DNA from: a virus
DNA length: 38,118 nucleotides
Virus record (IMG/VR): IMGVR_UViG_3300047311_000833
Span: 1 to 38,118 of that record
Reading direction: 5' to 3' (one strand)
In this document: positions 1-38,118 of the stretch, one piece after another
Layout: each line of letters opens with the position of its first letter
Numbering within the stretch: the first letter of the stretch is position 1
Translations under genes and position numbers: made by a program
The notes under the pieces: model-generated
The model's input: only the letters and a program-made list of their open reading frames with translations
Databases searched by the model: none
What the model was told of the DNA's origin: nothing

Positions 1-1
1 C

Positions 2-265
2 AAGGTTGACTTTCTGGTCATCGATGAATTTGATCCTAGGTTTATGGCATCAGAAAACGCGGCAGATTTGTATGCAAGAACGTTGGAAAGCATTTTCCGC
101 ACTCGTAGTGCTAATAAGCAGCCGACATTGATGTGCACTAATAGCCCAAACGTAGTGGAGAGTTTCCACGGCCCACTGAAGGCAAGCATCAATAGCTTGA
201 TGAAGGGATACATCAAAGTGTTTCCTGTACTGGGTGAAGATATTAGAACGCGGGGTGTCAAATGA
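2..265 (+). CDS. DnaC/IstB-like helicase loader, C-terminal fragment
   Basis: Partial gene: the reading frame is already open at base 2 and its start lies before the window. The visible 87 residues begin with a Walker B strand (FLVIDEFD) and are followed by a sensor-1 type strand (PTLMCTNSP), the arrangement of the AAA+ helicase-loader family (DnaC/IstB/DnaI). Such proteins load a DnaB-type helicase onto DNA using ATP. The neighbour supports this: the stop overlaps the start of a DnaB-like helicase (ATGA), so the two are probably translationally coupled. The Walker A motif would lie outside the window and cannot be checked. An IstB-like transposition ATPase is possible from sequence alone, but the helicase context makes a loader more likely. 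Confidence 0.72.
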   Translation, partial: KVDFLVIDEFDPRFMASENAADLYARTLESIFRTRSANKQPTLMCTNSPNVVESFHGPLKASINSLMKGYIKVFPVLGEDIRTRGVK

Positions 266-1671
266 GTTTCGATGATTTGGAGATGAGAGTTCTAAAGACC
301 ATTACTACTAACAAGAAGTTTGGTCTGGACTTTGCCAACGAAAACGACCCCAAGCTGTTCTCAGGTGAATTGTGGAATTTTGCCAACGTAGTAGTTGGGT
401 ACATCAAAACCCACAAAGACCTACCCACTATTCGTGTTATCAATGAAAAGCTTTCAAAAGGCAACAACGAGAATCTTCTCAAGAAGATCAATTCCGTTTG
501 GGATAGTCTTCAAAAGATTCAGGTTGATGACAAAGAGTATAAGCACGATCTAGAGAAGATGAAGAAGCGCTTTGCAGAAAAGACGCTTATCGACACCTCT
601 GGTATGTTGGGCAAACTAGAGCCTGGCAACATCGATGTCAACAAGACTGTTGTTGAACTTCAGAAAACTATTCAGTCCATCAAGGGGCTAAGCCAGACTC
701 GTGCGTATGAACGCAGGACTCTCAAAGGCGATGTGCCATTTTTCCGTGATGAATACAACGCGAAACTAGAAGACCCCAACTTCGATGCTGGTATCAAAAC
801 CGGCTATTCATTTCTTGACCACGTAACAGATGGTCTACGAGCTGGTGAGTTGTTGCTCATCGGTGGTGAGTCTGGTGGTGGTAAGTCCATGCTCTTGATG
901 AACATGGCACTCCAGATTTGGTTGGGGCAAAACAACATTGACATGACTGAGAATTTCAGTCCTGGCACTAATGTAATGTACTTCTCTTTGGAAATGCCAT
1001 TCAAGCCTTGCCGCAATCGTGTGCTAGGTAGATTGTCATCCAATCCAACTAAGCTAATCAGAACGGCTAAGCTAAACAATGAAGAAGCCGGCAAACTCAA
1101 GAAGGTATTGAAGTTCGTTGGTAACTATCCAAACGAATTTGAAATCATTGATATCCCTCGTGGCGCCACTATGGAGAGCCTTGAGCTGATATATGAGGAA
1201 GCCAAAGTTCTGTACGACCCCAAAGTCATTGTCATCGACTATCTTGGTTTGATGGACTATGAGGGCGGCAAGGAGATGGATGACTGGCTCAAGCTCGGTA
1301 AGATTGCAGAACGCATTCACGAGTTCGCCCGTGTCCACAACGTAACCGTTCTAAGCGCAGTTCAGCTTAATCGTTCCAAGGGAGCCAAGGAAGAGGACAA
1401 GATTGGGTTGCACCGTATTGGGCGTTCGGCTTTGATTATGACCAACGCTAACATTGCTATTCAGATTGAGACCCGAGCTAACGAGAAAAACTTCCCAGAT
1501 ATGAAGTACCACGTCATCAAAAACCGTGATGGTGAATTGGGTGATGGTAGACTCATAAAAAACCTGGCCTGTGGTACCCTTTTGGACGAAAAAACCGAGG
1601 AAGATCCTACTACTTTCGAGATGCGAGACCCTGATGATATTTCAGAAAAGATTGAATTATTAGACATATAA
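262..1671 (+). CDS. DnaB-family replicative DNA helicase
   Basis: A 469-residue RecA-fold helicase of the DnaB/T4 gp41 type, expected to unwind DNA as a hexamer ahead of the phage replisome. Residues 1-150 are a helical N-terminal part, which is divergent. The ATPase domain has Walker A GESGGGKS (202-209), the conserved SLEMP segment with E244, Walker B VIVID (322-326) and AVQLNR (366-371) in the position of the sensor glutamine. The length fits the family (about 450-480). The start ATG overlaps the stop of the upstream helicase-loader fragment, which fixes the start and suggests coupled synthesis of loader and helicase. No intein or frameshift is visible. Confidence 0.92.
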   Translation: MSFDDLEMRVLKTITTNKKFGLDFANENDPKLFSGELWNFANVVVGYIKTHKDLPTIRVINEKLSKGNNENLLKKINSVWDSLQKIQVDDKEYKHDLEKMKKRFAEKTLIDTSGMLGKLEPGNIDVNKTVVELQKTIQSIKGLSQTRAYERRTLKGDVPFFRDEYNAKLEDPNFDAGIKTGYSFLDHVTDGLRAGELLLIGGESGGGKSMLLMNMALQIWLGQNNIDMTENFSPGTNVMYFSLEMPFKPCRNRVLGRLSSNPTKLIRTAKLNNEEAGKLKKVLKFVGNYPNEFEIIDIPRGATMESLELIYEEAKVLYDPKVIVIDYLGLMDYEGGKEMDDWLKLGKIAERIHEFARVHNVTVLSAVQLNRSKGAKEEDKIGLHRIGRSALIMTNANIAIQIETRANEKNFPDMKYHVIKNRDGELGDGRLIKNLACGTLLDEKTEEDPTTFEMRDPDDISEKIELLDI

Positions 1672-1683
1672 TAAGAGGTCAAA

Positions 1684-1857
1684 ATGCAGGATAAAGTAGT
1701 GGCGGAAGCCGTCAGAATAGAGTATGAAGAAAAGACTGGAAAACTATATATTGTTTTCGAGGTCAAGGACGAAAAATACAAGCAAGATATCAGAGCCAAT
1801 TGGACAAAAGATATAGAATATAAACTAGTAGATAAGTTCTTAGTACACGGTGATTGA
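1684..1857 (+). CDS. Small hypothetical protein (57 aa)
   Basis: A short ORF starting MQDKVVAEAV and ending KFLVHGD. It is supported by an AAGAGG Shine-Dalgarno sequence 6 bases upstream and by a stop that overlaps the next ATG in a TGATG arrangement. It is charged, with alternating hydrophobic strands (KLYIVFEVKD) suggestive of a small beta-sheet protein. I recognise no family. It lies between the helicase and another small gene in a continuous operon. Confidence 0.6.
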   Translation: MQDKVVAEAVRIEYEEKTGKLYIVFEVKDEKYKQDIRANWTKDIEYKLVDKFLVHGD

Positions 1858-2204
1858 TGAATATAATTCAAATTGAAAATTTGAGAACTATAATTGATTT
1901 GCAGTACCCGCATATTTGTTTGAACGATGCTGACATTAGTCAGTTCCTTAACATTCCTTGGGAGAGAAAAAGGTTCTATCCTCTTCGCACCCGAGGTGGC
2001 TGGTATGATAAGAAGGGGTTCTTTCACAATGGTCATACGACTGTCTGGGCAAATCCTCGTATGAAACAGAACCACATTAAAATTGCCGACAAAGAGGTCC
2101 CAACTATTTCGGAAGGGGCTTATTGGTCAATAGATTTTTCCTTTGAGGAAAAAGGTAGCGCCGATGTCATCCGCAGGATGATGAAGCTGAAAGCATTTTG
2201 GTAA
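1857..2204 (+). CDS. Hypothetical protein with C-terminal KLKAFW tag
   Basis: A 115-residue protein of unknown function. I chose the ATG at 1857, which overlaps the previous stop (TGATG), over the TTG one codon earlier. It is rich in aromatic and basic residues in the middle (ERKRFYPLRTRGGWYDKKG) and ends MMKLKAFW. That final KLKAFW is nearly repeated at the end of another small protein in this window (the one ending at 19778, LKLRAFW), although the bodies of the two proteins look unrelated. The shared ending may be a targeting, docking or stability tag; this is inference. Confidence 0.7.
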   Translation: MNIIQIENLRTIIDLQYPHICLNDADISQFLNIPWERKRFYPLRTRGGWYDKKGFFHNGHTTVWANPRMKQNHIKIADKEVPTISEGAYWSIDFSFEEKGSADVIRRMMKLKAFW

Positions 2205-2213
2205 GAGGATAAT

Positions 2214-2522
2214 ATGCCAACCTATGAACATCGCTGTGACACATGTAAACATGAATGGGAAGATTCTTATTCTATTAAGATCGACCCACCTAAAGAATGT
2301 CCTGAGTGCAAAGCCGAGACAGTAACTCGTCTTATCTCAGGAGCACCAAGAGGAGTCGTTGAGCTATACGGCCAAGACTTGGTAGACAAGATTAGGGCTG
2401 ACGCTAAGAAAGAAAAAGCTGATGCAGCCAAAGATGAAAAGAAGTACGCCAACCTATTAGGTGAAGATAGGTACCAGAGCATGCAAGTGCAAATGGATCG
2501 TCAGAAGCGCGAGCGTAGATGA
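2214..2522 (+). CDS. FmdB-type zinc-ribbon protein
   Basis: 102 residues beginning MPTYEHRCDTCKHEWE, the hallmark start of the FmdB/CxxC_CxxC_SSSS zinc-ribbon family. The ribbon is CDTC (8-11) followed by CPEC (about 29-32). It is followed by a short segment ending TRLISGAP and a long, highly charged, probably helical tail (residues 55-102, rich in K, E, D, A and R). The function of such phage ribbons is unknown; regulation or nucleic-acid binding is often assumed. A good SD (AAGAGGATAAT) precedes it, and its stop overlaps the next ATG. A shorter paralogue lies just downstream at 2754. Confidence 0.82.
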   Translation: MPTYEHRCDTCKHEWEDSYSIKIDPPKECPECKAETVTRLISGAPRGVVELYGQDLVDKIRADAKKEKADAAKDEKKYANLLGEDRYQSMQVQMDRQKRERR

Positions 2523-2746
2523 ATGAATCACGCCGTGCACAGTTATCTGCTAACATGTTAGCCTGTAGCTATATTGTCAAAAAATTATTGATGAGAATTG
2601 CCGAGGTGGAGAACGACACGGAAACTCCGCTAGAAGATAAAGTTTCTCAAATCAAAAAGATTAAGGACGAAATAACTAAAGTTGGCACGGAAATTGACAG
2701 TATAAAAAAAGAGATTACATTACTGAACGCATACAACGTAAATTGA
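2519..2746 (+). CDS. Small coiled-coil hypothetical protein
   Basis: 75 residues, almost wholly helical by composition. Heptad-like spacing of hydrophobics from about residue 25 onward (IAEVEN...KVSQIKKIKDEITKV) suggests a coiled coil. Its ATG overlaps the stop of the upstream zinc-ribbon gene (ATGA), so it belongs to the same transcription unit. No family recognised. Confidence 0.65.
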   Translation: MNESRRAQLSANMLACSYIVKKLLMRIAEVENDTETPLEDKVSQIKKIKDEITKVGTEIDSIKKEITLLNAYNVN

Positions 2747-2753
2747 GGATGAA

Positions 2754-2948
2754 ATGCCGACGTATCTATACGAGTGTCCGACTCACGGAGAATTTGAACA
2801 CCAACACTCAATCAAAGAAGAGTTAGAGTTCTGTCCACAATGCCAAGAAGCAACTCCATCTATAGAGCAAAAAGTCAAACGATTAATTGCAAGCGGCACA
2901 AATTTCATACTCAATGGGAGTGGTTGGGCCAAAGACAACTATAGCTAA
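2754..2948 (+). CDS. Second FmdB-type zinc-ribbon protein, short
   Basis: 64 residues beginning MPTYLYECPTHGEFE. The first knuckle is CPTH rather than CxxC, and the second is CPQC (residues 27-30 region), so one zinc ligand would be histidine if metal is bound. The C-terminal half contains KRLIASGTNFILNGSGWAKD. The GSGW segment is typical of FmdB-family proteins and is missing from the longer paralogue at 2214. The two genes are separated by one small gene and are probably an old duplication that diverged. Role unknown. Confidence 0.75.
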   Translation: MPTYLYECPTHGEFEHQHSIKEELEFCPQCQEATPSIEQKVKRLIASGTNFILNGSGWAKDNYS

Positions 2949-2949
2949 T

Positions 2950-3096
2950 ATGAAAAACAAGGGAGACAGCGACAAACACAAGTTAGAGCACGTAATTGAG
3001 CTGCTCAAGTTTGCCCTTTCCCTTGATGATGAAGAGATCATGAAGTCTACGGTAGAATCAGTGATCGAGATTTTGGAAGAAGAAATCAGTAAGTGA
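2950..3096 (+). CDS. Small acidic hypothetical protein (48 aa)
   Basis: The start is placed at the ATG one base after the previous stop; the same frame is open further upstream through a TTG, but that overlaps the zinc-ribbon gene heavily. The product is helical and acidic (KLEHVIELLKFALSLDDEEI..., ending EILEEEISK). No family recognised. It is the last gene before a 93-bp non-coding gap that precedes the sigma factor gene. Confidence 0.55.
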   Translation: MKNKGDSDKHKLEHVIELLKFALSLDDEEIMKSTVESVIEILEEEISK

Positions 3097-3189
3097 AATC
3101 GTTACGTTGTAGTGATTAGAGACCTATTTTCCAAGGTGGTATCAATAATTGAGTATACCTTTACTTTCGACCTAAAGTGAGAAAACTAA
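3097..3189 (+). other. Non-coding gap upstream of the sigma factor gene
   Basis: 93 bases with no plausible gene, among the longer gaps of the + strand block. It is AT-rich around 3145-3175 (TTGAGTATACC, then TTTACTTTCG), so it may contain a promoter for the sigma factor gene. I cannot define a convincing pair of boxes. No terminator hairpin with a U-run is visible. Confidence 0.3.
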
Positions 3190-3819
3190 ATGCTAACAGA
3201 ACAAGAAGCACATGACCTAATGACTAAGTTTATCGAGCTTAGAGACCAGGTAAAGGAATCCGGCGACTCTAAGATTGAGGCTCAGTTTAAGCGTCATGAA
3301 CAAGAGTGCATTGAGAAATTTCGATATCTAGTCACCATGAAAACTGGCCGCTACAAGGCGTTCAGCAATTATGAAGATTTGAATCAAGAGGGCTTCGAAG
3401 CTCTGATCAAAGCAATGAAAACCTTCAAACCGAACAAGGGATCTTTCTTTGCGTGGGCACACAACTATATTGGGACTCGTATTTCGAGAAGCGCCAATTT
3501 GCACACGACAATCCGTTTCCCGTTGAAGGTTGCTAAAGCAAATACACCACACAAGGAATCTGTAATGCCTGTGCAGGTGGAGGAACGCTATTGCCCTGAT
3601 AAGGAGCTTGAGGAATCTCAAACTACTCATGCCGTACAAGGTGCTCTATCTGTTTTGAATAAAGAACAGAAGGAGATCATTAGTCTGGCATATGGATTTG
3701 ATGGTGACAAGCCAATGTCCATTAACAAGATATGTAAAAAGTTAAGCATATCGCGATTGAGCTGTATCAAAACAATAAACAGCGCTCTTTCTTCCATGAA
3801 AGAGAATATCAAAATCTAA
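3190..3819 (+). CDS. RNA polymerase sigma-70-like factor
   Basis: 209 residues. A region-2 like segment (about residues 60-105: YEDLNQEGFEALIKAMKTF, then PNKGSFFAWAHNYI) matches the core-binding and -10-recognition helix pattern of sigma-70 proteins (DLxQEG...GxxxAxxxF.P.KG.F..WA...I). A region-4 like helix-turn-helix follows (about residues 150-205: LNKEQKEIISLAYGF..., then SINKICKKLSISRLSCIK). Region 1 and a full region 3 are absent, as in small phage late or alternative sigma factors. It should redirect host RNA polymerase to phage promoters, so the 16-bp element in the divergent region at 13650 is a candidate target (inference). Confidence 0.85.
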   Translation: MLTEQEAHDLMTKFIELRDQVKESGDSKIEAQFKRHEQECIEKFRYLVTMKTGRYKAFSNYEDLNQEGFEALIKAMKTFKPNKGSFFAWAHNYIGTRISRSANLHTTIRFPLKVAKANTPHKESVMPVQVEERYCPDKELEESQTTHAVQGALSVLNKEQKEIISLAYGFDGDKPMSINKICKKLSISRLSCIKTINSALSSMKENIKI

Positions 3820-3875
3820 CCGTCTGCTGTATTGTAATATAGGGACTTTAACTTAATTCTTCTGAAGGATGGATT

Positions 3876-6386
3876 ATGCAGGGACACACTTATTCTCAGG
3901 TTTACGAAGCTTCAATAAAATACTTTGGTGGTGACGAGTTTGCAGCCAAAGTCTTTGTTGACAAATACGCTTTGCAACACCCGAACGGCGCTTATTTAGA
4001 ACTCACTCCAGCCGACATGCATCGTCGTTTGGCCAAAGAGTTCGCACGTATTGAACAAAACTATCCGAATCCTCTTGATGAGGAAACCATATTTTCTTTA
4101 CTCGACCATTACAAGTACATTGTGCCTCAAGGCAGCCCCATGTCTGCTATTGGCAACCCTTATCAGATGCAGAGTCTTTCAAACTGCTTCGTGATCCAAG
4201 GTGTGCATTCTGATAAGTTTGACTCTTATGGTGGTATTATGCTTGCTGATCAAGAGCTAGCACAAATCATGAAACGTAGGGGCGGAGTAGGACTAGATAT
4301 CTCCGGCATTCGCCCTAAAGATGTACTCACCAATAACGCTGCCAAGACCACCGACGGTCTTGGCGTTTTTATGGAACGCTTCTCCAATACCTGCCGTGAA
4401 GTCGCGCAGAATGGTAGACGTGGTGCCGAGATGATTACCATCTCCATCAATCACCCTGAGATCGAAACCTTCATCAATATCAAGCGAAATCTCACCAAGG
4501 TAACTGGAGCTAATATCTCTATCCGTCTTAATGACGATTTCATGCAAGCAGTCAAGGACGATCAAGGATATACATTACGTTGGCCAGTAGATGCCTCACC
4601 AGAGAAGGCAAAAGTAACAAAGACAGTTAGAGCTAAAGACATCTGGGATCAAATCATAGACTCCGCTTGGTCATCTGCCGAGCCGGGTCTTTTGTTTTGG
4701 GACACCGTCAAGAAGAATACCCCATCCGATATCTACCATGAGTTCGGCCACAATTCCATCTCTACTAATCCATGTGGAGAGATTGTATTGCCAGCTTATG
4801 ATGCTTGTCGTTTGCTCGTCCTCAATCTAGTTTCCTATGTCAAAAATCCATTCACGCCAGATGCCGTATTCGATTTTAAGAAATTCCACCAGCACACCCT
4901 CGTAGCTCAGCGCCTAATGGACGACATCATTGATTTAGAGATTGAATGCATTGATAGAATTCTCGCTAAGATCCAGGCCGACCCTGAGCCTGAAGAAGTC
5001 AAGATGGTCGAGCTGCGGCTATGGCACAAGATCCGTAATATGAATGTCTCTGGTCGTAGGACTGGTCTAGGTATTACGGCTCTTGGTGACACCCTAGCTA
5101 TGCTTGGAATCAAGTATGGCGCCCCAGAGTCCATTGAGATTACTCGTAAGATTTACCGTGCTTTGGCCGTAGGCTCACACACGTCTTCTGTCACTATGGC
5201 GAAAGAACGTGGAGCATTCCCAATCTTCAATTATGATTTGGAAAAAGACCACAAGTATCTCAATACTATTTTCGATGATTGCAGTCGGGAAACTAAGCGG
5301 CTATGGAAGAAGAGTGGTAGACGCAACATTGCTAATACGACTACTGCCCCAGCGGGATCCGTGTCTTCACAGACTCAAACTACGTCTGGTATTGAGCCAG
5401 TATTCATGCTTTCGTACGTTCGCCGTAAGAAGCACAACCCATCTGACAAGAATGCCCGCGTTGACTTTGTAGACGCAATGGGAGACCAGTGGCAGGAGTT
5501 TACTGTGTACCACCATGGTGTCAAGCTATGGATGGAAGCCACAGGTGAAACTGACGTTACCAAGTCGCCATACTATGGAGCTACGTCAAATGAGATTGAT
5601 TGGGTTGCGTCTGTAGATATGCAAGCTGCCGCTCAAGATTCTATTGACCATAGCATTAGCAAGACTTGTAACTTACCTGAAGAGGCAACCAAGGATATGG
5701 TCTCTCAAGTCTACCTAAGAGCTTGGGAGAAGGGCTGCAAAGGCTTTACCGTCTACCGTGACAAGTGCCGCGATGGTGTATTGATCAGCTCATCTAAATC
5801 TACTAGTAAGAAGACTCAAGATGGCAGACCATTGGAGATTGAAACCCACATGGCCCCTAAGCGTCCTCTTGAACTTCCATGCGATATCAAGAAGGCTAAG
5901 GTTCAAGGTGAACAATGGACTCTCTTTGTAGGCATGTTCAACGGTAAACCCTATGAGATATTTGGTGGTTTGTCTAAGTATGTAGACATCCCTAACAAAT
6001 ACAAAATGGGCAAAGTTGTCAAGAATGGTAAAGTAGAAGACATTACAACTTATAACTTAAGTATTGGTGAAGGTGAAGACCAGATGCTAATCAAAGACAT
6101 TGCAAACGTTTTTGAGAATGCTAACTTCGGAGCTTTTACCCGTACTATTTCTCTGGCTCTACGTCATGGTACTCCGGTACAATATGTAGTAGAGCAACTT
6201 CAGAAGGACAAACACTCTGACGTTACCTCATTTTCAAAAATAGCCGCTAGAGTTCTCAAGAGCTACATTGCTGATGGAACTAAATCTACGGCTGAAAAGA
6301 AGTGCCCTAAATGCCATATGGAAAACAACTTTGCATATCAGGAGAAATGCCTGACTTGTATGGGTTGCGGATGGAGTAAATGTTAA
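3876..6386 (+). CDS. nrdJ: Class II (B12-dependent) ribonucleotide reductase
   Basis: 836 residues. It reduces ribonucleotides to deoxyribonucleotides using a radical made from adenosylcobalamin, so no NrdB partner is needed and none is seen here. All three redox cysteines are recognisable: C104 in LSNCFV, C300 in NPCGE with E302, and C311, eleven residues after C300 as in dimeric class II enzymes. Other family signatures are MKRRGGVGLDISGIRP (132-147), RRTGLGITALGDTLAMLG, SSQTQTTSGIEPVF and GCKGFTVYRD. A C-terminal domain follows (about 680-800), then a Cys-rich tail with CPKC, CLTC, CMGC and a terminal Cys. That tail probably serves as the regenerating dithiol and Zn element. The 56-bp leader is too short for a cobalamin riboswitch. 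SD: GAAGGATGG. Confidence 0.95.
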   Translation: MQGHTYSQVYEASIKYFGGDEFAAKVFVDKYALQHPNGAYLELTPADMHRRLAKEFARIEQNYPNPLDEETIFSLLDHYKYIVPQGSPMSAIGNPYQMQSLSNCFVIQGVHSDKFDSYGGIMLADQELAQIMKRRGGVGLDISGIRPKDVLTNNAAKTTDGLGVFMERFSNTCREVAQNGRRGAEMITISINHPEIETFINIKRNLTKVTGANISIRLNDDFMQAVKDDQGYTLRWPVDASPEKAKVTKTVRAKDIWDQIIDSAWSSAEPGLLFWDTVKKNTPSDIYHEFGHNSISTNPCGEIVLPAYDACRLLVLNLVSYVKNPFTPDAVFDFKKFHQHTLVAQRLMDDIIDLEIECIDRILAKIQADPEPEEVKMVELRLWHKIRNMNVSGRRTGLGITALGDTLAMLGIKYGAPESIEITRKIYRALAVGSHTSSVTMAKERGAFPIFNYDLEKDHKYLNTIFDDCSRETKRLWKKSGRRNIANTTTAPAGSVSSQTQTTSGIEPVFMLSYVRRKKHNPSDKNARVDFVDAMGDQWQEFTVYHHGVKLWMEATGETDVTKSPYYGATSNEIDWVASVDMQAAAQDSIDHSISKTCNLPEEATKDMVSQVYLRAWEKGCKGFTVYRDKCRDGVLISSSKSTSKKTQDGRPLEIETHMAPKRPLELPCDIKKAKVQGEQWTLFVGMFNGKPYEIFGGLSKYVDIPNKYKMGKVVKNGKVEDITTYNLSIGEGEDQMLIKDIANVFENANFGAFTRTISLALRHGTPVQYVVEQLQKDKHSDVTSFSKIAARVLKSYIADGTKSTAEKKCPKCHMENNFAYQEKCLTCMGCGWSKC

Positions 6387-6412
6387 TATCAATTAACTAG
6401 CATTGGATAAAG

Positions 6413-6811
6413 ATGAAAGGCACAATACTTCTCAATTATAGTGATGATACTCGTCAAGTTGAGGACGAAGAAAAGGCTAGATTTCTGCGTGGAATTCTAT
6501 TTGCCAGCTTCGAAAACACTGACGTAGCAACCCAAATTGAAACAATTTGGAGTTCGGATGGGCCTTTGCCAGCCTCCCAAAAAGTAAAATTGAGAGGTAT
6601 CCTCGCTACTTACGGTATTCAGGTTATAGATGATCTTGATGGCCACATGCAGATATACTTAGAAAATGAGTTGATCGCTGAGTGGTACAAGTGCACCTAT
6701 AAACTAAAGAGAGACCTGCGTGCTATAGATCCGCGAAAGCGTATTTATCTTGAAATGGAAGTCAATTGTTGGTCAGTCTTTGACGACAAAGAGGAACAAG
6801 AGATAGAATGA
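6413..6811 (+). CDS. Conserved-looking phage hypothetical protein
   Basis: 132 residues, no named domain. The C-terminal half (LRGILATYGIQVIDD..., LENELIAEWYKCTYKLKRDL..., ending MEVNCWSVFD) resembles, from memory, a small protein seen in other large phages; no search could be run. It overlaps the downstream PIN-PhoH gene by four bases (ATGA), so the two are probably made together, and it could be a partner of that ATPase. SD-like GGATAAAG precedes the start. Confidence 0.7.
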   Translation: MKGTILLNYSDDTRQVEDEEKARFLRGILFASFENTDVATQIETIWSSDGPLPASQKVKLRGILATYGIQVIDDLDGHMQIYLENELIAEWYKCTYKLKRDLRAIDPRKRIYLEMEVNCWSVFDDKEEQEIE

Positions 6812-8118
6812 GAAAAACTTACGTACTTGACACTAGTACTTTGATCACCGATCCCGTAGCATATAAATCTTTTCCACACAGCGATGTGGTAATTCCAATG
6901 GCTGTTCTTAATGAACTTGATAAGTTAAAGAAAGGCGCAAGCGAAGCTGGCAAAAATGCCAGAGTTGCTATTAGATTGCTTGATGAGATTTGCGATAGAG
7001 GCGATATCAGTATGGGTATTCTATTGGATGACGATATTATGCTCAGCATAGACGCCAACTATATTGATTGCTCCCAGCCCCCATATCTAGGGTTTGGAGA
7101 TCCAAATTATGGTGACACCCAAATTCTAGCTTGTTTACAATCACACTGGCAGGGCCACCCTGAGCGCGATGTATCATTGATCAGCAATGATATCAACTTG
7201 CGTGTAAAGGCCAAGGCTCGCTCTATTGATGCTGAGAAGCATGAAAAAGACGGCCACTCTCTAAGCGATTTGTACCCAGGATTCCAGGTCATTTCTGATG
7301 AGGATGCTGGCGTTGCTTTGCAGCAGGACGGTAAGATTGATCCACGTTGTTTTAACATTCATCTCAACCCAAACGAGTGTGTTCTTTTCCTAGCAGATAA
7401 CGGTGATGGTATCTGCATGGGCCGTAAGGTTGCCACAGACTGTGTCAAGTTGGTTCGCAAGAACTATCCTTGGAATGTCTCCAGCCGTAACAAAGAACAG
7501 ACTTTTGCCATTGACCTAATCATGGATAGAAATATCGATTTGATTACGCTAATTGGTAAGGCCGGAACTGGTAAAAGCTTAATTGTATTGGCTACTGCTC
7601 TAGAGCTTGTTCTGAACAAGAAGGAATACGATAAGTTCATTATCTATCGTCCAATTCAGCCAGTTGGAAATGACATTGGTTATTTGCCAGGCACTATGGA
7701 AGAGAAACTAGCTCCATGGTTTACTGCTATTATGGACAATTTTGAAATGCTTTTCGCTACTAAAAATGGTGGTGATTGGAAAAGAAATCTCGAAATGTAC
7801 CAGAAAAATGGTAGAATTGAGATGGAAGCCATTACCTACATCCGTGGACGTAGTATTCCAAACGCTATTATCCTAGTAGATGAGTGCCAGAACCTAACCA
7901 AAGAAGACGTGAAAACCATCCTCACTCGTGCTGGAGAAGGCACTAAAATCATCTTGACTGGTGATATAGAACAGATCGATAATTCGCTACTAGATGCTAC
8001 CAGTAACGGATTAACCCATGTAATCGAGAAGTTTAAAGACTCTGAGCTGGCTGGTCATATTACCTTCACTCAGGGTGAGCGTAGCAAGTTGGCCACTAAA
8101 GCCGCTGAAATTTTGTAA
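6808..8118 (+). CDS. phoH: PIN-domain PhoH-like ATPase
   Basis: 436 residues with two domains. Residues 1-145 are a PIN-type nuclease domain with the expected acidic residues: D8 in VLDTS, E36 in NELDKL, D103 in GDTQI and D128 in SNDINLR. Residues 225-436 are a PhoH P-loop ATPase with Walker A GKAGTGKS (250-257), YRPIQPVG, LPGTMEEKLAPW, Walker B ILVDE (355-359) and TGDIEQID. The PIN-PhoH fusion (PhoH2/YlaK type) is known as an RNA helicase/ribonuclease in bacteria. PhoH genes are very common in phages, where their role is still unclear. All catalytic positions look intact, so an active RNA-processing enzyme is likely. Confidence 0.92.
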   Translation: MRKTYVLDTSTLITDPVAYKSFPHSDVVIPMAVLNELDKLKKGASEAGKNARVAIRLLDEICDRGDISMGILLDDDIMLSIDANYIDCSQPPYLGFGDPNYGDTQILACLQSHWQGHPERDVSLISNDINLRVKAKARSIDAEKHEKDGHSLSDLYPGFQVISDEDAGVALQQDGKIDPRCFNIHLNPNECVLFLADNGDGICMGRKVATDCVKLVRKNYPWNVSSRNKEQTFAIDLIMDRNIDLITLIGKAGTGKSLIVLATALELVLNKKEYDKFIIYRPIQPVGNDIGYLPGTMEEKLAPWFTAIMDNFEMLFATKNGGDWKRNLEMYQKNGRIEMEAITYIRGRSIPNAIILVDECQNLTKEDVKTILTRAGEGTKIILTGDIEQIDNSLLDATSNGLTHVIEKFKDSELAGHITFTQGERSKLATKAAEIL

Positions 8119-8127
8119 GGAGTTTTC

Positions 8128-8496
8128 ATGACTAAGAAGAAGAATTCTCAACCAGGCGCTGAAGTTGTATTGACTCCAGATGTGTCTGGAGAGGCACCAA
8201 CTAACGCAAATGGCGTTCCACTTGGATCCGTTGTTCCAATGCCAGTACCAGGCGGCCCTAGCAGACTGACTGACATGGACAGAATGGCCCTTGAGTTGGC
8301 CCGTCAACAGAGATTGACTGCTTTGGCTGATGCCAGAACAGCCATTGCTCAGAATGAAAAGGCTGAGCTATCCTATAAGTATGTGGTGCTCCAACTATAC
8401 ATGAAGTATGGTCTAACCGATGCCGATGCTATTAGTGAGACAGGTGATATCATTAAGAATGGTGCACTACCACAGAATCAACCAAGACAGCAATAA
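8128..8496 (+). CDS. Hypothetical protein, disordered N-terminus
   Basis: 122 residues. The first 45 are rich in Pro, Gly, Ala and Val and likely disordered (VPLGSVVPMPVPGGPSRLTD). Residues 50-110 are helical (RMALELARQQRLTALADA...), followed by a polar tail ending NQPRQQ. No family recognised. A strong SD (GGAG) lies upstream, and the stop overlaps the next ATG (TAATG), indicating coupling with the gene at 8496. Confidence 0.65.
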   Translation: MTKKKNSQPGAEVVLTPDVSGEAPTNANGVPLGSVVPMPVPGGPSRLTDMDRMALELARQQRLTALADARTAIAQNEKAELSYKYVVLQLYMKYGLTDADAISETGDIIKNGALPQNQPRQQ

Positions 8497-8780
8497 TGGA
8501 ATTCGAAGAACTCTTAGCTCTTATTGAGATTAGAAAGTATGTTATCAACTCCACCGCTCTTCCTACCATTGACAGGAAGACGGTAAATGAGTTGAATGGT
8601 ATCCTTCTACTTTTAGACAAAAAAATTATCGGCATCTTGACAGGCAACGACTTCAAGGATTACATTGGTTACAGGGACGTACAAGCGGCTAAAGAAGCCG
8701 CCGCCCGAATCACCAATATATACTCTGGTATTGAGAACAAGAACGCTCAGCTACACAAAGATATCAAAAACCATAAGTAA
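8496..8780 (+). CDS. Hypothetical helical protein (94 aa)
   Basis: 94 residues, mostly helical (MEFEELLALIEIRKYV..., LNGILLLLDKKIIGIL...). No signal peptide or clear membrane span. The start overlaps the preceding stop (TAATG). No family recognised; position between PIN-PhoH and methionine aminopeptidase gives no strong functional hint. Confidence 0.65.
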   Translation: MEFEELLALIEIRKYVINSTALPTIDRKTVNELNGILLLLDKKIIGILTGNDFKDYIGYRDVQAAKEAAARITNIYSGIENKNAQLHKDIKNHK

Positions 8781-8789
8781 GGTAAGCAC

Positions 8790-9593
8790 ATGAGAATGAA
8801 CGCTCCTAAAGAGCTGTTCAGCGAAAACAGCTTTGTTCGTCTAAAAGACAAGGACTGGTTGGAGAAACAAAGGGTCGCCGGCAGAATTGCTGCCGAGACC
8901 CTTTTGCTTTTGGAGGGGTTTGTCAAAGGACGAACTTTCCATTCTCTAATCGCCCTCAACGAAGTCGCCGAACACTACATCACCAAGAACGGTGGCACGC
9001 CAACTTTCAAAGGCTACAAGGGATTCCCCGCTGGAGTCTGTATCTCTGTCAATAAAGAAATGGTCCATGGTATTCCCAAGGATGTTGTTCTAGATGACGG
9101 GGATATCGTTAGTTTTGACTTAGGTGTAACTTACCAAGGCGCTATTGCTGATACAGCTATTACATGCATCTTTGGCACTCCACATGCTGATAGACACGTT
9201 ACCTTAGTCAGAGCCACTGAAGAGTGCCTGATGAAAGGTATTGAAGCTATCGAAGTAGGCAAGCGCCTAGGTGTGATTGGTAATGCTATTTCTAGACATG
9301 CAAAGACCTATGGTTTTGGTGTCATCAACAATTACGGTGGCCATGGTTTGGATTGGGACATTCCGCATGCCCCGCCCTTCGTGGAAAACAAATCAGATGA
9401 CAGCCGTGGAATTCGTATTCAACCAGGATTAGCCATTGCTATAGAGCCGATGCTCGTGCTTGGCTCAACCGCCACTACCACATTGAATGATGGTTGGACT
9501 GTGGTGACACCTGACCTGAGTGCCCATTTTGAGCACTCAATTTACGTTCATGAGGACCATGTGGAGATTATCACCGATAGGAGCAAGCTGTAA
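8790..9593 (+). CDS. map: Type I methionine aminopeptidase
   Basis: 267 residues, the size of a bacterial type I enzyme. It removes the initiator methionine from nascent proteins. All five metal ligands are present in order: D110 (VSFDLGV), D121 (IADTAI), H185 (GGHGLD), E219 (AIEPM) and E248 (HFEHS). H93 (MVHGIP) occupies the substrate-binding histidine position. The start at 8790 follows TAAGG; a second ATG two codons later is possible. Finding an apparently complete map gene in a phage is uncommon. It could adjust processing of abundant phage proteins late in infection (inference). No sign of decay. Confidence 0.93.
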   Translation: MRMNAPKELFSENSFVRLKDKDWLEKQRVAGRIAAETLLLLEGFVKGRTFHSLIALNEVAEHYITKNGGTPTFKGYKGFPAGVCISVNKEMVHGIPKDVVLDDGDIVSFDLGVTYQGAIADTAITCIFGTPHADRHVTLVRATEECLMKGIEAIEVGKRLGVIGNAISRHAKTYGFGVINNYGGHGLDWDIPHAPPFVENKSDDSRGIRIQPGLAIAIEPMLVLGSTATTTLNDGWTVVTPDLSAHFEHSIYVHEDHVEIITDRSKL

Positions 9594-9802
9594 TGTTCTT
9601 TGTAGAAATGTTATTACCATCTGATGATATTCCAAATGAGGTAGCAACTACTCATGAAACTTTTGAGGCAGCATTGAAAGATGCTGATAGGTTGTTTGCT
9701 CACTACGGTGGAGCTAGGCGACTTGAAATTTATGAGGGTATGGGGGAAGCTTTTTCTAGTAAAGGTAAAAAGCTAATAGCCTCTCTAAGGATAATTAGAT
9801 GA
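9593..9802 (+). CDS. Small hypothetical protein (69 aa)
   Basis: 69 residues with an alpha/beta pattern: MFFVEMLLPSDD strand, a helix around EAALKDADRLFAHYGG, then RRLEIYEGMG. Its start overlaps the map stop (TAATG) and its own stop overlaps the next ATG (ATGA). This is a typical short phage operon gene; no family recognised. Confidence 0.62.
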   Translation: MFFVEMLLPSDDIPNEVATTHETFEAALKDADRLFAHYGGARRLEIYEGMGEAFSSKGKKLIASLRIIR

Positions 9803-9969
9803 AAATCACATTCGATGACAAGAGTTACATTGAGTGCATCAAGTCAGATAACCCTGGCAAGATAATCATCACCATCTCTGCAAAAGATCATGGCGACCCA
9901 CTCAAGAAAATCACCAATGCAGTTGAGATAACTGCGGAGGAATTCAAGAAACTCATATCTGACATTTGA
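9799..9969 (+). CDS. Small hypothetical protein (56 aa)
   Basis: An uninterrupted 56-codon ORF (MKITFDDKSYIEC..., ending KKLISDI) whose ATG overlaps the preceding stop by four bases and whose stop sits just before the SD of the next gene. This gap-free fit is the main support. The composition suggests a small beta-rich domain with a terminal helix. No family recognised. Confidence 0.6.
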   Translation: MKITFDDKSYIECIKSDNPGKIIITISAKDHGDPLKKITNAVEITAEEFKKLISDI

Positions 9970-9976
9970 GGTATTT

Positions 9977-10522
9977 ATGAAAGTATACTTTGTTGGTGCC
10001 CACAGCACTGGTAAGACGACGTGTGCCCGCTATGTTTCCGAGAAGTACAAACTTCCCATGATTACAGAGGTGGCCAGAGCCGTCTTGTCAGAGAAAGAAC
10101 TTCATCTAGATAGTCTACGATACAATATGGATTTGGTAGATGAGTATCAGGAAGCAATCTTTCATAGGCAGCTTGCTGAAGAGCGAAAATATGAAGATTT
10201 TGTTTCAGACAGAAGCTTCGATTGTTTGGCTTATGCCGCCCAACATACGCGCATTCTTCCCAAACTTTTGCTCAGCGACCAGATAGGGCCGTACATTGCC
10301 AAGCTGAAGGCTCCAGGTTCAATTATATTCTTCGTTCGTCCCTCCAAGGCTACCCTGAAGGCTGACGGTGTTCGAGAAAGTTTAACATGGGATGGCGTGG
10401 TCGCAATCGATGCTATGATCAAGTTCATGCTGATTCAATGGGAACTGCCATGCTTCCAAATTAATATCGACAATATGCAAGAGCGCGTCAAACTGATTGA
10501 TGCAGTTCTTTCAATTGTGTAA
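9977..10522 (+). CDS. NadR/AAA_28-like P-loop kinase
   Basis: 181 residues. P-loop GAHSTGKTT at 7-15, then MITEVARAVL (28-37) and SDRSFDCLAYA (77-87), a combination typical of the AAA_28/NadR-like kinase group that includes ribosylnicotinamide kinases and phage nucleotide-kinase-like proteins. FVRPSKATLKADGVR (119-133) probably forms the lid. The substrate cannot be decided from sequence: nicotinamide riboside, a nucleoside monophosphate or thymidine are all possible. Its place near NrdJ would suit nucleotide metabolism. No NadR-type adenylyltransferase or HTH domain is fused. Confidence 0.75.
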   Translation: MKVYFVGAHSTGKTTCARYVSEKYKLPMITEVARAVLSEKELHLDSLRYNMDLVDEYQEAIFHRQLAEERKYEDFVSDRSFDCLAYAAQHTRILPKLLLSDQIGPYIAKLKAPGSIIFFVRPSKATLKADGVRESLTWDGVVAIDAMIKFMLIQWELPCFQINIDNMQERVKLIDAVLSIV

Positions 10523-10538
10523 AAGGGGATAGAATCAA

Positions 10539-10790
10539 ATGCAAGGAACTGTAACTGGAATTAGAAAATTTGGTGTGGTTGTTCAATTAGACGGAACTCC
10601 AGAAATTGGAGATTTATTTGAATTATACCGAATTCAAGATGGAACGGAAATCATTCTTGGAAAAGGATATGCGAGAAAGCACATGTTTGAATCATTCAAG
10701 ATCAATCCAATTGAAGATGAATCTGGTGATAGAGCTTCTTTTGAAGACGTTCAAATGGGCGATTTAGTACGAAGTATTGAATCCACTTAA
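10539..10790 (+). CDS. Small beta-barrel-like hypothetical protein
   Basis: 83 residues with an alternating hydrophobic pattern (MQGTVTGIRKFGVVVQLDGT..., DLFELYRIQDG) that suggests a small OB/SH3-like barrel. SD AAAGGGG is well placed. It is the last gene of the first + strand block. Its stop overlaps, on the opposite strand, the stop of the convergent gene within the palindrome CACTTAAGTG. Confidence 0.6.
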   Translation: MQGTVTGIRKFGVVVQLDGTPEIGDLFELYRIQDGTEIILGKGYARKHMFESFKINPIEDESGDRASFEDVQMGDLVRSIEST

Positions 10791-10793
10791 GTG
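10784..10793. other. Palindrome CACTTAAGTG spanning two convergent stops
   Basis: A perfect 10-bp palindrome containing the stop of the + strand gene (TAA, 10788-10790) and the stop of the - strand gene (TTA, 10787-10789). No hairpin with a U-tract lies between the two genes, so convergent transcripts must overlap or end inside the opposing gene. It may simply follow from two TTAA-sharing stops. Confidence 0.6.
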
Positions 10794-12769
10794 TTGTATT
10801 TGATCTGATGAATTGCTATTTCTGATGGCGTTCCCGGGCCCGGATAACCAAAACCTCCAAAATCAGGAGAGCTTGGGAGAGCGTCCCAGGTTACAATTTC
10901 ATTAGTGATACTATCTACTGCTTGCATCTTGATTTGAATGTTAGTGGCAGAAGTTACTAAATTCCTACTAAGCACAGTGGTTTGTAAAGGAGTTCCTGGT
11001 CCTGGGAAGAGGGTTCCGGCAAAATCCTCGGTTGGCGCAAGCCATGTAACTAAGCTGGAATCGGCACTAGATCTTGCCTGCATAACCACACTGATGCTGC
11101 CAAGTGGAGAAAATGCATCTACAGCAATTTCTTCTGGAGATCCCGGTCCAGGATAAGCTGTTCCTGTAAAATCAGGATATGGCCAAGACCAAGTATATAG
11201 CTGCCCATTAGAACTAGATCTTGCTTGCATAACCCAACCAGTGAATTGGCCATTCCATAGTTGCATAACATTATCACCAGCAGCATTTTGAAATGTATTA
11301 GAGTATTGTGCAGCAAATGGATCTGCCTGTTGTAATCCACAGTTAATGAAATTGCCATTAGTTCTACCGTTAAACCCTCTACGCGCGCCCCACATCCACG
11401 TTCCATCAAATTCAAGACTCCAAACTCCAAGACCGCTGTCACTGAATGGTGGACTATTAGAATCTATTTCATCTAGGATTGCCGCATCCGATATATCAGT
11501 TGGAGGTAATTTTACAATACTAGATCGACTGACGCTAAGAGTAGACCTTGAACCTGCCCATAAATTAGTTCCATCTGAACCAATAGCTCCGCCATCTGCC
11601 TGAAGAAAGGTGAAGAAATCAGTAGTTCTAAAGCTGGCAGACGGGAATTGTGTTGGATCAAATCTAAGTAATCGATTGCGTGGAGTAAATGTGTTGGTAG
11701 TAAAGGCATAAAGATTGCCAGGAAAAGGAGACCTTCCAGTACTATCGCTCAACATACCAAAAATTCCATGCGTTGAGTCTTGATAGATACTAATAGTGCC
11801 AGCACCTGGATCTATACGTGAAACAATACCTTTACCAGTAAGACCGCCAAATGTAGTATTTCCTACGTAACCGCTAGCGGTCCAAATGAAACCAGAATCA
11901 AAACAAATTTCTTCGGCATGTCGTGTTACGCTAATTTGCTGGGAAGAAGTGCTTTGGACACCTGGTCCATTAGAAATAACTGTGGCAATATTGAACTTTT
12001 CCAAAAGACTAATGCCTTGCCCCGCACCACCAGCCGAAGCATTAATTACCCAAAGATTTCCAGAATTATCTTCTAAGCAGTCTCTCGCTTCACTACCATC
12101 ACCCAGATCGCTTGGATTACCAAATATGCTTCCATCAGCAATGATACCGTTTTTCAATTGAGCAAGCCCAACAACAGTTTTAGTTGCTACGTCAATGATA
12201 ATAACGTATCCGCATGGAGAGCCAATAATACTTTGTCCTGGAGTATTTAGGTGCCAAATAAGCGAACCATTATTTGCATCTGTGGATGCTAAAGGATTGG
12301 TAATATTTCCATCTGAGTCAATAGGGAATGTACCATTGTTATTAGGATCGGCAGCACCAGAAATAGTGACAGTTAATCCAATATAATTAGGAGAGAATCC
12401 TCCACCGAGTCCTGGTCTATCTGCGAACGAAAAAAACCTAGTTCCAAATGAAGTATCTACCTGTCCATGTATTCCGCGATCAGAATATTGACCATGCCAG
12501 CCAGATGTACAAGCATATATTCTTGTTCCATCAGGAGATTTTTTTATTTTACGCATGTTTTTGATATAAGGACCAATGTATTGTCTTAGATCAATTTTTT
12601 TAACGACTCTTGGATATGGTGTTGTTGTAGGATCGAGAACGGTAACGAAATTAACCGAAGCCGGTATGTCATTACTATTACCAAAACCAGTAGCACGACC
12701 ATCACATGTCCAGAGGTAACCTCCCGCATATGCTAGTCCAGTTATTCCTTCCCAAATAGCTGATGTCAT
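10787..12769 (-). CDS. Beta-propeller-like phage protein, triplicate C-terminal repeat
   Basis: 660 residues. The N-terminal two thirds show blade-like motifs, a small-residue strand then DG or SG followed by LW/WT (GLAYAGGYLWTCDG, DSGFIWTASG, SDGTNLWAGS, EFDGTWMWGA). These often end in an ID-type strand (VVKKIDL, VSRIDP), as in YVTN/NHL-type propellers. A Gly/Asn-rich insert lies in the first part (LTVTISGAADPNNNGTFPID). Residues 509-660 are three repeats of about 50 residues, each with MQA, TW and PGPG(T/S)P. There is no signal peptide. SD AGGAAAG. A virion decoration or receptor-related role is likely from the neighbours, but unproven. Confidence 0.7.
   Translation of the reverse strand: MTSAIWEGITGLAYAGGYLWTCDGRATGFGNSNDIPASVNFVTVLDPTTTPYPRVVKKIDLRQYIGPYIKNMRKIKKSPDGTRIYACTSGWHGQYSDRGIHGQVDTSFGTRFFSFADRPGLGGGFSPNYIGLTVTISGAADPNNNGTFPIDSDGNITNPLASTDANNGSLIWHLNTPGQSIIGSPCGYVIIIDVATKTVVGLAQLKNGIIADGSIFGNPSDLGDGSEARDCLEDNSGNLWVINASAGGAGQGISLLEKFNIATVISNGPGVQSTSSQQISVTRHAEEICFDSGFIWTASGYVGNTTFGGLTGKGIVSRIDPGAGTISIYQDSTHGIFGMLSDSTGRSPFPGNLYAFTTNTFTPRNRLLRFDPTQFPSASFRTTDFFTFLQADGGAIGSDGTNLWAGSRSTLSVSRSSIVKLPPTDISDAAILDEIDSNSPPFSDSGLGVWSLEFDGTWMWGARRGFNGRTNGNFINCGLQQADPFAAQYSNTFQNAAGDNVMQLWNGQFTGWVMQARSSSNGQLYTWSWPYPDFTGTAYPGPGSPEEIAVDAFSPLGSISVVMQARSSADSSLVTWLAPTEDFAGTLFPGPGTPLQTTVLSRNLVTSATNIQIKMQAVDSITNEIVTWDALPSSPDFGGFGYPGPGTPSEIAIHQIKYNT
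10790..11245 (-). repeat. Three tandem C-terminal repeats in the propeller-like protein
   Basis: Residues 509-557, 558-610 and 611-660 of the - strand protein share the pattern VMQARSS...L.TW....DF.GT.YPGPG(T/S)P. The third copy is the most diverged (IKMQAVDSITNEIVTW). The PGPG turn and W/MQ core suggest a small repeated beta-unit. Confidence 0.8.
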
Positions 12770-12776
12770 GCTTTCC

Positions 12777-13649
12777 TCACATTGTAATTTCTACAGATTT
12801 TACTACGGCAAAAACAGCGTCTCCAGGGAAATCGCTAATAGCTTCTGCCTGTACTTGATATACCGTGTTACCAGGTAAACTTGCAATTACAGATGAAAGT
12901 GCTCTAATGTCCGGAATGCTAGTAATTGAAGCCCTAGAGCCTGTAACTTCAGAAACAGTGGTTAAGTTGAACAACCTAACTGTCAAAGTTAAAGAAGGAT
13001 CACTAACGCCACCAATAGTCTCTAATGTAGCATTAGTTATAGCTGTTGATAAATAAAATGCCCCAATAACATACCATCCAGGTTCAACCCCTTGGGAAGC
13101 AATTGGTTGAGTTGAGGCGACCGCCCTTATACTTGAGGAGCCCGCTGCCACAAGTGTGGGCTTCCAAATAGCGCCGTCCCATACAAGAGCCTGTCCTGAG
13201 GTTGGTGCTGTTGCTGCCAGCGGCCTGCTTTGCAAACCAACAACAGTTTGAAATAGTGGGTTTCCAGTTAAATCTCCTGCGAAATTTACATCAGCCGGAA
13301 TTGCTCCAGGTATCCACGCAATCCCATCCCATATTAGTGTCTGACCTTCACTTGGCTCTACATCAGAAACTGGCCTTCCTTGAATGCCGATAACAAGCGG
13401 AGTCTCTAAAGTTCCACCCAAATCACCTTCTAGTTCAATTATTCTTAAATTGCCAACAATATTCTCAATAACATCAAGTCTATTCCTAACAGTTGTGTAA
13501 ACTGCGCTTGGTTTAACACCCAATTCTTCTTCAATAGCAATAATTGCTTCCCTCAATTGCTCAACAGATCTGCCTGTTACAGGCTGTCCGTCAACCAATG
13601 GCCTGAGGGTGAAAACGGTGTCTATAGCTGCTGGATATTTTGTTACCAT
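12777..13649 (-). CDS. Tail-fibre-type structural protein
   Basis: 290 residues. Residues 28-70 contain a helical segment (SVEQLREAIIAIEEELGVKP..., then VRNRLDVIENIVGNL) of the kind found at the start of many phage fibre and spike proteins, where it trimerises. Two fibre repeats follow at 75-114 and 125-164, each GDL.G.....VGLQ.RP......SGQ.L.WDG..W.P, a well-known unit in phage fibres. The C-terminal 120 residues look like a beta-sandwich (GWYVIGAFYLSTAITN...). A strand-start motif similar to its GDL repeat occurs in the divergent + strand fibre gene. It is the first gene of a two-gene - strand unit read from the divergent region. Confidence 0.78.
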   Translation of the reverse strand: MVTKYPAAIDTVFTLRPLVDGQPVTGRSVEQLREAIIAIEEELGVKPSAVYTTVRNRLDVIENIVGNLRIIELEGDLGGTLETPLVIGIQGRPVSDVEPSEGQTLIWDGIAWIPGAIPADVNFAGDLTGNPLFQTVVGLQSRPLAATAPTSGQALVWDGAIWKPTLVAAGSSSIRAVASTQPIASQGVEPGWYVIGAFYLSTAITNATLETIGGVSDPSLTLTVRLFNLTTVSEVTGSRASITSIPDIRALSSVIASLPGNTVYQVQAEAISDFPGDAVFAVVKSVEITM

Positions 13650-13666
13650 CTTATAAGTCCTGCTAT

Positions 13667-13682
13667 AATATCAAAATTTTAG
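13667..13682 (-). promoter_or_regulatory. 16-bp element, copy for the - strand gene
   Basis: On the - strand this reads CTAAAATTTTGATATT and ends 17 bases before the ATG of the 12777-13649 gene. It is a perfect inverted copy of the element at 13739-13754. Candidate phage promoter or operator; the core AAAATTTT is itself a palindrome. Confidence 0.5.
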
Positions 13683-13738
13683 CATAAGCCGGGTTTCTGA
13701 CTATCTATATCTGAAGAACTCTTAAAACCAGGGATATA

Positions 13739-13754
13739 CTAAAATTTTGATATT
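13739..13754 (+). promoter_or_regulatory. 16-bp element, copy for the + strand gene
   Basis: CTAAAATTTTGATATT on the + strand, 29 bases before the ATG of the collagen-containing fibre gene and preceded by GGATATA. It exactly matches the opposite-strand element at 13667-13682. The match stops precisely at 16 bases on both sides. Confidence 0.5.
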
Positions 13755-13783
13755 CTTATGAGCTTTTAGTTCAATGAGGATAC

Positions 13784-15715
13784 ATGAGCGGAATTTTAAC
13801 TCCAGGATACCTAAGGTGGGATGGCACCAAATACGTTTTAGACAACGATGTTGAAATCGTTGGTCCGGCGGGATCCCAAGGTCCATCTGGTCCGGCGGGT
13901 CCAGCAGGTCCGCCAGGTCCTAATGGCGTAGCCAGCGGTGATTTACTGGGAAATTATCCCGGCCCTATCGCTGTTGTTGGTCTAACTGGTATTACTGGTA
14001 TCGTCAACTTCGGCGCTACCATTACAAACCCTACGATTTCCCAAGCCGCTACAGGATCTACTCTTGGCCAGCCGCTAACAATCAAGGGCCAAACTGGCGC
14101 AACTATTGGTGGCGCTGTTGTTTTGCAAAGCGGAACAGCAACCACGGCTGGTATTATTCAGTTTTTAGTAGGCTCTATTCAGGCCGGTTTTTTTGATGCT
14201 AACTCTGCTTTAAGATTAGGCCCAAGCGCTTCTTCTACAATTCCATCAGGTCCAAACGGTTCAGCCCCAGTTGCAGGAACTGATTTCCTGTATGGTTACA
14301 ATGCTAGCGGTAGTATGTGGGGCGAGTTCTTTACTAGCTCCAATGCTGACAGAGCTGCTATGGGCGTTTATAATAGTGGACTTGGCACTACCAATGTAAA
14401 CGGTATCAGTATCCAAGGAGTTGGATCTACTTACTCTGTTGGTGCTTACCAAAGAAACGGCGTAATTGAGCAGGCCGGCCCCGCCACCTCTGGTTTGATT
14501 TTATCTAAAGTTCTGGGCGATGGTACCAGCCGCGCCATTACTGGACGTATTTGGCAAACTGGTGCTTGGTGTGTTGGCGACAATGGCATCAATGATACCT
14601 CTGCCGAGGCCCAGGCAGTTTCTGGCGCTTTGATCAATCTTTCACCAGCAAACTTTGGTATTGTTGGTGGCGGCACAATTAATCTAGTAACAGGATCACT
14701 TAGCGGCCAGACAACTGTTGGCGGTCAAACGATCATGTATAATGCTGTCAATACCAGCAACTCGTTTGGAAACTTGGTTTTGCAAGGAAATCTTGGCGTA
14801 GATTTCGTTGCAGCAACTACTGTTGCAGCCACCATTAATACCACCAAACTTACTAACCAAGTAGGTAGAACTCATAAAGTACGTAGTACAACTACAACTC
14901 CGGTTACCATTATCACTACTGATGAAATTGTTTCTATCGGAGCGGTTTCCAGCGTAAGCACAACTGTTGCAGCGGGCTCTAACGGAGCTATTTTACCACA
15001 GGGTACGATTAACGTAGCCTCCACAACAGGATTTGCAAGCACCGGCGCTATCTATGTTACAACCACTAATGGTCCACAACTAGTTACTTACACTGGTACG
15101 GGCGCAACAACTTTCACAGGATGTTCTGGTGGAACGGGCGCAATGACTACTGGTAATGCTGTTACCAGCTTGTTTGCTATCAATTTACCTTCTACACCAA
15201 CTACAGGAGACTTGTACACAGTTAAAGATGCAAATGCTAGCTGTGGCGCAACTAACTTCTTTGTTTCAGGTAATGGTGTTAATATTGATGGACAGACTGG
15301 TATTGTGTTGTCTACAAACTTCGCTCAAGCTACGTTTGTTTACAATGGTACTACATGGATTTCCTCACTATCGAACAACCTAATACCAAACGGATTTTCT
15401 TCGGTTATAAGCGTACCTAGCAGCGGAGTTGCAACTGTAGTTGGATTCGACCAGCTATTACTTTGTGACCCAACATCAGGTGGTGTCACAGTAAATGCGC
15501 CTCCTAGCCCGTTAGCAAACTTAAGATTTACTGTCAAAGATGCTACATCACAAGCCACTTCTTTGAAGCCAATTATCGTTAATGGAAATGGTAGACTTTT
15601 GGAAGATCCTGGTAATCCAGGTTTTTATACATCAACTGTCATCATTACTGCAGCATCTAGGTCAGTAACTTGGGCTTACGATCCTTCAACTAGAAATAGA
15701 TATACGGTGGTATAA
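13784..15715 (+). CDS. Collagen-repeat tail fibre protein
   Basis: 643 residues. A short N-terminal head (TPGYLRWDGTKYVLD) is followed by seven Gly-X-Y triplets (residues 27-47, GPAGSQGPSGPAGPAGPPGP), a collagen-like stalk known to trimerise phage fibres. Then comes GDLLGNYPGPIAVVGL, a fibre repeat, and a long beta-rich Gly/Ser/Thr region. Near residue 380 starts a fibre-tip type domain (VTIITTDEIVSIG..., INLPSTPTTGDLYTVKDAN). It is interrupted by one complete copy of module 1 (14960-15166). The C-terminus is NRYTVV. SD GAGGATAC. A receptor-binding or decoration fibre is the most likely role; the stop overlaps the next start (TAATG). Confidence 0.85.
   Translation: MSGILTPGYLRWDGTKYVLDNDVEIVGPAGSQGPSGPAGPAGPPGPNGVASGDLLGNYPGPIAVVGLTGITGIVNFGATITNPTISQAATGSTLGQPLTIKGQTGATIGGAVVLQSGTATTAGIIQFLVGSIQAGFFDANSALRLGPSASSTIPSGPNGSAPVAGTDFLYGYNASGSMWGEFFTSSNADRAAMGVYNSGLGTTNVNGISIQGVGSTYSVGAYQRNGVIEQAGPATSGLILSKVLGDGTSRAITGRIWQTGAWCVGDNGINDTSAEAQAVSGALINLSPANFGIVGGGTINLVTGSLSGQTTVGGQTIMYNAVNTSNSFGNLVLQGNLGVDFVAATTVAATINTTKLTNQVGRTHKVRSTTTTPVTIITTDEIVSIGAVSSVSTTVAAGSNGAILPQGTINVASTTGFASTGAIYVTTTNGPQLVTYTGTGATTFTGCSGGTGAMTTGNAVTSLFAINLPSTPTTGDLYTVKDANASCGATNFFVSGNGVNIDGQTGIVLSTNFAQATFVYNGTTWISSLSNNLIPNGFSSVISVPSSGVATVVGFDQLLLCDPTSGGVTVNAPPSPLANLRFTVKDATSQATSLKPIIVNGNGRLLEDPGNPGFYTSTVIITAASRSVTWAYDPSTRNRYTVV
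13862..13924 (+). repeat. Collagen-like Gly-X-Y repeat
   Basis: Seven consecutive Gly-X-Y codon triplets rich in Pro and Ala (GPA GSQ GPS GPA GPA GPP GPN). The DNA is built from near-identical GGTCC[G/A]GC[G/A] units, so this stretch may change length by slippage or recombination. Confidence 0.9.
14960..15166 (+). repeat. Module 1 copy inside the collagen fibre
   Basis: 69 residues, AGSNGAILPQGTINVASTTG onward to FTGCSGGTGAMTTGNAV. It lies between DEIVSIGAVSS and FAINLPSTP, which look like consecutive parts of one fibre domain, so the module appears to interrupt that domain. Closely similar to the - strand copies at 23843-32637. Confidence 0.85.
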
Positions 15716-16752
15716 TGACTTTTACTTTTCCACAATGGGCAACAGCTCTAGATTTAGATTTTACTACACTACCAGCTCAATCACTGGCCTCAGATACTAC
15801 TTTCACAGTAGGTAGCAGCCCTATCTTTGGAACTGGTCTTGTATGGACTAAAGTAAATTCTGCCAGTGATGCTTCAGCCATGAACATAACTAATGGTTCT
15901 GGTCTGATAATTACTCCCAACGCAGCCAGCAATGTAAGCGGCGCTACCTTTACTGCGCCCGCTCTAAGAATACAGCTTAACAGCATTATCCCTGACTGGA
16001 CTGTATTCATGCCATTCAGGATTTGGATATGGGAATCAGCCTCCAATGAAGCAGCTAATAACGATAAGTTGTTCTTTGGAACTTACATACCAAACGGCGC
16101 ATTTCAAAACCAATTAACTCTAGGACACTGGAGAGGATTTGGCGGAGCTACCAATGGTTGGGGTTCTCAATTTACCGTTCTCAATACTGATGTCACTACT
16201 ACTGGTACAAGTATTCCATTATCTGCAAATAGAGTTGGTGTAATGTACTGCCCAATGGGAGTATTAGGAGGCAGCTCGCCTCTGATAGTAGGAAGTACTG
16301 TAACGACAACTACTACAACTATCACTGCAGGATCAAACGGAGTAGCTATTAATGGTGCCACAACTATCAACGTAGTATCCACAGCAGGATTCTCTTCTTC
16401 GGGCATTATCAACGTTACAAGTACTACTGGTAGTAATATCATTGCTTATACTGGCATTACTGGCACGTCATTTACAGGATGTACTAGTGGTAGTATCGTA
16501 CCACTCACTGGTACGATGTCCACTGGTGGTTTCGTTAGTTTTGGAACCTGGCCCCCAACAAATTCACTAACTATCTGTAATGGTGCCGCAATCACTTCAG
16601 CATCTTCTGCGGCCTTCTCTAGTACAGCCAGCGGTTCACATACGGTTACAGAAAACAACCTCTTTCTATCTGCTTTTAGAAACGGCAGCGGCACTGCTTT
16701 TTCTACTACAATTGCTAGAATCAGAGTGGACTACTTGCCAACATTTAATTAA
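15715..16752 (+). CDS. Putative fibre or adhesin-like virion protein
   Basis: 345 residues, beta-rich, beginning MTFTFPQWATALDLDFTTLP. The first 200 residues resemble a concanavalin-like jelly-roll by pattern (TVFMPFRIWIWES, QLTLGHWRGFGG, NRVGVMYCPMG), but no signature is strong enough to name. Residues about 200-275 are a diverged module 1 copy. The C-terminal part (SLTICNGAAITSASSAAF...) may continue the sandwich. The start overlaps the stop of the collagen fibre gene (TAATG), so both are probably made from one message and may form one fibre complex. Confidence 0.7.
   Translation: MTFTFPQWATALDLDFTTLPAQSLASDTTFTVGSSPIFGTGLVWTKVNSASDASAMNITNGSGLIITPNAASNVSGATFTAPALRIQLNSIIPDWTVFMPFRIWIWESASNEAANNDKLFFGTYIPNGAFQNQLTLGHWRGFGGATNGWGSQFTVLNTDVTTTGTSIPLSANRVGVMYCPMGVLGGSSPLIVGSTVTTTTTTITAGSNGVAINGATTINVVSTAGFSSSGIINVTSTTGSNIIAYTGITGTSFTGCTSGSIVPLTGTMSTGGFVSFGTWPPTNSLTICNGAAITSASSAAFSSTASGSHTVTENNLFLSAFRNGSGTAFSTTIARIRVDYLPTFN
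16315..16536 (+). repeat. Module 1 copy, diverged
   Basis: AGSNGVAINGATTINVVSTA then GFSSSGIINV...AYTGITGTSFTGCTSG. It carries a longer loop after FTGC (SIVPLTGTMSTGG) than the other copies and lacks the LPQ motif. Confidence 0.75.
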
Positions 16753-16760
16753 GGAATATC

Positions 16761-17225
16761 ATGAGTTCTGTAGACAAACTTTTCAAACTAGCTGACCGTT
16801 TTGCCCGTAAAATTTCACTCGGTCAAGAAACTGAACAAGCAATGGAAGCCCCAGATTTCTTTTTTGGAAAGGGCTATAATCTAAATACCTTTCTAGATTC
16901 ATTGGGCAAATTGTCAGTTGAAGGAAATAAAGCTGTTGGTGATAAGTCTTTGGCCGTTTTAATGGCTAATTACTTTAATAAAACACAAGACAGTGTTTCT
17001 GTAAATGTATCTGTTGATGTTAAGCCTGGTGCCAGCGCTAGATGGATTGTTCAAATTACACCACCAGGATTTACACAGCAAGCTATGGGCGAATTAAACA
17101 AACAGTTCCAAGCCGTAACTGGTAAATCTTGGGCACAAGGTCAGGCAGCCGCCGATGCAGCAGCTAAAACGGCCAAAAAAGTTGAAGGTCCAGGTACTAA
17201 GCTAATTGTAGACAAAGGTCTGTAA
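16761..17225 (+). CDS. Hypothetical protein with VDKLFKLADRFA helix
   Basis: 154 residues. The N-terminus SVDKLFKLADRFARKISLG is an amphipathic helix. A very similar helix, VDKLMKLAFKYASITKL, ends the M23 peptidase at 22646-23419. The middle (SVSVNVSVDVKPGASARWIV) is beta-rich and the C-terminus is Ala/Lys-rich and helical. Well placed SD (AAGGAATATC). Function unknown. The shared helix may be a particle-targeting or assembly tag (inference), which would make this a virion component. Confidence 0.65.
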   Translation: MSSVDKLFKLADRFARKISLGQETEQAMEAPDFFFGKGYNLNTFLDSLGKLSVEGNKAVGDKSLAVLMANYFNKTQDSVSVNVSVDVKPGASARWIVQITPPGFTQQAMGELNKQFQAVTGKSWAQGQAAADAAAKTAKKVEGPGTKLIVDKGL

Positions 17226-17271
17226 TTCAAAAAGCCTGAAAGTTCAACTAAGTCCGATATAATAAGATGGC

Positions 17272-18480
17272 ATGAAAGATTTTGATGTCGGTATTATTGG
17301 GGCAGGTGTAGCTGGGGCTTTTGCGACCCTGAAATTAGCAAAAGACCACAAGAACGTTAAGGCTATTCTTTTTGATTTGGGTAGACCTCCTATGAAGCGC
17401 AGAAGACAACTGGAAGGTTGGCTCGGCTGTTTGCCAAATAGTGACGGAAAACTCTATCAATCTGATGTATTCAAGGTCGCGGATATTACTGGACTTCGTA
17501 GAGCTAAGTCAGCTCATACTTGGTTCAAACATGTATTGGAGCAAGTCGATGATTTCAAAGTAATCAAAGACCGTGCCCCAACAGCAGCCTTGGAAAAGAA
17601 AATAAAGAAATTGGGATATGACATTTCCCTAAATGACCATGTACAGATCTATCCAAAAGAGATTCATGCATTGTCAAAGCATATGGCAGAAGTCATTGAG
17701 CATGGCAAAAATATTACTTTCAATTTTGATAGCGAAGTTGTTAGAATAGTCAAGCAGAAGAATGTCTTTGTTATTACAACTGAAGAGAATGAATACCGCT
17801 GCAAGAAGATTATTGTTGCTGTTGGTAGAAGTGGCTGGCGTTGGGCTAGAGCACTATTTGGCAGCTTTGGTATTGTAGATAATAATGACATCGCACGTTT
17901 TGGTATTCGTGTTGAAACCAACTCCAGTGTTATGAAAGACTTCAATAGATCTAACTGCACTCTAACCAAACCTGATTTAGAGCTAGGTCCGCTGTCATGG
18001 TATGGCACTGTTATCCCAGAAGATCATCTAGATGTAGCTATTTCGGCTTTCCGTTCTAATGAAAATAGATGGAAAACTGATAAGGTATCTTTCAACCTAA
18101 TAGGTAATCGTCCGTTCCCAGATGCTGGATTTGAGCAAACTGATAGGATTGGTAAGCTAACATTCGTTCTAGCTAATGATAGAATCATCAAGGAAAGGGT
18201 CTCCTCTATCTTGGCTGATAAGAGTCGAATATCTATTATTCCTGAATACGAATGGTTAAAACCAGTTATTACAGAGCTATCAGCCATTATACCAGAGATT
18301 ACTACTAAAGCTTATTTCCATGTTCCTACTATTGTACCATCTGCCCCCAAGATAAATATAGGGGACAATCTAGAAACCGAAGTGGATGGAATGTTTGTGG
18401 CTGGTGAAAGTGCTGGTATCCACGGTATATTATCTGCTGGAATCATGGGCATCGTGGCTGCTGATGCCGTGTGCAAATGA
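17272..18480 (+). CDS. FAD-dependent oxidoreductase
   Basis: 402 residues. N-terminal Rossmann dinucleotide-binding motif GIIGAGVAGAFATLKLA (GxGxxG at G10-G15). A second flavin motif at the C-terminus, VDGMFVAGESAGIHGILSAG, ends with helix IMGIVAADAV, as in HI0933/COG2509-like flavoproteins and relatives. KIIVAVGRSGWRW (about 180-192) matches the ATG-type motif position. The substrate is unknown. No thioredoxin-like CxxC is visible near the flavin. It is an unusual passenger in a phage fibre and lysis neighbourhood and may modify a phage or host small molecule or protein. Start at the ATG after GATGGC; no strong SD is seen. Confidence 0.85.
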   Translation: MKDFDVGIIGAGVAGAFATLKLAKDHKNVKAILFDLGRPPMKRRRQLEGWLGCLPNSDGKLYQSDVFKVADITGLRRAKSAHTWFKHVLEQVDDFKVIKDRAPTAALEKKIKKLGYDISLNDHVQIYPKEIHALSKHMAEVIEHGKNITFNFDSEVVRIVKQKNVFVITTEENEYRCKKIIVAVGRSGWRWARALFGSFGIVDNNDIARFGIRVETNSSVMKDFNRSNCTLTKPDLELGPLSWYGTVIPEDHLDVAISAFRSNENRWKTDKVSFNLIGNRPFPDAGFEQTDRIGKLTFVLANDRIIKERVSSILADKSRISIIPEYEWLKPVITELSAIIPEITTKAYFHVPTIVPSAPKINIGDNLETEVDGMFVAGESAGIHGILSAGIMGIVAADAVCK

Positions 18481-18488
18481 GATAAATA

Positions 18489-18869
18489 ATGCCAACTATC
18501 AAGAAACAAATTAAAACTAATCCAGATCAGACACCTAATTTTCCTCAGGGCGGAGGAGGCGAAGAAGGTAAAGACGGTAATATGAAGTACAGTCTTAGTA
18601 AGTTTGAGTATGATCTGTATCATGAGGAAGATGACAAAGCCGAAAAGGTAATTAGGGTAAAAAGAGTATCCATGCCTAACAAAGGTGAGAAGTGGAAAAT
18701 CTTTGAAGATAATAAGGTGATGTTCATTGTAGAAGGAACAAAACTGAATAACAAAGAAAAAGATTTCCTTCGCACTATTGACGGCGTAAATTTCCTGATT
18801 ACTCAATACAAGGCTGGCATCAAGTCCTTCAATGCTCTGAAAAACGAGATTAAGAAAAAACTGAAATAA
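18489..18869 (+). CDS. Hypothetical protein, low-complexity N-terminus
   Basis: 126 residues. The first 30 are disordered (PNFPQGGGGEEGKDGN), then a basic/acidic alpha-beta domain (KWKIFEDNKVMFIVEGTKLN, NNKEKDFLRTIDGVNFLITQ) ending in a Lys-rich helix (KNEIKKKLK). No family recognised. It follows the flavoprotein gene after 8 bases, so the two are probably co-transcribed. Confidence 0.65.
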   Translation: MPTIKKQIKTNPDQTPNFPQGGGGEEGKDGNMKYSLSKFEYDLYHEEDDKAEKVIRVKRVSMPNKGEKWKIFEDNKVMFIVEGTKLNNKEKDFLRTIDGVNFLITQYKAGIKSFNALKNEIKKKLK

Positions 18870-18876
18870 CTCGGGC

Positions 18877-18904
18877 TTGACATCGCATGCCTAGTTCTTA
18901 CATT
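18877..18904 (+). promoter_or_regulatory. Candidate sigma-70-type promoter
   Basis: A perfect -35 hexamer TTGACA (18877-18882), a 16-base spacer and a 4/6 -10 hexamer TACATT (18899-18904), ending 32 bases before the ATG of the exonuclease gene. It lies in a 67-bp gap inside an otherwise gap-poor stretch, which supports it. Confidence 0.42.
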
Positions 18905-18936
18905 GGTGCGAGCATCCTGCACTAGAGGTGTATCGT

Positions 18937-19557
18937 ATGAATTATGTATTTTATGTTGCCGACATTGAAACAACTGGATTGGACTCGCACAAACACGATG
19001 TAATCGAGTTGTCCCTATATCGTATAGGGGATACGAGCGATAATGCTCAGAAGACTTGGTGTTTCAAACCATTGACACCAGAAACCATTGAAGATGCCGC
19101 TCTGAAAATCAACGGCCACAAACTAGAAGACATCACCCATAAAACCAGAGAAGGTCGTGATCGTTATCTAGACCCCGCTTCCACATTAGTTGATGTGGAA
19201 AACTGGTTAGCTGATGATGGCGTGCCCGCCGAGAAGCGTTTCCTTATTGGTCAGAACGTTGGGTTCGACAAGGAAAGGCTTCAACAACTGTGGTCTAAAT
19301 GTAACTCAGAAGACTCTTTCCCGTTTGGTCGTCGCTTAATCGATACCATGATTATCGAATTATTCTTTGACTACTGCAAGGGACAATTTGCCGAAGGTTA
19401 CAGCTTGAAAAGCCTGGGCAAGAAGTATGGCGTCAAAAACGACAAGGCCCACACTGCTGCGGCTGACGTAAAGGCCACCAAAGAAGTCTTTGAGAAGCAA
19501 GTCGAGTTTATGCAGAAACTTATCAAACTTGGCACAGAGGCCGGCCTCTTCGGTTGA
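18937..19557 (+). CDS. DnaQ-like 3'-5' exonuclease (DEDDh)
   Basis: 206 residues from the ATG at 18937, chosen over an in-frame GTG nine bases earlier because AGAGGTG is well spaced as an SD. DEDDh catalytic residues are present in order: D9 and E11 (ADIETTG), D111 (NVGFDKERL), H172 and D177 (KAHTAAADV). The fold matches the RNase T / DnaQ epsilon exonuclease family. It should degrade single-stranded DNA or RNA ends, either proofreading for a phage polymerase or recycling host nucleic acid. No polymerase gene is visible in the window. Confidence 0.88.
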   Translation: MNYVFYVADIETTGLDSHKHDVIELSLYRIGDTSDNAQKTWCFKPLTPETIEDAALKINGHKLEDITHKTREGRDRYLDPASTLVDVENWLADDGVPAEKRFLIGQNVGFDKERLQQLWSKCNSEDSFPFGRRLIDTMIIELFFDYCKGQFAEGYSLKSLGKKYGVKNDKAHTAAADVKATKEVFEKQVEFMQKLIKLGTEAGLFG

Positions 19558-19559
19558 AA

Positions 19560-19778
19560 ATGAAAGAATTTCTAAGTCCTACCGGCGAGATAAAAGAAGT
19601 GGTAGAAATACTTAGTGGTGGTAAATGTTATCTCAAGAATAGTAAATTGCATAGGCTAGATGGTCCGGCTGTTGAGTATTCTGATAGACCTAACGAATGG
19701 TGGTATGAAGGACAATACGTTCCATGTTTGTCTCAATCAGAATTCGAAAGGTATTTGAAGTTGCGAGCTTTTTGGTAA
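19560..19778 (+). CDS. HRLDGPA-motif small protein with KLRAFW tail
   Basis: 72 residues from the ATG at 19560; a TTG at 19554 is also possible. CYLKNSKLHRLDGPAVEYSD then EWWYEGQYVPC is one unit of a repeat known from large phages and giant viruses (LHR.DGPA.E......WW..G), of unknown function. Only one unit is present here. It ends FERYLKLRAFW, the same type of ending as the protein at 1857-2204. It directly follows the exonuclease and overlaps the frame of the next gene's SD region. Confidence 0.7.
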   Translation: MKEFLSPTGEIKEVVEILSGGKCYLKNSKLHRLDGPAVEYSDRPNEWWYEGQYVPCLSQSEFERYLKLRAFW

Positions 19779-19779
19779 T

Positions 19780-20757
19780 ATGAAAATCCTGTACGCCGCA
19801 TCTAACAATCAGAATGCTAAAGTCCAGCTCTCACGTTTTTTGAGCGCAATGGAAGGATCTAAGCACCAGGTTAAAGTTGCTGCATACAAGAAATCATCTC
19901 CCAAAGGCATCAATATCGATTGGACGCTAGACGCACTATTGAATATCTATCGTCCTGACCTGCTTTCATTACAGGGCGATAATCTGAGTATCTATCTTGA
20001 ACAGGTCAAGGCTTACTCTCCTGATTTAGTTATCAGCGACTTAGAGTACTTTACCAGCTCGGTTGCCAAAGAGCTGGATTTCAATTTATGGCAGTGTAGT
20101 TCTTCGTTGATTAACTATGCTCTCGTAAGGAATGAGAAGTATAACTTGGGTCTCTTCAAATATCATGCGCATGCTTTGAATAGAGACACGGTACACTCGC
20201 AAAGAATGGTGAACATTCTAGACAACTCCAATCGCAATTTTGTATACTCTCACTACGGTGATATGAGTGAGCCGCCTACCCTGATGGATCAATTTCGGTG
20301 GGTGCGCCCCTATCATCAAGTGGCCAAAGATTACATTCCGTGTCAACACCACATAACTGCGGCATTTTCTGTGCCCGACAAACGTGTGATGGCCTTTTTG
20401 AAAAAGTATCCCGATAGCGTAGTTTTCGTAGATGATCCGCAAGAACACTATCAGAATCTGCACGTCAAGGATATAAGGATCCAGGACGAGTATTATTGTA
20501 ATCTAAAAAATTCCGCGCTCTATATTTGCCAGGGTCAAACCAGTTTCTTAGCAGATGCTTTCTACAATGGCAAGTATGCTCTTGTCTTCCCTGATTACGA
20601 GGATGCTGAGTCTATCACCAATAGCCAGCTTGCTCAGAAAATAGGTATTGGGCGCATTATGACTTTCGCCGATGAGTTACCAGATTCATCTATGGAAGTG
20701 GAGCCTGTATACACAGGTTCGATTAAGTATCTGCACGAACACATAGAGGAACTATGA
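19780..20757 (+). CDS. GT-B-like glycosyltransferase
   Basis: 325 residues. The N-terminal segment MKILYAASNNQNAKVQLSRF starts like a GT-B glycosyltransferase. DLVISDLEYFTSSVAKELD (about 85-103), then LWQCSSS, matches the acceptor-domain strand typical of MGT/UGT-type enzymes. The C-terminal half contains VVFVDDPQEHYQNLHVKD and the donor-site-like YICQGQTSFLADAFYNGKYA. It probably transfers a sugar to a small molecule, DNA base or surface glycan; the target cannot be inferred. Its stop overlaps the HAD hydrolase start by four bases (ATGA), suggesting a two-enzyme unit. Confidence 0.7.
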   Translation: MKILYAASNNQNAKVQLSRFLSAMEGSKHQVKVAAYKKSSPKGINIDWTLDALLNIYRPDLLSLQGDNLSIYLEQVKAYSPDLVISDLEYFTSSVAKELDFNLWQCSSSLINYALVRNEKYNLGLFKYHAHALNRDTVHSQRMVNILDNSNRNFVYSHYGDMSEPPTLMDQFRWVRPYHQVAKDYIPCQHHITAAFSVPDKRVMAFLKKYPDSVVFVDDPQEHYQNLHVKDIRIQDEYYCNLKNSALYICQGQTSFLADAFYNGKYALVFPDYEDAESITNSQLAQKIGIGRIMTFADELPDSSMEVEPVYTGSIKYLHEHIEEL

Positions 20758-21398
20758 AGTATGTAGCCTTAGATATCGGTAACGTGCTGTGTCACGTTGA
20801 TTTTAACGGTTTTCTAAACGACCTGTCGGCCGAGCTGAATGTCAATCTAGAAGATGCCATGTACTTCTTGAACCGTAGCCAAAAGAAACATGACCTTGGC
20901 ATCACCATTATGAGAGATGAGTTGCATGACCATTTCCATATCAAATCTCCAGTAATCATTGATAGGCTTCTGCACTCATGGAGTAAATCAATTAAGCCAG
21001 ATTTACGAGTCTTGGATATGTATAATACCATGACTGAGAAACATGGATTGAAGGTTGCCCTATTATCAAATATCGGTATAGAACACGCCAAACAAGCTGA
21101 AGAGATACTAGCTCATGGTGGTTTCTTTGAAGGTGCCATCAAACACTTTAGCTGTAATGTAGGAGCTAGAAAACCAACTAGTCTATATTATCAGAGTTTC
21201 CTAATGGAATACCCAGAATTCCATGGATGTGTCTATGTAGATGATGTTCTTGAGAACCTAGAAACCGGTAAAAGGTACGGGTTTCGGTCCTATCATTTCG
21301 ACTTATCTAAGATGGATACCAGTAGGGAACTCCCGGAAATCGAGAAAATGATACTGGAAGTTGCTGAGGTTCAAGAGAAAAACCCTCGTTGGCATTGA
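20754..21398 (+). CDS. HAD-superfamily hydrolase
   Basis: 214 residues. Motif I is DIGNVL with nucleophile D7 and Gly instead of the second Asp (as in YihX-like members), motif II SNIG with S105, motif III GARKP with K140, motif IV YVDDVLEN with D163/D164. A helical cap lies between motifs I and II (about 17-80). This is a phosphatase or dehalogenase-type fold; the natural substrate is likely a sugar phosphate, nucleotide or similar phosphomonoester, perhaps linked to the overlapping glycosyltransferase. Confidence 0.85.
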   Translation: MKYVALDIGNVLCHVDFNGFLNDLSAELNVNLEDAMYFLNRSQKKHDLGITIMRDELHDHFHIKSPVIIDRLLHSWSKSIKPDLRVLDMYNTMTEKHGLKVALLSNIGIEHAKQAEEILAHGGFFEGAIKHFSCNVGARKPTSLYYQSFLMEYPEFHGCVYVDDVLENLETGKRYGFRSYHFDLSKMDTSRELPEIEKMILEVAEVQEKNPRWH

Positions 21399-21437
21399 TA
21401 TATTCACTATGATAGAGCCGTTTAAAAAGGATATAAT

Positions 21438-21929
21438 ATGAATAAAGATAGTAACAACACCGCCAAGCTATTTCAACCACAGGGTCGAGTTAAGGTCATC
21501 AATGGAAGCATTATCGCCCCAGAGAACGCTGGCCTACGATTTGTTTTGAATGTAGCCAACATGGTTGGTAAAGTTGAAAGCCCCCTCTATCCTGTTTTTG
21601 AGAAGAAGTGGCCTACCGTTAAGAGAGAAGTAAAAGGCTGGTTCAATGCCCGTGATGGCAAGTATAAACCGGGTGCGCTCCTTACCAATGCTGTTCAGAG
21701 TGACACTTGGGTAATCAATATGCTCTGTCAAGATGCGGATCTGCAGACCGATACTGCCGGCCTCACTACTTGTTTGAAAGATGTATGCAAGATGGCCAAG
21801 TATGAAAGAGCCTCTGTTCATGTTTCCACTCTATTGACAACGGCTATTCCAGAACTCCAAGAACTTCTAACTAAAGAACTTGTCGAAAATGGCATCTCTG
21901 TTTACTTCTACGAAGAGCCTCAAGCCTAA
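21438..21929 (+). CDS. Degenerate macro-domain-like protein
   Basis: 163 residues. The order of segments follows a macro (Appr-1''-p processing) domain: GSIIAPENAGLRFVLNVANM, then LYPVFEKKWPTVKREV (helix), GALLTNAVQSDTWVINMLCQ (strand pair) and VHVSTLLTTAIPELQELLT before the terminal strand GISVYFYE. In the canonical family the VHV strand is followed by a Gly-rich ADP-ribose loop (xxxGxGxAGG-like). Here it is replaced by STLLTTAI, and the first loop also lacks the usual Asn-Asp/Gly. Binding of ADP-ribose is therefore doubtful. It may have evolved another role. SD AAGGATATAAT. Confidence 0.5.
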   Translation: MNKDSNNTAKLFQPQGRVKVINGSIIAPENAGLRFVLNVANMVGKVESPLYPVFEKKWPTVKREVKGWFNARDGKYKPGALLTNAVQSDTWVINMLCQDADLQTDTAGLTTCLKDVCKMAKYERASVHVSTLLTTAIPELQELLTKELVENGISVYFYEEPQA

Positions 21930-22108
21930 TGAACGATCTTAAAAAGACCGTTACTGTTCAGGTTAAAGTAGATTCGCGCATTGCTGACTTGGTTTATTTT
22001 GTCAAGTCTTTGCGAAGAGTGCCTGGATTTAGTCTTGAGCATTGCACTGATGAGGCCCTTATTAGCCTAGCTGAAGATTTTTGGGACACAGCGCACGGTG
22101 AAGACTAA
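21929..22108 (+). CDS. Small hypothetical protein (59 aa)
   Basis: The ATG overlaps the preceding stop (TAATG). 59 residues (MNDLKKTVTVQVKVDSRIAD..., ending FWDTAHGED), an apparent N-terminal beta-strand followed by helices, compatible with a ribbon-helix-helix-sized protein. The pattern TVTVQVKVDSRIADLVYFV would fit one, but I do not claim it. The frame is complete and packs between neighbours, which is the support. Confidence 0.6.
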   Translation: MNDLKKTVTVQVKVDSRIADLVYFVKSLRRVPGFSLEHCTDEALISLAEDFWDTAHGED

Positions 22109-22118
22109 TACAGTCTAA

Positions 22119-22631
22119 ATGTTAAGACTCATTAATACTGGTCAGCATCCAATAGTTTGGGATGGCATAGATCCTAATGCTAGCTTCTCTAATGAAGATA
22201 TTAAGAAGCTACAAGCTGAGTTTGATATCATATTCTCACATCATGATATGACAAAACTCAAGCCGGGCGACCGAGTTGATTGTCGTGTGAAGGCGTCCAC
22301 CATAGTCAGCCCTTACAAAAACTATGATGAAGTGAAGACCTTCGAGATTGTCGCAATTGATAATCACGGGTATTATCTATATGTACCCCATTACTATTCG
22401 TTGAAAAACACGTCCATTGCTAATAGCTATCAGTGTAAAGCGCTTGGGATAGACAAGAAGTTTCTCGATGAAAACATTGTCTATATTCAGGGTAACATGA
22501 TAGCTCATGTCCACGAGAAAATGGATGGAATGTCCTGCAAAATGTGCAGGGAGTTCTTCCGATATGCTGAGGCTAATCAGGAAGACGGCTCTCTAATTTG
22601 CTACTCTTGTCGTCAAAATCCATATCGATAA
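22119..22631 (+). CDS. Zinc-binding hypothetical phage protein
   Basis: 170 residues. A C-terminal zinc-knuckle-like cluster uses C140, C143 (CKMC) and C161, C164 (CYSC), with EFFRYAEANQEDGSLICYSC between. Phage proteins with the same ending are familiar from memory, but no function is known. The middle (TKLKPGDRVDCRVKA, FEIVAIDNHGYYLYV) looks like a small barrel. It lies just before the M23 peptidase. Confidence 0.72.
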   Translation: MLRLINTGQHPIVWDGIDPNASFSNEDIKKLQAEFDIIFSHHDMTKLKPGDRVDCRVKASTIVSPYKNYDEVKTFEIVAIDNHGYYLYVPHYYSLKNTSIANSYQCKALGIDKKFLDENIVYIQGNMIAHVHEKMDGMSCKMCREFFRYAEANQEDGSLICYSCRQNPYR

Positions 22632-22645
22632 CTAAGTATTATGGT

Positions 22646-23419
22646 ATGGTAGAATCGGATGACAGCTATTTACTCGGCCTAATTGAACAAGCAAAGGGCC
22701 TGTTTAGCTCTGAAAATAAGCAACCGGCCCCAGCGGCCCGAGCCCCAGGCGAGGCGCAAAACCAATTTGTAGCGTCTCCTGGGGGCTTCACGGCCCCAAT
22801 TCATGGCAGTTGGCACAACCTTGGCGGCTTTGACCCCGCCATGAAGCGTTATGATGACGATCCCAAAGCTGCCAAAGGCCGAGGCCATTTTGGTGTTGAT
22901 ATGAGTACGGCTGCAGGAACTCCTGTCTATTCTATGGGAACAGGCACGGTTAATACTGTTGGTACCGATACCATAGGTGGTAACATCGTGGGCGTCCAAC
23001 ATGCTGGTGAGGTTTGGTCCTATTACGCACATCTTTCTACCGCTAAGGTTCAGAAGGGTGATAAGGTAGACGCCAATACTATTATAGGTACCGTTGGAAA
23101 TACCGGTAATGCTGGTAACCCAAAGGATCCCCTCAAAACACAAGAGGGTGGAAGAACCTGGCCACATCTACACTTCGGTGTCAAAGAGCATGGTAGCTGG
23201 GTTGATCCTGCTAAGTACTTTAGTATCCCCGCATACGACCGTGAGTTCGCCAAGAACCCGAGCAAGTACCAGAAATTTTGGGCGTCTGATACGGCTAAAC
23301 AAGAAGCTGAAGCTTTCAATATGAAAGATCACAACGCTAAAAGAAGAGTTGCTTTCTCTAAGAAGGTTGACAAGCTCATGAAGCTAGCGTTTAAATACGC
23401 CAGCATCACTAAGCTTTAA
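22646..23419 (+). CDS. M23 family endopeptidase (cell-wall hydrolase)
   Basis: 257 residues from ATG 22646; the frame is open earlier but overlaps the previous gene. After a Pro/Ala-rich linker (25-45), residues 55-195 hold an M23/LytM domain. It has H81 and D85 (HFGVD), H129 (YYAHL) and H174/H176 (HLHFGV), with GT(P)VYS and the Gly-rich segment typical of lysostaphin-like zinc peptidases. It should cut peptidoglycan cross-bridges, in a virion or lysis context. No signal peptide is seen. The C-terminus carries the amphipathic helix VDKLMKLAFKYASITKL, shared with the 16761 protein and possibly a packaging or anchoring tag. Confidence 0.88.
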   Translation: MVESDDSYLLGLIEQAKGLFSSENKQPAPAARAPGEAQNQFVASPGGFTAPIHGSWHNLGGFDPAMKRYDDDPKAAKGRGHFGVDMSTAAGTPVYSMGTGTVNTVGTDTIGGNIVGVQHAGEVWSYYAHLSTAKVQKGDKVDANTIIGTVGNTGNAGNPKDPLKTQEGGRTWPHLHFGVKEHGSWVDPAKYFSIPAYDREFAKNPSKYQKFWASDTAKQEAEAFNMKDHNAKRRVAFSKKVDKLMKLAFKYASITKL

Positions 23420-23742
23420 CGCTCTTTCCAGCTTGCCACAACAGATACGTTAAGTAGGCTGTGACCACTTGGTGGTAGGAGCAATGGTGTGCCTCGGCAA
23501 TGCCATACTTCATATGTTCCAGTAAGCGGGTTATAACCTTGCACTTTAAAATAGGTATTGAAGTCTGCTGTAAGACCTATAGTAGTATTAAACTGTACTA
23601 GTTGTGCTACAGATGCAAAGCCTACTTCATCAGAAAATATGCCAGTAAAATCTTGCGATCCTTGAGTGCCGGAGTATAAGGCCGTGTACCTTATAGGCTG
23701 TGCAAGTAGAAAAATTGTTGACTCATCGGTAATTGTAGGCAT
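23416..23742 (-). CDS. C-family short surface protein (C1)
   Basis: 108 residues. Residues about 60-95 contain TYFKVQGYNPLTGTYEVWHC and end PSGHSLLNVSVVASWKER, the same order as in the longer C-family protein at 28420-28989 (YYKLKGYN...ETWV, then PSGAALVNITIVARW). It also shares the YYK.R.YD...W pattern with the C-termini of the two complete LamG genes. Last gene of the - strand operon. The B1 stop codon forms part of its SD (TAAGGA). Its own stop overlaps the stop of the M23 gene on the other strand. Confidence 0.75.
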   Translation of the reverse strand: MPTITDESTIFLLAQPIRYTALYSGTQGSQDFTGIFSDEVGFASVAQLVQFNTTIGLTADFNTYFKVQGYNPLTGTYEVWHCRGTPLLLPPSGHSLLNVSVVASWKER

Positions 23743-23749
23743 GATATCC

Positions 23750-26671
23750 TTATGGTGTTAGTCCGGCGCAACCATTCCACTGTAGGTAGATTCCGTTCTG
23801 CAAATGTAGATATCGTGAACATCCATTGCTTACTCCAGATGAAACTACTCCACCTGTTGACATAACTCCAGTACCACCAGTACATCCTGTAAACTGCGTA
23901 GCATTGGTTCCAGTATAGCTTACAGTGGAAACTCCAGTAGAGGTAGTTACAAAAATAATTCCACTTGTAGGGAATCCAGTTGTAGAGCCTACATTGATAG
24001 TAGCCTGTGGCAGAGTGGCGCCGTTAGAACCAACTGCAATATTTGTGGTTCCTGTAAAAGTGCCATTACCAACCGATCCGTTCAAGGTAAAGTTTGTACC
24101 ATTAATGACAGTGATAACCCAAGTACCATTGGCGGCTGTGTTACCCAAAACACCGGAGATGGTAACAGTTTGTCCAGTCACTAATGCATTGGTCAATCCT
24201 GTAGTAATTTGAATTGGTGTTACGTTGGTAGCTGCAGTTATTGTTCTTGTAGTTGTTTCTTCTGAGCTAAGTGAAAAAGTAGCGAAATTGGTTCTTCCAT
24301 TTCTAAGAAATGGAGCAGTGCCCATGAATTTATGATCTACTGAAAACGCATTACCAATTCCTGGTAGAGCTAGTGCAACGTCAGCAAGTGGGGCTGCCCA
24401 AGTTTCAATTGGCAGCAGTTCGGTAGTTCCAGTAAATGGAGAGTCTCCTGCATTTGCTGATAGTAATGGGCTAGTAGCTGAAGTACCATCCAAATTTGCC
24501 CATCCAGTTAATGCTGACAGTTCAGGTAGACCGTTTTTTATACAGTTACCTATATTGAGGGTTGATCCGGTTCTCAAAATTATTGTACCTGAATCGGTAG
24601 TTGGCGCGCCTCCATACAGGAATAATCTCTCTAAATTACTTGGTGTTGGTACCGGCTCATTATCTGAGATTCCAAACGTTAACATACCATTATTTGTTGC
24701 ACCAAGGGTTCTAGTGTACATAAAGACGTTTTGACCAGAACTCTCTCCCATTATTGTCATACGAGAGGCTGTGCTATCAGTTCCTAGTCCAGGAATAGTG
24801 TTATTATAAGATGTATTGACGCTTGGGTTAAAGTTCAAATACTCTACTATATTAGTGGTGGCGCTAAGCAAAGGGAATTCACCATTAGAAATTCCGCCAT
24901 ATCCTACGGCCGCCGATATACGTGGCAGGTTAGTAATTTCTGGTTCAGCGCATAGTCTAATTTGCCATCCAGAGGGATGTGGGCTTTGATAGATAGCCCT
25001 GCTGTTTGCAGCTACTGAAGCTCCGCCCAAATAACCAAACAGTACGGCGGTTCCGGTAGCACCACCAGCCGCATTTGCTACCGATCCATTTAGGGCAAAT
25101 GATGTTGAACCGGCCTGAGTAATAGTCCAGGTTCCGTTTGCGTTAGTGTTAGTGGCATGCCCAGCAATAGTAACTTGTTGCCCCGTAATCCAGGTGTGTG
25201 GAAAGTTACTATTAGTCTGAACAATGATTGGATTATTAACCGCACCACCAGTAGACATGGTGCCAGTGCCCCCTGAGCAACCAGTAAATTGTGTACCGCC
25301 AGCAACTCCAGTATAAGTAACAATCTGAGGCCCATTGCTTGTGGTAACGTTTATTACTCCTGGGTTAGGAAAGCTTGTCGTTGAAGCAACGTTGATAGTA
25401 GATTGTGGAAGCGATTGTCCATTAGATGCAACAGCGATAGTTGTATTGAAAGTATTGGATGAGCTACCAACACCAAGCCCTCCAGCAGTGTCATTCTGAG
25501 CAAATTTAACCATGTAGCCAGAAACTACTGTTTCAATTTCATATAGCCACCAGTTAAGAGAATTAGATTCAGCCGGAGGTGTATCAGTAGAGCGATAATC
25601 GATTACATATCTGTTTAAGTTGCTAACTGGGGCTCCAGTTGCCAATGTTCCAACACCACCTGTACATCCAGTAAAACTAGTGGCAGTTGTATTGGTATAA
25701 CTAATTGTCTGAATTGGATTTGAATTTGTAACTGACCCACCAATAGTCATTGTACCAGTACCACCTGTACATCCTGTAAAGCTGGTGGCAGTTGTATTGG
25801 TGTAAACAACTGTATTTAATCCTGTGCTGGTAACTACAAAGATAATTCCAGATGTAGGGAAACCAGATGTCGAAGCTACGTTAATAGTGGCCTGCGGTAA
25901 AATGGCTCCGTTGGAACCTGCTGCAATAGTTGTTCCAGTTGCAATATTTATAGTTCCAGATGTTGGGAAACCTGTCGTAGAGACTACGTTGATGGTAGCC
26001 TGCGGTAATGCTGCTCCGTTGGATGCAGCAGTGACAGTTGTGGTGTTGCCCAAATTGACGGCTGAGATTTTGAAGATTCCAGAGTTTTTAGTTGGGAAGT
26101 TAGGGCTTTTCAAAACAAGCGTCTTACCTACATCTGTTGCAGCTACTTGTTTTCTAGCAACAGGAATGGCTACTTCGTAAATGAATCCTGCGCCAAAATT
26201 AATGCTAGCAGCATAACCATCAGCAACTGAACCAGCGGCGTATTGAAACCCTGAAGTCATAGTACCTGAATTGGCGTTGTATGCTCCAGTTCCGTAGCTT
26301 CCATAAAGAGTAAACTGTGTTGGACTTAAAACAATTACTTTCCAACTTCCATTTGCGCCGGTGTTACCGGTTGCTCCAGAAATATTCACAACATAGCCGT
26401 CTATTAAACCATGTGCAAGGGGCGTTGTTACTACGATAGGCGTAGTGAAAGTGGCTGTAGCTATTGGTAGTGATTTGACGTTGGTATTATCTATATTCCA
26501 AGATGTTTGACCAACATTAGTGAATCCCAATATCTTAGTTAAGAACAAACTAAGATGATAAATAATAGGAACGTAAAACCTATTTTGATTAGCACCCCAC
26601 GAACCACCCCATGGCTGTGCAATGTAGCTAGCATTTAGTGGGCTATAATCTCTTGAAATAAACGTTACCAT
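23750..26671 (-). CDS. B-family surface protein B1 with four module 1 and three module 2 copies
   Basis: 973 residues from the ATG at 26671; an 18-codon upstream extension lies inside A1 and is rejected because TAATG links the two genes. The backbone matches B2 and B3: FISRDYS at the start, a LGFTNVGQTSWNID segment, NSGIFKISAV, YVIDYR, PSGWQIRLC, FGISDNEPVPTP and, at the C-terminus, NGRTNFATF and LQNGIYLQWNG. Into this backbone are inserted module 2 (near the N-terminus), two nested module 1 copies, a module 1 plus module 2 block, and a final module 2 plus module 1 block. It is thus twice as long as B3. Function unknown; exposed fibre or shell protein likely. Confidence 0.8.
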   Translation of the reverse strand: MVTFISRDYSPLNASYIAQPWGGSWGANQNRFYVPIIYHLSLFLTKILGFTNVGQTSWNIDNTNVKSLPIATATFTTPIVVTTPLAHGLIDGYVVNISGATGNTGANGSWKVIVLSPTQFTLYGSYGTGAYNANSGTMTSGFQYAAGSVADGYAASINFGAGFIYEVAIPVARKQVAATDVGKTLVLKSPNFPTKNSGIFKISAVNLGNTTTVTAASNGAALPQATINVVSTTGFPTSGTINIATGTTIAAGSNGAILPQATINVASTSGFPTSGIIFVVTSTGLNTVVYTNTTATSFTGCTGGTGTMTIGGSVTNSNPIQTISYTNTTATSFTGCTGGVGTLATGAPVSNLNRYVIDYRSTDTPPAESNSLNWWLYEIETVVSGYMVKFAQNDTAGGLGVGSSSNTFNTTIAVASNGQSLPQSTINVASTTSFPNPGVINVTTSNGPQIVTYTGVAGGTQFTGCSGGTGTMSTGGAVNNPIIVQTNSNFPHTWITGQQVTIAGHATNTNANGTWTITQAGSTSFALNGSVANAAGGATGTAVLFGYLGGASVAANSRAIYQSPHPSGWQIRLCAEPEITNLPRISAAVGYGGISNGEFPLLSATTNIVEYLNFNPSVNTSYNNTIPGLGTDSTASRMTIMGESSGQNVFMYTRTLGATNNGMLTFGISDNEPVPTPSNLERLFLYGGAPTTDSGTIILRTGSTLNIGNCIKNGLPELSALTGWANLDGTSATSPLLSANAGDSPFTGTTELLPIETWAAPLADVALALPGIGNAFSVDHKFMGTAPFLRNGRTNFATFSLSSEETTTRTITAATNVTPIQITTGLTNALVTGQTVTISGVLGNTAANGTWVITVINGTNFTLNGSVGNGTFTGTTNIAVGSNGATLPQATINVGSTTGFPTSGIIFVTTSTGVSTVSYTGTNATQFTGCTGGTGVMSTGGVVSSGVSNGCSRYLHLQNGIYLQWNGCAGLTP
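23843..24043 (-). repeat. Module 1 copy, B1 C-terminal site
   Basis: 67 residues: AVGSNGATLPQATINVGSTT then GFPTSGIIFVTTSTGVSTV, YTGTNATQFTGCTGGTGVM. Directly preceded in the protein by module 2. The corresponding place in B2 has module 2 only, and in B3 nothing. Confidence 0.9.
24044..24244 (-). repeat. Module 2 copy, B1 C-terminal site
   Basis: TITAATNVTPIQITTGLTNA then LVTGQTVTISGVLGNTAANG, WVITVINGTNFTLNGSVGNG. This pattern (ITTA.PH.LxTGxxVxISGVxGNTAANGxWxVxVxxxTxFxLxGSxGNG) is the phage tail module often labelled E1-FCCH-like. It lies next to the module 1 copy ending at 24043. Confidence 0.85.
25034..25237 (-). repeat. Module 2-like copy, B1 middle site
   Basis: FPHTWITGQQVTIAGHATNT then NANGTWTITQAGSTSFALNG. 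It follows a module 1 copy here, the reverse order of the C-terminal site. Boundaries approximate. Confidence 0.7.
25238..25444 (-). repeat. Module 1 copy, B1 middle site
   Basis: 69 residues, AVASNGQSLPQSTINVASTT then SFPNPGVINVTTSNGPQIVT, FTGCSGGTGTMSTGGAV. Absent from the equivalent place in B2 and B3, where the backbone runs straight from the WYLY segment to PR(L/I)(I/M)LQS. Confidence 0.9.
25619..26044 (-). repeat. Nested module 1 pair in B1
   Basis: The outer copy is split: its 5' part is 25934-26044 (37 residues, ending FPTSGTINIATG) and its 3' part is 25619-25720 (34 residues, starting NPIQTISYTNT). Between them lies a complete 71-residue copy (25721-25933). Joining the two outer parts gives 71 residues with the same spacing from FPTSG to FTGC (31 residues) as the inner copy. 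Confidence 0.85.
26238..26463 (-). repeat. Module 2 copy near the B1 N-terminus
   Basis: TPIVVTTPLAHGLIDGYVVN then ISGATGNTGANGSWKVIVLS, PTQFTLYGSYGTGAYNANSG. B2 and B3 have no copy at this place (SVGTLLIATGDTTPTVAP instead). Boundaries approximate. Confidence 0.8.
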
Positions 26672-28410
26672 TATGTACCTAAAGGTAGAAGACCATAAGG
26701 CAATAGTGAGCCGTCCCACGGCCACAAAATGCCATTGCCTACGTGTATAAATTCCCCATTATTGCCAAAGAGGTGGAAGCTTGGGAATACTGAGCTTGTG
26801 AAAGCAATCGTACGTAGCCTCCCTCTAGTTAGACAATATTGTCCGGCAGTTGCGACAGTAGAGATAATAGCATCAGAAATAATAGCCTGACCAAGCCTGT
26901 TCTGAATAGCTAATATACCAGATAAATTAGGCCCTATGGTGTAGGCGGTGCCAGTTACACCATCTCCTGCAAAATTTTTAGTCATCAACTGATTCGCTCT
27001 GGTTGTTCCGTCGGTTCCTACCATAAAGAAAGCGGTAGACAACGAATCAGTTGCTACTGCAGTAGTTAGATTATTTGCTCCAACTAGAATGGCCATTGGA
27101 TTTGGATCTTGGGCTTGGGAATATAGTCTTGTTGGCGTAATTATGTTGAAGTAGTGTCCGGTAGTAGTATTGGAGTTAGGGGATCTGATATGGCCAATGA
27201 AAAAATCTTGGTCGGCAATTAATGTTGCGACCCCTATTACGCCAGAAGTTACGCCGCTAAAAGTATTGGCGGTAGCTGTTGTTCTTTCTGTAATGGTAGC
27301 GCTGGCACCACCTGGTGATACGAAGGCTGAAACGTTATTCCAAGTTGCAGTTGGTGAGCCAAGAATTCCAAAAAGACCAAATGCATTTGCGGCTCCTCTT
27401 AGGAAGAATTGAAACTGGCTAATAGATTGTCCAGAATTTACATTTGCTGGACCAAACATTGTTCCAACTAAATAATTACCGTTGGCAACTGCTAGCTGTG
27501 ATGCCGCAATCAGATCAATTACTTTGTAGTTAAGATTTGATCTAGAGGTAATGTTATTTTTCTGTGTAGAGATATCTGGGGTTCCACCACTAAATGGTGA
27601 TAGCACTATTTGAGTGTTACTATTAACTGCGAGTATTCTGTAAATAGCATCATCCGTACTAATTGATCCAGAAGTGACACCACCATTAGTTGACATTAAT
27701 CCTGTACCGCCCGTGCATCCAGTAAAGCTGGTAGGATTTAAATTGGTATATGCAACTACCTGAGTTCCAGTGCTAGTTGCTACATAAATGGTTCCGCTAC
27801 TTGGAAAGTTGGTAGTGCTGTTTACGTTAATAGTGCCTTGTGGTAAGGTTAATCCGTTTGAAGCTGGGGTTATTAAAGTTGAGGAACCGTTAGACCATAT
27901 TACTACATGCTTTCCAATCATTGCTGATGTGAATGGTATAGATGCACTAGTGGTTAAAGTGGCCCCTAAGGCAGATGTTGATCCATCATTACCGGCCGCC
28001 AGAACAGAAGCGCCTTCAAAAAAACCAGCCGGTACGCTAGTACCGTTTGGAGGAATGGCGCCAGGAACCATTACTATAGCGTTAGGAGAGGTAGTAAAAT
28101 TCGCGTTACCAGTTGCTCCATTTAAATTGAATGTATTGGTACCAGTTACAGTAACAAGCCAACCACCATTTGCATTAGTGTTACCCTGAACGCCATATAC
28201 GCCAACTATTTGATTGCTAACCAATCCATGGGGATTGGAAGTTGTAATGTTGATTGGGTTTGCATTAGAAGCCTGCGTAATTGTTAAGACTGGATTGAAT
28301 CCATTTACACAGTATCCCCAGAATTCATAACACAACTTCATAAAGATAGGGATATCCCTTCCATTTGTGCCGGTCGTGTATTGTAATCCTCTGAGATATT
28401 TCCTAGCCAT
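26671..28410 (-). CDS. A-family surface protein A1 with module insertions
   Basis: 579 residues. It shares with A2 and A3 the start KYLRGLQY...LCYEFWGYCVNG, a middle signature LIADQDFFIGHIRSPN and LYSQAQDPNP, and the end FHLFGNNGEFIHVGNGILWP. The backbone is interrupted by module 2 near residues 45-110 and by module 1 between VIWSNGSS and STDDAIYRI, where A2 and A3 read (A/P)GS.SSED.LY. SD AAGGAAA. The stop overlaps the B1 start (TAATG). Virion surface role is likely by context; no enzymatic motif seen. Confidence 0.8.
   Translation of the reverse strand: MARKYLRGLQYTTGTNGRDIPIFMKLCYEFWGYCVNGFNPVLTITQASNANPINITTSNPHGLVSNQIVGVYGVQGNTNANGGWLVTVTGTNTFNLNGATGNANFTTSPNAIVMVPGAIPPNGTSVPAGFFEGASVLAAGNDGSTSALGATLTTSASIPFTSAMIGKHVVIWSNGSSTLITPASNGLTLPQGTINVNSTTNFPSSGTIYVATSTGTQVVAYTNLNPTSFTGCTGGTGLMSTNGGVTSGSISTDDAIYRILAVNSNTQIVLSPFSGGTPDISTQKNNITSRSNLNYKVIDLIAASQLAVANGNYLVGTMFGPANVNSGQSISQFQFFLRGAANAFGLFGILGSPTATWNNVSAFVSPGGASATITERTTATANTFSGVTSGVIGVATLIADQDFFIGHIRSPNSNTTTGHYFNIITPTRLYSQAQDPNPMAILVGANNLTTAVATDSLSTAFFMVGTDGTTRANQLMTKNFAGDGVTGTAYTIGPNLSGILAIQNRLGQAIISDAIISTVATAGQYCLTRGRLRTIAFTSSVFPSFHLFGNNGEFIHVGNGILWPWDGSLLPYGLLPLGT
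27676..27879 (-). repeat. Module 1 copy in A1
   Basis: TPASNGLTLPQGTINVNSTT then NFPSSGTIYVATSTGTQVVA, FTGCTGGTGLMSTNGGV. Sits in a loop that is continuous in A2 and A3. Confidence 0.88.
28077..28287 (-). repeat. Module 2 copy in A1
   Basis: NANPINITTSNPHGLVSNQI then VGVYGVQGNTNANGGWLVTV, NTFNLNGATGN. Inserted after WGYCVNGFNPV, where A2 and A3 run on into VPGGF. Boundaries approximate. Confidence 0.78.
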
Positions 28411-28419
28411 TATATTTCC

Positions 28420-28989
28420 TTATTGAATCCATCTAGCTACAATAGTTATGTTAACTAATGCAGCGCCACTTGGAGCTATCGAGTTGACGCTTCTTTCATA
28501 AGTTGGCGGGTTCTGACCAGGATCAAATAGTTCCGGGCGAGCAGTAATAATTTCTTTTTCAACCCACGTTTCAAATGCCATTGTAGTTGTATTGTATCCC
28601 TTTAGTTTATAGTAAACGAACTGATCTTTAGGATAGTCTTTAACCGAATCAATATCAACAACTTTCAAATCTACAACAGTATTAACAGTTTGGGTTCCGA
28701 AATTCGTTGTATATCCAGCATATTGTGGATTTTGAAATGCATTGATGGCACTCACCTCTATTGTTCCTGCCCAGTTTGTTGTGTAACCAGAATATCCCGG
28801 GCTCTCAAAAGAGTTGATAGATGTAGTACTTATAAAGCCTCCCCAATTCTGATAGTTACCTGTAAAAATTCCATCTACAAACTCTAAAGGAGATGTATCT
28901 TCGGTATAGCATCCCCAACTTCCAGAAGGAAAAGCTTCTGGAGAGTCGACTATAATCTGAGTTGTTAGTAACGTTTGAACTAGTGTCAT
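28420..28989 (-). CDS. C-family surface protein C2 with internal repeat
   Basis: 189 residues. Residues 56-79 and 80-103 are two near-copies of a 24-residue unit (INSFESPGYSGYTTNWAGT / INAFQNPQYAGYTTNFGTQ), with a degenerate third before them (LEFVDGIFTGNYQNWGG). The region from FVYYKLKGYNTTTMAFETWV to the end aligns with C1 (23416-23742). C1 has about 80 residues fewer and no repeat. SD is TAAGGA, which contains the B2 stop codon, exactly as at the B1-C1 junction. Role unknown. Confidence 0.75.
   Translation of the reverse strand: MTLVQTLLTTQIIVDSPEAFPSGSWGCYTEDTSPLEFVDGIFTGNYQNWGGFISTTSINSFESPGYSGYTTNWAGTIEVSAINAFQNPQYAGYTTNFGTQTVNTVVDLKVVDIDSVKDYPKDQFVYYKLKGYNTTTMAFETWVEKEIITARPELFDPGQNPPTYERSVNSIAPSGAALVNITIVARWIQ
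28681..28824 (-). repeat. 24-residue tandem repeat in C2
   Basis: Two consecutive units of 24 residues sharing the pattern S(I)N.F..P.Y(S/A)GYTTN(W/F).GT. Aromatic- and Gly-rich, compatible with a small repeated beta-hairpin. Confidence 0.8.
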
Positions 28990-28998
28990 AAATCATCC

Positions 28999-31266
28999 TT
29001 ATGGAACTACTGCCGGGCCATTCCATGGCATGTAAATGCCTCTTCTCATATGCTGAAAAGAAGCCCCTCTCAAAACAGTACCGCCACCACCGAAAGTTCC
29101 ATTTCCAGTTGTGCCATTTAAAGTAAACTGAGTGTTGTTGATAACACTTACGGTGAACGTACCATTGGCGGCTGTATTTCCAGTCACACCACTGATAGCC
29201 ACAATCTGTCCAGTTACTAGAGTATTAGTGGTCGTGGTAGTTATTTGAATTGGTGATACACCGTTACCTGATGTAGTGGAGACAGACCAAGATCCAGTAT
29301 CTGTTGCAAGCACAAAGTCTCCAAAGTTTGTTCTACCACTTCTGATAAAAGGTAATGTACCTATTACTCTTGGTTCATATGGAAATGCTTGTGTAGAAAT
29401 AGCATTATCCCAAGTTTGAGTTACGCCACTGACCAAATCTACTGGCAGCACTTCAGTGGACGAAGTCCATGGACTATCTCCTGCTTGAGCATCAAATGCT
29501 GGACCTGCGAATTGGTTATTTCCAGTAACATAAGCTAGTATGGCCGGGCTACAGGATTTAGGACCAAAATTATACAGCGACATAGTGGCGCCCTGAATTG
29601 CGCCGTTAGTACCGTGGCCTACTTGAAGACAAATATCATTAAGACGGCTGTTTCCTACGTTGTTACTGTACGCATTACCTAAACAGTATAGTCTGCCTAC
29701 ATTATCTAGTGGAAATGGGAAAGGCTCATTGTCTGGGAATCCAAAAGTCAGGTAGAAAGCTGGAGGTGAAGTTGCATTCAACGGTCTTCTGGCAAATATA
29801 TGTACTGATTGTCCAGTATCATCTCCCACCATAGTATATCTATACTGTGGACCAGTACCTGCATTGTCACCGCAGCCTATACCAGTATTGAAAATTTCAT
29901 TTGATGTATCATAGTATAAACCACCATGAAGATGCCTTCCATTTGTAGAAAAATCTCCTATAGAGCTACCAACAAATCCTGGGGCAAAAGTTATGGCCGA
30001 TGTTATAAAAGTAGTCTGTGTATCAGTCGAAGTCTCATTACAAATTCGAACTTGCCATCCAATTGCATGTGGGCTTTGAAGTATTAGTCTTGGAGTTGTT
30101 GAGTTTCCACTTCCCCTATATTGACCGGCACTTGATGTATTAACAGCTCCATTGACAGGACAGTTAATGTCTTTATCATATAGATACCAAGGTACTGTAT
30201 CTGCCGCCTCTACTAACGCCGTGTCACCATTTCCCCTATAGTCTATGACAAATTTGTTCTGGTTGTAAACGGGTTCTCCAGTTATTAGCGTGCCAGTTCC
30301 ACCAGTACATCCCGTAAACTGCGTAGCGTTTGTGTTAGTATACGTTATGGTTTGAATGTTGTTGGAGCTAAAAACTGTGCCTCCAACAAATAGGAAATTG
30401 GTTAGCCCTGTGCATCCAGTAAAAGTTGAAGCTGTAGTTCCAGTATATGTAATAGTCTGAACTCCACTCAAAGTAAGCATATTTAGACTTCCAGTAGCTG
30501 GAAATCCTGTGGTTGAAGCAACAGTAAGAAGACTTGCCGCCTGTACCGTATTACCCGTGTTAATTACTCCGGTGCCGCCAGTACAGCCAGTAAGGTTTGC
30601 ACCAGAGACTCCAGTGTAGCTAACAAGTTGTACGCCAGTAGTAGATTGAATCAAAGCGCTACCGGTGGGTTGCTGTAAGTTTGCAATGTTGCTTATGTTG
30701 ATAGTGCCAGTAGGTAGTGTTAATCCGTTAGATCCAGAAGCAACCGATACGTTAGTAAAAGGATTAGATGTAGTATTAGGCCCCACGAAAAAAGTTCCGC
30801 TAGTTGGAAATCCAGTTGTAGAGCCTACGTTGATGGTGCCGGTTGGTAAAGCAACGTTATTAGATCCTGAAGCAATTGTTGTTGCGTTTCCTTGTTGTAA
30901 CGATGAAATCAAAAAGATTCCAGAGTTTCTGAATGGATATAATGGACTTTTAAATACAAGTATTCTTCCAACATCTGACGGGATAACGCCACGCACACCT
31001 ACTGGAATAGAAATTTCAATAGCCGCACCGTTGTTAGCAATACCCGCTTTACTATTTCCTGGGAAAGTTGGAGCAACCGTTGGGGTCGTATCTCCAGTAG
31101 CAAATAAATACTGTCCTACACCGTTGATGTTAAAATTAGTATCTCCAACATAACTATAGCCTAAGGTTCTGCGTAGAAAAATAGCTGTCAAATAGGAAGA
31201 TATGTACTGCCTATTAGCTGTCGTTGTATTTTGTGAGAGATAATCTCTTAGTAAGTGTGTAGCCAT
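28999..31266 (-). CDS. B-family surface protein B2 with three module 1 copies and one module 2
   Basis: 755 residues. Backbone shared with B1 and B3: LLRDYLSQNTTTANRQYISS, LGYSYVGDTNFNIN, ATGDTTPTVAPTFPG, NSGIFLIS, FVIDYRG, WYLYDKD, LILQSPHAIGWQVRICNE, FGFPDNEPFPFP and the end FQHMRRGIYMPWNGP. Between NSGIFLISSLQQGN and NKFVIDYR lies a 207-residue block of module 1 material, where B3 has only about five residues. Before FQHMRRG a module 2 copy has been added. Likely exposed structural protein. Confidence 0.8.
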   Translation of the reverse strand: MATHLLRDYLSQNTTTANRQYISSYLTAIFLRRTLGYSYVGDTNFNINGVGQYLFATGDTTPTVAPTFPGNSKAGIANNGAAIEISIPVGVRGVIPSDVGRILVFKSPLYPFRNSGIFLISSLQQGNATTIASGSNNVALPTGTINVGSTTGFPTSGTFFVGPNTTSNPFTNVSVASGSNGLTLPTGTINISNIANLQQPTGSALIQSTTGVQLVSYTGVSGANLTGCTGGTGVINTGNTVQAASLLTVASTTGFPATGSLNMLTLSGVQTITYTGTTASTFTGCTGLTNFLFVGGTVFSSNNIQTITYTNTNATQFTGCTGGTGTLITGEPVYNQNKFVIDYRGNGDTALVEAADTVPWYLYDKDINCPVNGAVNTSSAGQYRGSGNSTTPRLILQSPHAIGWQVRICNETSTDTQTTFITSAITFAPGFVGSSIGDFSTNGRHLHGGLYYDTSNEIFNTGIGCGDNAGTGPQYRYTMVGDDTGQSVHIFARRPLNATSPPAFYLTFGFPDNEPFPFPLDNVGRLYCLGNAYSNNVGNSRLNDICLQVGHGTNGAIQGATMSLYNFGPKSCSPAILAYVTGNNQFAGPAFDAQAGDSPWTSSTEVLPVDLVSGVTQTWDNAISTQAFPYEPRVIGTLPFIRSGRTNFGDFVLATDTGSWSVSTTSGNGVSPIQITTTTTNTLVTGQIVAISGVTGNTAANGTFTVSVINNTQFTLNGTTGNGTFGGGGTVLRGASFQHMRRGIYMPWNGPAVVP
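29080..29290 (-). repeat. Module 2 copy in B2
   Basis: SPIQITTTTTNTLVTGQIVA then ISGVTGNTAANGTFTVSVIN, NTQFTLNGTTGNG. Located between NFGDFVLATDTGS and FQHMRRG; in B3 these two parts are nearly contiguous (NFGDFSPSTDAARSFQHMRRG in meaning, with no module). Boundaries approximate. Confidence 0.85.
30262..30882 (-). repeat. Multiply nested module 1 block in B2
   Basis: Outer copy: 5' part 30754-30882 (ASGSNNVALPTGTINVGSTT...) and 3' part 30262-30363 (NNIQTITYTNTNATQFTGCT...). Between them are inner copy 1 (30535-30753, VASGSNGLTLPTGTINISNI...) and a shortened inner copy 2 (30364-30534) that starts at LLTVASTTGFPATG and lacks the GSNG..LP head. The nesting point matches that in B1. Confidence 0.8.
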
Positions 31267-31275
31267 TTATAACCT

Positions 31276-32835
31276 TTAGAATGGGAATAGGGTGTATGGT
31301 AGAACTGATTTATCCCATGGTATTGCCACGCCCTGCGTTATGAGAATAAAGTCTCCTGAACTAGTGTTAAATCTGGTAAACTGCGGCATGAAAATGTTAG
31401 CGAATCTAACTCTTCTCAATCTTACTCTTGCTAGTGAGTATTGTCCAGCCACACCTGGGAGCGTTAAAAATCCTGGTGAGTTCAGCAGGTTACCAGTAAC
31501 CGCATTTGCTCCGGCCCTAAAATCATCCAAATTATTACCTGGAGTATCGGCTGCAGTTGTTAGCGACAAGTTAGCGTTTCCATCTCCTGATAGCGATCTA
31601 ACAGAGCACCTATGTGTTCTAGCAGTACCATCATTACATTTCATAACCCAACCACCACCATAAGTATGGGTAGTAGAGGTAGATGGAAATTGTACGGCCG
31701 TACCAAATCCATTGAAATTAACTACTACTGGATTTGGATCTTGTGCTAATGTATATAACCTGTCTGGTATTTCTAGATGGAATACTATACCTGGTGTACC
31801 CTGCGGATTATTTGTATCCCTATAGTGTCCAATTAGAAAATCCTTATCTCCAATAAGTGTTATCTGTTGTGTTGTTCCTCCAGAGCTTCCGTTAAAAAAA
31901 GTATTAGTAGAGACTGTATTGGGCGCAGTTTGTGTTGTCGCATCACTAAAAGTAGTTCCGTTCCAGGTGCCAGCAGGAGATATCCTATGATCAATTCTTC
32001 CGTTTGTTGAAGCAATAATTAGCTGGACTTGTGAATTGGCCTGTCCAGCATTTACTCCAGTTGGATCAAATTGCATAACCATAAAGTTACCGTCTGCAAC
32101 GCCTGTAGTGGCACCAGAAATACCCATATCAACTACTCTATAGTTGATGGAGGTTCTATTGGTGAAGGAAGGTTTATATCCATCTGGAGCGCTTGGAGTG
32201 CCACCATTATTTACGTTAACTTGAATTTGTGTTGGCGATACAAATCCAATGATATTGTATAGCCCATCTTCTGAAGAACCAGATCCCGCCTTCCATGTAA
32301 CTAAAGTTTTACCAACCATTGCCGATGTAAATGGTTGAGAGGCGGCAAAGAAATTCTGAGTGCCGCTAAATTGGAAGTTAGTAGTTTGATTTGTGTATCC
32401 GTCATTTCCAAATGTTAGCAGACTTGGGCTGGTTACGTTATTTCCTGTGGACATAACTCCGGCACCACCAGAGCATCCTGTAAATGTATTACCAACTATA
32501 TTAGTGTAAGTAACTGTTTGGGTACCCAAAGTGGTGAAGACATAAATGGTTCCGCTGGCAGCGAACCCAGTAGTAGATGCTACTGCAATAACTGCTTGTG
32601 GCAAAGTCTGTCCGTTAGAACCAACTGCGATGGTTGTGAAAAGACCCTGGAAGTCTCCGGGCAAACCACCACCAAACGGAGTAGTTGTCGCAAAACCACC
32701 TGGGACAGTTAAGGAAGCCGTGCCGTTAATAGAGTATCCCCAGAATTCATAGATCGCTTTTAGAGGATAGGTTGCCTTAGGAGCACCGTTGGTAGTCCCA
32801 GTAAAAATTAGCGTTCTACAAAATTTTGTTGCCAT
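31276..32835 (-). CDS. A-family surface protein A2 with module 1 insertion
   Basis: 519 residues. A-family features: YPLKAIYEFWGYSINGT near the start, TLVTWKAGSGSSEDGLYNI, TLIGDKDFLIGHYRDTN, RLYTLAQDPNPVV, ARVRLRRVRFANIFMPQF and GVAIPWDKSVLPYTLFPF. One module 1 copy follows GDFQGLF in the N-terminal third, a different place from the A1 copy. SD GGGAGA. Nine bases separate it from B2. Function unknown, virion surface likely. Confidence 0.8.
   Translation of the reverse strand: MATKFCRTLIFTGTTNGAPKATYPLKAIYEFWGYSINGTASLTVPGGFATTTPFGGGLPGDFQGLFTTIAVGSNGQTLPQAVIAVASTTGFAASGTIYVFTTLGTQTVTYTNIVGNTFTGCSGGAGVMSTGNNVTSPSLLTFGNDGYTNQTTNFQFSGTQNFFAASQPFTSAMVGKTLVTWKAGSGSSEDGLYNIIGFVSPTQIQVNVNNGGTPSAPDGYKPSFTNRTSINYRVVDMGISGATTGVADGNFMVMQFDPTGVNAGQANSQVQLIIASTNGRIDHRISPAGTWNGTTFSDATTQTAPNTVSTNTFFNGSSGGTTQQITLIGDKDFLIGHYRDTNNPQGTPGIVFHLEIPDRLYTLAQDPNPVVVNFNGFGTAVQFPSTSTTHTYGGGWVMKCNDGTARTHRCSVRSLSGDGNANLSLTTAADTPGNNLDDFRAGANAVTGNLLNSPGFLTLPGVAGQYSLARVRLRRVRFANIFMPQFTRFNTSSGDFILITQGVAIPWDKSVLPYTLFPF
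32434..32637 (-). repeat. Module 1 copy in A2
   Basis: AVGSNGQTLPQAVIAVASTT then GFAASGTIYVFTTLGTQTVT, FTGCSGGAGVMSTGNNV. In A3 the flanking segments (VLPTNFTGG and LLATGTDGYHP) are joined directly. Confidence 0.88.
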
Positions 32836-32848
32836 TTATTGTCTCCCG

Positions 32849-34315
32849 TTATGGTATTATGTTTGGACCATTCCAAGGAATAAAGAGCCCACGTCTCATA
32901 TGCTGAAAAGAACGGGCCGCGTCAGTAGATGGCGAAAAATCTCCGAAGTTAGCTCTTCCTTCATAGACATATGGTATTGTTCCCATAAGTCTAGGTGCTA
33001 ATGGATAAGCCGGAATTGCTGAACCAGTGATAAATCCACCAGTATTCCATCCAGTTAAAGTTCCTGATATTAAATCAAGTGGGAGTAATTCTGTAGAACT
33101 AATAAATGGCGTATCAGAGGCAAAAGAATCAAGTTGTGGCCCAGTATTCTGGCCACCTCCAGTAATAAATGCCCAGAAAGAGGCGGCACACGCTACTGGG
33201 GCCCCAAATGTCGCAACACTCATTCCTTGTGAAACGTTATTTACGTTAATTATACTAGAAATAATACCCGCTTGTAGTCCCATATCATTAATTTCTCTAG
33301 CTCCAAAATTGTCAGAGCCCATAAATCCAGTTCCTATTGTAAACAATCTGGCCGCTGGATTAAGTGGTAGTGGCAACGGCTCATTGAATGGTAATCCAAA
33401 AACACATACAAATCCGGTTGGCTGTGTAGAGTTTCCAGGTCTTCTGGCAAACATTGCTGCGCCATATCCATCATCTCCGCCAATCATGGTAACCCTAAAT
33501 TGTGTACCGGTAGCACCACCACCATCACCTATGCCTGGCGCCCCTCCTAGATATTGGTTGCCACTAGAATCAGCCCACTGTGGAGCATGAGTGTGAGCCC
33601 CGCCGACAGTAAAATCACCAGCAACCGTTCCTCCAAAACCAAGAGCAACTGATGTGATAGGGCAATTCAATGAGTTAGGACCAGAAGCAAAATCAGCAGT
33701 ACTTTCATTACAAATTCTAACTTGGTAATTTATTGGGTGGTTACTCTGTAACATAATTCTAGGAGTAGTTGAGTTTCCATCACTTCTATATTGCGCAGCG
33801 GTTTTAAGAGTATTTCCTACGCCCTGAGTTGGGCAGTTAGTATCCTTTTCATAAAGATACCAGTTCATACTATCAGCAGGCTCTATAGGCGGTTTATCTC
33901 CTAGTGTTCTATAATCAATGATGTATGCATTGGTTGGAATATCAAAACCAACGATAGTGAATAGTCCAGAGTTAAAAGTTGGATTGCTTGTACTTCTCAA
34001 GACTAAAATTCTACCAACATCGAGTAAAGAAACGGTTCTTACGCTAACAGGAATTGAAACATAGAATTCTTTTTGCGATCCTAAGTTAATTCCAGCTTTT
34101 CTACCCACCCCGAATGTAGGGGCAACTGTTGGAGTTGTATCTCCGGTAGCAATTAACAATGTACCAACAGAATTTATGTTGAAATTAGTATCTCCAACAT
34201 AAGTAAATCCCAGTACTCTTCTCATAAAAATGGCAAGAATGTACGCATAAATGTAAGTTCTGTTACCGGTGGTAACATTCTGTGTCGTATAGTCTCTACA
34301 TAGATGTACTGTCAT
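32849..34315 (-). CDS. B-family surface protein B3, no modules
   Basis: 488 residues, the shortest B protein and probably closest to the ancestral backbone. HLCRDYTTQNVTTGNRTYIY, LGFTYVGDTNFNIN, LIATGDTTPTVAPTFGVGR, NSGLFTIVGF, AYIIDYR, WYLYEKDTNCP, PRIMLQSNHPINYQVRICNE, FGLPFNEPLPLP and the end FQHMRRGLFIPWNGP all align with B1 and B2. At every place where those carry module 1 or a C-terminal module, B3 has a short direct join. The function is not recognised. Preceded by A3 with a 9-base gap; SD AAGGT. Confidence 0.8.
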   Translation of the reverse strand: MTVHLCRDYTTQNVTTGNRTYIYAYILAIFMRRVLGFTYVGDTNFNINSVGTLLIATGDTTPTVAPTFGVGRKAGINLGSQKEFYVSIPVSVRTVSLLDVGRILVLRSTSNPTFNSGLFTIVGFDIPTNAYIIDYRTLGDKPPIEPADSMNWYLYEKDTNCPTQGVGNTLKTAAQYRSDGNSTTPRIMLQSNHPINYQVRICNESTADFASGPNSLNCPITSVALGFGGTVAGDFTVGGAHTHAPQWADSSGNQYLGGAPGIGDGGGATGTQFRVTMIGGDDGYGAAMFARRPGNSTQPTGFVCVFGLPFNEPLPLPLNPAARLFTIGTGFMGSDNFGAREINDMGLQAGIISSIINVNNVSQGMSVATFGAPVACAASFWAFITGGGQNTGPQLDSFASDTPFISSTELLPLDLISGTLTGWNTGGFITGSAIPAYPLAPRLMGTIPYVYEGRANFGDFSPSTDAARSFQHMRRGLFIPWNGPNIIP

Positions 34316-34323
34316 GATTTACC

Positions 34324-35871
34324 TTAAGTTCCGTAGAATAATATTTTGCTAAGATGAATGGTATTATCCCAAGGCCAGCAAAGTCCGGAAAATTGAGTTA
34401 TCTGAAGAAACTCTCCATTCAAACCTATTCGATGAAATTGAGGCACATGTGTTCCAGTGAATTTTACTGATCTCAATTTTACTCTTGCCAAGCTATATTG
34501 ATTAGTAATTCCTGGTAAACATAATATTACATCTGATTGTGGTATTGTGCCTTCAACTGTATTAAATCCTATTTTGTAATCTGTTAAATTTCTTCCAAAT
34601 ACATCTGGTGTTCCGTCACCCCTGAATGCTTTGACTAATGCTCTATATGATCTAGCAGTTGTGGAATCTGACGGATGAGTTCTCATAATCCACCCACCTC
34701 CATAGCTTGATGTAGTCTGCTGCGTATCAAGTCTGCCAGTGTTTCCAGTTTCTCCCAAGAAAGCTACTGGATGCAAATCAGCATTTTGTGGATAAAGTCT
34801 TGTTGGTATTTCAAAATAGAAACTACTATGAGCATTAAATTGGAATACATCCTGCTCTCTAATGTGAGCAATTAACATTGTTTTATCACCAATCAGAGTA
34901 AGGGCCGTTGCCCCTGCAGTATATCCCTGGTTTGTGTTTGGGTTGTATGAAAAAATACACTGGTAACCATCGTTTTGAAAACCATTCCAGATAGTGCCGC
35001 TATTGGCTGTGTAGGCTCCGTTTCCAACTGATCCTACTAGAGAAAACTGAGTTGCATTAACTACCGTTACTACCCAACTTCCGTTGGCTGCCGTATTAAC
35101 TAAGGCTCCAGTTATATTAATTGTTTGTCCAGTTGAAAAGTTATGAGGTGTTGGAGTGGTGCATACAATGGGTGTAGCGTTTGTGGCCGTACTTAAAACG
35201 AACGAGTTGCCTGCCCAGGTTCCAGTACCAGATATTCCTCCGCCTAAGAGGGCTACTGAGTCGATGCCTATTTGAGTGATTTGAATCTGGGAATTAGCCT
35301 GTCCAGGATTAATACTGCTCGCATCAGTCTGAAATACCATGAAATTTCCGTTACCTGCTGCTGTTTGTAGGGAAGCGGCGCCAGTTTCCATATCTAGAAT
35401 TCTATAGAACACTCCAGTTCTAGCTGTCATAGAAGGATGCTTAGTAGTTGGATTTGGTGTTCCTCCAGTATTGATATTTATAACTAGCTGTGTACTGGAT
35501 ACGACTCTAGAAATAAGATATAGTGAATCTTCTGAGCTATTGGAGCCTGGGACCCAAATAGCTATGATTCTACCTGCCATACTCGGAGTAAATGAAGCTC
35601 CAGGAGAGCTGAATAAACAGTCTCCGCCGAACAATTGTCCTGAAACTGCTGGATGGTATCCATCTGTTCCAGTTGCTAGTAGACCTGTTCCACCAGTGAA
35701 GTTTGTTGGCAAAACAGTTCCATTAACCGCTGCGAATCCGCCCGGAACTGTTGTTGAATTGGGGGCCCAAACACAAAATCCCCAAAACTCATAAGTCCAT
35801 TTCATTCTCCAGGCGACTCCCCTACCACCACTGTTAGCATTGGGATACACCATGCCTCTGACAAATTTCAT
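34324..35871 (-). CDS. A-family surface protein A3 with one module 2 copy
   Basis: 515 residues. A-family signatures: KFVRGMVYPN, MKWTYEFWGFCVW, AIWVPGSNSSEDSLYLISRV, TLIGDKTMLIAHIREQD, RLYPQNADLHP, ARVKLRSVKFTGTHVPQF and LNGEFLQITQFSGLCWPW. No module 1. One module 2 copy sits between NSFVLSTA and QNDGYQCIF. SD CAGGAG. It is the first A gene after the LamG genes. Confidence 0.8.
   Translation of the reverse strand: MKFVRGMVYPNANSGGRGVAWRMKWTYEFWGFCVWAPNSTTVPGGFAAVNGTVLPTNFTGGTGLLATGTDGYHPAVSGQLFGGDCLFSSPGASFTPSMAGRIIAIWVPGSNSSEDSLYLISRVVSSTQLVININTGGTPNPTTKHPSMTARTGVFYRILDMETGAASLQTAAGNGNFMVFQTDASSINPGQANSQIQITQIGIDSVALLGGGISGTGTWAGNSFVLSTATNATPIVCTTPTPHNFSTGQTINITGALVNTAANGSWVVTVVNATQFSLVGSVGNGAYTANSGTIWNGFQNDGYQCIFSYNPNTNQGYTAGATALTLIGDKTMLIAHIREQDVFQFNAHSSFYFEIPTRLYPQNADLHPVAFLGETGNTGRLDTQQTTSSYGGGWIMRTHPSDSTTARSYRALVKAFRGDGTPDVFGRNLTDYKIGFNTVEGTIPQSDVILCLPGITNQYSLARVKLRSVKFTGTHVPQFHRIGLNGEFLQITQFSGLCWPWDNTIHLSKILFYGT
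34977..35199 (-). repeat. Module 2 copy in A3
   Basis: TNATPIVCTTPTPHNFSTGQ then TINITGALVNTAANGSWVVT, NATQFSLVGSVGNGAYTANS. Ends with GTIWNGF, as the N-terminal B1 copy ends GTMTSGF, so these two copies are close relatives. Boundaries approximate. Confidence 0.82.
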
Positions 35872-35915
35872 CGTATCTCCTGTAATTCTAAGGTAAATGG
35901 CAAAATATTAGATGG

Positions 35916-36881
35916 TTACACTAACCAAGTATCGAGAACCTCTGGGTTAGTATAGGGCCCAGTACATGGGAAAGCTGGTGCATTAGCTAGGGAAATTTGC
36001 GTATCTACCCAAACAACCGCAGTTGGAGTTGGGCAAGAAGTATCATAGGCTCTTAATTTGAAAAATTGATTAGCTGCTACCCTACCAGGTATTGTTGGAA
36101 GTGCGCCAGCTCCATAAACCGATTGAAAATATGAAAGCGGCCTGGCTACATTGGCAATCCTAACGTCCTGAATTTGAGCATTTGGCTCTTCTTTATTTGT
36201 AGAACCGGTTGCTGTAATGCCGCCAATTCTCCAAAACCCTGACCCATTGATTCCATCTGTGTAAGAGATGTTTCCTGCTGCCGTAGAATTTAGCTGTGTA
36301 GCTCCAGAGTAATAAATACACTGACAACCATTCAGATATGCACGGATAGCTGTTCCATCATGTGTTATTCCAATATGTGACCATGTTTGTAATGGAATGA
36401 GGAAATCTGTTACAGTAAGAATTACTTGAGTTGAAGAACTAGTAGCAATTTGAATGTACCAATCGCCACCTCCGTTAGTAGTCGCAACAGTTATGTTAAG
36501 TGCGTGGAAAGGAGTGCTCCATGCACTAGTGATACCAGAATCTCTATATTCTTTTCCTATTAGTGTCTGTTGATTAGCTGTCGTATACGATCTTAAATAT
36601 ACCCAAAGAGATACTGTAAGTGGCGGAGCAATTTGGATGGTTTTTGCACCAGCAGCGTAATTTCTGGTAGCAGATGAGCCGGTTGGGAAATTGGTGGTTC
36701 CGGGAAGTTGTGGGCAGTTTCCTCCAAAAAGACCCGCCCCAGTTCTAATAATTGTGTTTGTAATAGTAAGATCAGTAGTGGCACTGTTAGGAGAAAGTGA
36801 TCCCGTGTTTCTATATACTCCTGAAGTTTCATTCAGTAGCCAAACTATTTGGTCATTAATGTCTGGAGTTATTCTTGTCAT
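35916..36881 (-). CDS. LamG/concanavalin-like surface protein 2
   Basis: 321 residues. A LamG-type jelly-roll covers about residues 10-245: NDQIVWLLNETSG, PPLTVSLWVYLRS, LQTWSHIGITHDGTAIRAYL and QIQDVRIANVARPLSYFQ are the usual four signatures. Such domains bind glycans or proteins and are common in phage surface proteins. The last 60 residues (FFKLRAYDTSCPTPTAVVWV, then EVLDTWLV) form a separate tail, also found in the LamG gene upstream and in the C family. It lies two bases from the upstream LamG gene. Confidence 0.85.
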   Translation of the reverse strand: MTRITPDINDQIVWLLNETSGVYRNTGSLSPNSATTDLTITNTIIRTGAGLFGGNCPQLPGTTNFPTGSSATRNYAAGAKTIQIAPPLTVSLWVYLRSYTTANQQTLIGKEYRDSGITSAWSTPFHALNITVATTNGGGDWYIQIATSSSTQVILTVTDFLIPLQTWSHIGITHDGTAIRAYLNGCQCIYYSGATQLNSTAAGNISYTDGINGSGFWRIGGITATGSTNKEEPNAQIQDVRIANVARPLSYFQSVYGAGALPTIPGRVAANQFFKLRAYDTSCPTPTAVVWVDTQISLANAPAFPCTGPYTNPEVLDTWLV

Positions 36882-36883
36882 AT

Positions 36884-37840
36884 TTATCCTATTGTTTTCC
36901 AGGTTTCCAAAACCTCGATAGGCCCCAGCCCACTGCCACTTGGTGATGCTGGCGCTCCAGCGTATGAAATACTAGTTCCAACCCAGTAAACTGCGGTTGT
37001 TGTATATAGTACATCATAAGCCCTCATCTTATAGTAAGTAACTACAAGACCACCAGTTCCACTATAATTAAGTGTAGCATTTTGGTAGATGTTCTGAAAA
37101 TATGCTTGATTTCTAATAACGTTAGCAACTCTAACATCACAGTATCCAGCAGATGGTTCTTCTGGGCTTCCCGAGCCAGAAGGAATGGCGCCCATAAACC
37201 ATGGACCAGGGGTACCACTGTAAAATATATTTCCAGTTGGTGAGGCAACTACTGATGCAACATTGTTACCATTAATATAACTTAGTACTGTTGTTCCATC
37301 ATATGTTGCACCAACATGAGACCATGTATTGAGTGGTATATTAAAATCTTGTACTGCAATAGCCGATCCTCCAGCGCCAGAAGCGTTAGTTAAATAGAAA
37401 AAATCAAACTGGGTTGGTAAGCTAGCGAATTGTCTATTTTGAGCCATAGCTATTGAGCTAAAAGTAACTCCGCTCCATACTCCGGTTGTAGTCTGTTTAC
37501 ATACACCATGCTGTGTAAGCCCTGATGAATTATATGCTCTTTGGTAATACCAAAAAGATATTGTGATTGGAGGTTGTGGTAGAAAGTTGTTAGCACCGGA
37601 AATGAAATTTCTAGGGCTGCTGCTCTGGTTTCCTGAAAATTGAACTGCGCTATTTGGCCCGAATGGTGCGAACGGGCTAGGCTGTTGTGTAAATATAGTG
37701 CCAGAAATAGTAGCTAAGTCCGATACCAAATGTGATGGGGCAGATCCAGACGTTGATGAATTCACGAACGGAGCCGTTGCTTCATCTAATCTCCAAACTA
37801 CGATATCATTGTTATCTGGTGCTACTCTAATTCCTACCAT
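36884..37840 (-). CDS. LamG/concanavalin-like surface protein 1
   Basis: 318 residues, a paralogue of the 35916 gene. LamG signatures: NDIVVWRLDEATAPF, PPITISFWYYQR, LNTWSHVGATYDGTTVLSYI, YCDVRVANVIRNQAYFQ. The C-terminal tail is TYYKMRAYDVLYTTTAVYWV, then EVLETWKTIG. The jelly-roll probably recognises a host surface sugar, or decorates the particle (inference). No catalytic residues visible. Confidence 0.85.
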   Translation of the reverse strand: MVGIRVAPDNNDIVVWRLDEATAPFVNSSTSGSAPSHLVSDLATISGTIFTQQPSPFAPFGPNSAVQFSGNQSSSPRNFISGANNFLPQPPITISFWYYQRAYNSSGLTQHGVCKQTTTGVWSGVTFSSIAMAQNRQFASLPTQFDFFYLTNASGAGGSAIAVQDFNIPLNTWSHVGATYDGTTVLSYINGNNVASVVASPTGNIFYSGTPGPWFMGAIPSGSGSPEEPSAGYCDVRVANVIRNQAYFQNIYQNATLNYSGTGGLVVTYYKMRAYDVLYTTTAVYWVGTSISYAGAPASPSGSGLGPIEVLETWKTIG

Positions 37841-37845
37841 AATAT

Positions 37846-38118
37846 TTATCCGTTCACAAATGCCCCGTTGTAATAAATATTAGCAAAATAGGATTGAGGT
37901 CTTTCTATATTTGCTATTCTAACATCTTGGACAATAATAGGAGAGTCCTGGTTTGCGCTGCTGCCTGGAATACCGCCTACATACCACTGGCCTCTATTGC
38001 CAACAGTTCCGTAATCAATAGTTCCGGAATAGTTGGCACTGGTAACTAGAGTTCCATTAATGTAAAATTTTGATGTTGAACCATTCCAAGTACCACCAAT
38101 ATGTGACCATCTTCCAAT
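37846..38118 (-). CDS. LamG-like surface protein, C-terminal fragment
   Basis: Partial gene: the start lies beyond base 38118. The 90 visible residues include GRWSHIGGTWNGSTSKFYIN and IIVQDVRIANIERPQSYFAN, the last two LamG signatures, and end FVNG. Unlike its two downstream paralogues it stops soon after the jelly-roll and lacks the YYK.RAYD tail. It extends the LamG series to at least three tandem genes. Confidence 0.82.
   Translation of the reverse strand: MGRWSHIGGTWNGSTSKFYINGTLVTSANYSGTIDYGTVGNRGQWYVGGIPGSSANQDSPIIVQDVRIANIERPQSYFANIYYNGAFVNG

Follow-up and report, generated by a model that had tools for sequence, protein, structure and literature searches.

Recursive nesting of a small module within its own copies in putative surface proteins of large phages

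In gene B1 of a 38,118-base IMG/VR virus record (IMGVR_UViG_3300047311_000833, positions 1-38,118; the window), a complete 71-residue copy of a protein module, module 1, lies inside a second copy that is split at a single point. The sequence-only reading had placed this arrangement at 25619-26044, and a codon-level reading bears it out to the base, while a module 1 profile HMM built from 12 hand-chosen copies agrees with it. Read by codons, the outer 5' part (TTTVTAASNGAALPQATINVVSTTGFPTSGTINIATG; 26044-25934, 37 aa) is followed by the inner copy (TTIAAGSNGAILPQ...GGSVTNS; 25933-25721, 71 aa) and then by the outer 3' part (NPIQTISYTNTTATSFTGCTGGVGTLATGAPVSN; 25720-25619, 34 aa), and the profile HMM recovers, in order along the nest, positions 1-38, a full copy spanning positions 2-71, and positions 34-71. 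The further claim that the outer parts rejoin as 37 + 34 = 71 residues was upheld, the FPTSG-to-FTGC span of the rejoined copy being equal to that of the inner copy.

The start of B1 is probably the ATG at 26671 and less probably the GTG at 26725, as relatives begin at the matching methionine (MTIFVSRDY in L001). On the minus strand of the window, between 23750 and 35871, three A-type genes alternate with three B-type paralogues, and module 1 and a second module occupy different loops in each of them. Module 2 is an E1_FCCH-like domain (Pfam PF16190) of ~60-70 residues that is dispersed in the same genes and loops as module 1. Two neighbouring proteins with LamG/concanavalin-like lectin domains adjoin the cluster at 35916-37840, which suggests an adhesion or tail region. 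At 262-8118 lies a region of phage replication and metabolism, with genes for a DnaB-type helicase, a sigma factor, the large subunit of ribonucleotide reductase and a PIN-PhoH protein. The features of the window are as follows.

23750-26671, minus strand: gene B1 (973 aa), which hosts the nest
25934-26044, minus strand: outer module 1 of B1, 5' part (37 aa), from codon-level reading and profile HMM
25721-25933, minus strand: inner complete module 1 of B1 (71 aa), from codon-level reading and profile HMM; AlphaFold2 pLDDT 98
25619-25720, minus strand: outer module 1 of B1, 3' part (34 aa), resembling the outer 3' part of B2
25235-25447, minus strand: second module 1 copy of B1, within an E1_FCCH-like module 2 whose pieces flank it
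25043-25231, minus strand: 3' piece of the interrupted module 2 of B1, by comparison with the intact L092 copy
23837-24049, minus strand: third copy of module 1 in B1, located at a module 2 end
27670-27879, minus strand: module of gene A2, single and un-nested
30778-30885, minus strand: outer module 1 of paralogue B2, 5' part, split at the same point as in B1
30541-30747, minus strand: first inner copy of B2
30367-30531, minus strand: second inner copy of B2, without its first 16 residues
30262-30363, minus strand: outer module 1 of B2, 3' part, undivided in the window
32428-32637, minus strand: module 1 of gene A1, single and un-nested
33839-34048, minus strand: paralogue B3, counterpart of the B1/B2 nest site, holding no module (SGLFTIVGFDIPTNAYIIDYR)
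14960-15169, plus strand: module 1 in the gene at 13784-15715
16312-16539, plus strand: divergent module 1 in the gene at 15715-16752

Nested and un-nested sites in related genomes

A scan of IMG/VR for relatives of B1 returned four loci, and these include the un-nested version that had been proposed as a check on the nest. At the B1 nest site, the orthologues L001/L091 and L002/L092 (with L003 a near copy) have a single uninterrupted module, with identical flank motifs on either side (NxGN...NLNRYxxDYR), and no module is present in L004/L099 or in the window paralogue B3. The copy lodged in module 2 of B1 has an empty counterpart in L091, L092 and L099, with module 2 intact in L092, and L091 has the third B1 copy, for which the site is empty in both L092 and L099. 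The window, L091 and L092 all have a nest in paralogue B2, and in L091 and L092 the outer copy of B2 carries a further interruption at position ~50, a site that is empty in the window. Gene A2 is the cleanest series of empty, single and nested states, with no module in L091/L092, one in the window, and a nest at position ~50 in L094/L095/L096/L099. These comparisons were made without a rooting outgroup, so that gain and loss of modules at the sites are not always separable. The dN/dS ratio was ~0.1 between orthologous module copies and 0.3 between inner and outer copies.

To place the nest more broadly, IMG/VR was scanned with the module profile, giving 132 relatives, from which 78 loci were kept. 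About 11 nests were found, counted by site, mainly in one large-phage group (records of 200-480 kb and their fragments), with one nested contig of 21 kb (L064) beyond this group. Outer copies are interrupted at three points, at profile positions ~24, ~37 and ~50, and the inserts at these points are essentially whole modules. The deepest nesting is in the large A protein of three phage records of 210-480 kb, each encoding a protein of ~1255 aa in which module 1 reaches up to five levels of nesting by sequence reading:

L095, 1943-5707
L096, 1929-5699
L094, 1982-5761

In our reading, in which some fragments are weak (6-17 bits), these proteins form five levels that close in last-in-first-out order. 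When the break positions of opening and closing fragments were matched over the 11 nests, 16 of 200,000 permutations did as well as the observed pairing, some break positions being hand-set and the nests not all proven independent. The eight records surveyed for individual copies hold 125 copies or part-copies, most of them within one 20-30 kb cluster; all lie within ORFs of 350 aa or more and keep the reading frame, none being out of frame or antisense. A pattern search of IMG/VR for further closely spaced FTGC pairs recovered only an already known genome, and tblastn against INPHARED phages gave no match to B1, the module or the deeply nested protein, a search in which the low-complexity filter may hide some matches.

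Several smaller regularities accompany the nests. Where two copies stand in direct tandem, the second often begins without its first 10-16 residues (TTIAxGSNG), as at 30367-30531 of the window and in L092, L095, L096 and L099, as if this stretch were a dispensable linker. In nests split at position 37 (window B1 and B2, L091 B2, L095), the outer 3' parts end in GTLxxGxP, and whole copies usually end in GTMSTGGAV, which would reflect either common origin or structural need. The consensus module begins with TT and also contains TT close to each of the three entry points; the idea that inserts target Thr-Thr codons was suggestive but was dropped, as it held for only ~4 of 6 sites in proteins that are Thr-rich. 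Finally, a Cyanobium bin contig (BJHE01000012.1) and a viral contig (L108 and L034) have identical module copies, and the bin contig is therefore probably viral.

Fold of the module and its protein context

Given 103 module copies, AlphaFold2 modelled the inner module as one compact beta-domain with a pLDDT of 98. The three entry points fall between the strands of this model (16-19/29-35, 29-35/38-44 and 38-44/51-53), and all three are thus predicted to be loops between strands. The model of the nested segment reached a pLDDT of 48, its alignment being shallow and MAFFT pulling single modules onto the inner copy. Among BFVD entries, the module matched a Synechococcus phage Bellamy protein, the baseplate wedge initiator (TM 0.86 by query length, E 1.7e-3), as well as virion structural proteins and tail fibres. 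Matches to baseplate wedge or virion structural PHROG families (phrog_2885, best E 8.8e-6; phrog_22827, phrog_4406, phrog_9689 and phrog_708) had weak scores and were seen in 5-7 of 12 module copies. A PDB fold search gave weak matches only (Z <=7.2; V/F-ATPase N-barrel, phage tail tube, lambda tail tip and P22 coat), too weak for naming a fold family, and matches to a designed 'Pizza' propeller sequence were judged to be chance alignments of short partial repeats.

The sequence-only reading had described B1 as a structural gene of the virion surface. The module itself lends this some support through its weak matches to virion families, and other module carriers match tail spike and virion protein families; proteins A and B, on the other hand, match no PHROG family, and no Pfam family besides module 2. 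We therefore regard a virion-surface location of the A and B proteins as putative.

Origin of the nests

The B1 nest is present in one assembly only. No second record was found in IMG/VR with a degenerate pattern for the junctions, and the near-identical contig L070 ends short of B1 by position. L070 (IMGVR_UViG_3300046535_002106) carries at 3822-5756 a module copy that is identical in DNA to 14960-15169 of the window, and it is for this reason probably a very close relative of the window record. Occurrence in a single assembly is what an artefact of assembly or binning would predict, yet we give this explanation almost no credence: the inner and outer copies of B1 differ at 29% of bases in the 5' part and 26% in the 3' part, the reading frame through the nest is open, and equivalent nests occur in the independent assemblies L091, L092/L093, L094, L095, L096 and L099. 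Two tandem half-module duplications (A to AA and B to BB) could also mimic a nest, as in B1 alone AABB and A(AB)B read identically, and the two 5' parts resemble each other, as do the two 3' parts. This would however require two events with an identical break, and no AAB or ABB form is present among the relatives; it also leaves unexplained the outer copies cut at 24 or 50, or twice (L091 B2), with complete inserts, and the matching last-in-first-out order, and we consider it improbable. The sequence-only reading had instead raised a system that keeps inserting in-frame modules. Insertion does recur, into loops, into module 2 and into the module itself, but the proposal of an active or dedicated process did not hold up, as near-identical copies, element ends and target duplications were all lacking. 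A mobile element or diversification system that is dedicated to in-frame insertion and still active would account for a discrete unit with constant ends and many copies, and for its repeated insertion into itself and other domains. Against it, whole copies from the same genome are at most 72% identical in DNA, the copies are uniformly in frame and never antisense, and examination of the junctions of 10 inserts, which had been suggested as a check, gave no target duplication or terminal inverted repeat clearly beyond chance. RVT_1, for the reverse transcriptase expected of diversity-generating retroelements, and Y1_Tnp, the only mobility families sought, were not found in seven, possibly incomplete, records, of which five exceed 200 kb. 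Such an element is in our view very improbable.

How the nest in B1 itself arose is more evenly balanced. Recombination or gene conversion with the nested B2 may have supplied B1 with the whole nest or with its right-hand part; we put this at somewhat below even odds, and the outer halves would then differ in origin. B1 and B2 are split at the same point, and the outer 3' half of B1 has 78% amino acid identity to the outer 3' half of B2 versus 59% to the single modules of L091/L092. A 68-row tree places the outer copies of the two paralogues together at 98/81, and for the 3' half the B1 sequence clusters with the outer copies of B2 at 89/89 (not starred), although trees of 70 residues resolve few forks with copies so short and diverged; a topology that unites the 3' half with its positional orthologues is weakly rejected (p-AU 0.03-0.04). 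Other comparisons point away from B2: the inner copies of B1 and B2 are unlike, the outer 5' half is nearer to B1-type copies, its sisterhood with window B2 alone being rejected (p-AU 0.009), the outer 3' half is nearest in DNA to the B1 inner copy (74%), and orthology remains compatible with the AU test at full length (p 0.26). These sequence comparisons suggest that the 3' half of the outer copy is of B2 type and the 5' half is not. A tree in which the two outer parts do not come from one copy had been named as evidence against insertion of the repeat into its own copy, and this outcome was obtained in part. Self-insertion as a recurring event stands, and for B1 itself the claim is qualified by its B2-like 3' half; the outer halves of B1 may not derive from one local copy, the nests as a class being real. 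Given the identity tables, the tree and the AU tests on halves, we regard recombination with B2 and fresh insertion as about equally likely. The dS between inner and outer copies (0.81) is lower than that between window copies and their L091 positional counterparts (1.07-1.35), values near saturation, and this agrees with a nest formed after the L091 split.

Our favoured explanation, which we hold to be probable, is that module 1 is a self-folding beta-domain that occurs as a whole unit, and that nests arise from recombination together with selection on foldable inserts. In sequence comparisons, the module is present or absent as a whole in loops of paralogues and orthologues, in another domain, and in three loops of its own. 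In the putative virion or adhesion proteins of large phages, such a small self-folding domain would be duplicated at the DNA level through recombination, illegitimate or homeologous, between the numerous related copies of one gene cluster, as the absence of element features suggests. Only whole, in-frame inserts in loops that let both domains fold would then survive, and this selection alone could fix the insert ends and the three permitted entry points, which ordinary recombination plus selection for foldable inserts would then explain. The B1 nest would have arisen after the L091/L092 split, or have been carried in from the already nested B2, and larger and more varied exposed loops, as in phage adhesins, would be the likely use. 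That recombination-driven insertion is ongoing in large phages and generates surface-protein diversity, with the three module loops as landing sites, we consider unlikely.

Comparison with known systems

Rickettsia palindromic elements are in-frame repeats in coding genes. Module 1 shares with these elements its short, in-frame repeats within coding genes and differs in that neither terminal inverted repeats nor intergenic copies were found and in that it is predicted to fold as a domain. The E1_FCCH-like module 2 resembles module 1 as a domain of ~60-70 residues dispersed in the same genes, but belongs to a different sequence family and also serves as a host for module 1 (25235-25447). Like module 1, the promiscuous Ig-like domains of Hoc and tail proteins and the BACON arrays of crAss-like phages (PMC6949934) are small beta-domains whose presence varies among phage structural proteins. 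Ig-like and BACON domains are generally known as additions in tandem or at ends, whereas module 1 copies sit inside loops and inside each other.

The closest precedent for module 1 is the recursive insertion of HABAS, a sandwich-barrel hybrid motif that is inserted into HABAS in Si3 of the cyanobacterial RNA polymerase beta' subunit (PMC11515920), insertions that have been described as six-level recursion (PMC13114784). HABAS is not named among the PDB matches listed for module 1 (Z <=7.2), and homology to it is not claimed. By sequence reading, module 1 has the architecture of recursive self-insertion, in that a whole copy of the same family interrupts the host domain and, in L094/L095/L096, does so at more than one level. 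The phenomenon is already known from RNA polymerase, and no description of recursive self-insertion in phage proteins was found in the open-licence literature. Software that looks for repeats or domains reads such proteins wrongly, reporting tandem halves or truncated copies. As with HABAS in Si3, a small beta-domain is found recursively within its own copies in a lineage-specific manner, here in phage proteins rather than a cellular enzyme, and with paralogous genes and related genomes that show the empty, single and nested states. The known recursive case is a slowly evolving enzyme subunit, whereas the phages provide these three states at identical sites, and the rules of insertion, namely loops, ends and order, can thus be read from natural data.

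Follow-up and report, generated by a model that had tools for sequence, protein, structure and literature searches.

The origin of domains within domains is usually inferred from single structures. The DNA analysed here (the window, meaning the whole 38,118-base virus record) raises the question of how proteins of this kind grow, and in which direction. It encodes three related proteins, B3, B2 and B1, and a first-pass annotation had described B3 as the empty version of loops that are filled in the other two with small modules, M1 and M2, some of them nested.

Paired genes, a shared core and its joints

The A/B gene cluster of the window lies entirely on the minus strand, in the order two Laminin_G_3 genes, A3, B3, A2, B2, C, A1, B1, and the coordinates of its genes, modules and joints given below refer to that strand. 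B3 (32849-34315) is a core protein of 488 amino acids in which neither M1 nor M2 was detected. Its paralogues are B2 (28999-31266), of 755 amino acids, and B1 (23750-26671), of 973 amino acids from the start common to its relatives. As listed, the B1 open reading frame spans 23750-26725 (991 amino acids, GTG start at 26725); comparison with the relatives places the start at the ATG at 26671, and this codon overlaps with the stop of A1, the gene before it. The A and B genes are adjacent in pairs: A3 (34324-35871), the partner-type gene before B3, carries M2 at 35011-35190; A2 (31276-32835), before B2, carries M1 at 32437-32637; and A1 (26671-28410), before B1, carries M2 at 28096-28281 and a single M1 at 27682-27879. 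Homology between A and B was not convincing (hhalign probability 5.9%). Gene C (28420-28989, 189 amino acids), which travels with the cluster and in which short imperfect repeats can be seen by eye, separates B2 from A1 in the window. The two tandem Laminin_G_3 (concanavalin-like) genes at 35916-37840 head the cluster, and the relatives described below have two or three similar ones. Adjoining the cluster on the opposite strand is a peptidase or endolysin-like gene (22598-23419, plus strand; PHROG 6700, E 1.3e-20), listed with a TTG start, that occurs in relatives too.

Viral-contig scans with B3 and with the B alignment recovered the same cluster in relatives L008 to L014 and L016 (L015 is the same contig as L010), on parent contigs of 23 to 481 kb, several of them of jumbo-phage size. 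We named the window, L011, L012 and L013 group I, and L008, L009, L010 and L016 group II; L011 and L012 are near-identical (99.88% over 20.4 kb), and L014, which has one A, one B and no modules, was the outgroup. The place of gene C differs: its neighbours are B2 and A1 in group I, B3 and B2 in group II. Scanning with module-free A proteins gave no contigs beyond those already known, and B3 and B2 had no relative among annotated phages or in one scan of bacterial and archaeal genomes. For gene C the viral-contig scan gave no relative; that scan is insensitive, since it also overlooked the C genes already known in the relatives. A terminase search of six records gave no match over the cut-off. 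In a tree of the cores computed without L012, the seven B1 proteins form one clade and the three group-I B3 proteins another, both with support 100. Group-II B2 and B3 stand beside group-I B3 in this tree, so that the group-II "B3" is no strict orthologue.

B3 and B2 are 62% identical over residues 1-123 and 47% over residues 127-467 (best E 1.3e-77), and a three-way alignment with B1 bore out the three pairs of empty and filled joints reported by the first-pass annotation. The sequence IVGFDIPTN-AYIIDYR is unbroken in B3 (site 1, residues 119-136, 33908-33961), while nested M1 is found there in B2 and B1. WYLYEKD...PRIMLQS (site 2, residues 152-190, 33746-33862) is short in B3, as it is in B2, and contains M1 and M2 in B1. 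NFGDF...FQHMRRG (site 3, residues 456-473, 32897-32950) is short in B3, contains M2 in B2 and M2 plus M1 in B1. The comparison can be refined in two respects. At the second and third joints of B1 the M1 lies inside the M2, near its start in the former and in its last hairpin in the latter, and B1 orthologues show M2 alone. Further, a fourth joint had been overlooked (site 0, residues 56-60 of B3 approximately, 34136-34150), which among the three B proteins of the window is filled only in B1; it holds M2 in group-I B1 and M1 (+M2) in group-II B1.

The contents of the filled joints are as follows. Site 1 of B2 (30274-30882, residues 129-331; about 129-333 in the alignment) has an outer M1 with two inner, partly degenerate M1 copies, and its site 3 (29092-29277, residues 664-725) has an M2. 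In B1, an M2 occupies site 0 (26279-26458, residues 90-149), and an interrupted M1 occupies site 1 (25631-26041, residues 229-365; about 229-367 in the alignment), scoring 84 bits once the inner M1 (25733-25933, residues 265-331) is removed. Site 2 of B1 is filled by an M2 (25049-25483, approximately residues 415-559) with its inner M1 at 25241-25444, and site 3 by an M2 (24056-24241, residues 829-890) with its M1 at 23846-24046.

Once the modules had been removed from 22 B proteins of eight contigs (L012 being left out) and the remaining cores aligned, the 40 outermost inserted blocks fell on only six core positions, in B3 numbering 56-60, 125-127, 137-138, 163, 172-174 and 468, accurate to a few residues as the cut ends depend on the profile borders. 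The claim that insertions concentrate at a few joints of one core therefore stands. Because the match between B3 and B2 is strong and the same joints recur across these proteins, it is confirmed that the joints of the B proteins are not a product of chance. The 24 blocks of 18 A proteins occupy about seven positions, of which one lies at a contig edge.

Whether the joints are tolerant loops, as had also been proposed, is answered in part by the structure predictions that the first-pass annotation recommended. The B3 model was fairly confident (pTM 0.84, mean pLDDT 74), but that of B1 failed (pTM 0.34, mean pLDDT 40). In the B3 model the joints are predicted as coil or hairpin turn: a turn connecting strands 117-125 and 130-133 forms site 1, and sites 2 and 3 are both coil, the latter with pLDDT below 50 at residues 455-467. 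However, 62% of this model is coil, so that a location in loops says little by itself. Stronger support comes from the use of the same joint by M1 and M2 in different proteins: at joint 125-127, four proteins have M2 and seven have M1.

The modules and their nesting

M1 is about 68 amino acids long and M2 about 62. Our M1 profile has 67 positions and was built from 51 copies. M1 has no Pfam family: among 46 copies there were two weak matches to the Ig-like Big_1 (best E 0.13) and one weak match to PilM. The same copies matched PHROG 22827, of unknown function (35 of 46), PHROG 2885, annotated as baseplate wedge subunit (34 of 46), and PHROG 9689, a virion structural protein (22 of 46). Against the PDB, the M1 profile found designed Pizza propellers (best whole-chain E 2e-6), a match that we rejected as repeat bias because each copy is weak alone (the two alignments listed have i-values of at least 4.8). 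M1 is widespread beyond the cluster, a viral-contig scan having kept 77 loci, some on contigs already known here. Two plus-strand proteins of the window (13784-15715 and 15715-16752) have one M1 each, hence M1 has spread beyond the A/B genes; the first of them also has a short collagen-like stretch (a weak Pfam match, below the cut-off).

M2 is of the E1_FCCH type (PF16190), B1 scoring 32.7 bits over a curated cut-off of 29.5. The M2 copies of B2 (22.7 bits) and A1 (16.2 bits) scored below it, and A3 had no PF16190 match, though our own M2 profile finds M2 there. This profile reaches E1 enzymes in the PDB weakly (E 0.03), and in the low-confidence B1 model E1 enzymes align with two M2 regions at Z 9-10. 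One of these is the M2 at site 2, whose 80 aligned residues extend across model residues 395-547, of which only the first and last are reported; the gap that this leaves has about the length of the inner M1, which fits nesting.

One explanation for modules at such places would be mobility, with M1 and M2 as intein-like or homing elements capable of inserting themselves. Insertion does recur at fixed places, also in the two unrelated plus-strand proteins, but M1 and M2 have only about 62-68 residues and no enzyme match in Pfam. Nor did we see any target duplication at the junctions when reading them by eye, a weak indication at this divergence. We regard self-insertion as highly improbable.

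In order to describe the nesting, complete M1 copies were removed iteratively, which restored full-length outer M1 joined at three loops, located after profile positions ~26, ~36-39 and ~49-56. The restored outer modules scored 61-93 bits in a first run and 35-92 bits in a looser one, in which 174 modules, 28 of them interrupted, were removed from 101 proteins (some contigs being repeated in the set). Within the group, with L012 left out, 22 of 74 M1 were interrupted; one of the 22, in B2 of the window, is a weak case of 46 bits with its join at position 9. Joins at module edges were not counted as nesting. The outer module of B2 in L011 and L012, with its join at profile position 15, is doubtful and was not counted either. 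Unmatched halves were left after excision in A2 of L008, L009, L010 and the edge-cut L016, and in B2 of L011 and L012. No M2 rejoined by excision was found by profile, and such an M2 escapes the profile because the M1 copies sit at its ends.

When module ends were treated as brackets, all 21 group proteins with at least three module ends were balanced, against 5.2 expected at random order, an excess that looks larger than it is, given the non-independence of orthologues and of the near-identical L011 and L012. Nesting occurs in sixteen of the 21 and is deepest in A2, with up to five levels in L008 and L009 and four in L010. We had loosened the bracket rule after viewing a strict version, which overlooked short halves and gave 77 of 100 proteins balanced and 8 nested (repeats of contigs included). 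The three A2 proteins just named (L008, 6224-9991; L009, 2648-6421; L010, 4462-8244) have about 1,255 amino acids, their extra length being mostly M1 and M2. On other contigs, in a count that omits nine rows from re-fetched pieces, 13 of 17 proteins balance, and two of these, in L068 and L122, are nested. The L122 protein (4552-6639), with M1 nested in M1, resembles the group only in its M1 region among the listed matches, so that nesting is not confined to the cluster. In the L068 protein (6494-8116) separated M1 halves with long spacers are bracket-balanced and do not rejoin on excision, possibly a decayed nesting.

Could this order be an accident, produced by duplication and deletion of half-modules in tandem arrays and not by insertion of whole modules? 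Tandem M1 pairs are common, the outer M1 halves of B1 in the window have 78% and 74% nucleotide identity to the matching inner halves, as local duplication would give, and the remaining four of the 17 proteins on other contigs are unbalanced. However, the balance of the group proteins exceeds the random expectation, the inner copies are complete, their removal restores full-length outer modules at the same three fixed loops, and orthologues differ by whole modules. An origin from half-modules is thus improbable. The sequence order A1-B-A2 of recursive domain insertion of the SI3 type is present here, repeated over levels (the letters do not denote the genes here). M1 has three tolerant loops and M2 two, and a module already in place therefore accepts more M1, which makes growth recursive.

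A probable growth series at orthologous joints

Comparison of orthologues revealed joints in several states. Site 1 of B1 is empty in L008, L009 and L016, contains one M1 in L010, L011, L012 and L013, and contains M1 in M1 in the window. At site 2, M2 is present in all eight B1 proteins and only that of the window has an M1 inside; at site 3, M2 is again present in all eight, and the window and L013 alone have an M1 in the last hairpin of that M2. In A1, the second joint has a single M1 in the window and M1 in M1 in L008, L009, L010 and L016; in L011 and L013 it is empty, as is the other joint that holds a module in the A1 of the window. As two genes each offer one joint in the empty, the once-filled and the twice-filled state, nested growth can be traced stepwise.

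Parsimony favours gain as the origin of the inner layers that are found only in the window, which requires one step against three or four (equal cost, three rootings), and gain of the M1 at site 3 takes two steps against three or four. Whole joints gave a tie, with four steps against four at site 1 and two against two at site 3, or three against two with B1 as outgroup. B3 may represent the state before insertion, as was proposed. All four group-I B3 proteins (window, L011, L012 and L013) and L014 are empty at all joints, and no remnant of a module was detected in B3 of any relative, but the tie for whole joints does not choose between gain and loss. If the ancestor had modules, B3 would be a stripped form that lost them by deletion. 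Loss indeed wins where gains are made to cost more, and it is plausible in A1 of the close relatives L011 and L013, whose two empty joints are occupied in the window and group II alike. Against a stripped B3, besides the absence of remnants, the empty joints align at similar length in four of the five proteins (group-I B3 without L012, plus L014), and M1 is absent from the entire 94-kb L014 record. Loss in B3 is, on balance, unlikely.

The first-pass annotation also proposed a search for strain variants with different loop contents. The one near-identical pair, L011 and L012, has the same contents.

As to the source of the modules, DNA comparison of the window modules with other copies found no donor: the nearest copies are 58-77% identical, and one of 11 has its nearest copy inside the window. 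Gene conversion might have copied filled joints between A/B paralogues, with few true insertions. The paralogues lie side by side in one cluster, the M1 linkers are alike in B1, B1 of L010 and B2, and the outer C-half of B1 in the window is closest in protein to its counterpart in B2 of the window (81%), in a half-by-half comparison that gave mixed answers on the source of the B1 halves. Yet conversion alone cannot place M2 at site 1 of the group-II B3 genes and M1 at the same site of B1 and B2, and M1 nucleotide identity is 61% both within and between genomes, so that no recent copying is seen. Like loss in B3, conversion as the main process is rather doubtful.

Likely role and known systems

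A Foldseek search of the B3 model against the PDB gave no match at E<=0.001, and against viral models it gave two uncharacterised phage proteins at that threshold. A second structure aligner matched the model to chain K of the JBD30 baseplate (PDB 8rk3) with Z 15.4 and rmsd 4.3 over 249 of 317 residues, the next row having 5.8. The residue numbering of chain K runs to 318 and so agrees with gp47 (318 amino acids), not with gp48 (307 amino acids). These two proteins are 30% identical when aligned and belong to the same PHROG, which sets them apart from A and B. In sequence, B3 had no match to gp47 at E up to 10, nor to PHROG 687 at E up to 0.1, and is therefore not filed in the gp47/gp48 sequence family, the shared feature being the predicted fold. 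The predicted resemblance of the B core to gp47 is supported by this one model. The tail fibres of JBD30, which bind the type IV pilus, are described as consisting of three gp47-gp48 heterodimers (PMC11445458). Since the B3 model resembles gp47, a virion fibre subunit decorated through its loops is a likely role, and the three A-B pairs of the window suggest by analogy a pairing like that of gp47 and gp48.

We give a probability of about two in three to the overall reading in which the B proteins are paralogous fibre subunits with a shared core, whose loops are filled recursively with M1 and M2, B3 being bare. It builds on what the alignments show, namely the joints, their contents, the balanced nesting in sequence and the orthologous series of empty, single and nested states. 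B3, B2 and B1 would belong, as subunits, to a fibre on the virion of a large phage, either a tail or a baseplate arm; each has an A-type gene beside its own and is probably paired with that A. A few loops of the core would tolerate extra sequence, M1 and M2 having been placed there in different combinations, and B3 would retain all joints empty. Insertion may have occurred by illegitimate or homeologous recombination, being kept only where the product was in frame and foldable. The modules most likely enlarge or vary a presumably exposed fibre surface, perhaps for adhesion or spacing.

More tentatively, and as a possibility that we would not put ahead of its negation, M1 may be a self-hosting module. 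Each copy supplies its own acceptor loops, so a protein could grow without fixed limit, and M1 might in this way diversify branched decorations on three paralogous fibre arms, of which B3 is bare; that levels were added over evolution at the same joint would follow from the orthologues being empty, single or nested there. Phages would thereby have a means of varying the outer surface, if the fibre reading is true. The proteins also offer a natural list of insertion-tolerant loops and modules, useful for protein design.

How does this compare with known systems? JBD30 gp47 is like B3 in fold over most of the B3 model and, with its partner gp48, in being encoded by two adjacent genes, as A and B are. 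It differs in having no sequence match to B3, which is 170 residues longer, and in that JBD30 has one gp47-gp48 pair, whereas three diverged A-B pairs are found here. E1_FCCH, which M2 matches, occurs here in a phage structural context. Domain mosaicism of phage tail proteins, in which small domains are described across unrelated virion proteins (PMC10684548), concerns Ig-like and other shuffled domains; in contrast, M1 has no supported Ig match, and the modules here lie within loops and within one another.

Recursive domain insertion is already known elsewhere. In SI3 of the cyanobacterial RNA polymerase subunit RpoC2 it is reported to reach six levels, and 1,116 families are reported to act as both host and insert (PMC13114784). 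The observation in the B proteins is nonetheless real and unusual. In the literature that we searched, which covered few subscription papers, we found no description of modules nested within themselves in phage virion proteins, and as far as this search goes a module hosting itself in such proteins, with empty, single and nested states at one joint, is new. Like SI3, the A and B proteins have small units, here putative domains, nested in one another over several levels. Unlike SI3, they would be phage virion proteins, in which one sequence module, M1, is both insert and host to itself and in which the empty, single and nested states can be compared at the same orthologous joint.
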